Below are positions 1-48,765 of a stretch of 48,765 nt of DNA, piece after piece (positions within the stretch are counted from its first letter, which is position 1; every line of letters begins with the position of its first letter). Position numbers and translations under genes: made by a program. Source of the DNA: an uncultured Jannaschia sp. (lineage in GTDB: Bacteria; Pseudomonadota; Alphaproteobacteria; Rhodobacterales; Rhodobacteraceae); the NCBI RefSeq assembly GCF_947494055.1, contig NZ_CANLTR010000026.1, positions 1-48,765 of the forward strand, read 5' to 3'. The notes below the pieces were generated by a model. The model saw only the letters and a program-made list of their open reading frames with translations. It ran no database searches and was not told where the DNA came from.

Positions 1-37
1 AATCGTCATCCTGTCCCGCCCGCCTCAGTGTACACTT

Positions 38-589
38 TCAGTGCAAGAGCGGGCGACAACTCTCCTGACAGAGGGGGGTCCCAAGGAACAGCGCGTTGTA
101 GGACATCACCGCGAGCAGCACGCCGGCGAGCGTCGGACTGACGATGGTCTCCAGGTCGTAGGCAAGACGCGAGAGCGACAGGGCCCGGGTATAGCGATCC
201 TCCTCTGGCAGCACGTCGGAGATCGTCGCCTGGAAGGTCGGCGTGAAGGCGGCCGAGGCCGATTGCAGCAGAAAGATCAGGACGTAGACCTGCCAGACCT
301 CTGTCACGAAGGGCAACGCCAGCGCAGAGCCCGCACGCACGAGATCGAGCGCCACCAGCATCGCCCGGCGCGGCACCCGATCGGCGAAGGCCCCGGCGAT
401 CGGAGCGATGCCCACATAGGCCACCATCTTGATGGTGAAGACCGCCCCCAGCACCAGCCCGGCCCGATCGCCTGCGAGGTCGTAGGCCAGGAGTCCCAAG
501 GCGACCGTCGCGAGGCCGGTGCCAAGAAGCGCCACGACCTGGGCGAGAAACAGGTGTCGATAGGTGCGGTGTGCGAGAATGGCCAGCAT
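38..589 (-). pseudogene. MFS transporter, 3'-truncated
   Basis: N-terminal half of a major facilitator superfamily exporter. About 180 residues remain against roughly 400 in the family. The first six transmembrane segments are visible, including the loop between TM2 and TM3 with the GAFADRVPRR motif typical of drug-efflux MFS proteins. I chose the ATG at 589 because GAGGAC lies just upstream; an in-frame ATG at 631 would add 14 residues. Family-like sequence stops near LFLGTPL and the last 10 or so residues are unrelated, so the gene is cut at about position 90, perhaps by a mobile element whose end lies at 40-90. I could not identify that element. Probably non-functional. Confidence 0.65.
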
Positions 590-950
590 GGGTGTCCTCA
601 GTGGAATGGGGCGATCCACTACGCGCTCCATAATGCCGAACTGTCGCTGGAGGAAAACACACCGAAAATAGCTGTTACCGCCATTTTCGCCACACCCGCA
701 AAGTCAAAAGAATAGAGTCGCCGATCCGGGATTGGACAAGGACCGTCAAGATCAAAGGGCGCCGCGGCTGCAGGGACACGCTATCGTGTCCGTAAGATGT
801 CATTCGACAGACGCCATATGTGCAGCGCGCGTTCGGTCATGCGCGAAAAACTGGCATTGACGATCCATACTGTCCGGGTCGATGTAAGCTCTCTGTCAGC
901 TTTGCCGCTTACCGCCTCCTCGAGTTTACCTGGAGAAAGGTTCGGCAGCG
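590..950. other. gap without recognised gene
   Basis: Upstream region of the metallophosphoesterase gene and of the truncated MFS gene. Short open frames occur on both strands but none resembles a known protein. I see no clear promoter, repeat or RNA gene. Confidence 0.4.
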
Positions 951-1997
951 GTGCTCTGGAAGCTTCTGGCAAGTGCTATTCTGCTCTCGGTCGCCTTGGT
1001 CACGATCGAGTCCGGTTGGGTGACGTATGTACTGTCAGAAGTTCGCGCACTCATCATTGCGCCCCATGGGCCTACTCCGCAGGACATTCTTCAGGCCGGT
1101 ATTACTGAAAACGATACAACCGTCGTTCTTGCCGCCGGGGATATCGCAAGCTGCGATGAGCGCTCAGGTCTCGCCGACAAGCTGCCGAACACGATGTACC
1201 TCCTCGGATTCGAAAGTGCGCTGGATCCGACGAGTGCCATGGCGAACGAGACGGCTGCCCTGGCCAGCGAATGGCCGGATGCCGCAATCCTCGCTCTGGG
1301 CGACACGGTATACAGCAAGGGCCGTCCGGTCGAATACGCAGATTGCTTCGATCCTGTCTGGGGTTTCCTCAAGCCACGGATCCTGCCGACACCGGGAAAC
1401 CACGAGTACAAGACCCCCGGTGCGTTCGGCTACTACGACTATTTCGGCGCGCAGGCGGGGCCGGAGCGGCGTGGCTGGTACGTCGCGACCGCCCCCGGCT
1501 GGCTTATTCTATCGCTGAACAGCGAGGCGGACGCGTCGCCCGGGTCGCCGCAATCGGACTGGTTGCGCGATCGGCTCAACGAGGATGGTGAGGTCTGCAT
1601 TCTCGGGTTCTACCACAAGCCCGCTCATTCTCTGAGGGCACGTGACGGCCGGGAAAACGCCGTCAACCTGTTTCGACAACTTCAGCAGGCAGGAGCGAGC
1701 GTGGTCTTGAACGGACACAACCACTTTTACGAGCGGACGGCGCCGCTCGATAGCTATGGCGAGATCGCAACGGGTCTCGGCACGGTCGCATTCACGGTCG
1801 GAACGGGGGGCGTTATCGACGACCCGATCCCGAAACTTCCCGCAACGGAAGCGGCCATATTCGGCCGCACGGGCTTGCTACGGCTGGACCTTCGGAAGTC
1901 CTCTTATAGGTGGGCTTATGTCGATGCTTTGACGGGAAATGTTCTCGACGCAGGATCGCGACCCTGTAATCCCATGCGACTGGATAGTCTCGATTGA
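951..1997 (+). CDS. metallophosphoesterase (purple acid phosphatase-like)
   Basis: A 348-residue calcineurin-like phosphoesterase. The metal-binding motifs run in the expected order: GD at 63-64, GD at 117-118 followed by TVY, GNHE at 149-152, H222 in FYHKP, and GHNH at 255-258. Residues 5-30 are hydrophobic and probably form a signal anchor or uncleaved signal peptide, so the enzyme likely acts in the periplasm. The closest architecture is the alkaline/purple acid phosphatase-like branch that hydrolyses phosphomonoesters. The substrate cannot be told from sequence. It stands alone and is convergent with the histidine kinase gene, only two bases away. The start codon has no strong ribosome-binding site. 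Confidence 0.85.
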   Translation: MLWKLLASAILLSVALVTIESGWVTYVLSEVRALIIAPHGPTPQDILQAGITENDTTVVLAAGDIASCDERSGLADKLPNTMYLLGFESALDPTSAMANETAALASEWPDAAILALGDTVYSKGRPVEYADCFDPVWGFLKPRILPTPGNHEYKTPGAFGYYDYFGAQAGPERRGWYVATAPGWLILSLNSEADASPGSPQSDWLRDRLNEDGEVCILGFYHKPAHSLRARDGRENAVNLFRQLQQAGASVVLNGHNHFYERTAPLDSYGEIATGLGTVAFTVGTGGVIDDPIPKLPATEAAIFGRTGLLRLDLRKSSYRWAYVDALTGNVLDAGSRPCNPMRLDSLD

Positions 1998-1999
1998 AT

Positions 2000-3328
2000 T
2001 CAAATCGCGGCGCGGAACGTCGCGGCGAAGCCACTCTCGCGTCCCTCGGGCGGGGAGGCGAGGGTGAGGCGGCCGCCGGATTGCCGCGCGATCGTGTCGG
2101 CGATGTGCAGGCCCAGGCCGAAGCCGTCGCCTCGGGCATGTCCACGGTGGAAGCGACGCGTCAATCCGGACAGCTCGGTTCCGCTCAGCACCGCGCCGTC
2201 ATTCTCGACACGCAGCGTCGCGTCGCTGGTGAGTTCGACGCGGATGTCGGTCCCCTCCGGCGCGTACTGAAAGGCGTTGTCGATCAGGTTGCCGGCGAGG
2301 ATGGCGAAGGCGTCGGCGTCGATCCGCGCCAGCACCGGCGCAGCGGGCAAGACCTCGACCATCCGTGCGCGGCGGTCCGGATCACGGCGGCTGTCCTCGA
2401 GCACGTGGTCGAGCACGGCGCGCAGATCCTGGCGGTCCGTGGCGGCGCCGATCCCCGCATCGGCGCGGGCGAGCTGCAGCAGGCGCGCGACCAGCCGCGA
2501 CATCCGCATGAGGGCGGTCTCGATCCGCGTGATCCGGACCAAGTCGTCCGCCCCCACCGTCTCCGCCCTCAAGCGCTGCACCTGGGCCAGCGCGACGGCG
2601 ACGGGGGTGCGCAACTCGTGCGCGGCATTGGTGGCGAAGCTTCGTTCGCTGTCGATGGCGCGGCCGAGACGGACCATCAATCCGTTCAGCGTTGCGGTGA
2701 TCGCGCGAAGCTCGTCGGGCAAGTGGCTCGCGTCGATCGGGTCCAGCCGACCCTCGCTGCGAAGCGCAATGTCGCCCTGCAATGCCTCGAGCGGACGGAG
2801 CGCGGTCCGCGCGATCCAGCCAACGAGCAGGTAGGCGATCGGCAGGAGCGCCAGCATCGGCAGGAGGAACGCGAGGAAACTCTCGCCGTAGGCCTCCCGC
2901 CGTTCCTCGAGCGGATCGCCGAAGGCCACGGCGTATCCCGCCGCGTCGGGCTCTGTCTGGTAGAACACGTGCGTTCGCGTCTCGCGATAGCCGCGACGCG
3001 GCGCGCTGGCGGGAAGGTCCGCGTTCGCCGCCCCGGCGGAGCGGAGCAGGACCTGACCTGCCGGATCGAACAGAAGGAATACGAGCGCCTCGTCGGCGCC
3101 CGGTTGGCCGCGCGTCGGCATCAGCGTGCCACTCTCTCCATCGCGCCAGCGCCCGATCAGGATCGGTTGGAACAGCTCGGCCGTCTCCCGCAGGGTGAGG
3201 TCGAGCAGCTCCTCCTGTTCGGACCGGAGCACCAGCGCCATCGCCAGGATCGCGAGGAGCCAGATCGCGCCGACCCCGAGGCTCGTGAGGCGCGCAATGC
3301 GGCGCGTGAGGCTGCGGCGTCGGGTCAT
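2000..3328 (-). CDS. sensor histidine kinase (TctE/QseC type)
   Basis: A 442-residue membrane histidine kinase. TM1 lies at about 15-35, a periplasmic sensor region at 36-150, TM2 at about 151-172, then a HAMP-like linker. The HisKA H-box has the phospho-accepting His at 237 in AAHELRTPVAV. The HATPase domain shows the N-box GNLIDNAFQYAPEG and the G-box DGFGLGL. It is expected to autophosphorylate and pass phosphate to the response regulator encoded just upstream: the ATGA at the junction means the two genes overlap by four bases. The stimulus is unknown. The pair is divergent from an envelope glycosylation operon, which recalls PmrAB- or QseBC-type control of lipid A modification; that link is inference. 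Confidence 0.9.
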   Translation of the reverse strand: MTRRRSLTRRIARLTSLGVGAIWLLAILAMALVLRSEQEELLDLTLRETAELFQPILIGRWRDGESGTLMPTRGQPGADEALVFLLFDPAGQVLLRSAGAANADLPASAPRRGYRETRTHVFYQTEPDAAGYAVAFGDPLEERREAYGESFLAFLLPMLALLPIAYLLVGWIARTALRPLEALQGDIALRSEGRLDPIDASHLPDELRAITATLNGLMVRLGRAIDSERSFATNAAHELRTPVAVALAQVQRLRAETVGADDLVRITRIETALMRMSRLVARLLQLARADAGIGAATDRQDLRAVLDHVLEDSRRDPDRRARMVEVLPAAPVLARIDADAFAILAGNLIDNAFQYAPEGTDIRVELTSDATLRVENDGAVLSGTELSGLTRRFHRGHARGDGFGLGLHIADTIARQSGGRLTLASPPEGRESGFAATFRAAI

Positions 3329-3984
3329 GCCCGACCCATCCGGTAGCCGAAGCCGCGCACCGTCTCGATCGCGCCGCGCCCGAGCTTGGCGCGCAACCGG
3401 CTTACATGCACCTCGATGGCGTTGCTCTCGACCTCTTCACCGAAGGCGTAGACGGTGTCCTCCAGCTCGGCACGGCTGACCGTAAGGTCGGGCCGGCGGC
3501 TTAGCCGGTCCAGGACCGCCCATTCCTTTCGGGTCAGCGCCACGTGGGCGCCGCCAAGCTCGACCCGGGCCGCGGCGGGCAGAAGGCGCAAGGCCCCGAA
3601 CCGGCGTTCCGGGGTCCGGTTGCCATCGACGCGGCGCAGGATCGCGATGACCCGCGCCAGCATCTCGTCGAGATGATAGGGCTTCACAAGATAGTCGTCC
3701 GCGCCGGCGTCGAGCCCCGCGATCCGCTCGGTGATCCGATCGCGCGCGGTGACGATGAGGACCGGCGTGGCGTCGCCGCGATCGCGCAGGCTTCGCAACA
3801 GGGCGAGGCCGTCGCCGTCCGGCAGCCGGAGGTCGAGCAGGATCAGGGCGTAGGCCGTCGTGCGCGCCGCCGCCATCGCGTCTTCCAGCGTGGCGGCAAG
3901 ATCCACGGCGTGAGACGCCGCGCGGAGATGGTCGGCCACCGCGCCGGCGAGGTCCGCCTCGTCTTCCACCATAAGCAATCGCAT
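3325..3984 (-). CDS. OmpR-family response regulator
   Basis: About 219 residues from the ATG at 3984, which I prefer because AGAGG lies about six bases upstream and the product then begins MRLLMVEDE as in the family; an upstream ATG at 4011 would add nine residues. The receiver domain shows the acidic pair in VEDE, the phospho-acceptor Asp in LILLDLRLPDGDG and the conserved Lys in LVKPYH. The C-terminal half is a winged-helix DNA-binding domain ending in ETVRGFGYRMG. Translationally coupled to the histidine kinase. Likely autoregulates and may act on the divergent operon beginning at 4097. Confidence 0.92.
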   Translation of the reverse strand: MRLLMVEDEADLAGAVADHLRAASHAVDLAATLEDAMAAARTTAYALILLDLRLPDGDGLALLRSLRDRGDATPVLIVTARDRITERIAGLDAGADDYLVKPYHLDEMLARVIAILRRVDGNRTPERRFGALRLLPAAARVELGGAHVALTRKEWAVLDRLSRRPDLTVSRAELEDTVYAFGEEVESNAIEVHVSRLRAKLGRGAIETVRGFGYRMGRA

Positions 3985-4025
3985 CGAACCTCTACGGCGA
4001 TCCTTCGACATTCGTCAACGGTCAG

Positions 4026-4041
4026 CGAACCGTAAGGTTCG
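4026..4041. promoter_or_regulatory. inverted repeat, possible operator
   Basis: A perfect inverted repeat, CGAACC-GTAA-GGTTCG, lies between the divergent starts of the response regulator (3984) and the glycosylation operon (4097). A further CGAACC occurs at 3984-3989, over the regulator start. It is well placed to be a binding site of the neighbouring response regulator, but that is inference from position and symmetry alone. Confidence 0.4.
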
Positions 4042-4096
4042 ATCGCCATGTGCGTCCACGGTGCGGATCGAGCCGCGCGACGCATATGGGGGAATC

Positions 4097-4372
4097 ATGA
4101 TCACTGAAACGGTCTGGATCGGTGTCGGGTTTCTGGGACAGCTTTTCTTCACCTCCCGATTCCTGGTGCAGTGGATCGTCAGCGAGCGGCGGCGCGAAAG
4201 CGTGATCCCGGTCGCGTTCTGGTGGTTCAGCCTGCTGGGCGGGATCACGCTTCTGAGCTACGCGATCTGGCGGCGGGACCCGGTCTTCATCCTGGGCCAG
4301 GCGACGGGCCTCGTCGTCTACGCCCGCAACCTGTCGCTGATCGGACGGTCCCGCCGCGCGGTGGCCGGATGA
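4097..4372 (+). CDS. lipid-A-disaccharide synthase N-terminal domain protein (LAB_N)
   Basis: A 91-residue membrane protein with three transmembrane segments, recognisable from the QLFFTSRFLVQWIVSERR and PVAFWWFSLLGG motifs of the LAB_N family. It is not a lipid A disaccharide synthase itself. Such proteins stand alone beside glycosyltransferases of envelope lipids and are thought to help in lipid carrier or lipid A modification. I chose the ATG at 4097, after GGGGGAATC, over an upstream ATG at 4061. It overlaps the next gene by ATGA, so the three genes form an operon. Confidence 0.85.
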   Translation: MITETVWIGVGFLGQLFFTSRFLVQWIVSERRRESVIPVAFWWFSLLGGITLLSYAIWRRDPVFILGQATGLVVYARNLSLIGRSRRAVAG

Positions 4373-5946
4373 GCGATCGCGATGCGGCCCGGCTGGCCTG
4401 TCTCGCCTTCGCGGTGGTCGTTGTGGCGGGCGTGCTGCTGCGCCCGGCCATGCCGATCGACGAGACGCGCTATCTCGCGGTCGCCTGGGAGATGTGGCTA
4501 TCGAAGGACTGGCTGGTTCCGACGAGAAACTTCGAGATCTACAGCCACAAGCCCCCGCTGCTGTTCTGGGCGATCAACGCGGTCTGGTGGTTCACGGGCG
4601 TGTCGGAGGTTGCGGCGCGACTGGTCGGCCCGGCCTTCGCCGTGCTGGCCATCGTGCTGACCGGGCGGCTCGCGCGCACGCTCTGGCCCGACGATGCCGA
4701 GGCCGGACCGCGCGCCGTGATCGCCTTGTGCGGGCTGCTCCTTTTCGCGGTCTTCGGGGGGCTGACGATGTTCGACGCCGCGCTTACGGCGGCGACGGCG
4801 GGGGCGACGCTGGCCCTGGTCCGCGCAGTCGCGACCGGGCGGTGGCGCGACTGGGCTCTTCTCGGCTTCGCGGTCGCGGCAGGCGTTCTGGCGAAGGGGC
4901 CGGTCATCCTGCTCCACGTCGTACCGGCGCTGGTGCTGGTGCCGGTCTGGGCCGGTGGGGGCACAGCCCGCGCCCCCGGCCGTCGCGTCGTGGCCGGGGG
5001 CGCGGCCTGTGCCCTTGCCGTGGCGCTGGCAGTGGTCGGGCTCTGGCTCGTCCCGGCCGTCGTCGCGGGCGGGCCAGACTACCGCGACGCGGTGCTCTGG
5101 ACCCAGAGCGCGGGCCGAATGTCCGCAAGCTTCGCCCATGCGAAGCCGTTGTGGTTCTATGCGGTCGCCCTGCCGGTCCTGCTGTTCCCGTGGCTCTGGG
5201 TGCCGGGCCTCTGGCGCGCGGCGGGCCGGCAGGGAATCTGGCGCGAGCCGGGCCTACGGCTCTGTCTCGTCTGGTTCGGCGCCGCGTTGCTGCTCTTCAG
5301 CCTGATCAGCGGCAAGCAGGTCCATTACCTCCTGCCCGGCCTGGGGGCCGCAGCCCTCGTCGTGGCCCGGCTGTCGCGGAACGCGAGGGACGGCCTCTGG
5401 GTCGCCGCAATCCCGGTCTTGGGCCTCGCCGCGGCAGGCTTTGCAGCAGCGGCCGGCTTCGTTTCGCTGGGCGACGCCGGCAATCTCATCCATCCGCGCT
5501 CGATCCTTGTGGCCTGGGTGATGCTGTTGCTGGGGATCGCCTGGCTCGCGATCCGTCTTGGCGGACTGCGGGGCGGGGCCGTGTTGTCTTTGGGCCTGCT
5601 GCTGTCCGTCGATCTGGCCGTCGGGCTGACCGATACGCGCGGCATCTACGACACGCACGGCATCGCCGCGATCGTCGCGCCGCATGCAGCGGCGGGGCTG
5701 GCCTTCTACGGACAGACCTACCACGCGGAGTTCAACTTCGCCGGCCGCCTGCGCCAGCCGGTAGCCAATCCGATGTCGGCAGCCGCGCTGCGGGACTGGG
5801 CGGCGGCGCATCCCGGCGGCCGGATCGTCGCGCGTCCCGACCGGTCGGCGCCCGGCTGGCCGCCGCGCGAAATCGTGCTTTTCCGGAACGCCCCCTACGG
5901 CATCTGGACCGTGGCCGACGCGCCTCTAGCGGAGCCTGGGGCATGA
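4369..5946 (+). CDS. ArnT/PMT-family membrane glycosyltransferase
   Basis: A 525-residue polytopic protein with about ten to twelve transmembrane segments. The first periplasmic loop carries the DE motif in AMPIDETRYLAVAWEM, followed by HKPPLLFWAINAVWW, the signature of glycosyltransferase family 83/39 enzymes such as ArnT that move a sugar from undecaprenyl phosphate to lipid A or another acceptor. The GKQVHYLLPGLGA segment is also typical. It starts by ATGA overlap with the LAB_N gene and ends by ATGA overlap with the family 2 glycosyltransferase that probably makes its lipid-linked donor. The exact sugar and acceptor are not decidable from sequence. Confidence 0.88.
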   Translation: MSDRDAARLACLAFAVVVVAGVLLRPAMPIDETRYLAVAWEMWLSKDWLVPTRNFEIYSHKPPLLFWAINAVWWFTGVSEVAARLVGPAFAVLAIVLTGRLARTLWPDDAEAGPRAVIALCGLLLFAVFGGLTMFDAALTAATAGATLALVRAVATGRWRDWALLGFAVAAGVLAKGPVILLHVVPALVLVPVWAGGGTARAPGRRVVAGGAACALAVALAVVGLWLVPAVVAGGPDYRDAVLWTQSAGRMSASFAHAKPLWFYAVALPVLLFPWLWVPGLWRAAGRQGIWREPGLRLCLVWFGAALLLFSLISGKQVHYLLPGLGAAALVVARLSRNARDGLWVAAIPVLGLAAAGFAAAAGFVSLGDAGNLIHPRSILVAWVMLLLGIAWLAIRLGGLRGGAVLSLGLLLSVDLAVGLTDTRGIYDTHGIAAIVAPHAAAGLAFYGQTYHAEFNFAGRLRQPVANPMSAAALRDWAAAHPGGRIVARPDRSAPGWPPREIVLFRNAPYGIWTVADAPLAEPGA

Positions 5947-6746
5947 CGCGCATGACGATGGAAAGCTTCTGCGTCGCGCCGGAGATCAGCGTGATCGTTC
6001 CGGCCCGCGACGAGGTCGTGGCGATCGGTCCCCTGGTCGACGGCATCGCAGGGGTCCTGGCGGACCGTCGCTTCGAGCTGATCGTGATCGACGACGGCTC
6101 GACGGACGGAACGCGGCACGTGCTCGCCACGCTCGAGACCCGCCACGACTGCCTTGTCGCGATCCGCAACGAGACGTCCCGCGGACAGTCCTTCGCGATC
6201 CGCCAGGGCGTGCGGCGCGCCCGTGCGGCGATCGTGGTGACGCTCGACGGCGACGGCCAGAACCCGCCCGACCAGATCCCGCGCCTCCTCGCCGCGTTCG
6301 AGGCCCCGGGCGCGGCGACCCTGGGTCTCGTGCAAGGTGAACGGCAGGCACGGAAGGACACAACGGCGCGCCGCCTCGCCGCTCGCGCGGCGAACGCGCT
6401 GCGCCGACGGCTCCTGCACGACTGGGTTCGAGATTCCGGCTGCGGCATGAAGGCGTTCCGGCGCGAGGCCTATCTCGAGCTGCCGTGGTTCAACCATATC
6501 CACCGCTTCATGCCGGCAATGATGCTAAGGGAGGGGTGGAACATTGCGACGGTACCGGTCGCGCATCGCGAGCGCATGGGCGGAGCGTCGAAATACTCCA
6601 ATCTCGCCCGGGCGCTCGTCGGCATTCCGGACCTTCTGGGCGCGGCATGGCTGATCCGCAGGCGTGGCGGCGCGAGCGGAATGGTACTCGATCAGGCGCA
6701 GCCGACGGAGACCGATCCGGATGTGGTCCTGGAACTGCAACCGTGA
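5943..6746 (+). CDS. family 2 glycosyltransferase (polyprenyl-phosphate glycosyltransferase type)
   Basis: A 267-residue GT-A enzyme of the dolichol-phosphate mannosyltransferase / ArnC type. Visible motifs are ISVIVPARDE at the N-terminus, VIDDGSTDGT for nucleotide-sugar binding, VTLDGDGQNPP with the metal-binding DGD, and DSGCGMKAFRR followed by the acceptor-site HRFMPAMML. There are no C-terminal transmembrane segments, unlike many homologues. Last gene of the operon. It likely makes a polyprenyl-phosphate sugar used by the preceding membrane transferase. Confidence 0.88.
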   Translation: MTRMTMESFCVAPEISVIVPARDEVVAIGPLVDGIAGVLADRRFELIVIDDGSTDGTRHVLATLETRHDCLVAIRNETSRGQSFAIRQGVRRARAAIVVTLDGDGQNPPDQIPRLLAAFEAPGAATLGLVQGERQARKDTTARRLAARAANALRRRLLHDWVRDSGCGMKAFRREAYLELPWFNHIHRFMPAMMLREGWNIATVPVAHRERMGGASKYSNLARALVGIPDLLGAAWLIRRRGGASGMVLDQAQPTETDPDVVLELQP

Positions 6747-7010
6747 TCGAGGTCCGCTTTTGTCTACTTTCTCCGGAAGCATTCGGAATCGTTGCGTTCG
6801 TGACGGCGGCGATGTCGTTGCCATGTCGGAGCCGGACATCGATCTCGAGGTCAGCCGCGTCTTCGGAGACATCGACGGGTTTTCCATACGGCATTCGCTG
6901 ATCGACGCGAGTTACGGCGCATCACGGTCTCGTCGGGCAATCGTAAGGAAGACCTGCGACCTAGCCGCCCCACGGGCCGCGGTTGTCTCCCGGCATCCAA
7001 AGGAAAGCCC

Positions 7011-7625
7011 ATGTTCGATCTGATCTCCGGCTGGATCGCCACGGGCGGGCCATGGGGCGTCTTCGCCCTCATGGTGCTCGAGAACATCTTTCCGCCAATT
7101 CCCTCTGAACTCGTCATGCCTCTGGCGGGGTTCCAGGCTGCCGAGGGAACGCTGTCCCTGTTGGCCGTGCTCCTTGCAGGTATTGCCGGTTCGGTTGCGG
7201 GTGCCCTGCCTTGGTTCTACGCAGGCCGTCTGGTCGGCCGCGCACAGTTGCGCCGGCTGGCCGAGCGTCATGGCGTCTGGCTGACGATGGAGGCCGGGGA
7301 TGTTGATGCCACCATCGCCTGGTTCGACCGGCACGGTGGCAAGGCCGTGTTCCTCGGACGGATGGTTCCCGGTGTGCGAACGCTAATTTCGGTGCCGGCC
7401 GGCTTGGCGGACATGGCGCTCATTCGATTTTTGATCCTGACGGCTCTTGGCAGCGCAGTCTGGGTCAGCCTGCTGACGGCCGCGGGATATCTCTTGCGAT
7501 CGCAGTACGAGCGCATCGGAGCTTGGCTCGATCCGGTGACCACCGCCATCGTGATCGGCATCGTCGGGCTTTACCTGTTCCGGCTTATTCGGATGCTGCT
7601 TCGGCGGCGAACAGGTTCGAGATAG
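7011..7625 (+). CDS. DedA family membrane protein
   Basis: 204 residues. The DedA/VTT fold is shown by ENIFPPIPSE near the N-terminus, the central FLGRMVPGVRTLISVPAG motif and terminal hydrophobic helices. DedA proteins are thought to act as membrane transporters, with proposed roles in undecaprenyl-phosphate or phospholipid translocation, which would suit the nearby envelope glycosylation operon; a functional link here is inference. ATG at 7011 follows AAAGGAAAGCCC. The 264 bases before it contain no gene I can support. Confidence 0.88.
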   Translation: MFDLISGWIATGGPWGVFALMVLENIFPPIPSELVMPLAGFQAAEGTLSLLAVLLAGIAGSVAGALPWFYAGRLVGRAQLRRLAERHGVWLTMEAGDVDATIAWFDRHGGKAVFLGRMVPGVRTLISVPAGLADMALIRFLILTALGSAVWVSLLTAAGYLLRSQYERIGAWLDPVTTAIVIGIVGLYLFRLIRMLLRRRTGSR

Positions 7626-7690
7626 ACGGGACGAACCGATAGGCCGGCTGGTTCAGGTGGTCCGCCGAAATGTCCTCTTCGCGAGAAAGC

Positions 7691-7843
7691 TCAAAGATCG
7701 GAGCACACTGGGCTATCGCCCTTGCAAGACTGAGGCAGCCAGAGGCGGCGCTTCGGCCGGGCGACCGACCACAGAATCGCGGCCAATGTCAGCCAGGCGA
7801 CTGTCAACGCCACGACCATGGACACGATGGCCGCCGGGCCCAT
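7691..7843 (-). CDS. 50-residue single-span membrane peptide
   Basis: Small open frame directly downstream of the CDF transporter gene (21-base gap, same strand). It encodes a hydrophobic stretch of about 20 residues (VSMVVALTVAWLTLAAILW) followed by the basic segment ARPKRR, so a single transmembrane helix with a cytoplasmic basic end is likely. The C-terminal tail holds two Cys. I do not recognise the family. Its position as last gene of the metal-efflux operon suggests an accessory to the transporter or metal handling, which is inference. Coding status rests only on position and composition. Confidence 0.4.
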   Translation of the reverse strand: MGPAAIVSMVVALTVAWLTLAAILWSVARPKRRLWLPQSCKGDSPVCSDL

Positions 7844-7864
7844 CTCAGAGCTTCGCCGGCATCG

Positions 7865-8827
7865 TTATGTACCGATACCGTGCTCGTGGTCGTGTTCACC
7901 GTTCTTTCCAACTTCGCCATGTCCGTAGAGGTCGGCGTCCTCGTGAGCGTGGTCCTCGTGTTCGAATTCGAGGCTGGAATGGATAATGCCGAACCGGTCC
8001 CGAAGCATCGCCTTCGTCTTCACTTTGACGCCCTCGATGTCGTTCCATCCCGCCTTCGTCAGCACAACGTGGCAGTCGAGCGCCGCGGCATGCTCTTCCA
8101 TTTGCCACAGATGAACGTGGTAAACGTCTCGAACGCCGCCCGCGCCGCGCATTGCTTCGACTACTGCGCCACAGTCGAGGTCAGGCGGGCTGCCAAGCAT
8201 CAGCGTGCGGACGGGGCTGCCGATCTCGGTGACGGCCAAATAGAGGATGTAGAATGCGATCAGGATGGTGATCGCGGGATCGACCCAGCGGATGTCGTAG
8301 AGGATGATCAGCGCGCCGCCGACGATGACGGCCGCGGAGGCGAGCGCGTCGCTGAGGTTGTGGAGGAACAGTGCGCGGATGTTCACGCTGCCCTTCTGCA
8401 TCGAGTAGGTCAGCATCGCCGTCAGCGTATCGACGGCCAGCGCCACGCCGCCGAGGATCACCACCCACCAGCCGCGGACCTCGGGCGGGTCGATCATCCG
8501 CATGCCGCCCTCGTATATCAGATAGACGCCGACGATGATGAGCGTCGTGTAGTTGATCAGCGCGGCTACGATTTCGATCCGGCCATAGCCGAAGGTCATG
8601 CGTTCGTCGGCCGGCCGCCGGGCGATCTTGCGCGCGGCGAAGGCGATGATGAGCGACGCCATGTCCGAGAAGTTGTGCAGCGCGTCGGCGATCAGCGCAA
8701 GGCTGCCTGCAAAGATACCGCCCGCGATCTGCGCGGCGGTGAGCAGGCCGTTGGCCCAGATCGCGACGGCGACGCGCCTGTCGCCGGAGGCGGGGTCGAG
8801 ATGGGCGTGGCCGTGATCGTGGGGCAT
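7865..8827 (-). CDS. cation diffusion facilitator (Zn/Cd/Co efflux)
   Basis: 320 residues with six transmembrane segments. The transport-site residues are the HxxxD pairs at H51/D55 and H156/D160 in TM2 and TM5. Both ends are rich in His and acidic residues: HDHGHAH at the N-terminus and EHEDHAHEDAD through HDHEHG at the C-terminus, typical of divalent-metal-loading tails. A cytoplasmic domain follows TM6. An H/D site usually favours Zn, with Cd or Co also possible. It exchanges metal for protons out of the cytoplasm. It lies in an apparent operon below a MerR-type sensor gene, which supports metal-induced expression. Confidence 0.92.
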   Translation of the reverse strand: MPHDHGHAHLDPASGDRRVAVAIWANGLLTAAQIAGGIFAGSLALIADALHNFSDMASLIIAFAARKIARRPADERMTFGYGRIEIVAALINYTTLIIVGVYLIYEGGMRMIDPPEVRGWWVVILGGVALAVDTLTAMLTYSMQKGSVNIRALFLHNLSDALASAAVIVGGALIILYDIRWVDPAITILIAFYILYLAVTEIGSPVRTLMLGSPPDLDCGAVVEAMRGAGGVRDVYHVHLWQMEEHAAALDCHVVLTKAGWNDIEGVKVKTKAMLRDRFGIIHSSLEFEHEDHAHEDADLYGHGEVGKNGEHDHEHGIGT

Positions 8828-8859
8828 GTCAATTCGGTCTTTCAGTAAGGATCAGGGTC

Positions 8860-9162
8860 TCAGGCGAGGAGGTCCTCGGGCGACAGCAGCAATAGGAAGC
8901 CAGCGAAGAACATTGCCGCGATCCAAGGGCGGTCCGGCGTCTCGTAGGCCTCAACCAGCAGCTCCTCGGTCACGCGATCGAGACGTGTGACCAGGCCGAA
9001 GGACAGGACCTCGGTGACGATCTGGTCCGGAATCGTCGCTTTCGGTGTGGGAACGGACGCGCCGACTCGCAAGCCTAGCATGATCGCTCCCGTGACCCAG
9101 ATAACTGCTGCAATCACAGCCAGCAGGACCAGCGCGAGCGTGCAGAGCCAGGCTTGGGACAA
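8860..9162 (-). CDS. small membrane protein of metal-efflux operon, unknown function
   Basis: About 100 residues with two hydrophobic segments, near residues 5-35 and 80-95, separated by a charged stretch. I recognise no family. It lies between merR and the CDF gene on the same strand, 32 bases before the latter. The first available start is a TTG at 9162 with no clear ribosome-binding site, so the N-terminus is uncertain; an ATG in the first hydrophobic segment would give a shorter product. Confidence 0.55.
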   Translation of the reverse strand: MSQAWLCTLALVLLAVIAAVIWVTGAIMLGLRVGASVPTPKATIPDQIVTEVLSFGLVTRLDRVTEELLVEAYETPDRPWIAAMFFAGFLLLLSPEDLLA

Positions 9163-9266
9163 GTGGAGATGCCTTTCGCTTCCGTCGGCTTTCCACCGTG
9201 AGAATCACGAGGAAACGCCGAGGATTAAGAGGTAGTCCCTCTAGCCACTGTAGCTTCAAGAAGTAA

Positions 9267-9695
9267 TCAGGCGCCGATCTTCTGGTGGGCCGTCAGACAC
9301 TCGGAATGGTCCCGCAGTACCTCCAGGACGCGGCAGTCGGCAATCGTGTCGCCCGTGCAGCCCGCGATCATCCGCTTCAGTTCCTTCTCCAGCGCTCTGA
9401 GCCGGAGAATGCGCTCCTGCACATGCCTGAGTTGCCGCTGCGCAATGGAGTCCGCATCGACGCAGGATCGGTCCGGATTGTCGGCGAGATCGAGAAGCTC
9501 GCGGATCGCTTCGAGTGAGAAACCGAGCTGCCGGGAGTGGCGGATGAAGGACAGTCGGTCGAGATCGGCCTCTCCGTACCGACGCTGACCTCCGGCCATC
9601 CGCCCCGGCTCGGGCAGCAGACCGATCTGCTCGTAATAGCGGATGGTCTGGACCTTGGTCCCGGTCTTCTGTCCTAAGTTACCGATGGTGATCAT
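9267..9695 (-). CDS. MerR-family metal sensor (CadR/PbrR-like)
   Basis: 142 residues from the ATG at 9695, preceded by GGAGGCGCGG; an in-frame start at 9749 would run through the operator and is unlikely. The product begins MITIGNLGQ and shows the MerR winged-helix motif TIRYYEQIGLLPEP...GQRRY. The dimerisation helix follows residue 80. Cysteines at about 78, 113, 121 and 133 fit the divalent-metal pattern of CadR/PbrR-type sensors more than Cu(I) CueR. It probably senses Zn, Cd or Pb and controls the operon of which it is the first gene. Confidence 0.87.
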   Translation of the reverse strand: MITIGNLGQKTGTKVQTIRYYEQIGLLPEPGRMAGGQRRYGEADLDRLSFIRHSRQLGFSLEAIRELLDLADNPDRSCVDADSIAQRQLRHVQERILRLRALEKELKRMIAGCTGDTIADCRVLEVLRDHSECLTAHQKIGA

Positions 9696-9708
9696 CCGCG
9701 CCTCCGTG

Positions 9709-9731
9709 AAACATACAGTTCTGGTAGGTTT
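9709..9731. promoter_or_regulatory. MerR-type dyad operator
   Basis: Imperfect inverted repeat with half-sites AAACATAC and GTAGGTTT (7 of 8 positions complementary) around a 7-base centre, directly upstream of the merR start at 9695. MerR regulators bind dyads of this kind between the promoter elements. The element is seen; its binding by the adjacent regulator is inference. Confidence 0.5.
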
Positions 9732-9815
9732 GGAGCCGGAGTTCGGCAAGATGCCGAAGGCGAGCTACGAAGAGCTTATGGCACGGCAGACATCCGGACG
9801 CCCGGCGACGCGCAC

Positions 9816-10211
9816 GTGGAGCAGCCGGCAATCCTGGATCGACTGCAATGCTGGGCTCGCGAGGTGAAGCGCGATGTCGTGGCGCTATACCTCGCTGCCC
9901 GTGATCCGCGGGTGCCTTGGACAGCGAAGGCTGTTGCAGCCTGCGTGGTCGCCTACGCTTTCAGCCCGATTGACCTCATTCCAGATTTTATCCCGGTGCT
10001 GGGCTATCTCGATGATGCGATCCTCGTGCCGCTCGGGGTCCTGTTGGCCGTCCGGCTTGTGTCGTTTAACTTCTTAAATGAGTTGAGAAGAACGGCAGAC
10101 AGGCGGAGGACGCTTCCCCAGACTCGTGCAGCTGAGATCACGGTGATCTTGGTATGGATTGTGGCCGGTGCTGCGATCTTGAGATGGATCAGCACTTTGT
10201 CTTGGCCGTAA
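9816..10211 (+). CDS. YkvA family (DUF1232) membrane protein
   Basis: 131 residues. The DUF1232 signature AYAFSPIDLIPDFIPVLGYLDD is complete and is followed by a hydrophobic segment, with another near the C-terminus. Function of the family is not established. It begins with GTG at 9816 about 85 bases beyond the merR operator and on the opposite strand, so it could share the divergent control region. No strong ribosome-binding site is visible, so the start is uncertain. Confidence 0.8.
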   Translation: MEQPAILDRLQCWAREVKRDVVALYLAARDPRVPWTAKAVAACVVAYAFSPIDLIPDFIPVLGYLDDAILVPLGVLLAVRLVSFNFLNELRRTADRRRTLPQTRAAEITVILVWIVAGAAILRWISTLSWP

Positions 10212-10349
10212 CTCTCAACTGTGGCGGGGTGCGCCCTTATGGCTGGACAGGATCTCACCGCAGTTTTGACCGGCTGGCAGATATTGTCGATCTCGTACTG
10301 AACCGGCTGAGACAGCGCGCTGCCGCGGCGCCGGTTCCCGGCCCGGGAC

Positions 10350-10520
10350 ATGGCGTTCACGGACGAGGAGATCGCATCCTTCGAGGCGTTCCAGCGTGGT
10401 CGAGGCCAGTCGACGGACCTTGCCCACGCCCCGGCCCGGGACCTTCTTGCCTTCATGGAAGACACTGCGCGGAAGGGCGATGAGATGCTCGCAGCGGGCC
10501 GGGATGCGCGGCAAGCTTGA
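10350..10520 (+). CDS. possible 56-residue protein, unrecognised
   Basis: Open frame beginning MAFTDEEIASFEAF and ending DARQA, acidic and probably helical, lying in an otherwise empty 416-base interval between ykvA and the VPLPA-CTERM gene. No family recognised and no clear ribosome-binding site. The rest of the interval holds nothing I can support. Confidence 0.25.
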   Translation: MAFTDEEIASFEAFQRGRGQSTDLAHAPARDLLAFMEDTARKGDEMLAAGRDARQA

Positions 10521-10627
10521 ACGCGAGCGCGACTGGAGAGACGCGATCTCGAACCCCAGTGTGATAGCTCATCCCCGGGAGGACCGACCCGGCTGGGTCG
10601 ACCCTGTTATTACGTCGATCAGAGAGG

Positions 10628-11185
10628 TCAGGCTGTCTTCTTCGCGCGCGCGGCGAGACCGCCGGCGCCGATGGCCGACAGCAGCAGCAGACCCGCGGCC
10701 GGGACCGGGACTGGCGACGGCATGGGGGCGGCGTCGGTCGTGAAGGTCAGGTTGACGAAGGCCCGCTTGGTGTTCTGCCCCGGAACGGTTTCGTTGAAGA
10801 AGAACGAGAACATCGTCCCCGCCGAGAACGAGCGGTTGTCGAGGAACCCGGTCGCGTTGGTGACGTTGCCGCGCACGTTGATGGTCTCGAACGTCATGCC
10901 GGACCCGGCGTCGAACCCGAACCGGATGTTGCCGAGATCGTTACCGGCGGCGTAGCCGTTGCCGGTCACCGAGAAGTTGTCGACGACGACGTTGTCCAGG
11001 ACATCGAAGTCGAAGCGGACCCTGTCCTCGACCGCGTCGTTGTCGTCGTCGATGAGACCGGCTAGGTTCATCGTGCCGCGGGCGCCGAAGGCGCCGTTGG
11101 CGAAGACGTCGATCACGGCAGCCGAGGCCGCGGTGGAGGTTGCTGCGGCAAGGGCGGCAGCGGTAAGCAGAACTCTAATACTCAT
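10628..11185 (-). CDS. VPLPA-CTERM sorting domain protein
   Basis: 185 residues, exported. Signal peptide at about 1-22 ending in TAASAA. The secreted body is rich in Asp, Asn and Gly with no Cys. The C-terminus carries the sorting signal PVPVPAAGLLLLSAIGAGGLAARAKK: a Pro-Ala motif, a hydrophobic helix and a basic tail, the VPLPA-CTERM variant of PEP-CTERM recognised by a proteobacterial exosortase. Expected to be processed at the outer surface or in exopolysaccharide matrix. AGGAAACA precedes the ATG. No exosortase gene is in the window. The role of the mature domain is unknown. Confidence 0.88.
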   Translation of the reverse strand: MSIRVLLTAAALAAATSTAASAAVIDVFANGAFGARGTMNLAGLIDDDNDAVEDRVRFDFDVLDNVVVDNFSVTGNGYAAGNDLGNIRFGFDAGSGMTFETINVRGNVTNATGFLDNRSFSAGTMFSFFFNETVPGQNTKRAFVNLTFTTDAAPMPSPVPVPAAGLLLLSAIGAGGLAARAKKTA

Positions 11186-11308
11186 TGTTTCCTATCCTTC
11201 GAGTAAAAAATTCAATTCAGAAAATTGTCTTATAAAATGGCGTCAGAATTTCCGACGCTCTTTGGAGCATAGGTCGAAAGACCTCGGGCTGTAGACGAAT
11301 TTGCATAA

Positions 11309-11632
11309 ACTTTTAACCTCCCCGGGAAAGACAACACGAATGTCCGGCTTCCCATCACCGACGAGAGCCAGCTCTCCGACCCGCGGATCAGCCTCGTGGA
11401 CGCCGACCTCGCGGGCCTGCCGCCGGTGACGATCATCAAGGCCGAGATCGACCCGCTCCGGAGTGACGGCACGATGCTGGCCGACGCCATTGAGGCCGCC
11501 GGTTCGCCCGTCGAGCAGCGCACCTTCGACGGCGTCACGCACGAATTCTTCGGCATGGCCGCGGTGGTCGAGGACGCCGCCGCGGCGCAGGACTACGCCG
11601 TGGAACGGATCGAGGCCGATCTCTCCGAGTGA
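11309..11632 (+). pseudogene. alpha/beta hydrolase (HSL-type esterase), C-terminal fragment
   Basis: The frame opens just after a stop at 11306-11308 and reads as the last 100 or so residues of an alpha/beta hydrolase-3 esterase. It includes DPRISLVDADLAGLPPV, AEIDPLRSDG with the catalytic Asp, and GVTHEFFGM with the catalytic His. The nucleophile Ser domain and oxyanion HGGG motif are absent. There is no native start; a GTG at 11396 opens a 78-residue frame but is unlikely to give a functional enzyme. It is a relic at the border of the accessory region. Confidence 0.7.
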
Positions 11633-11804
11633 CTTCGGTCCAGGCGGCGGGCATGACCCGTCGCCCGGATCCTGTCCCGTCGGTCGGATCAAGACTGGAT
11701 ACCGCGTCTCGTTAAAAGCACGGGGTTCGACACGAGTCCGGTTGAACTACGCAAGCTCCTCTATGGCGGCGTTTCCGGCCGTGCCCTGCCCTGACCGTGG
11801 TCAC

Positions 11805-13990
11805 TCAGGCCAACAACGTCAGCCGGTCGGGCGAGGCCATGAACGTCCGCACCTCCGCGCGGGGACCAGCTGGCTGATCAGGTAGCCCTGGACTTGGTGG
11901 CATCCTTCCCGCTGGGCGAAAGCCCGCTGCGCCTCGGTCTCGACGCTCTCGATCGTCACGCGCATGCGCAAGTCGGCGGCAAATGCGGTGATTGCCCGAA
12001 CGATTGCCACGCTGCCTGCATCGTGGGGAAGCTGCCTGACGAAGGACTAGTCGATCTTGATCTTGTCGAACGGGAAGCGCCGCAGGTGGCTCAGCGACGA
12101 GTAGCCCGCGCCGAAATCGTCGAGCGCGATGCGGATGCCGAGCCGTCGCAGCTGGTGCAGGTTCTCGTAGGTGCGCGCGTCGTCGCCCAGAAGGGTGGTC
12201 TCCGTTACCTCGAGTTCGAGCCGTCCGGCGGGCAGCCCGGTGACGGCGAGGACCCGCGTCACCTTGCGCACGAGGTTCGGGTCGCCGAGTTGCACCGGCG
12301 AGAGGTTGACGGTGATCGAAGTCTGCTCTGGCCAGCGGGCCGCCTCTGCGCAGGCCATTTCCAGCACCTGTGCGCCGATGGCGCCCACGAGGCCGACCTC
12401 CTCGGCGAGCGGGATGAAGAGGCCGGGGGAGATCATGCCCTGCTCGGCATTGGTCCAGCGCGCGAGCGCCTCGGCGCCGACGACCGCGCCGCTTGTGGCA
12501 TCGATCATCGGCTGGTAGAAGACTTCCAACTCGCCCCGTTCGATTGCCTGACGCAGGTCGCGCTCCAGATCACTCCGACGTTGGGCGTCCTTGAGAAGAT
12601 GCGGCTCGAAGACGCAAGCCCGTCCGCCGCCGGCCCGCTTGGCGCTGTCGCAGGCGAGCGCGGCGTTCCGCGGCAGGGCTCCCGCATCGGAGGCAGCGTC
12701 TTCGAGACAGGCGATGCCAACGCTCGCGGATATCTCGAGCGTCTGGCCGGGCATCTCGAACGGCGCATGCAACGCCTCGAGGATGCGGCCGGCGAGGTCC
12801 GTCGCCTCCTCGCGTGACGCGATTGCCAGGATCACGAACTCGTTTCCGCCGATGCGGGCGACGATGTCCGTCCTGCCCCCGCAGCCGCGCAGCCGGTCCA
12901 CGACGGCGCGCAACACCTCGTCGCCGGTGGCTTCCCCGAACGTGTCGTTGACCCGTTTGAAGCGGTCGAGATCGATCGCGAGCAGCGCGAGGCTTGCGGC
13001 CCCGGTCACGCTCCGCGCGGCACGAGCCTGCGGGATGTCGGCAAACCGCGCCCGGTTGACGAGGCCGGTCAGGGCATCGGTGTAGGCGAGCCGCCGGATG
13101 GTCGTCTCGTTCCGCAGCTGCGCACGCTGGTCGCGGATGGCGAAGACAGCCCGGCGTCGGCGACCCACCGAGACTTCGCTGCGCAGCACGTGCACGGGAA
13201 TGGGCTTGCCGCCCAGGGCGACAAGGTCGGCCTCGTGCTCTTCTCCCTCGGGCGAATCGTGGAGGGCCGCACCTGGTACGAAGTCGGCGATCGGTCGGCC
13301 GACCACGTCGCCCTCCGACGCACCGACGAGCCGCGCGAAGCTCTGGTTGGCGACGAGGATCGTCGTGTCATCGCAGACTGCCAATCCTTCGACTGCCAGG
13401 TTCGAGACGTCGAGTATCCGAGCCCAATCGCGCCGCACCTGCGCCTGTGCCTGCAGGCTGAAGCGCATGCCGAGGAGCGCCAGGCCGATGAGGCCGAGGC
13501 AAATGGCGGTCACGACCGGCGCGCCTGCCTCCGGTGATACCGACGTTGCCGGGAGGCCGATCCGCGGATCGTAGACTGGCGTCATGGCGGCCATTCCGCC
13601 AGCACGGAGGACGGCGATCGCCGCGAAAAGGAACGGCGCGGCGAGTCGGCGGCGCACGGACCGACGCTCGCCCGCCGCGACGAGCGCCAGAGCGAACAAG
13701 GTGATGCCGAGGCCGGCGCTGCCGAACGCGAGGGACAGGTCCCACCGGAACGTTCCGGAAATCCGGTAGCCCGTCTGCCCGACGTAGTGCAGGAGTGCGA
13801 CGGAGAGGCCGAGCAGCACCCCCGCGAAGACCCGTCGCCGCCGGTCGCGCCGCCCGACGACGAGGTCCATGCTGAGGGCGATGACCGCGATGACCGCGAC
13901 GAGCGACTGGATCGTCGTGAGCACGTCGAAGGCCGCGGGCAGGCCCGGCCGGTAGGCTAGAAGCGCCACGATGTGGCCTCCATCTGATCG
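11805..13990 (-). pseudogene. MHYT-PAS-GGDEF-EAL protein, broken
   Basis: Remains of a membrane cyclic-di-GMP protein. In order it shows MHYT-like membrane segments (LLHYVGQTGYRI, GGMAAMT), a PAS domain, a GGDEF domain with the degenerate motif GGNEF, and an EAL domain with GAEALARW. Three lesions are visible. The 5' end is lost where family sequence begins abruptly near HIVALLAYRPG, next to an IS3-family remnant. An in-frame TAG (complement of 12047-12049) falls after DKIKID where the frame continues SFVRQL. A single-base deletion near 11845 shifts the last 17 codons, which in the other frame read EVRTFMASPDRLTLLA. GGNEF suggests the cyclase was already weak. Probably non-functional. Confidence 0.8.
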
Positions 13991-13999
13991 TCGTTCCGA

Positions 14000-14419
14000 A
14001 TGTGTTATGGGCCGTAATTCATCGCCAAAGCCGTTCGGGACTGGATCGCCGCGGTCGGAGCGAAGGCGGCATTCATCGAATCTGTCGGTCGGGCGATCGA
14101 TCCATCGGATCGATCTGTGATCCTCCCAACCCCTCGGGAGAACGGATACTGCGAAATCTTTAATTCGAAGCTCCGCAACGAACTTCTGAGCGGGGAGATA
14201 TTCTATCCCCTTGCCGAGACGCGCGTCGTGATCGAGGCATGATGGATCCATCACAGCACGGCGCGGCCTCACTCGACGCCGGGCTATCGGCCACCAACGC
14301 CAGCAGTTCTCTGGTCGTCTCACAGGCGGGGATCACCCCCGCTCCGGGTATCCACCTTGGAGCCGAGAGACCCGTCATGCACCAAGACTGAAACTGGACC
14401 ACCCAATAGTGACAGGCCA
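14000..14419 (+). mobile_element. IS3-family remnant (orfB 3' end and right terminal repeat)
   Basis: Degenerate C-terminal part of an IS3-family transposase OrfB: FIAKAVRDWIAAVGAKAAFIE, then ENGYCEIFNSKLRNELL with the last catalytic Glu, then RPHSTPGYRPP. In-frame TAA and TGA codons and a short insertion show decay. The segment ends in TGGACCACCC through GACAGGCCA (14395-14419), which resembles an IS3 right inverted repeat. The left part of the element is missing, replaced by the junction to the broken GGDEF-EAL gene. An imprecise deletion probably removed both 5' ends. Confidence 0.75.
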
Positions 14420-14480
14420 TTTGACTTCGGCAACATCTACGATTACCTTCACCATATTTGGTTATTTTGAAAGCAGATGA

Positions 14481-14762
14481 ATGCGAGACCGTCAAACGCG
14501 ATCTTCGCCGCCGCAAGCAGAGCCGCGGAGAGGCAATCCTCTCACACGCGAGTATGAAGCTCATGCGAAAGAAATTATACGAAAGGGTATGCGAGATAAG
14601 AGCGTGAGGGTTGCGGAACTTGCCGAACGTCTTCGTCAAATCGGAGTTAATATTAGCGACGGGGGCATGGCCAACAAGATAAGCCGAGGAGGCTTTTCTG
14701 CAGCATTCCTACTACAATGTATGGATGTGCTGGGCTATACTTTTAGCGAACAGAACAAATAA
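14481..14762 (+). CDS. DUF6471 domain protein
   Basis: 93 residues. From residue 24 on it matches the DUF6471 pattern: EAHAKEIIRKGMRDKSVRVAELA, then NKISRGGFSAAFLLQCMDVLG. The domain looks like a helix-turn-helix fold and is common on plasmids, phages and genomic islands, where a regulatory role is presumed but not shown. The first 23 residues are basic and not conserved in my memory of the family. It lies just beyond the IS3 remnant and opens an AT-rich stretch, so it was probably acquired. Confidence 0.7.
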   Translation: MRDRQTRSSPPQAEPRRGNPLTREYEAHAKEIIRKGMRDKSVRVAELAERLRQIGVNISDGGMANKISRGGFSAAFLLQCMDVLGYTFSEQNK

Positions 14763-14787
14763 TTAGCGAGCTTCTTAGAAAGTACAT

Positions 14788-15372
14788 CTATAGAATACCT
14801 ATGACTCCTATCACAATGCCAATCGCGCCAACAACATAACCACCGACGGCAGTCCATCGTTCTTTTTTCGCGTCGCGAATAAGGTGAGGCTCTTGTGCCT
14901 TAAATGCATTGTAAAGTTTAACAATTGCAGGCAAGTCTGTTCCTTGTATCGTAGAATAAATCGCATCTCTGTTGTTACGATCTTCTCGAGATACAGCAAT
15001 TTTAGACCTCACTTGAACCAGCTGCCCATACACATCCGACCAGTTCGGAAAGCAACTGAGAACTCTAGTAGCTCCCAGATTACTTACAGCAATTTCTAAA
15101 TCCATCACGATTTTCGAAGTTGCAGCATCTATGGCATCGTGCCTGGCTCGAAGGCAATCCATTTTAGCATCTCGAAGAAGGTCAAGCGACTTAGCAGGGT
15201 CTGGCAACCGAAGTTGCTTTGCTTCAACTAATTTTCGCCCTGCATAGCGAAGTTCATAGATTGCAGGGCTAACAACTTCTCGATTAACTTGTTCCGCCAG
15301 CTTGATAGCGGACTCGGCCTTATCCCATTCCTCGCCTACACTAAGGTAGGCGAGGTCAAAATCATCCTGCAT
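14788..15372 (-). CDS. hypothetical protein with C-terminal membrane anchor
   Basis: 194 residues, mostly helical, with a single hydrophobic segment at the extreme C-terminus (VGGYVVGAIGIVIGVIGIL), so probably tail-anchored. I recognise no domain. Base composition is clearly poorer in GC than the flanking genes, a sign of transfer. It begins six bases after the stop of the small gene at 15379-15588 and is probably cotranscribed with it. Confidence 0.6.
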   Translation of the reverse strand: MQDDFDLAYLSVGEEWDKAESAIKLAEQVNREVVSPAIYELRYAGRKLVEAKQLRLPDPAKSLDLLRDAKMDCLRARHDAIDAATSKIVMDLEIAVSNLGATRVLSCFPNWSDVYGQLVQVRSKIAVSREDRNNRDAIYSTIQGTDLPAIVKLYNAFKAQEPHLIRDAKKERWTAVGGYVVGAIGIVIGVIGIL

Positions 15373-15378
15373 GTATGC

Positions 15379-15588
15379 TTAGGCTTTCTCGACGGCTCTT
15401 TTCAAACGACCCATCGACTTATCCGCAGCACGAGACGTCTTACTAAGGTCTCGTCCCGACATGACGTCACCGCTCTGCGCTGCAACGCTTCCACGACACT
15501 GCTTGCTGATGATCTTCATCGTGGCCGCACGTTTGGCCTTTTTGTAGTCTCGCACGGTCAACCAGTCCAAGACGTTTTTCATGATCAT
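15379..15588 (-). CDS. small basic hypothetical protein
   Basis: 69 residues, highly basic (MIMKNVLDWLTVRDYKKAKRAATMKI and a Lys/Arg-rich C-terminus), possibly nucleic-acid binding. No family recognised. First gene of an apparent two-gene unit with the tail-anchored protein. AT-rich like its partner. An in-frame ATG two codons downstream is an alternative start. Confidence 0.5.
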   Translation of the reverse strand: MIMKNVLDWLTVRDYKKAKRAATMKIISKQCRGSVAAQSGDVMSGRDLSKTSRAADKSMGRLKRAVEKA

Positions 15589-15848
15589 ACCTTACTTACG
15601 CGCTATATAAATTTCGAACGAAAGGAAGTATGCCGCTTGCCGTCCTTGGTCAAGCCTCCCCAGTCTCCTTAGATGGTACGCCCACCTAGCGCTACCAGCA
15701 AACGATTAATCCAGTGTTAAGTTCCCAGTCTAGCGTCAACAGGAAGGTGATAATAACCATAAATGGTGACTTTTCGCCGTACTGCCGGAAACACATCGTG
15801 TATCGGTTCTGCGCCTGCTACTTGAGGCGTGGCATTCGTCATTCAGCC

Positions 15849-17147
15849 CTACGCAGCCTGCAATATCGGGCGCCCTTCTTGGACGTATGCCTTCGACTCG
15901 TCGGCCGGCGATCTGGTAGAGGCGTCCTCGATCAGCACGGCCATCTCCGGCGTGCTGATGCGACCCGGCTGGGTGACGTGGAACGCACCCTTCTGCGCCT
16001 GCGGCACCGCGCGGGCCGTCATCATCCGGACGATCGTGAATGCGGCCGTGGCGCAATGGGAGACGATCGTCGTGTAGAAGAGCGCCTGAGGACCCAGAGC
16101 GTTCATCAGCACGCCCGCCAGCAGGGGACCGAAGATCGAGCCCACGCCGAGGACCATGAGGATGCCGCCCGAGGTCTGGATGAAGGCGCCGGGCGCGGCG
16201 TGATCGTTGGCATGGGCCATAGCGACGGGATAGATCGCGAGCGACGTCGCACCGAAGAGGGCGACGACGATCAGGTTCGTCCATTGCCCGTGCGGCGCGA
16301 GGAAGATGAACGCCGCGTCGGCGGCCACCGCCATAAGGCACAGGCCCAAAAGCACGATTCGGCGGTCCATCCGGTCAGACAGGATGCCGACCGGGATCTG
16401 TGACAGCGCGCCCGCCATTACGGGCACGGCGGCGAAGAGGGCGACGACCGTCAGGCCCAATCCGACCTGCTCTGCGTAGACGACATGCAGGGTGAAGAAG
16501 GAAGAATTGGAGATGCCGAGCATGAAGGCGGCGAAGACGGCCACGGGAGAGTTCCGCCACAGACCAGCCAGATCGAGCCGGACCACGACAAGGGGCTGCG
16601 GCGCACCGGATGTCGTCAACGCGACCGGCACGAGCGAGAGGCAGTAGAACGCCCCGGCAAGAACGAAGAGTACGTGCCCCTCGATCGGCGCGAATGTCAG
16701 GGCCATTTGTCCGGTCGTCGTCGCGGCGAGGCCCACCATGGTGTAGATACCGAACACCTTGCCGCGCAGCCGCGCCTCGGTCCGCTCATTCAGCCAGCTT
16801 TCGACGATCATGGCCGCCCCCGCGAAGCAGAAGCCCGACAGCGCGCGCAGCACGACCCAAGCAGCGGGATGGATCAGGAGAAGCGACAGGAGCACCGCCA
16901 TGCCCGCCAGGGCGGACATGAGAGTGAAGGCGCGGATATGCCCGATGCCGGCGACAAGGCGCGGCGTCGCGAGACAGCCCGCGACGTACCCGATCGCCCA
17001 TCCCGTCCCGAGCAGGCCAAGGGCGATCGCGCCGAACCCTTCCAAGCCGCCCCGGACCGGCAGGATCATACCATTCAGGCCACCAGCGAAAAGGAGAATG
17101 GCGGACCCCAGAAGGAGGGCGCTTACGGACTGGAGGCTTTTGACCAT
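15849..17147 (-). CDS. MFS transporter (YcaD-like)
   Basis: 432 residues from the ATG at 17147; two further in-frame ATGs upstream would add up to 15 residues. Twelve transmembrane segments are visible. Features include GLLGTGWAIGYVAGC in the first half, the SGFCFAGAAMIVESWLNERTEARLRGKVFGIY segment typical of the YcaD branch, and SQIPVGILSDRMDRR between TM8 and TM9. The substrate is unknown. The gene appears intact despite lying among mobile-element debris, with normal high-GC codon use. Confidence 0.88.
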   Translation of the reverse strand: MVKSLQSVSALLLGSAILLFAGGLNGMILPVRGGLEGFGAIALGLLGTGWAIGYVAGCLATPRLVAGIGHIRAFTLMSALAGMAVLLSLLLIHPAAWVVLRALSGFCFAGAAMIVESWLNERTEARLRGKVFGIYTMVGLAATTTGQMALTFAPIEGHVLFVLAGAFYCLSLVPVALTTSGAPQPLVVVRLDLAGLWRNSPVAVFAAFMLGISNSSFFTLHVVYAEQVGLGLTVVALFAAVPVMAGALSQIPVGILSDRMDRRIVLLGLCLMAVAADAAFIFLAPHGQWTNLIVVALFGATSLAIYPVAMAHANDHAAPGAFIQTSGGILMVLGVGSIFGPLLAGVLMNALGPQALFYTTIVSHCATAAFTIVRMMTARAVPQAQKGAFHVTQPGRISTPEMAVLIEDASTRSPADESKAYVQEGRPILQAA

Positions 17148-17341
17148 TCTGATCTCTCGGCGCCGCATCGAGACCGCTCGATGCAGGACCATGGCGCGCC
17201 GCCATCTTGCGCATCAGTGGTGGAGATCCGGTTAACCACGAACGGCTGGCGAACCGTGCAGATCGTTCTGAATTACCGGTCATGCCGTGATCGTCGCATG
17301 ATTAGGCCTCCGAGCTGAGGATAGGGCATGCAGTCGATACC

Positions 17342-17517
17342 GGCCGATTGGGTTGAAAAACCCCCTCGACCCGCGTCTGCAGGTCCTGGACCAGAACTCT
17401 GTTCTACCGAAGGTCGAATTTACCCCATTTTCGGGGTATTTTCGTCGTCAACCAAAACGGGCGTTCTAATACTTCAGGCCGTTCTGAGCCTACCCGAGTT
17501 TTTCAACACAATCGGCC
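17342..17517. mobile_element. MITE-like element with IS1182-type ends
   Basis: A 176-base non-coding segment bounded by 20-base inverted repeats that differ at one position. The left end is at 17342-17361 (GGCCGATTG then GGTTGAAAAAC) and the right end is its complement at 17498-17517. The inner GTTGAAAAACTCG matches the right end of the IS1182-family copy at 24859-26383. The interior has no reading frame. It probably is a non-autonomous derivative mobilised by such a transposase. No clear target duplication is seen. Confidence 0.6.
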
Positions 17518-17651
17518 CATGGACGAAGCCGCTCCGCGGCATTGGTGCTTTTTGGCTTATGGCGTGAGCCGCCTGTAACGGTGGGCGTTTTGTGATGCGG
17601 CCGACCTGGCTGACGATTGGGACCTTCTCAATCATCAGACAGGAGGTTCCC

Positions 17652-18539
17652 ATGACGGAGGAGAGAGTGACACCGCTGCGCCAGCGGATGATCGAAGACA
17701 TGCGCATTCGCGGAATGGGGGATAAAGCGCAGAAGTCCCATATCCGGGCGATCAAGGATTTTGCGGCCTTTCTTGGTAGACCGCCTGACACGGCCACGCC
17801 GGAGGATCTGCGAGCCTACCAGCTCCACATGACGGACACCGGGGTCACGCCATCGACATTCAACACACGCATCGTGGCGCTGCGGTTCTTTTTCGGCATG
17901 ACCTGCGGGCGCGAAGAGATGAAGCGTTACATGCAGTTCCGCACCGAGCCGCGGAAGCTGCCCGTGGTGTTCAGCGTCGAGGAGGTGTCCGACATCCTGA
18001 TGGCGGCGCCGGGGCCCGGGCTGAAGTATCGCGCCGCGCTCAGCATTTCCTACGGTGCGGGGCTCCGGGCGGCCGAGGTCTGCAATCTCAAGATCGGCGA
18101 CATCGACAGCGACCGGATGCTGATCCACGTCGAGCAGGGCAAGGGCCAGAAGGACCGCAAGGTGATGCTGTCGCCCGGATTACTGGAGCTGTTGCGCGCC
18201 TGGTGGCGCGAGGCCCGGCCGGAGGGTTGGCTGTTCCCCGGCAAGCCGAAGATCAACCCGATCTCACCGCGCCAACTGAACCGCGCCTTCACCTCCGCCA
18301 AACACATGGCCGGGGTCAAGAAGCCCGCCACCTTGCACACGTTGCGCCACAGCTTCGCGACGCATCTGTTGGAGGCCAATACCGACGTGCGGGTGATCCA
18401 GGTGCTGTTCGGCCACGCCAAGCTGACGACCACCGCGCGATACACCCACGTGGCCACCAAGACGATCCGCGACACCGTCAGCCCCAACGAGATGCTGGCC
18501 AGGTTGCAGGATCAAACGGTGAAGCGAAGCCTGGAGTGA
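17652..18539 (+). CDS. IS91-associated tyrosine recombinase/integrase
   Basis: 295 residues. N-terminal SAM-like core-binding domain at 1-90, then the catalytic domain with Arg in GAGLRAAEVCNL, HTLRHSFATHL (His-x-x-Arg), His in VLFGHAKLTTT and the nucleophile Tyr in ARYTHV. All catalytic residues are present. A strong AGGAGG precedes the ATG at 17652. It is transcribed with the transposase 12 bases downstream. In IS91 relatives its role alongside the HUH transposase is not fully understood. Confidence 0.9.
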   Translation: MTEERVTPLRQRMIEDMRIRGMGDKAQKSHIRAIKDFAAFLGRPPDTATPEDLRAYQLHMTDTGVTPSTFNTRIVALRFFFGMTCGREEMKRYMQFRTEPRKLPVVFSVEEVSDILMAAPGPGLKYRAALSISYGAGLRAAEVCNLKIGDIDSDRMLIHVEQGKGQKDRKVMLSPGLLELLRAWWREARPEGWLFPGKPKINPISPRQLNRAFTSAKHMAGVKKPATLHTLRHSFATHLLEANTDVRVIQVLFGHAKLTTTARYTHVATKTIRDTVSPNEMLARLQDQTVKRSLE

Positions 18540-18551
18540 CCGGGCGCCGGG

Positions 18552-19750
18552 GTGTCCCGGCCGAAGCTGGAGATTGCTGACATCTTCCGCGCCCATGGCC
18601 CTGCGTGGCGGCAGGCCAATGTGGGGCATGTCAGCCTCTCACAGCTCAAGGTGATGTCCGCGATCGAGGCCTGCCGGACCGAAGCGCTCGGCGGGCATGT
18701 GGCCGGTTGCACCAAATGCGGCCACCATCACATCGCCTACAATTCCTGCAAGAACCGGCATTGCCCGAAGTGCTAGGGACCCGCGGCGCGCGACTGGATG
18801 GAGGCGCGGGCCGAGGACCTTCTGCCCGTGGAATATTTCCACGTGGTCTTTACCCTGCCAGCCGAGATTGCGCAGATCGCCTATTGGAACAAGAAGGCGG
18901 TCTACGGGCTGTTGTTCAAGGCATCGGCGGAGACGGTGATGACCCTTGCGGCCGATCCCAAGCGCATGGGCGCGCGAGTGGGCATGACCAGCGTGCTGCA
19001 CACCTGGGGCTCGGCGCTGACCCACCATCCGCATATCCACATGATCGCGCCCGGTGGCGGCCTGTCGCCCGACGGCACCAGGTGGGTTGCCTGCCGTCCC
19101 GGGTTCTTCCTGCATGTGCGGGTTCTGTCGCGGCTGTTCCGGCGCCTGTTTCTGGACGGGCTGATGGCCCTGCATGCCGCCGAGCAGCTCGCCTTCTACG
19201 GCGATCTCGAACGGCTGGCGCAGGCAGATGCCTTCGCAGCCTGGCTCGCCCCGTTCCGCAAGTCCGAATGGGTCGTCTATGCCAAGCCGCCCTTCGGCGG
19301 GCCAGAGGCAGTGCTGGCCTACCTGAGCCGCTATACCCACCGGGTGGCGATCTCGAACGCCCGCCTGATCAGCGCCGATGCCCAGACCGTCGCCTTCCGC
19401 TGGAAGGATTACCGCGTCAAATCCGGCGACCGACAAAAGGTCATGCGACTGGCCACGCCCGAGTTCATACGCAGGTTCCTGATCCATGTCCTGCCGGACA
19501 ACTTCCACCGCATCCGGCATTACGGTCTGCTGGCCAGCTCGGCCCGCAAGGCCAACATCACCAAGATCCGCGCCTTGCTGTGCGTGCAACGCCCGGAACA
19601 ACCCGCCACGCAGGGACCCGAAGCCGAGATCATCCCGCTCACCCTGCGCGAGCCATGCCCTGCTGCGGTGGCCCCATGCGCATCATCGAGATCTTCCGCC
19701 GTGGCCAGAAACCGATGTCGCGTGCCCCACCGAGGGAGCAGGCCACATGA
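18552..19750 (+). pseudogene. IS91-family transposase with in-frame TAG and frameshift
   Basis: HUH-type rolling-circle transposase. The N-terminal zinc finger (CTKCGHHH...CKNRHCPKC) is followed at once by TAG (18774-18776), then the same frame continues GPAARDWMEARAEDLLPVEYFHVVFTLP. Homologues have Gln after CPKC, so CAG to TAG explains the change. The HUH motif HHPHIHMI and the YLSRYTHRVAISN tyrosine are intact. Near 19650 a one-base loss shifts the frame: the last 30 or so residues (CCGGPMRIIEIFRRGQKP, ending EQAT) lie in another frame. The start is GTG at 18552. Confidence 0.85.
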
Positions 19751-20240
19751 CACCTCGCCCGTCATCCGTAACGGAACACCACCGGCTGCGATCCGCAGAC
19801 ACGGCCCAAATAGCTTGGGTCTTTCCGTCTTCGGCGCGACACACGGCGGCAATCACGCGACCATCAGCAGCTTTGTCGGGATCATCGAACGAGTTTGCGC
19901 CCGTCTCAGGCACCATGCGCACCTTCAACCGACCCCCTGATCCAGCCGTTGCCCCACCCCACTGCGCATTTTCCCCATAGATTGCCCCAAGACCCCCGCG
20001 GCTTCCTCCTTGGGAGGTTTTCCAACACGGGTCGTGGTTCCGACAATGCGCAACGTTTCGCCGCGACCCGCATCAGAAAACCTTCACCAAAGCAGATCTT
20101 GGTCCCGCTGCTGATCGCTGCGGCACAGCTTACCCGAAGCGGTCTTCCGGGGCATCGCGCAGCAACACGCATCGTCTCGAAGTCGGCTGTGCGGGACGAT
20201 GCTTCTTGGGGACCGTTGATTTTGACCGGACGTTGATGTC
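19751..20240. other. non-coding stretch beyond IS91 transposase
   Basis: No convincing gene. The first part is probably the right-hand end of the IS91-type element. The remainder, from about 20040, leads into the TnsA-like fragment. No clear repeat or terminator was found. Confidence 0.35.
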
Positions 20241-20241
20241 C

Positions 20242-20410
20242 GTCTAGGAGCAGCCCTGCCGCATCACCTACCGTGACCGCAATGGGCGTCGACGGAGCTA
20301 CATGCCCGACGCCCTCGTTTATCACAGACCGGGGACCGGGCTGCACGGCGTCGACAGCTTTCTCTACGAGTTCAAGCACCGCGCCGACCTCTTCGCTTGG
20401 CCGACGCTCA
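20242..20410 (+). pseudogene. TnsA-like endonuclease fragment
   Basis: A short stretch reads CRITYRDRNGRRRSYMPDALVYHR, then FLYEFKHRADLF. This resembles the catalytic core of TnsA, the heteromeric Tn7-type transposase endonuclease, with the Asp of PDAL and the Lys of EFK in the places of the restriction-like active site. There is no start codon or C-terminal domain. It overlaps, antisense, the atypical tail of the adenine methylase ORF, so a rearrangement joined the two. Confidence 0.4.
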
Positions 20411-21347
20411 ATGGAGTTGCACCTGGGCGATCGGCACCTGTGGAATCCGGCGTAAGGGACGGACGCGGCGTGCGGTACTGGGGGCGGAAGTGTTGGCGGG
20501 CGCGGAGATCCGCCGGAAGTCTCAGACCCTTGGATGCAATTAGGAGTTCGGTGCCGGTTCGCTTGGTCTGAGCGGAGTATAACTGGTCGAAGGCGAACTG
20601 TCGGCTCCAGCGATAGAGCCGGCTTATCTCGGGCGCGGCGTCATAGGTGACGATCCAGGGGCGTTCAATGGCGCTGATCACGCCCGCGAGCTGCTCATGG
20701 TCTTCGGGGGTATAAAAGCTCGTGTATAGTTCGGCACCGGCAGCATAATAGGGCGGATCGATGAACATGAACGAGCGATAGTCCGGGGTCTCCCGATGCT
20801 CTTGGAGGAAGTCGAGCGCGTCGGCCTGCGTGAAGGTTATCTGGCGGCGATACTTGGCGACGCGGCGGATACGGTCGGCGATCGTCTCCTTGTTGAACCG
20901 GCAGTCGATCCGGTATCGTCCGTCCTGTTTACGCCCGCCAATCATTCCGCCAGTTTTGATGATTCCGGACCGGTTCGTGCGGTTGAGGAATAGTGTCGCC
21001 AAGGCGAAGGACATCTCGTCGCCGCACTCCGGGCCGGACTGGTAGATCGCTCGCTGCCGGTCCCATTCCTCGACCGTCACAGGGACGGCCTCGACCGTGG
21101 CGATAAAGTCCTCGGTCCGATCGAGCATGCAGCGCCACAGGGCTGCGATTGCCGGGTCGACGTCGTTGAGGCGGATCGCGGAAACGTGCCCGTCGAAGAG
21201 TAGCGCCAAGGCCAGTCCGCCCCCGCCCGCATAGGGTTCGATATAGACGCCGCGGTCGACGCCATTGGCCTGCATGATGGTGCTGACCAGCCTCACCATC
21301 GACGTCTTGCCGCCCGGGTATCGAAGGGGTGAGGTTGATCGCGGCAT
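20364..21347 (-). CDS. DNA adenine methyltransferase (D12 class)
   Basis: 327 residues. N-terminal RYPGGK at 9-14, SAM-binding motif EPYAGGGGLAL at 37-47, and the catalytic DPPY at 197-200 define an N6-adenine methyltransferase of the Dam/D12 class. Family sequence ends near KGLRLP, about residue 275; the last 50 residues (Pro/Ser-rich, ending CLNS) look like read-through into the antisense of the TnsA-like fragment, so the 3' end may be rearranged. The recognition sequence cannot be told. It lies 66 bases after a ParB/Srx-like gene on the same strand and is probably cotranscribed, in the manner of modification-defence cassettes. Confidence 0.87.
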   Translation of the reverse strand: MPRSTSPLRYPGGKTSMVRLVSTIMQANGVDRGVYIEPYAGGGGLALALLFDGHVSAIRLNDVDPAIAALWRCMLDRTEDFIATVEAVPVTVEEWDRQRAIYQSGPECGDEMSFALATLFLNRTNRSGIIKTGGMIGGRKQDGRYRIDCRFNKETIADRIRRVAKYRRQITFTQADALDFLQEHRETPDYRSFMFIDPPYYAAGAELYTSFYTPEDHEQLAGVISAIERPWIVTYDAAPEISRLYRWSRQFAFDQLYSAQTKRTGTELLIASKGLRLPADLRARQHFRPQYRTPRPSLTPDSTGADRPGATPLSVGQAKRSARCLNS

Positions 21348-21413
21348 TGGATTCCTTCGCGTTTGCCTGTTAGCTATGGCTAGCCTAACAGGCTGGTTAC
21401 AACTCGGCCAGCC

Positions 21414-22874
21414 CTACTTGCCCTGGGCCTTGTGTAAGACCGCAACTTCAGCCACGGCGGCGAACACGCCGGAGAGCGTCGCCATGTCTTTGATGAGCGC
21501 GCCGCCGTGGACACCGCCAGTCTTGCTGTCATGTTTGCCCAGGTTGGCGCGAGCGCGTAGCCCACCGAGAATGCTGCTGATCGACCCAAGCGAGGCCGGT
21601 TCGTACCTCGCCTTCACCTCGGGCAGCCCCATGACACGGTCGACGATCTTTCCTTTGCCGTCCCAACCCGTCGCCTTCAGTAGGTGTTCAAGCAGGGTGC
21701 TACACCCGATGCAGACAAGAGCGGAATGCTGGTTCGCGCTGACTGTCGTAATCGATCCGTAGAGTTCGCTCATGCTGGGATTGTCGAGAGCCGCGATCGC
21801 GCGTTCTAGGGCCTCGTCCTTCGCGACAGTCCCACCTCTTGGCGCGTTGTTATCACCCTTCCCGCGACCGTTGTCCAGGTTTTCACTCCCCGCTCCCGAC
21901 CCGCCGGCGGCGTCCTCCCCTCCGGCCTCATCGCCGCCGGTTGCCTTCGGCACGTCTTCCTCGGCCTCGGTGCCGTCCTCTTCATCTCCAGACTGCGCGG
22001 CCTCGTCGCGCTCTGCTTTCGTCGGCATCAGCGTCCTGCTCTCGCCGTTCGGCAAGGGTGCCGGTGCCCCGAGCGCCCGCACGATCGTCGCGACATAGGC
22101 GTTGAGCCTGTCGGCGTTGTGCAACGCCCGACTGTTGTGCTTGGCAGGTTCGTCGAGCTGATCGCGCATCAGCTTCTCTAAGCCAATGCAAAAAACGTCC
22201 CATGGCAAGGTCCGGCGCAGTTCGCTGCCCGAACCTGTGAGGCCGATCTGCGTACGCCGCGCGGCGCTGGAAACGATCCGCGTTACGTTCGTCGGCGCGA
22301 TAATATCCGCTTCCGCGGGCGTGATGACCCCGGTCTTGCGCGCCGTCGCGATCAATTCGACTGCCTCGACGTTACTGGTCTCGCCGTTGCGTCGCGCCTG
22401 CTGAGTAGGGTTCCACCGTCTTCGGGCACCATCGGCTCCGCTGGCGACATGCATCCTGTCAATCCACGGGTCCGCCGACTCAAAGCTCGGGAAGATCACG
22501 ACTTTCACCGATCCGATCGGACCAAGCGCCTTGGCCGCACTGCGCAGACGGCGGATACGAGACGCCCGCTGCGTGACGTTTGCCGGCATGCGTTCCGGGT
22601 CGTCGAGAAGCAACAACGCGGCGACGCGACGATTGCCCTCCGCCGCGATATAGGTCGGGTCGTCCTTCGGGCTTCCCCGATCTCGGACCACGCCGATTAA
22701 ATCTAACGGGTTCACCCCGCCCATCTTGGCAATGTCGAGAGCGAGTTCGACGACCCGTTCGTTCTCGATCAGTTCCTTCATCGCCGCTGCAGCGTTGGCT
22801 TTCCGCTCGTGCCGAGGGTTGTCCAACTTGATCAGTAACCGGTCGAGTTCGATCTCAGCATCCTTCGTTTTCAT
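21414..22874 (-). CDS. ParB/Srx-like protein with possible HEPN C-terminus
   Basis: 486 residues. The N-terminal 100 residues fit a ParB/sulfiredoxin-like fold: KLDNPRHE near 17-23, then AKMGGVNPLDLIGVV, and AAEGNRRVAALLLL at 78-90 with the GNRR phosphate-binding motif. The middle (about 285-345) is an acidic, Gly-rich linker. The C-terminal 110 residues are helical and contain R442-ANLGK-H448, which fits the R-x(4-6)-H motif of HEPN RNases; this last point is tentative. The ATG overlaps the stop of the upstream frame (GATGA). It precedes the adenine methylase. Not a partition protein: no HTH and no parA nearby. Confidence 0.65.
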   Translation of the reverse strand: MKTKDAEIELDRLLIKLDNPRHERKANAAAAMKELIENERVVELALDIAKMGGVNPLDLIGVVRDRGSPKDDPTYIAAEGNRRVAALLLLDDPERMPANVTQRASRIRRLRSAAKALGPIGSVKVVIFPSFESADPWIDRMHVASGADGARRRWNPTQQARRNGETSNVEAVELIATARKTGVITPAEADIIAPTNVTRIVSSAARRTQIGLTGSGSELRRTLPWDVFCIGLEKLMRDQLDEPAKHNSRALHNADRLNAYVATIVRALGAPAPLPNGESRTLMPTKAERDEAAQSGDEEDGTEAEEDVPKATGGDEAGGEDAAGGSGAGSENLDNGRGKGDNNAPRGGTVAKDEALERAIAALDNPSMSELYGSITTVSANQHSALVCIGCSTLLEHLLKATGWDGKGKIVDRVMGLPEVKARYEPASLGSISSILGGLRARANLGKHDSKTGGVHGGALIKDMATLSGVFAAVAEVAVLHKAQGK

Positions 22875-23300
22875 CGCCTACGACCCCAACCTCGGCAAAA
22901 TTCGTATCGTGACGTCCGTCGATCGTCGCGACGCGCAATGCAGATTACCCGACAAGGACTGCCATGGCACCCCGTGGCTAGACCGATCGGTCCGCTGCTC
23001 CGTTTGCAGGAACCAATATTGCAATTCAAGATGCGGGCGTCGGTGCGAGGACTTTGTCCAGGTGCGTGTCCGGCCCAGCTCTCCTCGACATAGGCACTGC
23101 CCGAGGGCATCGGGAATTCCGCGTGGTCGGACGGTCGGAGATCTCCTCCAGGATTGAGTCCCAAAAAAGCGATCTCGGCTTCGTCGAGAACATGAACTGG
23201 GCTGTACAAGAAGCGCCAACCCAGTCGATTGCCGCTCGCGGTGTAAGCTCCTTCAATCCGACATGAAAGTTCAACATGATCAACCGGGGGCATCACGCCG
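22871..23300 (-). pseudogene. uracil-DNA-glycosylase-like protein, degenerate
   Basis: A frame whose N-terminal part resembles the uracil-DNA glycosylase superfamily: GWRFLYSPVHVLDEAEIAFLGLNPGGD, then SGSAYVEESWAGHAPGQSP. Homology fails after about residue 80 and the remaining 60 residues are Arg/Cys-rich and unlike the family, so a frameshift or rearrangement is likely. The frame nevertheless ends in a stop that overlaps the ATG of the ParB/Srx-like gene. The likely start is GTG or ATG near 23295. An IS5-like element inserted just upstream of it. Confidence 0.4.
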
Positions 23301-23347
23301 TAACGCTGTTTGCTTGAGGTCTGGGGCCGATAATAGGCCTTTATGTA

Positions 23348-24776
23348 GTCCGCTCTGAGCAACGTCTAGCGTTCTGATTTCACGCCACGAACCGACGTTC
23401 GCGCTGTGCTGGTTTCGCAGGGTTTGGTATTCTTGAGCCCGGAACCCTGCGATTTCGGAGGCCCGATGAAGCCCAAGCCTCGCGCGCCCGACCAAGACGA
23501 CCTGCTTCGCCCCCGGCTCACCGATCTGATCGACATGCGCCACGGGCTGGTGCGGCTCGAGGCGCTGATCGACTGGGATTTCTTCGAGGCCGAATGGGCG
23601 GGGTTCTTTCCGTCGCATACGGGCCGGCCCGCGACCTCGCCGCGGCTGGTGGCGGGGCTGCTCTACCTTTAGCACGCCTACGCGCTCTCCGACGAGGCAA
23701 TCGTCGCGCGATGGTCGGAGAACCCCTACTGGCAGCACTTCTGTGGCGAGGTGTTCTTTCAGCATCGCCCACCGATCGATCCGTCATCGCTGACCCGCTG
23801 GCGGGAGCGCATCGGCGAGGAGGGCGTCGAGTGGCTGCTCACGCAGACCATCGAGGCCGGTCGGCGTGCCGGCGTGATCGACACGCGCAGCACGCGCGAC
23901 GTGATCGTGGACACGACCGTGATGGAGAAGGCGATCGCGCACCCGACCGACACGCGGCTCTCCGAGCGCGCCCGCTTGCGCCTCGTGGGCTTGGCGCGCG
24001 AGGCGGGGATCGAGCTGCGCCAGAGCTATGCCCGCCTTGGCCCCCGCCTGGCCCGGCAGGTTGGCCGCTACGCCCATGCCCGGCAATTCGAGCGGATGAG
24101 GAAGGGGCTGCGCACCCTCAAGGGCTACACCGGCTGCGTGATGCGCGACGTCGCCCGCAGGCTGCACACCGTTACCGACGACGCCCTGCGTGCCCGGATC
24201 GAAGGACAGCTCGCCCTCGTCGCCCGCTTGCTGCGCCAGAAGCCCCGCGACAAGCGCAAGCTCTACGCGCTGCACGAGCCGGACGTGGACTGCATCTCGA
24301 AGGGCAAGGCGCACAAGCGCTACGAGTTCGGCTGCAAGGTCTCGGTCGCCACGACCCATCGCGAGGGCTTCGTCGTCGGCACGCGTCCGATCCCCGGCAA
24401 TCCTTGCGACGGCCACACGCTGCACGAGGCCGTCGAACAGGTCGAGATCCTCGCCGACGCCCGCCCCCGGCGCGTCTTCGTCGACCGCGGCTACCGCGGT
24501 CACGGCATCGAGCCCGCCACCGGCACCGAACCCACTATTGGTCATATGAAAACCGACGGCCGCCTGTCGCGCTCGCCCCTCAAGGGTACCATCGGCGATG
24601 CGCTCCACGCCGTGCTTTGCGGGGCAGGCCATAACATCCGCCTGATCCTCGCCCGCCTCCAGGCTCTTCTCGCCGAAATCCTCGTCACGCTGCTCCGCCT
24701 CATGGGCGACGCAACCCCGATTCTCACCCTGCCAAACCGTCAGATCGCGCACCCAGCGTGATGTTCAGGACGGACT
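23348..24776 (+). mobile_element. IS5-like insertion sequence with target duplication
   Basis: The ends are imperfect inverted repeats: left GTCCGCTCTGAGCAAC at 23348, right the complement of GTCCGTCCTGAACATC ending at 24776. The 6-base sequence TATGTA stands directly outside both ends (23342-23347 and 24777-24782), consistent with a target-site duplication. The transposase inside is interrupted and internally deleted, so this copy is probably inactive. Confidence 0.65.
23466..24761 (+). pseudogene. IS5-family transposase with in-frame TAG and internal deletion
   Basis: DDE transposase. The ATG at 23466 follows GGAGGCCCG. The first 68 codons end LVAGLLYL, then TAG (23670-23672), then the same frame continues HAYALSDEAIVARW; homologues read LYLQHAYALSD, so Gln CAG became TAG. 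The catalytic Asp residues (VIVDTTVMEKA, RRVFVDRGYRGHG) and Glu (EPTIGHMK) are present. About 25-30 residues normally found between RGYRGHG and the Glu motif are missing without loss of frame. The C-terminus from GRLSRSPLKGT on is intact. Confidence 0.82.
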
Positions 24777-24858
24777 ATGTAGCTACGTTGAATGGTTGCT
24801 TTCGCCTACGGTCCCCCTCTGCTCGCAAGCACAGCGAACGTCCGCTCTCCGCCGATTC

Positions 24859-26383
24859 TGTGGAAAAACACCCGTTCGCGAGCGCAGAATCTTGGCGCTC
24901 GTGATTGGCGCAGGCGCCTTTCTTCTCAGGCGTTTTGCGCTTGCTGCGGTGCGGGAAGAATCTTCGCCAGTTTCCGGAGGTTTTGGGCGGTAGCGGCGAG
25001 CAGGAATTCGTCCTTCGCGCCGCATGGTCCTCTTAGTCGGAGCCTTCCCAGGCCGAGGATGCGCTTGAGATGCGCGAAGAGCATCTCGACCTTCTTCCTC
25101 AGCTTCATCGAGACGCCGTATTGCTCGGTCTTGGCAATGTCGCGAGCGACTTGGCGGGCGTCATCGTGCTCCTCGCGGGTGATGGAGCGGAAGTCCATGT
25201 TCGGGCAGCAGCGCGGCTTCGAGGGGCAGGCCTGGCAGGTGAGCTTCAGGCCGCGGTATTTGGCGACGCCTGTGCCGGTTGGCCCCCGGTTCGGGTCGGA
25301 ATAGTTCCGGCGGAACTGCTTCAGTTCGTGGTCCTCGGGGCAGATGTACCGATCGTTCTCGGCATCCCACTCGAAGTCGGCGCGCGTCCAGGTGTCGTCG
25401 GTGCGGCCGGCTTTGTCTATGACCGGAATGTGCGGGGCGATCTTGCGCTCGACCAGCCAGCCCAGCATCGGACCCGACCCGTAGGCAGTATCTGCAATCA
25501 AGCGTTCGGGATGCAGGTCGAACTTCTCCTTTACGCGCTTCAACATGGTCTTGGTCGAGCCGACCTCGGCCTAGCGAATGGACCGCGTCGCTTCCACGTC
25601 CACGATGACCCCGTGGTCCGTGTCGATCAGGTAGTTGTCGGAATAGCTGAAGAACGCCGGACCCTTGCGCGCTGCCGTCCACTGGCTGGCCGGATCGGAA
25701 TGCGACGTGAACTTGGGCTGCACTTCGCTGGCGGCCCCGAAAGCAGCTTCGTCCAGTGTGTCCAGATACTCACGAACCGCGCGGGGTGCCTCGGCCGGAT
25801 CTATCCATGCCGCGTCCCATTCCTCCTTCGGCGTCGAGTTCTGCTTGTTCGCATCCGCTTCGATCAGACTGGCATCGACCGCCATGCGCTGCCCGCTGAC
25901 CAGGCCCTCCGCGATGCACCGTGCGACCGTCGTCTCGAACAGATGCCGCAACAGCTCGCTATCCCGGAACCGGCCATGACGGTTCTTGGAGAAGGTGGAG
26001 TGGTCCGGGACCCGGTCGCTTAGATCAAGGCGGCAGAACCAGCGATATGCCAGGTTCAGATGCACCTCTTCGCAAAGGCGACGCTCGGACCGGATACCGA
26101 AGCAATAGCCGACCAAGAGCATGCGGATCAGCAGCTCAGGGTCGACTGACGGGCGTCCTGTGTGGCTGTAGAAATCAGCGAGGTAGCCGCGGATACTGCT
26201 CAGATCCACGAAGCGGTCGATGGAGCGCAGGAGGTGATCCTGAGGGACGTGATCCTCCAGCGAGAACTCGTAGAACAGCGCCGGTTGCGCCTCCTGCCTC
26301 GGTCCCATCATCGCCGACCCTCCCGCCCATTAAAGGAATTGGATCAGCCAGACGCACCTCGATCAAGCTCGAGTTTTTCAACG
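24859..26383 (-). mobile_element. IS1182-family insertion sequence
   Basis: Bounded by short inverted ends: TGTGGAAAAACAC at 24859 and, in complement, CGTTGAAAAACTC ending at 26383. It contains a single transposase gene interrupted only by one TAG. The right end shares GTTGAAAAACTCG with the MITE-like element at 17342-17517. No target duplication was identified. Confidence 0.6.
24926..26311 (-). pseudogene. IS1182-family transposase with one in-frame TAG
   Basis: 461 codons, the usual family length. The N-terminal part runs FYEFSLEDHVPQDHLLRSIDRF to VIVDVEATRSIR, then TAG (complement of 25571-25573), then AEVGSTKTML and on to the C-terminal MLFAHLKRILGLGRLRLRGPCGAKDEF. Homologues have Gln between IR and AEVG, so CAG to TAG is the likely change. 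The catalytic Asp residues (MAVDASLIEADANK, IADTAYGS) and the Glu of KVEMLFAHLKR are present, and I see no other lesion. Read through with Gln, the protein would be complete. Confidence 0.85.
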
Positions 26384-26484
26384 AAATACGCGCTATCAAG
26401 ACATCTTAAGAACAGCTGTTCTCACCCTGGATCACCCGGCGGGCCGGCGAAGACCACCCCGATCCGTCCGACGCTCTTCTCGCC

Positions 26485-27303
26485 CTACCTTGCAAACCGC
26501 GCCCATCCGAGCTGCGGCCGGTTCGCCGCCCCGGCATCGATACAGATCGCCCGGTAGCCCTCGACGCCGTCCATCTGTTCTAGCTCCTCGGCCGTCTCGA
26601 TGAGCGACGTCCGGATCGCCGGCGTGTGCCCATGCACGACGATCGTCGGCCCCCGCCATCGTTGCCCTGTGGAAGGATCGACGTCCCACCCGCCCTGCCA
26701 CGTCAGGCGCTCGTGGCGGATCGCCGCCCAGTGCAGATCGGCCATCGGCCGGTCCCGGGCGAGATGGATGTCGTCGGGCACGGACGGATCGAGCCCGGCA
26801 TGGACGAAGAGCGGATCGCCGATGCGCAGATGCGACGGCGCAGCCCGGATGGCAGCGATATAGGCCTCGGGGATGGCCGCGCGGAGACGCTCTCGCGCTT
26901 GCGGCCAAGGTCTGCGATTCTACGCCGGATCGACCTCGCGCATCACGGCCTTGCCGCCGATCGCGAGCCACGGCTCCGCATTCCCGTCGAGCGCGTCGAG
27001 CAGTACCTGCTCATGGTTGCCGGGCAGGAGGACGACGCGATCGGCGCGGGCGAGCCGGGATGCGTTCATCATCAGCCCGATGGCCCGCAGGCTGTCCGGA
27101 CCGCGGTCGATGAGGTCGCCTAGGAAGACGACGAGACGTTCGGTCCCCAGGGCCCGTGGTGTTCTTGCAATCACCTCGAGACAGCCTGCAAGCAGATCGG
27201 CCTGCCCGTGGACGTCGCCGATCGCGAAGACCTCGAGATTGGCGAGTATGTCGCCCGGCAGGACGCGCGGCGGCAGCGAGACGTGACGCAGGTCGGGCCT
27301 CAT
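26485..27303 (-). pseudogene. PPP-type Ser/Thr phosphatase with one in-frame TAG
   Basis: Metallophosphoesterase of the bacterial PPP type, 272 codons including one internal TAG (complement of 26920-26922). Before it: GDVHGQ at 29-34, GDLIDRGPD at 62-70, GNHE at 95-98 and MREVDPA. After it the frame continues NRRPWPQARERLRAAIPEAY, then HLRIGDPLFVHAGL and VVHGHTP, which supply the remaining metal ligands. No other damage is visible. The ATG at 27303 follows AGGACCG; a start at 27348 would overlap the upstream stop. It is the last gene of a unit with the MbcA/ParS-like and AAA ATPase genes. The internal residue could have been Gln (CAG), but I cannot confirm this from the family. Confidence 0.75.
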
Positions 27304-27341
27304 CGGTCCTGGCCCTCGATGTGCATGGAAGTCGGCATCGG

Positions 27342-27770
27342 CTACCAAGGTTGCTGGATGGATCGCAGGTGTCGGTACACGAACATCATGCCCGCGCTCC
27401 CGTCATCGAGCATTCGGTCGACGGGACGGCGGCCGCCATAGTTCGGTCCGGTGTTCGGCCGCATGATCCATGTCGTGCCGAGGATCCCGGGGAACGCTGC
27501 GCGCTGCGCGGTGTACAGGGCGACCAGCAAGCCGGCCCGCTTCATCTGCGCGGCCTCGAACGGCGCGTCGTAGGTCCCGGCGGCGATGCGGTTCCAGTCG
27601 TCCGGCGCGACGTCGAGAAGCCCCGCGGCCTCGTCGGGTGCCAGCAACCAAGCCTCGGCGATCCGGCGCATCGCCGTTGCGACCACGCGGATGGCGTCAG
27701 GGTCGGTGGCGCGGTCGTCGGAATCGAGAATGCCCGACGGCTTGTCGGTGTCCGAAGGTGTCATCGTCAC
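27342..27770 (-). CDS. MbcA/ParS/Xre antitoxin-like protein
   Basis: About 142 residues from GTG at 27770 (or ATG at 27764). An N-terminal HTH-like region (AEAWLLAPDEAAGLLDVAPDDW) is followed by a helical dimer region and a C-terminal segment, MRPNTGPNYGGRRPVDRML, that matches the toxin-binding domain of MbcA/ParS antitoxins (DUF2384). The usual partner is a RES-domain NAD-degrading toxin, but none is present; the neighbours are an AAA ATPase three bases upstream and a phosphatase downstream. Either a solitary regulator or part of an undescribed module. Ends with TAG. Confidence 0.65.
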   Translation of the reverse strand: MTMTPSDTDKPSGILDSDDRATDPDAIRVVATAMRRIAEAWLLAPDEAAGLLDVAPDDWNRIAAGTYDAPFEAAQMKRAGLLVALYTAQRAAFPGILGTTWIMRPNTGPNYGGRRPVDRMLDDGSAGMMFVYRHLRSIQQPW

Positions 27771-27773
27771 CCC

Positions 27774-28859
27774 CTAGTGCAGCACGGGCAGGGCGAGTAC
27801 CGCCCGGGCCCGCGAGATGCAGCGCTGGACGGTCCGCAAGCTTGGCTGGGTGTGTGCCGGCAGGCGCTCGATCGTCTCAAGAATCGCCGTCGTGGCCTCG
27901 TCAGGTAGGTTGTGTAGAGCAGCCTGCCGGATGGCGAAGTCGCGCAGCTGCGGTCGCGTCGGTCCCGCCAGACGTAGAGGCGGACAGCGGCTGAGCAGCG
28001 GTGCGGACAACCCCGCGGTGGTGTTGGCGGTCAGCACCCAGCCGAGCCAGCTCATATCGAAGCTGACCCGGAAGTACGGGCAGGACCACCTCGCCGCCGT
28101 CGACCGCTCCAAAAGTGGCAGCAAGGCCTGCGCAAGATCGTGCACGGTGCCGGACTTCGACTGAACGCTCCCTGCCTTCTCGATCTCGTCGACGACGATC
28201 AGCGGATTGCCGACGCGATGCGCCAGGATCGTCTCGATCACGCGCCCCGGTCCGGCGGAGGCCCATCCGAGCTGAGAGCCTGCGATCGCGAACCCCGCCG
28301 GCTCGGTCGTGGCGTCGACGACGGTCGTTGGCATCCCGACCGCCGATCCGAGCGCCCGGGCCCAGTGGCTCTTTCCGATCCCCGGCGGCCCGACGAGCAG
28401 CAGCGGCGGCAGACGCAGGCCGGGGTTACCCTCGCGGACCGAGCGTCGCATCGCATGCCAGACGGTCTCGGTTGCCGGCGCCATCCACGGCATGTCGGCG
28501 TGCAGGGCGGCGGCGATCTCGTCGGCGCGGTGCTCGGTCGGGATCGTTACGAGATCGGCACCATCACGCAACACGGCAAGCCGGGCACGGGTCGCGGCGG
28601 ACAGGTGCGCGAGACCGGTGGCGGCCTCGGCGCGGTCGTGGAGGGCGCGGGCGCGGCGGTGGATACGGATCTTGTCGGACCGGGGCAGGCAGAGCTGCCA
28701 CACGGCGATGTCGTCGTCACCGTCCGACGGTGCCTCGGGACCGCCACCGCCCCGCCGACCTCGGAGCCGCGCCAAGTGCGCGAAGAGGCGGCGCTCGATG
28801 TCGGTGACCGAGGGCAAGTCGTCACGGTAGCGCGCGGCCATGATGGGGATGCGTGGCAT
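27774..28859 (-). CDS. AAA+ ATPase
   Basis: 361 residues. A helical N-terminal 150 residues precede an AAA+ core with Walker A GPPGIGKS at 157-164, Walker B LIVVDEIEK around D224-E225, sensor-1 region VLTANTT and an arginine-rich stretch near SRCPPLRLAGP. The core resembles the ATPase part of Lon-like proteins, without the protease domain. AAAGGACGATC precedes the ATG. First gene of a three-gene unit with the MbcA/ParS-like protein and the phosphatase. Its target is unknown. It ends with TAG as a normal stop. Confidence 0.8.
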   Translation of the reverse strand: MPRIPIMAARYRDDLPSVTDIERRLFAHLARLRGRRGGGGPEAPSDGDDDIAVWQLCLPRSDKIRIHRRARALHDRAEAATGLAHLSAATRARLAVLRDGADLVTIPTEHRADEIAAALHADMPWMAPATETVWHAMRRSVREGNPGLRLPPLLLVGPPGIGKSHWARALGSAVGMPTTVVDATTEPAGFAIAGSQLGWASAGPGRVIETILAHRVGNPLIVVDEIEKAGSVQSKSGTVHDLAQALLPLLERSTAARWSCPYFRVSFDMSWLGWVLTANTTAGLSAPLLSRCPPLRLAGPTRPQLRDFAIRQAALHNLPDEATTAILETIERLPAHTQPSLRTVQRCISRARAVLALPVLH

Positions 28860-29157
28860 GATCGTCCTTTCGACAGGCAGCCGCCGATCGAGGCGGGCCG
28901 CGTCCCGGCCGTCCGTGGGGGCGGCGCGGGGGTGGCTGTGGAAAGGGTCCGGGCCCTACAGAACGGAGGGTGAACGGGGGCCAAGCAGGATGTCAAACGA
29001 ATTGCTGAGCAAACCAGCTTTTCTGTCTTATCGTAAATCTAATCAATTGAAAATAAACGATTTTAGAGACTTATACTCAAACAGACGTCAAATTTTGGGC
29101 GGAACTTTACTACGAGCTAGGCAGAACTTTTGCCGGATGCACAGCACGAAGCGCCGT
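28860..29157. other. AT-rich intergenic region upstream of AAA ATPase
   Basis: 298 bases between the secA stop and the ATPase start. From about 29000 to 29130 it is strikingly AT-rich for this genome, with TTGATTAGATTT and TACGATAAG on the minus strand, so promoter elements of the ATPase unit probably lie here. I see no gene; a plus-strand frame from 28990 runs only into the antisense of secA. Confidence 0.4.
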
Positions 29158-31860
29158 TCAATACGCCCCGTGGCAATGCTTGAACTTCTTGCCCGAGCCG
29201 CAGGGACACGGCTCGTTCCGGCCCGGATTGCCCCAGGTCGACGGATCATCCTCGACAAAGCCGGGCGCTGCGCCGTCCGCGGCCGCGGCGGGCTCGTCCA
29301 CCGGCTGCGGCGTGCCGGCCTGCGCCCGGGCCTTCTGCTGCGAGACGAGTTGCTCGATCATCGCCGTCCGCTCCTCTTCGGAGAGCGGGCGGACCTTGGC
29401 GAGCTTCTTCGTGACTTCGAGGCGGAGGCTGTCGAGCATCGACTCGAAGAGCTGGAAGCCCTCGGTCTTGTACTCGTTCAGCGGGTCACGCTGCGCGTAG
29501 CCGCGGAAGCCGACGACGGAGCGCAGGTGTTCGAGCGTCAGCAGGTGCTCGCGCCACTTGCCGTCGATCGTCTGCAACAGGAACTGCTTCTCGATCTGGC
29601 GCATCTGGTCGACGCCGAACGCCTCGGCCTTTTCCTCCATCAGCGTGTCGGTCGACTTGTAGAGCCGCTCGCGCACGACCTCCTGATCCACGCCGTCCTC
29701 GTCCGCCCAGGCGATGACGGGCACGTCGATGCCCAGCACCTCGATCACGGACGCATAGAGGCCCTGCGCGTTCCACTGGTCCGAATAGGTCTTGGGCGGC
29801 AGGTACTGGTCCACCAGATCGTCGACGACCTGATGGCGCATGTCCTGCGCGATCTCGCCGATATCCTTGGCTTCCATGATCTCGAGGCGCTGCTCGAACA
29901 CGGCCTTGCGCTGATCGTTCATCACGTCGTCGAACTTCAGCAGCTGCTTTCGGATGTCGAAGTTGCGGGCCTCGACCTTGGCCTGCGCACGTTCCAGCGA
30001 CTTGTTCACCCACGGGTGGACGATGGCCTCGCCCTCCTTCATGCCGAGGGTGTTCAGCACCTTCTCCAGCCGCTCGGAGCCGAAGATGCGCATCAGGTCG
30101 TCGTCGAGCGACAGGAAGAACGCGGAGCGCCCCGGGTCGCCCTGACGGCCCGACCGGCCGCGGAGCTGGTTGTCGATGCGACGGCTCTCGTGTCGCTCGG
30201 TCGCGAGCACGAAGAGGCCACCCGCCTCCAGCACGCGACGCTTCTCGTCGGCGACCTCGGCCTCGATCCGGGACCGGACCTCCTCGGGGTCGGCCTCGGG
30301 CGTTTCGGCGAGCGCCTGCAGCACCCGCATCTCGACGTTCCCGCCGAGCTGGATGTCGGTGCCGCGACCGGCCATGTTCGTCGCGATGGTGATGGCGCCG
30401 AGCTTGCCGGCATCGGCGACGATCTGCGCCTCCTGCTCGTGCTGGCGCGCGTTCAGGACGTTGTGCGGCAGCCCCTCCTTCTTCAGGAGCGCCGACAGCA
30501 TCTCCGACTTCTCGATCGAGGTCGTGCCGACGAGGACGGGCTGGCCCTTGTCGTGTGCCGTGCGGATCTCGTCGACGATGGCGGCGTATTTCTCGGCCGA
30601 GGTGCGGTAGACCGCGTCGTGTTCGTCGGCGCGCGCGATCGGCCGGTTCGTCGGCACCTCGACCACGCCGAGCCCGTAGATCGACATGAACTCCTCGGCC
30701 TCGGTGACCGCGGTGCCGGTCATGCCGGACAGCTTGGAATAGAGGCGAAAGTAGTTCTGGAACGTTACGGAAGCGAGGGTCACGTTCTCCGGCTGGATCG
30801 CCACGCCTTCCTTCGCCTCGATCGCCTGGTGCAGACCGTCGGAGAGACGCCGCCCGACCATCATCCGGCCGGTGAACTCGTCGATCAGGACCACCTCGTT
30901 GTTGCGGACGATGTAGTTCTGGTCCTTGTGGAACAGCTTGTGCGCGCGAAGCCCCTGATTGACGTGGTGCACGATAGTCGTGCTCTCGGGATCGTAGAGC
31001 GACTGGCCCTCGGGCAGGATGTCGGCGACCAGCAGCCGCTCCTCCAGCCATTCGTTGCCCTCGTCGGTGAAGGTCACGCTGCGCTGCTTCTCGTCGAGGG
31101 TGAAGTGCTCCTCCCCGATCTCGGGGATCAGGCGGTCGACGCGGGTATAGAGATCGCTGCGGTCCTCGGACGGCCCCGAGATGATGAGCGGCGTGCGCGC
31201 CTCGTCGATCAGGATCGAGTCCACCTCGTCCACGATCGCGAAATTGTGCCCGCGCTGCGCCATCTCCTCCTTCGACGCCCGCATGTTGTCGCGGAGATAG
31301 TCGAAGCCGAGCTCGTTGTTCGTCGCGTAGGTGATGTCGGCGCGGTAGGCCTCGCGCTTCTCGGCCTCGGGCTGCTGCGGCACGACGACGCCCGTGGTCA
31401 TGCCGAGCGCGGTGTAGACCTTGCTCATCCAGTCGGCATCGCGGCGGGCGAGGTAATCGTTCACCGTGACCACGTGCACGCCCTTGCCGGACAGCGCGTT
31501 CAGATAGGCCGGGAAGGTCGCGACGAGCGTCTTGCCCTCGCCTGTCTTCATCTCGGAAATGTTGCCCTGATGCAGGAAGATGCCACCCAGAAGCTGCACG
31601 TCGAAGGCCCGCAGGCCCAGCGCACGGCGCGCCGCCTCCCGGCAGTTCGCGAAGGCTTCGGGCAACAGTTCGTCGAGGCTCTCGCCCCCTTGTGCCCGGG
31701 TCTTCAGGGCCTCCGTCCGCGCGACAATCTGCTCGTCCGAAAGCGCCTCGAACTCGGGCTCCAGCGCATTGACGCGCTCGACGAGCTTCAGCGTCGCCTT
31801 GACCTTCCGGTCGTTCGGCGTGCCGAAGACCTTCTTCGCGATTGCACCAAGTCCCAGCAT
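29158..31860 (-). CDS. secA: protein translocase ATPase SecA
   Basis: 900 residues. The motor that drives preproteins through SecYEG. The ATG at 31860 gives the family N-terminus [13 protein letters not shown]; an upstream ATG at 31923 is less likely. Visible are Walker [10 protein letters not shown], the DEAD-like DEVDSILID, the preprotein cross-linking domain, the second motor domain with [13 protein letters not shown] and [11 protein letters not shown], the helical scaffold, and the C-terminal zinc finger [13 protein letters not shown] that binds SecB and ribosomes. Complete, with no odd features. Divergent from the parvulin gene. Confidence 0.98.
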
Positions 31861-32043
31861 GTCCGTCCTGTCCTCGCGCCCTTGCCGACCGCGGGAAGGC
31901 CCCATATCAGAGGGGTAAATCACGGGGAGGGCGCGGTCAAAATTCGTCTTGGCCGCACTTAAGACCCGCCCCGACGGGTGTCAACGAACGCCCATTGGGA
32001 CGCCACGACTGCCTGGCTCCAGCGAGCCTGAAAGGACCATCCG

Positions 32044-32868
32044 ATGAAACATCTCCTGACCGGCGCCGCGATCGCGCTCGCCCTCGCCACGCCGCTGAAG
32101 GCGCAGGATGCCTCGTCCGTTCTCGCGACCGTGAACGGCACCGAAATCACGCTCGGCCATCTGGTCGCGCTGCGCGAGCGCCTGCCCGAGCAATACCAGC
32201 AGATGCCCGACGAGGCGTTGTACCAGGGCATGCTGGAACAGATCATCCAGCAGCAGGCCCTGGTCGATTCCGCCGAGACGACCGAGGCCGACCAGTTGGC
32301 CGTCGACAACGAGACGCGCGGCCTGCTCGCCAACCGCGCGATGGAGCGCATCGCCGCGGAGCCCGTCGACGACGCCGCGGTACAGGCCGCCTACGACGCG
32401 CAGTTCGGCAGTGCCGAGGGCGGCACGGAATACAATGCCAGCCACATCCTCGTGGAGACCGAGGAGGAGGCGCAGGCCATCGCCGAGGAGGTCCGCGGCG
32501 GGGCGGACTTCGCCGAAGTCGCCCGCGAGCGCTCCACCGGCCCCTCGGGTCCGAACGGCGGCGAGCTCGGCTGGTTCGGCGCCGGCATGATGGTGCCCGA
32601 GTTCGAGGAAGCCGTCGCCGGCATGGAACCGGGCTCGGTCAGCGATCCGATCCAGACGCAGTTCGGCTGGCACGTCATCCGCCTCAACGAGACGCGCCAG
32701 CAGGAGGCGCCGAGCCTCGACGAGGTGCGCGCCGAACTCGAGGCGCAGGTGCAGGGTCAGCGATTGCAGGAGGAGGTGACACGCCTCGTCTCCGAGGCCG
32801 ACGTCACCCGCTCCGAGGAAGAGATCGATCCGTCCGTGATCCGGGACGACTCGCTGCTGGGGAACTGA
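32044..32868 (+). CDS. periplasmic peptidyl-prolyl isomerase (parvulin/PpiC type)
   Basis: 274 residues. Signal peptide at 1-20 ending in LKAQ. An N-terminal helical SurA-like region is followed by a rotamase domain: ASHILVETEEEAQAIAEEV, FAEVARERSTGPSGPNGGELGWFG, and FGWHVIRL. A charged C-terminal helix follows. It should assist folding of secreted and outer-membrane proteins in the periplasm, which fits its place opposite secA. It ends three bases before argJ. Confidence 0.92.
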   Translation: MKHLLTGAAIALALATPLKAQDASSVLATVNGTEITLGHLVALRERLPEQYQQMPDEALYQGMLEQIIQQQALVDSAETTEADQLAVDNETRGLLANRAMERIAAEPVDDAAVQAAYDAQFGSAEGGTEYNASHILVETEEEAQAIAEEVRGGADFAEVARERSTGPSGPNGGELGWFGAGMMVPEFEEAVAGMEPGSVSDPIQTQFGWHVIRLNETRQQEAPSLDEVRAELEAQVQGQRLQEEVTRLVSEADVTRSEEEIDPSVIRDDSLLGN

Positions 32869-32871
32869 GCG

Positions 32872-34224
32872 ATGGGGAAGTCCGGCAAGAAGGACAAGGA
32901 CTCCGGGAAGGAGTCGAAGGCCAAGAGCACCAAGAAGAAGCTCAAGGCCAAGGTCGAATCGCTCGAGGCGCGGATCGAGGGGCCCAAAGGCCCGCTCGTC
33001 TCGCCGCTGGCGCCGGACTTCCCCGACCTGCCCGCCATCGACGGCGTGCGCTTCGCCACCGCCAAGGCGGGCGTGAAGTACAAGGACCGCACCGACGTCA
33101 TGCTGGCCGAGATCGCGGCCGGGGCATCGGTCGCCGGCGTGTTCACGCGCTCGGCGACTCGGTCCGGCGCGGTGCTCGATTGCCAGGCCAAGCTCAAGTC
33201 GCGCGACGCGACGGGCGGCTGGGCGATCCTCGTCAATTCCGGCAACGCCAACGCCTTCACCGGCGCGGCGGGGACGGATTCCGTGGACGCGGTCTGCAAG
33301 GGCGTGAGCCAGGCGCTCGGCCTGCCCGCCAGCCGTGTCCTGACCGCCTCGACCGGCGTGATCGGCCAGCCCCTGCCGCATGACCGCATCGTCGGCGTTC
33401 TGGGCGACATGGCCGCGCGGCTCGACCCGGCGGGCATGGCCGGGGCGGCCGAGGCGATCATGACGACCGACACCTTCCCGAAGGGCGCCGTCCGGACGGT
33501 GGAGATCGACGGAACGGAGGTGAAGATCGCCGGCATCGCCAAGGGTTCGGGCATGATCGCACCCGACATGGCCACGATGCTCGCCTACGTCTTCACCGAC
33601 GCGAAGGTGGGCGAGCGGGCGTTGCAATCCATGCTGAAGGATCTCACCGCCAGGACCTTCAACGCCGTCACCGTGGATAGCGACACCTCCACCTCCGACA
33701 CGTTGATCCTGGCCGCCACCGGCAAGGCCGACCATGCGGAGATCACCTCGGCCCGCACGGCGTCGGGGCGTGTCTTCAAGGCCGCCCTGCACGAGGTCCT
33801 GCACGATCTGGCCCTGCAGCTCGTCATGGACGGCGAAGGGGCGACCAAGCTGGTCGAGGTCCGCGTCACCGGCGCGACCAACGCGGCCGATGCCCGCCGC
33901 GTCGCCTCCGCCATCGCCAACTCGCCGCTCGTCAAGACCGCCATCGCGGGCGAGGACCCGAACTGGGGCCGCGTCGTGATGGCCGTCGGCAAGTCCGGCG
34001 CGAAGGCGGAGCGGGACCGGCTGACGATCCGCTTCGGCGACATCACGGTGGCCGAGGGCGGACAGATCGCCCGGACCTACACCGAGGAGGCGGGCGCGTC
34101 CTACATGAAGCGCGACAGGATCACGCTGTCGGTCGATCTCGGGCTGGGCGATGCGGCGGACACGATGTGGACCTGCGACCTGACCTACCGCTATATCGAG
34201 ATCAACGCCGATTACCGCTCCTGA
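32872..34224 (+). CDS. argJ: bifunctional ornithine acetyltransferase / N-acetylglutamate synthase
   Basis: 450 residues. Transfers acetyl groups between N-acetylornithine and glutamate in arginine synthesis. The autocleavage region is KGSGMIAPDMATMLAY, with the nucleophile Thr of ATML at the start of the beta chain. The substrate motifs VNSGNANAFTG, TASTGVIG and AGEDPNWGR are complete. Unusual is an N-terminal extension of about 40 residues that is very rich in Lys and Ser (GKSGKKDKDSGKESKAKSTKK) before the family start near PLAPDFPDLP; a start further in is possible but no better ATG is at hand. Follows the parvulin gene by three bases. Confidence 0.96.
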   Translation: MGKSGKKDKDSGKESKAKSTKKKLKAKVESLEARIEGPKGPLVSPLAPDFPDLPAIDGVRFATAKAGVKYKDRTDVMLAEIAAGASVAGVFTRSATRSGAVLDCQAKLKSRDATGGWAILVNSGNANAFTGAAGTDSVDAVCKGVSQALGLPASRVLTASTGVIGQPLPHDRIVGVLGDMAARLDPAGMAGAAEAIMTTDTFPKGAVRTVEIDGTEVKIAGIAKGSGMIAPDMATMLAYVFTDAKVGERALQSMLKDLTARTFNAVTVDSDTSTSDTLILAATGKADHAEITSARTASGRVFKAALHEVLHDLALQLVMDGEGATKLVEVRVTGATNAADARRVASAIANSPLVKTAIAGEDPNWGRVVMAVGKSGAKAERDRLTIRFGDITVAEGGQIARTYTEEAGASYMKRDRITLSVDLGLGDAADTMWTCDLTYRYIEINADYRS

Positions 34225-34243
34225 GCGCGGATCCCGATCCCCC

Positions 34244-34642
34244 GTGAACATCGTCCTCGTCTCCGCCGTCGCGCTGATCGACCCGGACGGCCGCGTGCTG
34301 CTCGCGCAGCGGCCCGAAGGCAAGTCGATGGCGGGGCTGTGGGAGTTTCCCGGCGGCAAGGTCGAACCCGGCGAGACGCCGGAAGCCGCCCTGATCCGGG
34401 AGTTGCAGGAAGAACTCGGGATCGACACATGGACGTCCTGCCTGGCCCCGCTGACCTTCGCCTCGCATGCCTACGAGACGTTTCATCTGCTCATGCCGCT
34501 TTTCGTGTGCCGGAAATGGCACGGTCAGCCGGTCGCCCGGGAAGGCCAGGCGTTGAATTGGGTCAGGCCTTTAAACCTGAAGGATTATCCGATGCCGCCG
34601 GCAGACGTCCCGCTCGTGGCAGTGTTGCGGGATTGGCTATGA
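34244..34642 (+). CDS. mutT: 8-oxo-dGTP diphosphatase MutT (Nudix)
   Basis: 132 residues from a GTG at 34244. The Nudix box GGKVEPGETPEAALIRELQEELGI is complete, with the REx2EE metal ligands. Length and the NIVLVSAVALID start fit MutT, which removes oxidised dGTP from the nucleotide pool. It lies 19 bases after argJ and probably belongs to the same transcript. Confidence 0.9.
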   Translation: MNIVLVSAVALIDPDGRVLLAQRPEGKSMAGLWEFPGGKVEPGETPEAALIRELQEELGIDTWTSCLAPLTFASHAYETFHLLMPLFVCRKWHGQPVAREGQALNWVRPLNLKDYPMPPADVPLVAVLRDWL

Positions 34643-34753
34643 AACAGGCAGTTCACGGAGAATTATGCCGCTTTAACGTCGATTTAACTTCCGTTCCGGA
34701 GAATGGCGCATACGTTCGATTTCCCGAACATGCTCTCCCGCGAGGTACGCATC

Positions 34754-34882
34754 ATGTTGAAGACCATCGTCATCGGAAATCACCTTTCGATTCAGGGAAC
34801 GCTCGTGAAGATGCTGCAGGACGGGCTCTGCCAGGTCCGCGTCGGCACGCGCACCTTCACGGGGCGCCTCGTCAGCGCCTGA
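34754..34882 (+). CDS. 42-residue conserved-looking small protein
   Basis: Begins MLKTIVIGNHLSIQGTLVK and ends GRLVSA, in a gap between mutT and hemH. GAGG lies about eight bases before the ATG. It resembles short hypothetical proteins common in Rhodobacterales with a pattern of the kind KTIxxGxxxxxQG ... VRVGxRxxTGR, a small beta-rich fold of unknown function. An in-frame ATG at 34703 would add 17 residues. Confidence 0.5.
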   Translation: MLKTIVIGNHLSIQGTLVKMLQDGLCQVRVGTRTFTGRLVSA

Positions 34883-34906
34883 TCCCCCGGAGGACCTCTG
34901 TCGGGC

Positions 34907-35950
34907 TCAGATCCAGCCCGACAAGTTCTCCGCCACGATCTCCGCCAGCGCATCGAGATGCGCGGCGTCGTCGTTGAGGCAGGGGATGTAGGCGAAGCGC
35001 TCGCCCCCGGCCTCCTCGAAACTCTCCCGGATCTCCTCGTTGATCTCCTCCAGAGTCTCGATGCAATCGGCCGAGAACGCGGGCGCGATCACCGCGATGT
35101 TCCGCTTCCCCGCCTCCGCCAGACGCGCGACCTCCTCGACCGTGTAGGGCTTCAGCCATTCCTCCGGCCCGAAGCGGGACTGGAACGTGGTCGTGATCCG
35201 GTCCTCGCTCCAGCCGAGCCGCTCGCGCAGCAGCCGCGTCGTCTTCCGGCACTGGCAGTGATAGGGGTCGCCCTCCATCAGATAGCGCTTCGGCAGGCCG
35301 TGGTAGGAACAGACGAGGATGTCCGGCTCGACCTCCGCCGCCGCATAGGCCCGCTCGACCGAGGCGGCCAGCGCATCGACGTAGCGCGGAACCTCGAAAT
35401 AGGGCGCCACGGTGCGCGAGGCCGGCTGCCATTTCAGCTTCATCAGCCCGCGGAAGAACTGGTCGTTCGCCGTCGCCGTCGTCGCGCCGGCATATTGCGG
35501 GTAGAGCGGGAAGAACAGGATGCGCTCGCAGCCCGCCGCCTGCATCTCGCGCACGCGGTCGAGGGTCGAGGGCTTGCCGTAGCGCATCGCGTAATCGACC
35601 ATCACCCGGTCGCCGTAGCGCGCCTGCATCCGCGTGGCCATCGCCGCGGTCTGGGCCTTGGTGATCGTGGCGAGCGGGCTCTCGTTCGCCTCCTTGTTCC
35701 AGATCGAGGCATAGGCCTTGCCGGACTTGGAGGGCCGCGTGGAGAGGATGACCCCCTGCAGGAGCGGCTGCCACACGAAGGGCGAGTAGTCGATCACCCG
35801 CCGGTCGCTCAGGAACTCGTTCAGGTAGCGCCGCATGGGCCAGTAGCTCGTCCCCTCGGGCGTGCCGAGATTGGCGAGCAGGACCCCCACCTTGCCGGAC
35901 CGGATCGGCGGGTGGTCCGCCGGGGCATGCGGCAGGGGCCGCGTCTCCAT
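34907..35950 (-). CDS. hemH: ferrochelatase
   Basis: 347 residues. Inserts ferrous iron into protoporphyrin IX, the last step of heme synthesis. Visible are GVLLANLGTPEG at the N-terminus, SYHGLPKRYLMEGDPYHCQC with the metal-binding His, and the C-terminal APAFSADCIETLEEINEE with the second conserved region. Four cysteines at HCQC, DC and PC could hold the [2Fe-2S] cluster found in some ferrochelatases, but this is not certain. The ATG follows the methyltransferase stop by five bases, so the two genes are cotranscribed. Confidence 0.95.
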   Translation of the reverse strand: METRPLPHAPADHPPIRSGKVGVLLANLGTPEGTSYWPMRRYLNEFLSDRRVIDYSPFVWQPLLQGVILSTRPSKSGKAYASIWNKEANESPLATITKAQTAAMATRMQARYGDRVMVDYAMRYGKPSTLDRVREMQAAGCERILFFPLYPQYAGATTATANDQFFRGLMKLKWQPASRTVAPYFEVPRYVDALAASVERAYAAAEVEPDILVCSYHGLPKRYLMEGDPYHCQCRKTTRLLRERLGWSEDRITTTFQSRFGPEEWLKPYTVEEVARLAEAGKRNIAVIAPAFSADCIETLEEINEEIRESFEEAGGERFAYIPCLNDDAAHLDALAEIVAENLSGWI

Positions 35951-35955
35951 CTTGT

Positions 35956-36768
35956 TCAACGCTTCGTCTCCAGTTCGGGTACGCCCAGGGCATCCGCCAG
36001 CCGCGCCTGCGCCGATCCGGGCCGGAGCGGCTTTTGCTGCGTGTCGGACGGCGCCCAGCCGGTGAGGAACAGCATCTGGAACGTGGCCGCAATCCCCTCC
36101 CCGTCCGGGAAGGCCTCGCGGTAGAGCGCGTCCGCCCGCGCGAACAGCGCCCGCGGCGCCGGCGCCCGGTGCCGCGCGGCCAGCGCGTTGGTCTCCCCCA
36201 TCGCGCGCAGATCGCCCGCCAGATGCCGCAGGTCCCGGTAGCGCACCCGGAGCGTCGACACGTCCGCCACCGGCAGGGCCAGCCCCGCCCGCCCCAGAAG
36301 CGCGCCCAGCTCGCGGATCTCGCCCATCGGCGCGACGCGCAGGCTCATCCCGCCCGTCACCTCCGCCTCGGCCTGCCCCAGCGCCGCGCGCAGCTCCGAC
36401 AGCGTCTCGCCGCCCAGCATCGCCACGAGGAGCAGCCCGTCCTCCTCCAGCGCCCGGCGGCACTGGATGAGCTGGCCCACCGGATCGTCGGCCCAGTGCA
36501 GGCACATCGCGTGGACCACGAGGTCGTGCGCCCCGACCGCGAGGTCCAGCACGTCCGCCTCCGGCACGACCGTCGCACCGGGCACGACGTCCCGCCACAG
36601 ATCGGGATGCGCCGTGACGATCGCGGCCTTCGTAAAGGCTCTGTTAACGTCTTTCAGTCTCTCCTGCACCTCGTCCATCGCGGCCTCGTGCAGGAACCAG
36701 GCGGACCCGTCCGCGCGGGCACGATGCAGGGCAAGGGCGGTGCGATCGGTCAGGGGCGGCTGCGACAT
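35956..36768 (-). CDS. SAM-dependent methyltransferase-fold protein (NDUFAF5/BioC-like)
   Basis: 270 residues. Class I methyltransferase fold; the segment AHDLVVHAMCLHWADDPVGQLIQCRRALEEDGLLLVAMLGG matches the NDUFAF5/BioC-like family. In mitochondria NDUFAF5 acts on a complex I subunit, and alphaproteobacteria have close relatives. The SAM-binding motif I is weak (FTKAAIVTAHPDL), as in this branch. Transcribed with hemH and divergent from comF, whose start is only 17 bases away. Confidence 0.8.
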   Translation of the reverse strand: MSQPPLTDRTALALHRARADGSAWFLHEAAMDEVQERLKDVNRAFTKAAIVTAHPDLWRDVVPGATVVPEADVLDLAVGAHDLVVHAMCLHWADDPVGQLIQCRRALEEDGLLLVAMLGGETLSELRAALGQAEAEVTGGMSLRVAPMGEIRELGALLGRAGLALPVADVSTLRVRYRDLRHLAGDLRAMGETNALAARHRAPAPRALFARADALYREAFPDGEGIAATFQMLFLTGWAPSDTQQKPLRPGSAQARLADALGVPELETKR

Positions 36769-36785
36769 GCCCCGGGAGATAGGCC

Positions 36786-37544
36786 ATGGCCTCGGTGATG
36801 CAAAGGGCGGCCCCGGTCCTTCGGGCGGGCGCGAAGGTCGCAGGCACGCTGCGGCAGGCGCTCTACCCCGCGACCTGCATGATGTGCGACGCGCGGGTGG
36901 ACGTGCCCGGCGCGATGTGCCCCGCCTGCTGGACCGACACGCCGTTCCTGTCGGGCGCCTGCTGCGACCTCTGCGCCGTGCCCCTGCCCGGTCAGGACGA
37001 GGCCACGCGCTGCGACGAATGCCTCCGCGTCCCGCGCCCCTGGGACGAGGCGCGCGCGGCGATCCTCTACGGGGGGACCGGGCGCAAGCTCGTCCTCGCG
37101 CTCAAGCATGGGGACCGGACGGAACTCGCCCGGGGCGCGGGCCGCTGGATGGCCCGCCGCGCCCGCGACCTGCTGACGCCCGAGACGATGATCGCGCCGG
37201 TCCCGGTCCATCGCTGGCGGCTCCTGCGGCGGCGCTACAACCAGGCGGCCCTGCTCGCGATGGAGGTGGCGCGGCAGGCCGACGCGACCTTCGCGCCGAT
37301 GACGCTCGTCCGCACGCGCCACACGCCGATGCAGGATCACCGCTCCGTCACCGACCGCGCGGCCAACGTCGCCGGCGCCATCGCGCTCGGGCCCATGGCG
37401 GAGATCGAGGACCGGCACGTCGCGCTGGTCGACGACGTCTACACGACCGGGGCCACGCTGACCGCCTGCGCCGAGGCGCTGCGTCGGGGCGGCGCGCGCC
37501 GGATCACCGTTCTCGCCCTGGCGCGCGTTGCGAAGGGGCGCTGA
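36786..37544 (+). CDS. ComF family phosphoribosyltransferase-like protein
   Basis: 252 residues. N-terminal zinc-ribbon cysteines (CMMC, CPAC, CDLC, CDEC) and a C-terminal phosphoribosyltransferase-like domain with VALVDDVYTTGATL, the PRPP-binding loop. YNQAALLA and the DHRSVTDRAANVAGAI segment are typical. ComF proteins take part in DNA uptake or single-strand DNA handling in competent bacteria; the role in this group is less clear. Promoter shared with the divergent methyltransferase. Confidence 0.92.
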   Translation: MASVMQRAAPVLRAGAKVAGTLRQALYPATCMMCDARVDVPGAMCPACWTDTPFLSGACCDLCAVPLPGQDEATRCDECLRVPRPWDEARAAILYGGTGRKLVLALKHGDRTELARGAGRWMARRARDLLTPETMIAPVPVHRWRLLRRRYNQAALLAMEVARQADATFAPMTLVRTRHTPMQDHRSVTDRAANVAGAIALGPMAEIEDRHVALVDDVYTTGATLTACAEALRRGGARRITVLALARVAKGR

Positions 37545-37583
37545 ACGCCTATAACCTTTAGCAACCCTCCCCGGAGTTCCGCC

Positions 37584-37841
37584 ATGAAGCCTGTCGACGT
37601 CTACACGCAACCTCTCTGCGGATTCTGCACCGCCGCGATGCGCCTGCTCGCGACCAAGGGCGCCCCGGTCACGGAGATCGACCTCGGTCGGAATCCGGAC
37701 CGCCGGCCCGAGATGAAGCAGCGCGCCAACGGCGCCCATACGACGCCGCAGATCTTCGTCGGCGATCACCATGTCGGCGGCTGCGACGACCTCTACGCGC
37801 TGGAGCGCGCGGGCAAGCTCGACGCGCTGCTCGACGGCTGA
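37584..37841 (+). CDS. grxC: glutaredoxin 3
   Basis: 85 residues. Thioredoxin fold with active site CGFC near residues 11-14 instead of the common CPYC, then TTPQIFVGDHHVGGCDDL with the cis-Pro and glutathione-binding residues. Reduces disulphides with glutathione. ATG at 37584 follows CGGAGTTCCGCC. It lies 39 bases after comF. Confidence 0.93.
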   Translation: MKPVDVYTQPLCGFCTAAMRLLATKGAPVTEIDLGRNPDRRPEMKQRANGAHTTPQIFVGDHHVGGCDDLYALERAGKLDALLDG

Positions 37842-37911
37842 TGCCCGCCGGCCCGTCGCCCCGCGCGCGTCCGGCCGTGCCGGGGCCGGTTGGACGAAGC
37901 GTCGCCGCTCC

Positions 37912-38364
37912 GTGAGCGACGACGCCGAAAAGCTCGCCGTCGCCCTCTTCTCCGAGATGCTCACGGCCGATCAGCTCGTCCGCGCCCGGCTTCGCAGCGC
38001 CCTGCCCAAGGGAATGGAGCTGTCGCATTTCATCGTGCTGAACTACCTCGCCCAGCACCGGGAGGAACGCAGCCCGGCGGAGCTCGCCCGCGTGTTCCAC
38101 CTGACCCGCGGGGCGCTGACGAACACGCTGAACCGGCTCGAATGGGCCGGGCACGTCCATGTCCGCCCGGACTGGGACGACGCCCGCCGCAAGCGCGTCG
38201 CCATCTCCCCCGCCGGCCAGACCGCACGGGAGGCGGCGCTGGCCGCGATCCGCCCGATCATGACCGAGGCCGTCCGCGAGATCGGCCTCGCCCGCACCCG
38301 CGCCGCGATCCCCGTCCTGCGCGAGATGCGCGTCCAGTTCGGGACGCGGGAGGGGGAGGACTAG
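37912..38364 (+). CDS. MarR-family transcriptional regulator
   Basis: 150 residues from the GTG at 37912. Winged helix: LSHFIVLNYLAQHREERSPAELARVFHLTRGALTNTLNRLEWAGHV, then the wing DWDDARRKRVAISPAG, and helical dimerisation ends. The ligand and target genes are unknown. It ends with TAG, used here as a normal stop since the protein has full family length. Confidence 0.88.
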   Translation: MSDDAEKLAVALFSEMLTADQLVRARLRSALPKGMELSHFIVLNYLAQHREERSPAELARVFHLTRGALTNTLNRLEWAGHVHVRPDWDDARRKRVAISPAGQTAREAALAAIRPIMTEAVREIGLARTRAAIPVLREMRVQFGTREGED

Positions 38365-38534
38365 GACGTCCCGTTCGCACGATGCCCGTTTGCGACATCG
38401 GCGGCCCCCATCGGGACGCGGAACGCCCCGCTTCCACCATCCGCCCCGCGACGCACCAGACAGCCTCCGGCCGCCCCTCCGGGCAACCGACGACACGATC
38501 GAGACCCTCCAAACGATGCGTCCGCCCGGCCCCG

Positions 38535-38615
38535 GGGCCGGGCAGCCCCCGACCGCCCCCATGGGCGGGGGCTTCACCCCCACCCGCGGCCGGGCCCGCC
38601 CTCATCGTGATGCGG
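38535..38615. repeat. GC-rich interspersed repeat, copy 1
   Basis: 81 bases nearly identical to 38768-38849, from GGGCCGGGCAG to GTGATGCGG. It holds the dyad CCGCCC-CCAT-GGGCGG and could fold into a strong hairpin. On the minus strand it would read VKPPPMGAVGGCP, a phrase I associate with over-called ORFs in related genomes. Confidence 0.75.
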
Positions 38616-38767
38616 ACGCGGCAGGAACCCGGCACCCGCCGCTTCGCCAACTGTTCTGCCGACGACGAGCTGGAAACGCCCTTGTCGCGTCGAAGACCAA
38701 GGCAGCCTGTTCCGTTGACCTTACGGAGCCCGGATGACGCTTCAGCGATCCGTCTCGCCCGGCCTTA

Positions 38768-38849
38768 GGGCCGGGCAGCCCCCGGCCGCCCCCATGGGCG
38801 GGGGCTTCACCCCCACCCGCGGCCGGGGCCCGCCCTCTCCGTGATGCGG
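38768..38849. repeat. GC-rich interspersed repeat, copy 2
   Basis: Second copy of the element at 38535-38615, same orientation, 152 bases apart, with a few substitutions and one extra G. Same central dyad. Confidence 0.75.
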
Positions 38850-38989
38850 GAGCCGGGTCGAACGCGGGCGTCCGCGACGGCGCCTCCCCGGACGATGCAA
38901 GGGAGGCAAAGGACGCAACGCCCTGCGCTGACGGCCCCGAGGCGGGCGCCGCCCTCCCCGACGGTATCGGTCCCGCCCGAGCGTCGCCC

Positions 38990-40135
38990 CTACCGCCGCA
39001 TGAACCCCTCGTAGGCCGCGAGCAGCAACAGCGTCGCCACGAAGATCGCCGCACCGATCACCTCCAGCCCCAGCTCGTCGGCCAGCAGCCCCAGCACCGC
39101 CGTCACCACGGCACCGCCGAGGCCGGCCGCGGCGATCTGGTAGCCGATGGCGCTGTCGGCGTGATCGCGGCCGACGCGGCCCGGCGTCAGGCTGATGAGC
39201 GAGGCGAAGATCGGCGCGAGCGAGAACCCCATCAACATCAGCCCGGCCAGCGACGGCACGGGCGCGCCCAACCAGAAGAGGAGCGCGCCGCCCGCGCTTG
39301 CCACGATGCAGGCGCGCAACGTGCCCACCAGCGGCAGGCGGTCGGCGACGAAACCGAACAGCACGCGCCCGGCCATCAGGCTGCCCCAGTAGAGGGTCAC
39401 GAACAGCCCGGCCGTCGTCTCCTCGACGCCGCGCCCCAGCGTCAGGAGCGAATAGCTCCACGTCGCCGTGCCGAGCTCGACGCCGCTGTAGAGGAAGAAC
39501 AGCCCCATCCCGAGCCACACGACCGGCCGCCGCAGCGTCTCGACCGATCCGGCGGAGGCCAGCGGCGCCGTCTCCTCCACCTCGACCGGGCGCCAGCGGT
39601 CGCGCGTCACGAAGAACGTGATCGCCAGCCCGACCTGCGCGACCCCGACGATGGCGTAGCTCCAGCGCCAGATCAGGTCCGAGCTCAGGACGCCCGTCAC
39701 GATCAGCGGCCCGAGCGTCGTGCCGAGCCCGAAGAAGGCGTGCAGCCAGTTCAGGATGCGCGCCGAGAAATGCACCGCCCCGTAGGCGTTCAGCCCCGCG
39801 TCGATCGCCCCCCCGCCGAGACCCGCGAGGAACGCGGCCAACAGCAGGACCGGCCAGACCGGCGCCACGGCGATGACGAGGAGGGCCGTGGCGGCGGCGC
39901 CGGTCGAGAGCGTCAGCAGCATCCCCAGCGAGACGTGCCGCAGGACCGCGCCGCTCACGAAGCTCGACGTCAGGTAGCCCGCCGTCGCGAACCCGACGAG
40001 CAGGCCGAGCGCGTCGAGCGGCAGGCCGAAGCTCTGCCGCATCGACGGCCAGGACACGCCGAGCAGGCCGTCCGGCAGGCCGAGGCTGATGAAGGCCAGA
40101 AAGGCCAGCGAGGCGAGGATCGTGCTGCGGGACAT
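38990..40135 (-). CDS. MFS transporter
   Basis: 381 residues from the ATG at 40135, which gives [23 protein letters not shown]; the frame also opens upstream but into a repeat-bearing control region. Twelve transmembrane segments; [18 protein letters not shown] and [15 protein letters not shown] are typical of the FucP/FHS-like branch that moves sugars or small metabolites. The substrate is unknown. It follows the NYN gene on the same strand by 97 bases. Confidence 0.88.
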
Positions 40136-40183
40136 CGGGGGCCTGTCGAGAAAGGGAGGAGCGGCGCCGTCCCACGGCTGTGC

Positions 40184-40219
40184 CACAGCCGTAACACAGC
40201 CATCACACGGCCGTAACAC
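40184..40219. promoter_or_regulatory. direct repeats upstream of MFS gene, possible operator
   Basis: Two direct copies of CAC(A/G)GCCGTAACAC at 40184-40197 and 40206-40219, 22 bases from start to start, which is two helical turns. They lie 49-84 bases before the MFS start codon. A regulator site is plausible; the regulator is unknown. Confidence 0.4.
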
Positions 40220-40232
40220 GCGCCGGACGGCG

Positions 40233-40982
40233 TCAGTCCCGGCGCCGCACCATGACCTGCGTGCCGTCCATCCGCGTCTCGAGCCGCTTGATCTCGCCGA
40301 CGAGATCCGAGAGCTTTCGCTTGCCGTAGGTGCGCGTGTCGAAGTCCGGCATCTCCGCCATGATCTGGCTGCCGAGCGCGCCCATCGCGTACCACTCGTC
40401 GTCCTGATCCATGCGCTCCATCGCCCGCAGGATCAGAGGCAGCGCGTCGAGCGGCTGCCGCTTGGTCGGCGCATCCTTCTGCGTCGCCGGCTCGTCGACG
40501 AGGTTCTCGATCAGGATGAAGCGGTTACAGACATTCCTGAGCGATTCCGGGGCCTTGCCCTCGCCGATGCCGATCACGTCGAGCCCCTCCTCGCGGATGC
40601 GCGAGGCCAGCCGCGTGAAGTCGCTGTCCGAGGAAACGAGCACGAATCCGTCGAACCGCCCCGCATGCAGGATGTCCATCGCGTCGATGACGAGGCCGAT
40701 ATCGGAGGCGTTCTTGCCCTTGGTGTTCGCCGTCTCCTGATGCGCGACGAGGCCGAGCTCCAGCACCTTGTCCGCCCAGTTCCGCAGATGCCCGCCCGAC
40801 CAGTCGCCATAGACCCGCCGCAACGCCGGCTCGCCCAGCCCGGTGATCTCCTTCAGGATCGCCTCGGCGTATTTCGCCGGAATGTTATCGGCGTCGATCA
40901 GCACGGCAAGAAGGGCGCGGTCCCGCGCGGGCAAAGCGCGGCTCCTCCGACCTGCCGGACCGTCGGTGGCGTCCCTTCGCAT
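40233..40982 (-). CDS. NYN domain protein (LabA-like) with OST-HTH/LOTUS C-terminus
   Basis: 249 residues from the ATG at 40982 (AAAGGACATTGCG upstream); a start at 41072 would overlap the divergent lipoprotein gene. PIN-like NYN nuclease fold with the acidic residues in [25 protein letters not shown] and [14 protein letters not shown]. The C-terminal [11 protein letters not shown]...[24 protein letters not shown] resembles the OST-HTH (LOTUS) RNA-binding domain. Probably acts on RNA; the target is unknown. Confidence 0.87.
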
Positions 40983-41070
40983 CGCAATGTCCTTTCGTTT
41001 CTGCGTCGCCGCATCGTGCCGGGGCGGCGCGGCCATTGCAATCCGTCCCCGGGAGGGAGACGGTCGCCGC

Positions 41071-41313
41071 ATGACACGCGTGTTCCTGATCCCGCTCGCC
41101 CTGCTGTCCGCTTGCCGGGAAAGCGAGACCGGCTGCGGCGCGGAGGACTATGCCGACCTGGTCGGCCGGCCCGTCGCGGCGATCACCCTGCCCGCCGACC
41201 TGCCGCACCGGGTGGTGGGCCCGGACGACATGGTGACGATGGACCACCGCCCCGACCGGATGAACATCCGGACCGACGCGGACGGCACCATCGTCGCGCT
41301 CGATTGCGGCTAG
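41071..41313 (+). CDS. I78-family peptidase inhibitor-like lipoprotein
   Basis: 80 residues. Signal peptide with lipobox LLSAC, so a lipoprotein of the inner or outer membrane. The mature part, [40 protein letters not shown], matches the I78 elastase-inhibitor-like family. It probably protects against or modulates serine proteases, but the target is unknown. Its TAG stop (41311-41313) overlaps the TAG of the convergent reductase gene in a shared CTAG. Confidence 0.82.
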
Positions 41314-42830
41314 GCCGGGAGCGGACCCTCCGCCGCCTTCATGTCGAGATGAAGCCGCGCGAGGTCCGCGTCCCGCCCCGCGCCGACGGCCGCCATGACG
41401 CGCCCGTCCTTGACGTAGCGCGCGACGAAGGCCTCGGCCGGATCGCCGTCGAAGCGGATGTCGTCCCATCCCTCCGCGTGGCCCACGTAGCGATATTGCC
41501 GGCCGAGGGCGGTCCAGAAGAACGGGATGTCGTCCGGCGCGGAGGGCGCGCCCAGCATCGCGCGGGCGGCGCGGATGCCGTGCTGGCGGGCGACGCGCCA
41601 ATGCTCGATCCGGGCCGGACCGAAGGGCGTCGGCGCCAGCGCGCAATCGCCGCCGACATACACGCCCGGAAGGCCCGGCACCGACAGGTCGGCCCCGGTG
41701 GCGACCGCGCCGTTCCCCTCCCGCGGCAGGCCCTCGATCGCGCCGGTGGCCGGATGCACGCCGACGGCGAGCAGCACGAGGTCGGTCTCGAGCACGGTCC
41801 CGTCCTCGAGCGCCACGCCCGTGGCGCGATCCGTCCCCTCGATCCCCGCGACCTTGGCGCCGGTCAGGAAGCGCACGCCCTTCGCCTCGTGCTCGGCCAT
41901 GATCGCGCGGCCGATCCGCTCGCCGAGGACCTTCGCGAGCGGCACCGCGTCGCGGATGGCCACCGTGACGTCGAGGCCGCGCTTGGCGAGCGACAGCGCC
42001 GCCTCCAGCCCGATGAAACCGCCGCCGACGAGAACCGCTTTCGACGCATGGGCGGCGGCTTCGGCGATGCGCTGCCCGTCGTCGGCGGAACGCAGGGCAT
42101 GGATTCCGGGCAGGTCGGTTCCGGGCAGATCGGGCACGTTCGGCGCCCCGCCGGGGGCAAGGAACACCGCGTCGAAGGCATGCCGCCCGCCATCTGCCAG
42201 CACGACATGGCTGCCCTCGATCGCCGCGACCGTCCCTGCGATCCGCGTCACGTCGCGCTCGGCGAGCGCATCGGCGGCCGCGAGCGTCAGGTCGTCCACG
42301 CGCTTGCCGCCCGCCAGCACCGCCTTGGAGAGCGCCGTGCGGTCGTAGGGCGCGCGGGTGTCGGGCGAGATCATCTCGACCTGCCCCTCGAATCCCTGCT
42401 CCCGCAGGGCGAGCGCGCAGGCCTCCCCGGCGGCGCCGCTGCCGACGATCACGAACCGCCGCGGGTCGAGGCCGCGCCGCGCATATGCGGGAAGCGGGTG
42501 CGGTTCGGCCCCGTCGGGCAATTCGGGCACGTCGACCCAGACGCGGCCGTCCTCGAGCGTCACGTCGTAGCTTCGCAGGTCGCCATGCCCCGGCGGCTGC
42601 GCCTGCCGGCCGGTCCGCGTGTCGAAGCAGGCATGGTGGAAGGCGCAGATGAGCGTATCGCCGCGGACCACGCCCTTCGAGAGCGGCAGGCCGAGATGCG
42701 GGCACTGGTGCGTGAAGGCACGCACTTCGTCACCCTGCCGGATGAGGACGAGATCGGTGGCCCCGGCGCTTGCCTTGACCGGCGTGTCTTCGGGAATGTC
42801 GGCGAGCGCGGCTGTGTCGAAACGGGGCAT
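41310..42830 (-). CDS. Rieske-FAD/NAD(P) oxidoreductase (AIFM3-like)
   Basis: 506 residues from the ATG at 42830 (GGAG upstream). The N-terminal Rieske domain has CPHLG and CAFHH, binding a [2Fe-2S] cluster. Then come the FAD-binding [17 protein letters not shown], the NAD-binding [17 protein letters not shown], the second FAD motif GVYVGGDCA and a C-terminal reductase dimer domain. The layout fits AIF-like or ring-hydroxylase ferredoxin reductases that carry their own Rieske centre. The physiological electron acceptor is unknown. It ends in TAG, used normally. Confidence 0.9.
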
Positions 42831-42875
42831 GCGAGGTCTCCTGCGGGTGCGTCGCGGATCAATCCCCGCATGTGC

Positions 42876-42904
42876 TTGCATGTTCCGGACCCCTCCCCTA
42901 TATC
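42876..42904 (+). promoter_or_regulatory. probable sigma-70 promoter of rimP-nusA-infB operon
   Basis: TTGCAT at 42876-42881 and TATATC at 42899-42904 are separated by exactly 17 bases and lie upstream of a leader of about 80 bases before rimP. Both boxes are near consensus for this GC-rich genome. The -35 box overlaps the first bases beyond the divergent reductase gene. Confidence 0.6.
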
Positions 42905-42948
42905 CCCCTCAACAGCGGCGCCTCGCGGGGCTCCACCGGGAAACATCG

Positions 42949-42971
42949 ACGGGCCGCGCGCCCGTTTTTTT
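42949..42971 (+). terminator. intrinsic terminator in rimP leader (attenuator candidate)
   Basis: A 6-base stem, ACGGGC-CGCGC-GCCCGT, followed by seven T residues, stands between the promoter and the rimP start at 42987. A terminator in this position would stop transcription before the operon unless prevented, so it is probably an attenuator. Premature terminators before rimP are known from other alphaproteobacteria. An upstream segment (about 42911-42945) can form alternative pairings. Confidence 0.65.
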
Positions 42972-42986
42972 GTGTCTGGAAGATTC

Positions 42987-43571
42987 ATGTCCGACCTCAT
43001 TGCCAAGACCGCGCTGGACAAGCGTCTGGCCGAGATCGTCGACCCCATCGTCGAAGACATGGGGTTCGAGCTCGTGCGCCTGCGCCTGATGTCCGGCAAG
43101 ACGCCGATCTTGCAGATCATGGCCGACAAGCCCGAGGGCGGGATCGAGGTCGACGATCTGGCGCGGATCAGCACCGACCTGTCCGCCAACCTCGACGTCG
43201 AGGATCCGATCGACGGCGAATACACGCTGGAAGTGTCGAGCCCGGGCATCGACCGGCCGTTGACGCGGCTGAAGGATTTCGACATCTGGTCGGGCTACGA
43301 GGCGCGGGTCGAGACGACGGAGCTGATCGACGGCCAGCGGCGCTTCAAGGGCATGCTGCAGGGAACCGAGGGCAGCGAAGTGCTGATCGAGATCGAGCGC
43401 GGGACCGAGACGCCAACGATCGGGCTCGAATTCGAGTGGCTGTCGGATGCCAAGCTCATCCTGACCGACGAGTTGATCCGCGAGGTGCTGAACGCCCGCA
43501 AGGACAAGGGTCAGATCGATGAGACCCAGTTCGACGAAGTGACGACTTTCATGGACGGTGAGGAAGACTGA
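42987..43571 (+). CDS. rimP: ribosome maturation factor RimP
   Basis: 194 residues. N-terminal domain with [42 protein letters not shown] and [14 protein letters not shown], then the SH3-like C-terminal domain. Needed for maturation of the 30S subunit. First gene of the operon, two bases before nusA. An acidic C-terminal tail ends in DGEED. Confidence 0.95.
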
Positions 43572-43573
43572 GA

Positions 43574-45340
43574 ATGGCCATCACATCCGCAAACCAGCTC
43601 GAGCTGCTGCAGACCGCAGAAGCCGTCGCACGCGAGAAGATGATCGACCCCGCCCTCGTGATCGAGGCGATGGAGGAGAGCCTCGCCCGGGCCGCGAAGT
43701 CGCGCTACGGCTCGGAGATGGACATCCGCGTGTCGATCGACCGCAAGACCGGCCGCGCCACCTTCACCCGCGTCCGCACCGTCGTCGACGAGGACCTGCT
43801 CGAGAACGAGAAGGCCGAGTCGACCGCCAAGGGCGCGGCCAACGCCGTCTCGGTCGCCCGGCCCAACGTCTTCGTCACCCATGCGAAGTCCACCACCATC
43901 GACGAGGAGGGCGTGAGCCACACGCGCGACGTGCATGCCTTCCACCTGCGCAAGCCGACCGATGCGGATCGCGGAAAGATGGAAGCCGCGGACCAGTCCC
44001 ACGCGCCCGAGGAGGGCGACATGCTGGTCGACATCGTGCCGCCCGTCGACATGGGCCGGATCGCCGCACAATCCGCCAAGCAGGTCATCCTGCAGAAGGT
44101 CCGCGAGGCCGAGCGCGACAAGCAGTTCGAGGAATACAAGGACCGCGTCGGCACGATCATCAACGTCGCCGTCAAGCGCGAGGAATACGGCAACCTCATC
44201 GTCGACCTGAACCCCGGCGAGGGCGTGCTGCGGCGCAACGACAAGATCGGCCGCGAGAGCTACCGCCCCGGCGACCGAATCCGCGTCTTCATCAAGGACG
44301 TGCGCCGCGAGGTGCGCGGCCCGCAGATCTTCCTCAGCCGCACGGCGCCGGAGTTCATGGAGGAGCTGTTCAAGATGGAGGTGCCGGAGATCTACGACGG
44401 CGTCATCGAGATCAAGGCCTGCGCCCGCGATCCGGGGTCGCGCGCCAAGATCGCGGTGATCTCCTACGACAGCTCGATCGACCCCGTCGGTGCCTGCGTC
44501 GGCATGCGCGGCTCGCGCGTGCAGGCCGTGGTGAACGAACTGCAGGGCGAGAAGATCGACATCATCCCTTGGAACGACGACGCGCCGACCTTCCTCGTCA
44601 ACGCGCTGCAGCCCGCCGAGGTGACCAAGGTCGTCCTCGACGAGGAGGCCGAGCGGATCGAGGTCGTCGTCCCCGAGGAGCAGCTCTCGCTCGCCATCGG
44701 GCGGCGCGGCCAGAACGTGCGCCTCGCGTCGCAACTCACCGGGCTCGACATCGACATCCTCACCGAGGAGGAGGAATCCAAGCGCCGGCAGGCCGAGTTC
44801 GAGGAGCGTACGAAGCTCTTCATGGACACGCTGGACCTCGACGAGTTCTTCGCCCAGCTTCTGGTCTCCGAAGGCTTCACCAACCTCGAGGAGGTGGCTT
44901 ATGTCGAGATGGACGAGTTGCTGGTGATCGACGGGGTCGACGAGGGCACCGCCGAGGAGCTTCAGGCGCGCGCCAAGGACTATCTCGAAGCGCAGAACGC
45001 GAAGGCGCTGGAGACGGCGCGCGAGAACGGCCTGCAGGACGACCTCGCCAATTTCGAGGGATTGTCGCCGCAGATGCTGGAGGCACTGACCGTCGACGGT
45101 GTGAAGACGCTCGAGGAGTTCGCGACCTGCGCCGACTGGGAGCTGGCCGGCGGCTGGACGATGCAGAACGGCGAGCGCGTGAAGGACGACGGTCTGCTGG
45201 AGAAGTTCGACGTCTCGCTGGAGGAGGCGCAGGACCTGATCATGACGGCGCGCGTCATGCTGGGCTGGGTCTCGCCCGAGGACGTGGTCGGCTCCGGCGA
45301 GGACGACGCCACGCCCCAGCCCGAGGAGGCCGGGGCGTGA
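43574..45340 (+). CDS. nusA: transcription termination/antitermination factor NusA
   Basis: 588 residues. N-terminal RNA-polymerase-binding domain, S1 domain ([20 protein letters not shown]), two KH domains ([37 protein letters not shown]) and an acidic C-terminal extension with two helix-hairpin-like repeats, as usual in proteobacteria. Regulates pausing, termination and rRNA antitermination. Complete. Confidence 0.97.
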
Positions 45341-45355
45341 TCGCCCCGGAACTGC

Positions 45356-45988
45356 TTGAGCCGCGGGGGCCGCAACAAATCGCGCGACGAACCTGAACGT
45401 CGCTGCATCGTGACGGGGGAGACCGGCCCGAAAGCCGGTCTCGTGCGCTTCGTCGTCGGACCGGAGGACATGATCTATCCGGACGTGACCGGCAAGCTGC
45501 CCGGCCGCGGTATCTACGTGTCCGCCGACCGGGGGGTCTTGGAAAAGGCCGTCGGGAAGCGCATGTTCTCTCGGGGCGCGAAGAAACAGGTGCACGTTCC
45601 CGAGGATCTGGCGGATCAGGTCGAGGCCGGCCTTCTGAAGCGTCTCCAGGACGCGATCGCCATCGCCCGCAAGGCGGGACGCGCGATCGCCGGCTACGAG
45701 AAGGTCAAGGCGATGCTCGACCGGGAGGAGGCGCAGGTCCTCCTGCAGGCCGCCGACGGATCGGAACGCGGCAAGGGCAAGCTGTCGACGCCGCAGGGCG
45801 GCAAATGGATCGGCTTCCTGACTGCCGACGAGCTGGGCCAGGCCTTCGGACGCGACCGCGTGATACACGCTGCGGTGGCATCTGGAACCTTGGCGCGGCG
45901 TATTGTAGAGGAAGCCGCAAGGCTTCAGGGCATGAGACACACAGAAGGCGGCATTCCGGCCGCCGAGAGGGAATCGAAGAACGCATGA
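45356..45988 (+). CDS. ylxR: YlxR/L7Ae fusion RNA-binding protein
   Basis: 210 residues from a TTG at 45356, the only start that keeps the full YlxR domain ([30 protein letters not shown]). The second half ([33 protein letters not shown]) is an L7Ae-like RNA-binding domain. This fusion between nusA and infB is usual in alphaproteobacteria. It overlaps infB by ATGA. The precise role is unknown; YlxR proteins have been tied to RNase P and transcription control. Confidence 0.87.
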
Positions 45989-48444
45989 GCGATCAGGACG
46001 GCAAGAAACCACTTGGCCTAGGCGGCGGTTCACGAAGCGGAACCGTGAAGCAGAGCTTTGCCCGGGGACGCACGAACAACGTCGTCGTCGAGACCAAGCG
46101 CAAACGCGTGCAGGTGCCGAAGCCCGGCGCCCAGAGCGCCGCCGCGGTCAACGCCCAGGGCGGCCGCCAGACGAGCACGACCGACGCGGAGATGGACCGT
46201 CGCCTGCGGGCGCTTCAGGCCGCCAAGGCCCGCGAGGCCGAGGATGCCGAGCGCCGCGCCGCCGAGGAACGTGCCCGCGAGGAGGAGCGCAGCCGGCGCC
46301 GCGCCGAGATCGAGGCGAAGGAGCGCGAGGAGCGTGAGCGGGCCGAACTCGCCCGCCAGCGCGCCGAGGAGGACGAACGCCGTCAGCGCGAGGCCGTCGA
46401 GGCCAAGTCGCGCCCTGCCGAGCCGACGCCCGCCCCCGCCGCCGCTGCGGAACCGCGTCAGCGCAACCTCGGGCCCGACGCGCGTCCCGGCCGGACCGAC
46501 GCGCCGCGCAAGCGCGAAGACGATTCGGGCAAGCCGCGCGGCAACGACCGCCGCGTCGGCAAGCTGACCGTGAACCAGGCGCTCGCCGGTGGCGAGGGCG
46601 GCCGGCAGCGCAGCCTTGCCTCCATGCGCCGCAAGCAGGAACGGCAACGTCGCGGTGGCGGCGGCAACGTCCAGCAGGAGAAGGTCGCGCGCACGGTGCA
46701 GCTGCCCGACACGATCGTCGTCTCCGAGCTCGCCAACCGCATGACCGAACGGGTGGCCGCGGTGGTGAAGGCCCTCATGCAGAACGGCATGATGGTCACG
46801 CAGAACCAGGTGATCGACGCCGACACGGCGGAACTCATCATCGAGGAGTTCGGCCACAGGGTGCAGCGCGTCTCCGAGGCGGATGTCGAGCAAGTCATCG
46901 ACCAGGTCGAGGACACGCCCGAGAACCTTCAGCCCCGCGCGCCCGTCATCACCATCATGGGCCATGTCGACCACGGCAAGACCTCGCTTCTGGATGCGAT
47001 CCGCAAGACCAAGGTCGTCTCCGGCGAGGCGGGCGGGATCACCCAGCATATCGGCGCCTACCAGGTGAAGGTCGGCGATACCAAGCTGTCCTTCCTCGAC
47101 ACGCCGGGCCACGCCGCCTTCACCTCGATGCGGGCCCGTGGCGCGCAGGTGACGGACATCGTCGTGCTCGTCGTGGCGGCCGACGACGCGGTCATGCCGC
47201 AGACGGTGGAGGCCATCAACCATGCCAAGGCCGCCGGCGTCCCGATGATCGTGGCCATCAACAAGATGGACCGGCAGGGCGCTGACGCGAACCGCGTGCG
47301 GGCCGAGCTGCTTCAGCACGAGGTCGTCGTCGAGGAGATGTCCGGCGACGTGCAGGACGTCGAGGTTTCGGCGCAGACCGGCAAGGGGCTCGACAGTCTT
47401 CTCGAGGCGATCGCGCTGCAGGCCGAGATCCTCGAGCTCAAGGCCAACCCGAACCGGGCGGCCCAGGGCGCCGTGATCGAGGCGCAGCTCGACGTGGGCC
47501 GCGGCCCGGTCGCGACCGTTCTCGTGCAGAACGGCACGCTTCGCCGCGGCGATATCTTCGTCGTCGGCGAGCAATGGGGCAAGGTGCGCGCGCTGGTCAA
47601 CGACCAGGGCGAGCGGGTCAACGAAGCCGGTCCTTCCGTGCCGGTGGAAGTTTTGGGCCTCAACGGCACGCCCGCGGCGGGCGATGTCCTGAACGTCGTC
47701 GAGACCGAGGCGCAGGCCCGCGAGATCGCCGAGTATCGGGAACACGCCGCGAAGGACAAGCGCGCCGCCGCCGGTGCCGCGACCACCCTCGATCAGCTGA
47801 TGGCCAAGGCCAAGGAGGATCGGGGCGTCAGCGAGCTCCCGATCCTCGTCAAGGCAGACGTTCAGGGCTCTGCCGAGGCGATCATGCAGGCGATGGAGAA
47901 GGTCGGCAACGAGGAGGTGCGCGTCCGCGTGTTGCATTCCGGTGTCGGCGCCATCACCGAAAGCGACATCACGCTGGCCGAGGCTTCGAAGGCACCCGTC
48001 ATCGGCTTCAACGTCCGCGCCAATGCCCCCGCGCGGGCTGCGGCGAACCAGAAGGGCGTGGAGATCCGGTACTATTCGGTGATCTACGACCTGGTCGACG
48101 ATGTGAAGCAGGCCGCTTCCGGTCTCCTCTCCGCCGAGATCAAGGAGCACTTCATCGGTTACGCCGAAATCCGCGAGGTCTTCCGTGTCACCGGTGTCGG
48201 CAACGTCGCGGGCTGCCTCGTCACCGAGGGCGTGGCACGCCGGTCCGCCGGGGTGCGTCTGCTGCGTGACAACGTGGTTGTCCACGAGGGCACGCTGAAG
48301 ACGCTGAAGCGCTTCAAGGACGAGGTCCGCGAGGTCCAGTCGGGGCAGGAATGCGGCATGGCCTTCGAGAATTACGACGACGTCCGCCAAGGCGACGTCA
48401 TCGAGATCTTCGAGCGGGAAGAAGTGGAGCGCACCCTCGCCTGA
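45985..48444 (+). CDS. infB: translation initiation factor IF-2
   Basis: 819 residues from the ATG at 45985, overlapping the ylxR stop. The N-terminal region is a long, highly charged helix rich in Ala, Arg and Glu (about 70-170), then the IF2_N domain. The G domain has [12 protein letters not shown] (G1), DTPGHAAF (G3) and NKMD (G4), followed by domains II, III and the C-terminal fMet-tRNA-binding domain ([20 protein letters not shown]). Complete. Last gene of the operon. Confidence 0.97.
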
Positions 48445-48466
48445 GACATGGCAGACGGTAACGACG

Positions 48467-48490
48467 AGGGGCCCTGCGGGGCCCTTTTTT
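48467..48490 (+). terminator. intrinsic terminator after infB
   Basis: Hairpin GGGCCC-TGCG-GGGCCC followed by six T residues, 23 bases after the infB stop. It closes the rimP-nusA-ylxR-infB operon. Confidence 0.85.
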
Positions 48491-48765
48491 AAACGTCGTA
48501 CGATTAGGTCTCGACCTACTGTGCGGTCTCTGCCCTAGGGTCTTTGGTCTCACCTCGATCTCTGGCGCATCACGATAGAACTTCCTGACATTAGGGACGT
48601 AGTTTCTTGATAGCGTCTCGTAGACGTTGGCAAAAAGGCAAGGGGATGCGGCTCCGTCTTTTCAGTCGTGCAAGCCTTCGCGAAACCAAGAGGTGGTTCG
48701 GGAAAACTGAACAGCCGGGATAAGTGGATTTTCCGCGCCACGGCGGCATGATTGTCGCGAGCGAG
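48491..48765. other. window edge, no recognised gene
   Basis: Lower GC than the operon before it. Minus-strand frames are open, one reading NVYETLSRNYVPNVRKFYRD over 48560-48640, but there is too little sequence to call a gene. The base composition change hints that accessory DNA may begin here. Confidence 0.3.

Follow-up and report, generated by a model that had tools for sequence, protein, structure and literature searches.

PMC7918605 describes in-frame stop codons in bacterial genes as widespread, with the highest frequency in the mobilome class and, for the most part, a short life; it proposes in general that low read-through of such stops keeps the dose of the product down, and it reports a Paenibacillus gene with an alternation of TAG and CAG. 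For two crAss-like phages, PMC9523058 presents evidence of a code that reads TAG as Gln (genetic code 15), and a passage of PMC8629427 points out that in-frame stops of pseudogenes can be mistaken for reassignment. Ordinary pseudogenes with nonsense mutations, and insertion sequences in decay, are an already known kind.

Here, we analysed a window of 48,765 bases (positions 1 to 48,765 of contig C26) from a draft genome of 4,746,325 bases in 276 contigs, in which five genes had been reported to carry an in-frame TAG. All five codons are present and in frame at the coordinates below, and on both sides of each the frame of the same gene is open. The families were assigned by Pfam for the EAL, IS1182, and phosphatase genes and by plasmid homologues for the IS91 and IS5-like transposases.

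11819 to 13975, minus strand: remnant of an MHYT-PAS-GGDEF-EAL gene lacking its 5′ end, with TAG at 12047-12049 (Pfam, alignment with 7 homologues, in-frame stops)
About 14007 to 14420, plus strand: relic of an IS3-family transposase (rve_3 match at 14129-14296, blastn to IS3 transposases)
17592 to 18539, plus strand: tyrosine recombinase accompanying an IS91-type element (Pfam, same gene order in plasmid records)
18552 to 19750, plus strand: IS91-family transposase, with TAG at 18774-18776 (plasmid homologues)
23463 to 24761, plus strand: IS5-like transposase, with TAG at 23670-23672 (plasmid homologues, copy on contig C29)
24926 to 26311, minus strand: IS1182-family transposase, with TAG at 25571-25573 (Pfam)
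26422 to 27348, minus strand: pseudogene of a calcineurin-like (PPP-type) phosphatase, with TAG at 26920-26922 (Pfam, in-frame stops, two paralogues in the same genome)

Other genes of the contig were also recognised. Two adjacent genes at 20364-22874 (minus strand) match the two components of the PD-Lambda-5 anti-phage system in PADLOC (A, 1.9e-77; B, 4.6e-109), and the mobile-element cluster therefore also carries a likely defence pair. At 40089-48444 (plus strand), RimP, NusA, and IF-2 domains follow each other in a row, which marks the right end of the contig as chromosomal. Counted from its first start codon, the ORF that holds RimP has a length of 1160 aa, of which the RimP domains occupy only 983-1126, and the real start of this gene probably lies far downstream. 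The phosphatase pseudogene belongs to a cassette with an AAA ATPase and a small gene (26422-28859, minus strand), which occurs twice more in the genome, on contigs C10 and C33, with 82% and 91% identity, respectively, in the AAA ATPase.

Like ordinary pseudogenes and decaying insertion sequences, the genes of this locus have stops at codons that a single mutation turns into a stop, alongside one frameshift, one deletion, and one truncation, and they are genes free to decay; they differ in that the stops of the window are mostly TAG, a weak excess relative to the rest of the genome. The likeness to the code 15 phages (PMC9523058) lies in the occurrence of TAG at Gln positions, which holds for four genes. 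Here, however, no suppressor tRNA was found, each gene has one or two TAGs, and TAG ends ordinary genes; moreover, the TAGs lie in insertion sequences and accessory genes, and the contig, which also bears core genes of the chromosome, is not a phage. The mimicry of reassignment treated in PMC8629427 is close in another way, since single-nucleotide stops in pseudogenes can resemble reassignment to one amino acid, although the case described there is that of tryptophan in yeasts, on the basis of their genomes.

The codons found at the TAG sites in related genes were compared. The EAL site is occupied by Gln in all seven homologues aligned, from 80 loci returned (6 CAG, 1 CAA). Plasmid copies gave the same amino acid for IS91 (5/5 opened among 30 listed of 3666 records; 3 CAG, 2 CAA) and for IS1182 (7/7 opened among 30 listed of 2107 records; 3 CAG, 4 CAA, and TAG in none), and for the IS5-like element the codon was CAG in all four copies opened among 30 listed of 432 records. 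A copy of the latter on contig C29 of the same genome also has CAG at this position and no internal stop. The plasmid hits of the insertion sequences point to Rhodobacterales, but such elements are mobile and do not establish the host. The original prediction had placed Gln at the TAG sites of these four genes and explained each of the five TAGs by a change from CAG; the Gln positions stand, and the explanation fails for the phosphatase, where the two paralogues on C10 and C33 have TGG (Trp) and where the following codon differs too (AAT in the window, GAG in both paralogues). The phosphatase has a second in-frame TAG (26485-26487), and the corresponding codon of the two paralogues is GAG (Glu). 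The C10 paralogue is stop-free in the matched stretch and the C33 paralogue is itself frameshifted. The in-frame TAGs thus do not correspond to one amino acid, but to Gln at four sites and to Trp and Glu at the two sites of the phosphatase.

These results bear on the possibility that a Gln-charged amber suppressor tRNA renders the TAGs of accessory DNA silent or nearly so. The presence of Gln in every homologue checked at four of the five sites agrees with it, as does the fact that all five stops first listed are TAG, while the Trp and Glu positions in the phosphatase speak against it. We also considered a methylation hot spot (CCAGG) as a common cause and rejected it, as only the IS91 and IS1182 sites would have been CCAGG. 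The bases before the five TAGs (C, C, T, C, and G) and those after them (T, G, C, G, and A) differ, and because of this, and with CCAGG in two genes only, the TAGs have no common sequence context.

Further lesions were found in four of the five genes (EAL, IS91, IS5-like, and phosphatase), IS1182 being the only exception. The GGDEF motif of the EAL gene, kept in 7/7 homologues, reads GGNEF in the window, and the alignment of the fullest homologues starts at position 13975 (residue 117 of the read frame). From about 14007 in the upstream direction, the sequence is similar to transposase genes of IS3 (68% identity over query bases 108-520 in the best blastn hit); the relic occupies the place expected for the 5′ end, and the start of the EAL gene is therefore lost. 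A short match to EAL homologues upstream of 13975 (HDARL) lies inside the IS3-matching stretch and was taken as chance. The IS91 transposase has a 1-nt deletion near 19658 relative to the Dinoroseobacter copy, which puts its last ~30 codons out of frame, and the IS5-like transposase has a deletion of 25 codons near 24528 relative to the C29 copy. IS1182 and the phosphatase had been described as otherwise undamaged; no other lesion was found in IS1182 in the alignment with 7 homologues, while the description does not apply to the phosphatase, given its second in-frame TAG.

In the transposase frame of the IS3 relic, TAA is found at 14015 and TGA at 14240, so that the mobile debris of the window holds all three kinds of stop when the relic is counted. 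Outside the relic neither TGA nor TAA is found among the window stops counted, which are TAG in 6/6 cases. Just past the relic, a DUF6471 domain (1.9e-21) was recognised at 14553-14738 (plus strand), and the stretch containing it has an unusually low GC content (0.514 for 14001-16000).

The lesions also bear on the proposal that the TAGs are errors of sequencing or assembly, which might be raised for a draft in 276 contigs. Independent lesions of other kinds occur in the same genes, and the phosphatase TAG stands beside other differences from the paralogues, as expected of real decay; we give this proposal almost no credence.

If TAG were read as Gln, a tRNA with a CUA anticodon would be needed, and no recognisable tRNA of this kind was found in the draft assembly. 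A search with the tRNA family RF00005 returned 37 places, and the same 37 with E values up to 10; ARAGORN found no tRNA(CUA) among these 37 loci. The search missed at least one tRNA (tRNA-Tyr) and the higher E-value limit added nothing, and the argument is therefore carried by pattern searches of the whole assembly, in which a CUA anticodon loop followed by the T-loop consensus was sought in two runs with 1 and 5 hits. One tRNA-Arg(TCT) accounts for the hit of the first run and for one hit of the second, and no tRNA was predicted by ARAGORN at the other four; these searches cover the assembled contigs and tRNAs of the usual shape, unassembled repeats and tRNAs of unusual shape being outside their scope. 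As a control, the looser of the two patterns, with the respective anticodon, fitted 35/35 distinct tRNAs from the loci of the family search, and the Tyr version of the pattern gave 11 hits with tRNA-Tyr among them. When 1.62 Mb was scanned by ARAGORN, none of 11 predictions (some probably spurious) had a CUA anticodon, and no tRNA was predicted within the window.

Release factor 1 is present, with a prfA match on contig C2 above the curated cut-off; it was judged here on its presence, and its absence or alteration would be expected for full reassignment only. TAG is not avoided as a terminator either. A third of the genome was sampled, and of its 482 long ORFs 323 passed a coding filter; their terminators are TGA in 233 cases, TAG in 51, and TAA in 39. 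In the window, the ORF ends at 27342, 27774, 38362, 41310, and 41311 are TAG, as reported, these ORFs being taken as listed and as predicted genes. With no tRNA(CUA) found in the draft assembly, RF1 present, and TAG ending 51 of 323 long ORFs, Gln-inserting amber suppression was not borne out.

The types of stop elsewhere in the genome were determined for two transposase domain families, DDE_Tnp_1 (34 matches) and rve (21 matches), two of these matches being the window's own. Ten of the other 53 matches have internal stops, with TGA 5, TAG 4, and TAA 3 (two of the ten, on C4 and C53, do not reach the cut-off of their family). When the alignments of two relatives of IS1182 were widened, they added one TAG (C4) and one TGA (C97), giving TGA 6, TAG 5, and TAA 3. 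In-frame stops are thus not restricted to TAG, since TGA and TAA occur in other transposases and in the IS3 relic. TGA and TAA breaks elsewhere in the genome, together with the other damage in four of the five genes, also count against suppression, which we consider very improbable. A de novo scan of 1.62 Mb for in-frame stops flanked by coding-like sequence gave 112 candidates (TGA 71, TAG 24, TAA 17), and a tighter filter left 12 (TGA 5, TAG 4, TAA 3) and kept 2/5 known sites; the scan was set aside because many of the 12, inspected visually, look like the end of a gene followed by the next gene in frame and because three of the five sites were lost.

With the codon usage of the genome, the predicted share of TAG among single-step nonsense mutations is 55-59% under four mutation weightings (the codon table is a filtered version that replaced a first one, probably contaminated by antisense ORFs). 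Among single paths, the change of CAG to TAG leads with 23-31% whenever transitions are favoured (three weightings), and under equal weighting GAG to TAG comes first (17%) and CAG to TAG second (9%). The chance that five of five stops are TAG is about 0.05, and about 0.03 for six of six. Had all five TAGs come from CAG, P would be ≤ 0.003, which does not apply because one of them has another source; at least four of six TAGs from CAG has P of about 0.05 under one modelled spectrum. Compared to the rest of the genome (4/12 TAG), the window has 6/6 with the IS3 relic left out (one-sided P = 0.011) and 6/8 with the relic included (one-sided P = 0.085), and for transposases alone the comparison is 3/5 against 4/12 (P = 0.31). 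Adding the two stops of the IS1182 relatives changes 0.011 to 0.012 and 0.085 to 0.091. These P values overstate the excess of TAG, because they take at face value the choice of pattern made in the original prediction. Once the IS3 relic is counted, the window shows a weak TAG excess relative to the remaining genome.

The IS1182 transposase deserves separate consideration. Its 461 codons align without gaps to the seven homologues, with private codon changes that are synonymous in 10 cases and non-synonymous in 2, and 7 of 360 residues invariant among the homologues are changed, the TAG site being one of the 7. The first 367 codons of the IS91 transposase are similarly conserved: 4 private changes are synonymous against 1 that is not, and 6 of the 262 invariant positions are altered. 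Because the private changes are mostly synonymous and few invariant residues are altered, both genes, the only two to which this test was applied, were under selection until recently. The IS1182 stop is thus of recent origin, and its read-through is conceivable. No terminal repeats were found when inverted repeats were sought around the element.

Such preservation, with TAG as the sole lesion found, could reflect a natural low read-through that keeps the transposase at a low dose, and PMC7918605 agrees with this in reporting the mobilome as the most frequent class and dN/dS below 1 around the stops. According to the same paper, in-frame stops are transient, and many of those in the mobilome class belong to pseudogenes. 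The preservation of IS1182 fits a recent mutation equally well, all seven homologues have Gln and none TAG, and relatives elsewhere in the genome reach at most 69% identity and include no second copy with this TAG. We therefore regard low read-through of this UAG as very improbable, and the fuller proposal that it throttles transposition, with the neighbouring TAGs as incidental decay, is equally improbable.

Together, these results indicate that the five TAGs very probably arose by ordinary nonsense mutation, in accessory genes that are in decay. They would have arisen independently in non-essential genes of a stretch rich in insertion sequences, namely three transposases, a phosphatase with two relatives in the genome, and a GGDEF-EAL gene that had already lost its 5′ part. 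C-to-T changes of CAG would account for four TAGs; decay by such transitions, one of the explanations first offered, is supported to this extent, but the phosphatase stop would be a G-to-A change of TGG and the sixth TAG (26485) a change from GAG. The direction of these changes is inferred from the homologues, and probably none of the five genes yields a full-length product. The predominance of TAG is explained by codon usage, since in this GC-rich genome the frequent codons that a single change can turn into a stop (CAG, GAG, TGG, TCG, and AAG) mostly give TAG.

The original prediction had named three observations that would speak against suppression: no suppressor tRNA anywhere, intact CAG copies of the same elements in the genome, and stops of all three kinds, at similar rates, in other pseudogenes. 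As far as the draft assembly allows, all three were made. The third is seen in the two transposase domain families, and the second holds for the IS5-like element through its C29 copy; it does not extend to IS1182, whose relatives here do not exceed 69% identity, or to IS91, for which this draft genome has no other copy.

Had suppression been true, accessory DNA would be under a private code in a genome where TAG is otherwise a stop, which would be notable. The comparisons used here (stop types across the genome, codons in paralogues, additional lesions, and a tRNA search with controls) can be reused for similar claims. Clusters of ordinary nonsense mutations in a GC-rich genome can mimic a hidden change of code, because the susceptible codons mostly become TAG and many of them encode Gln.
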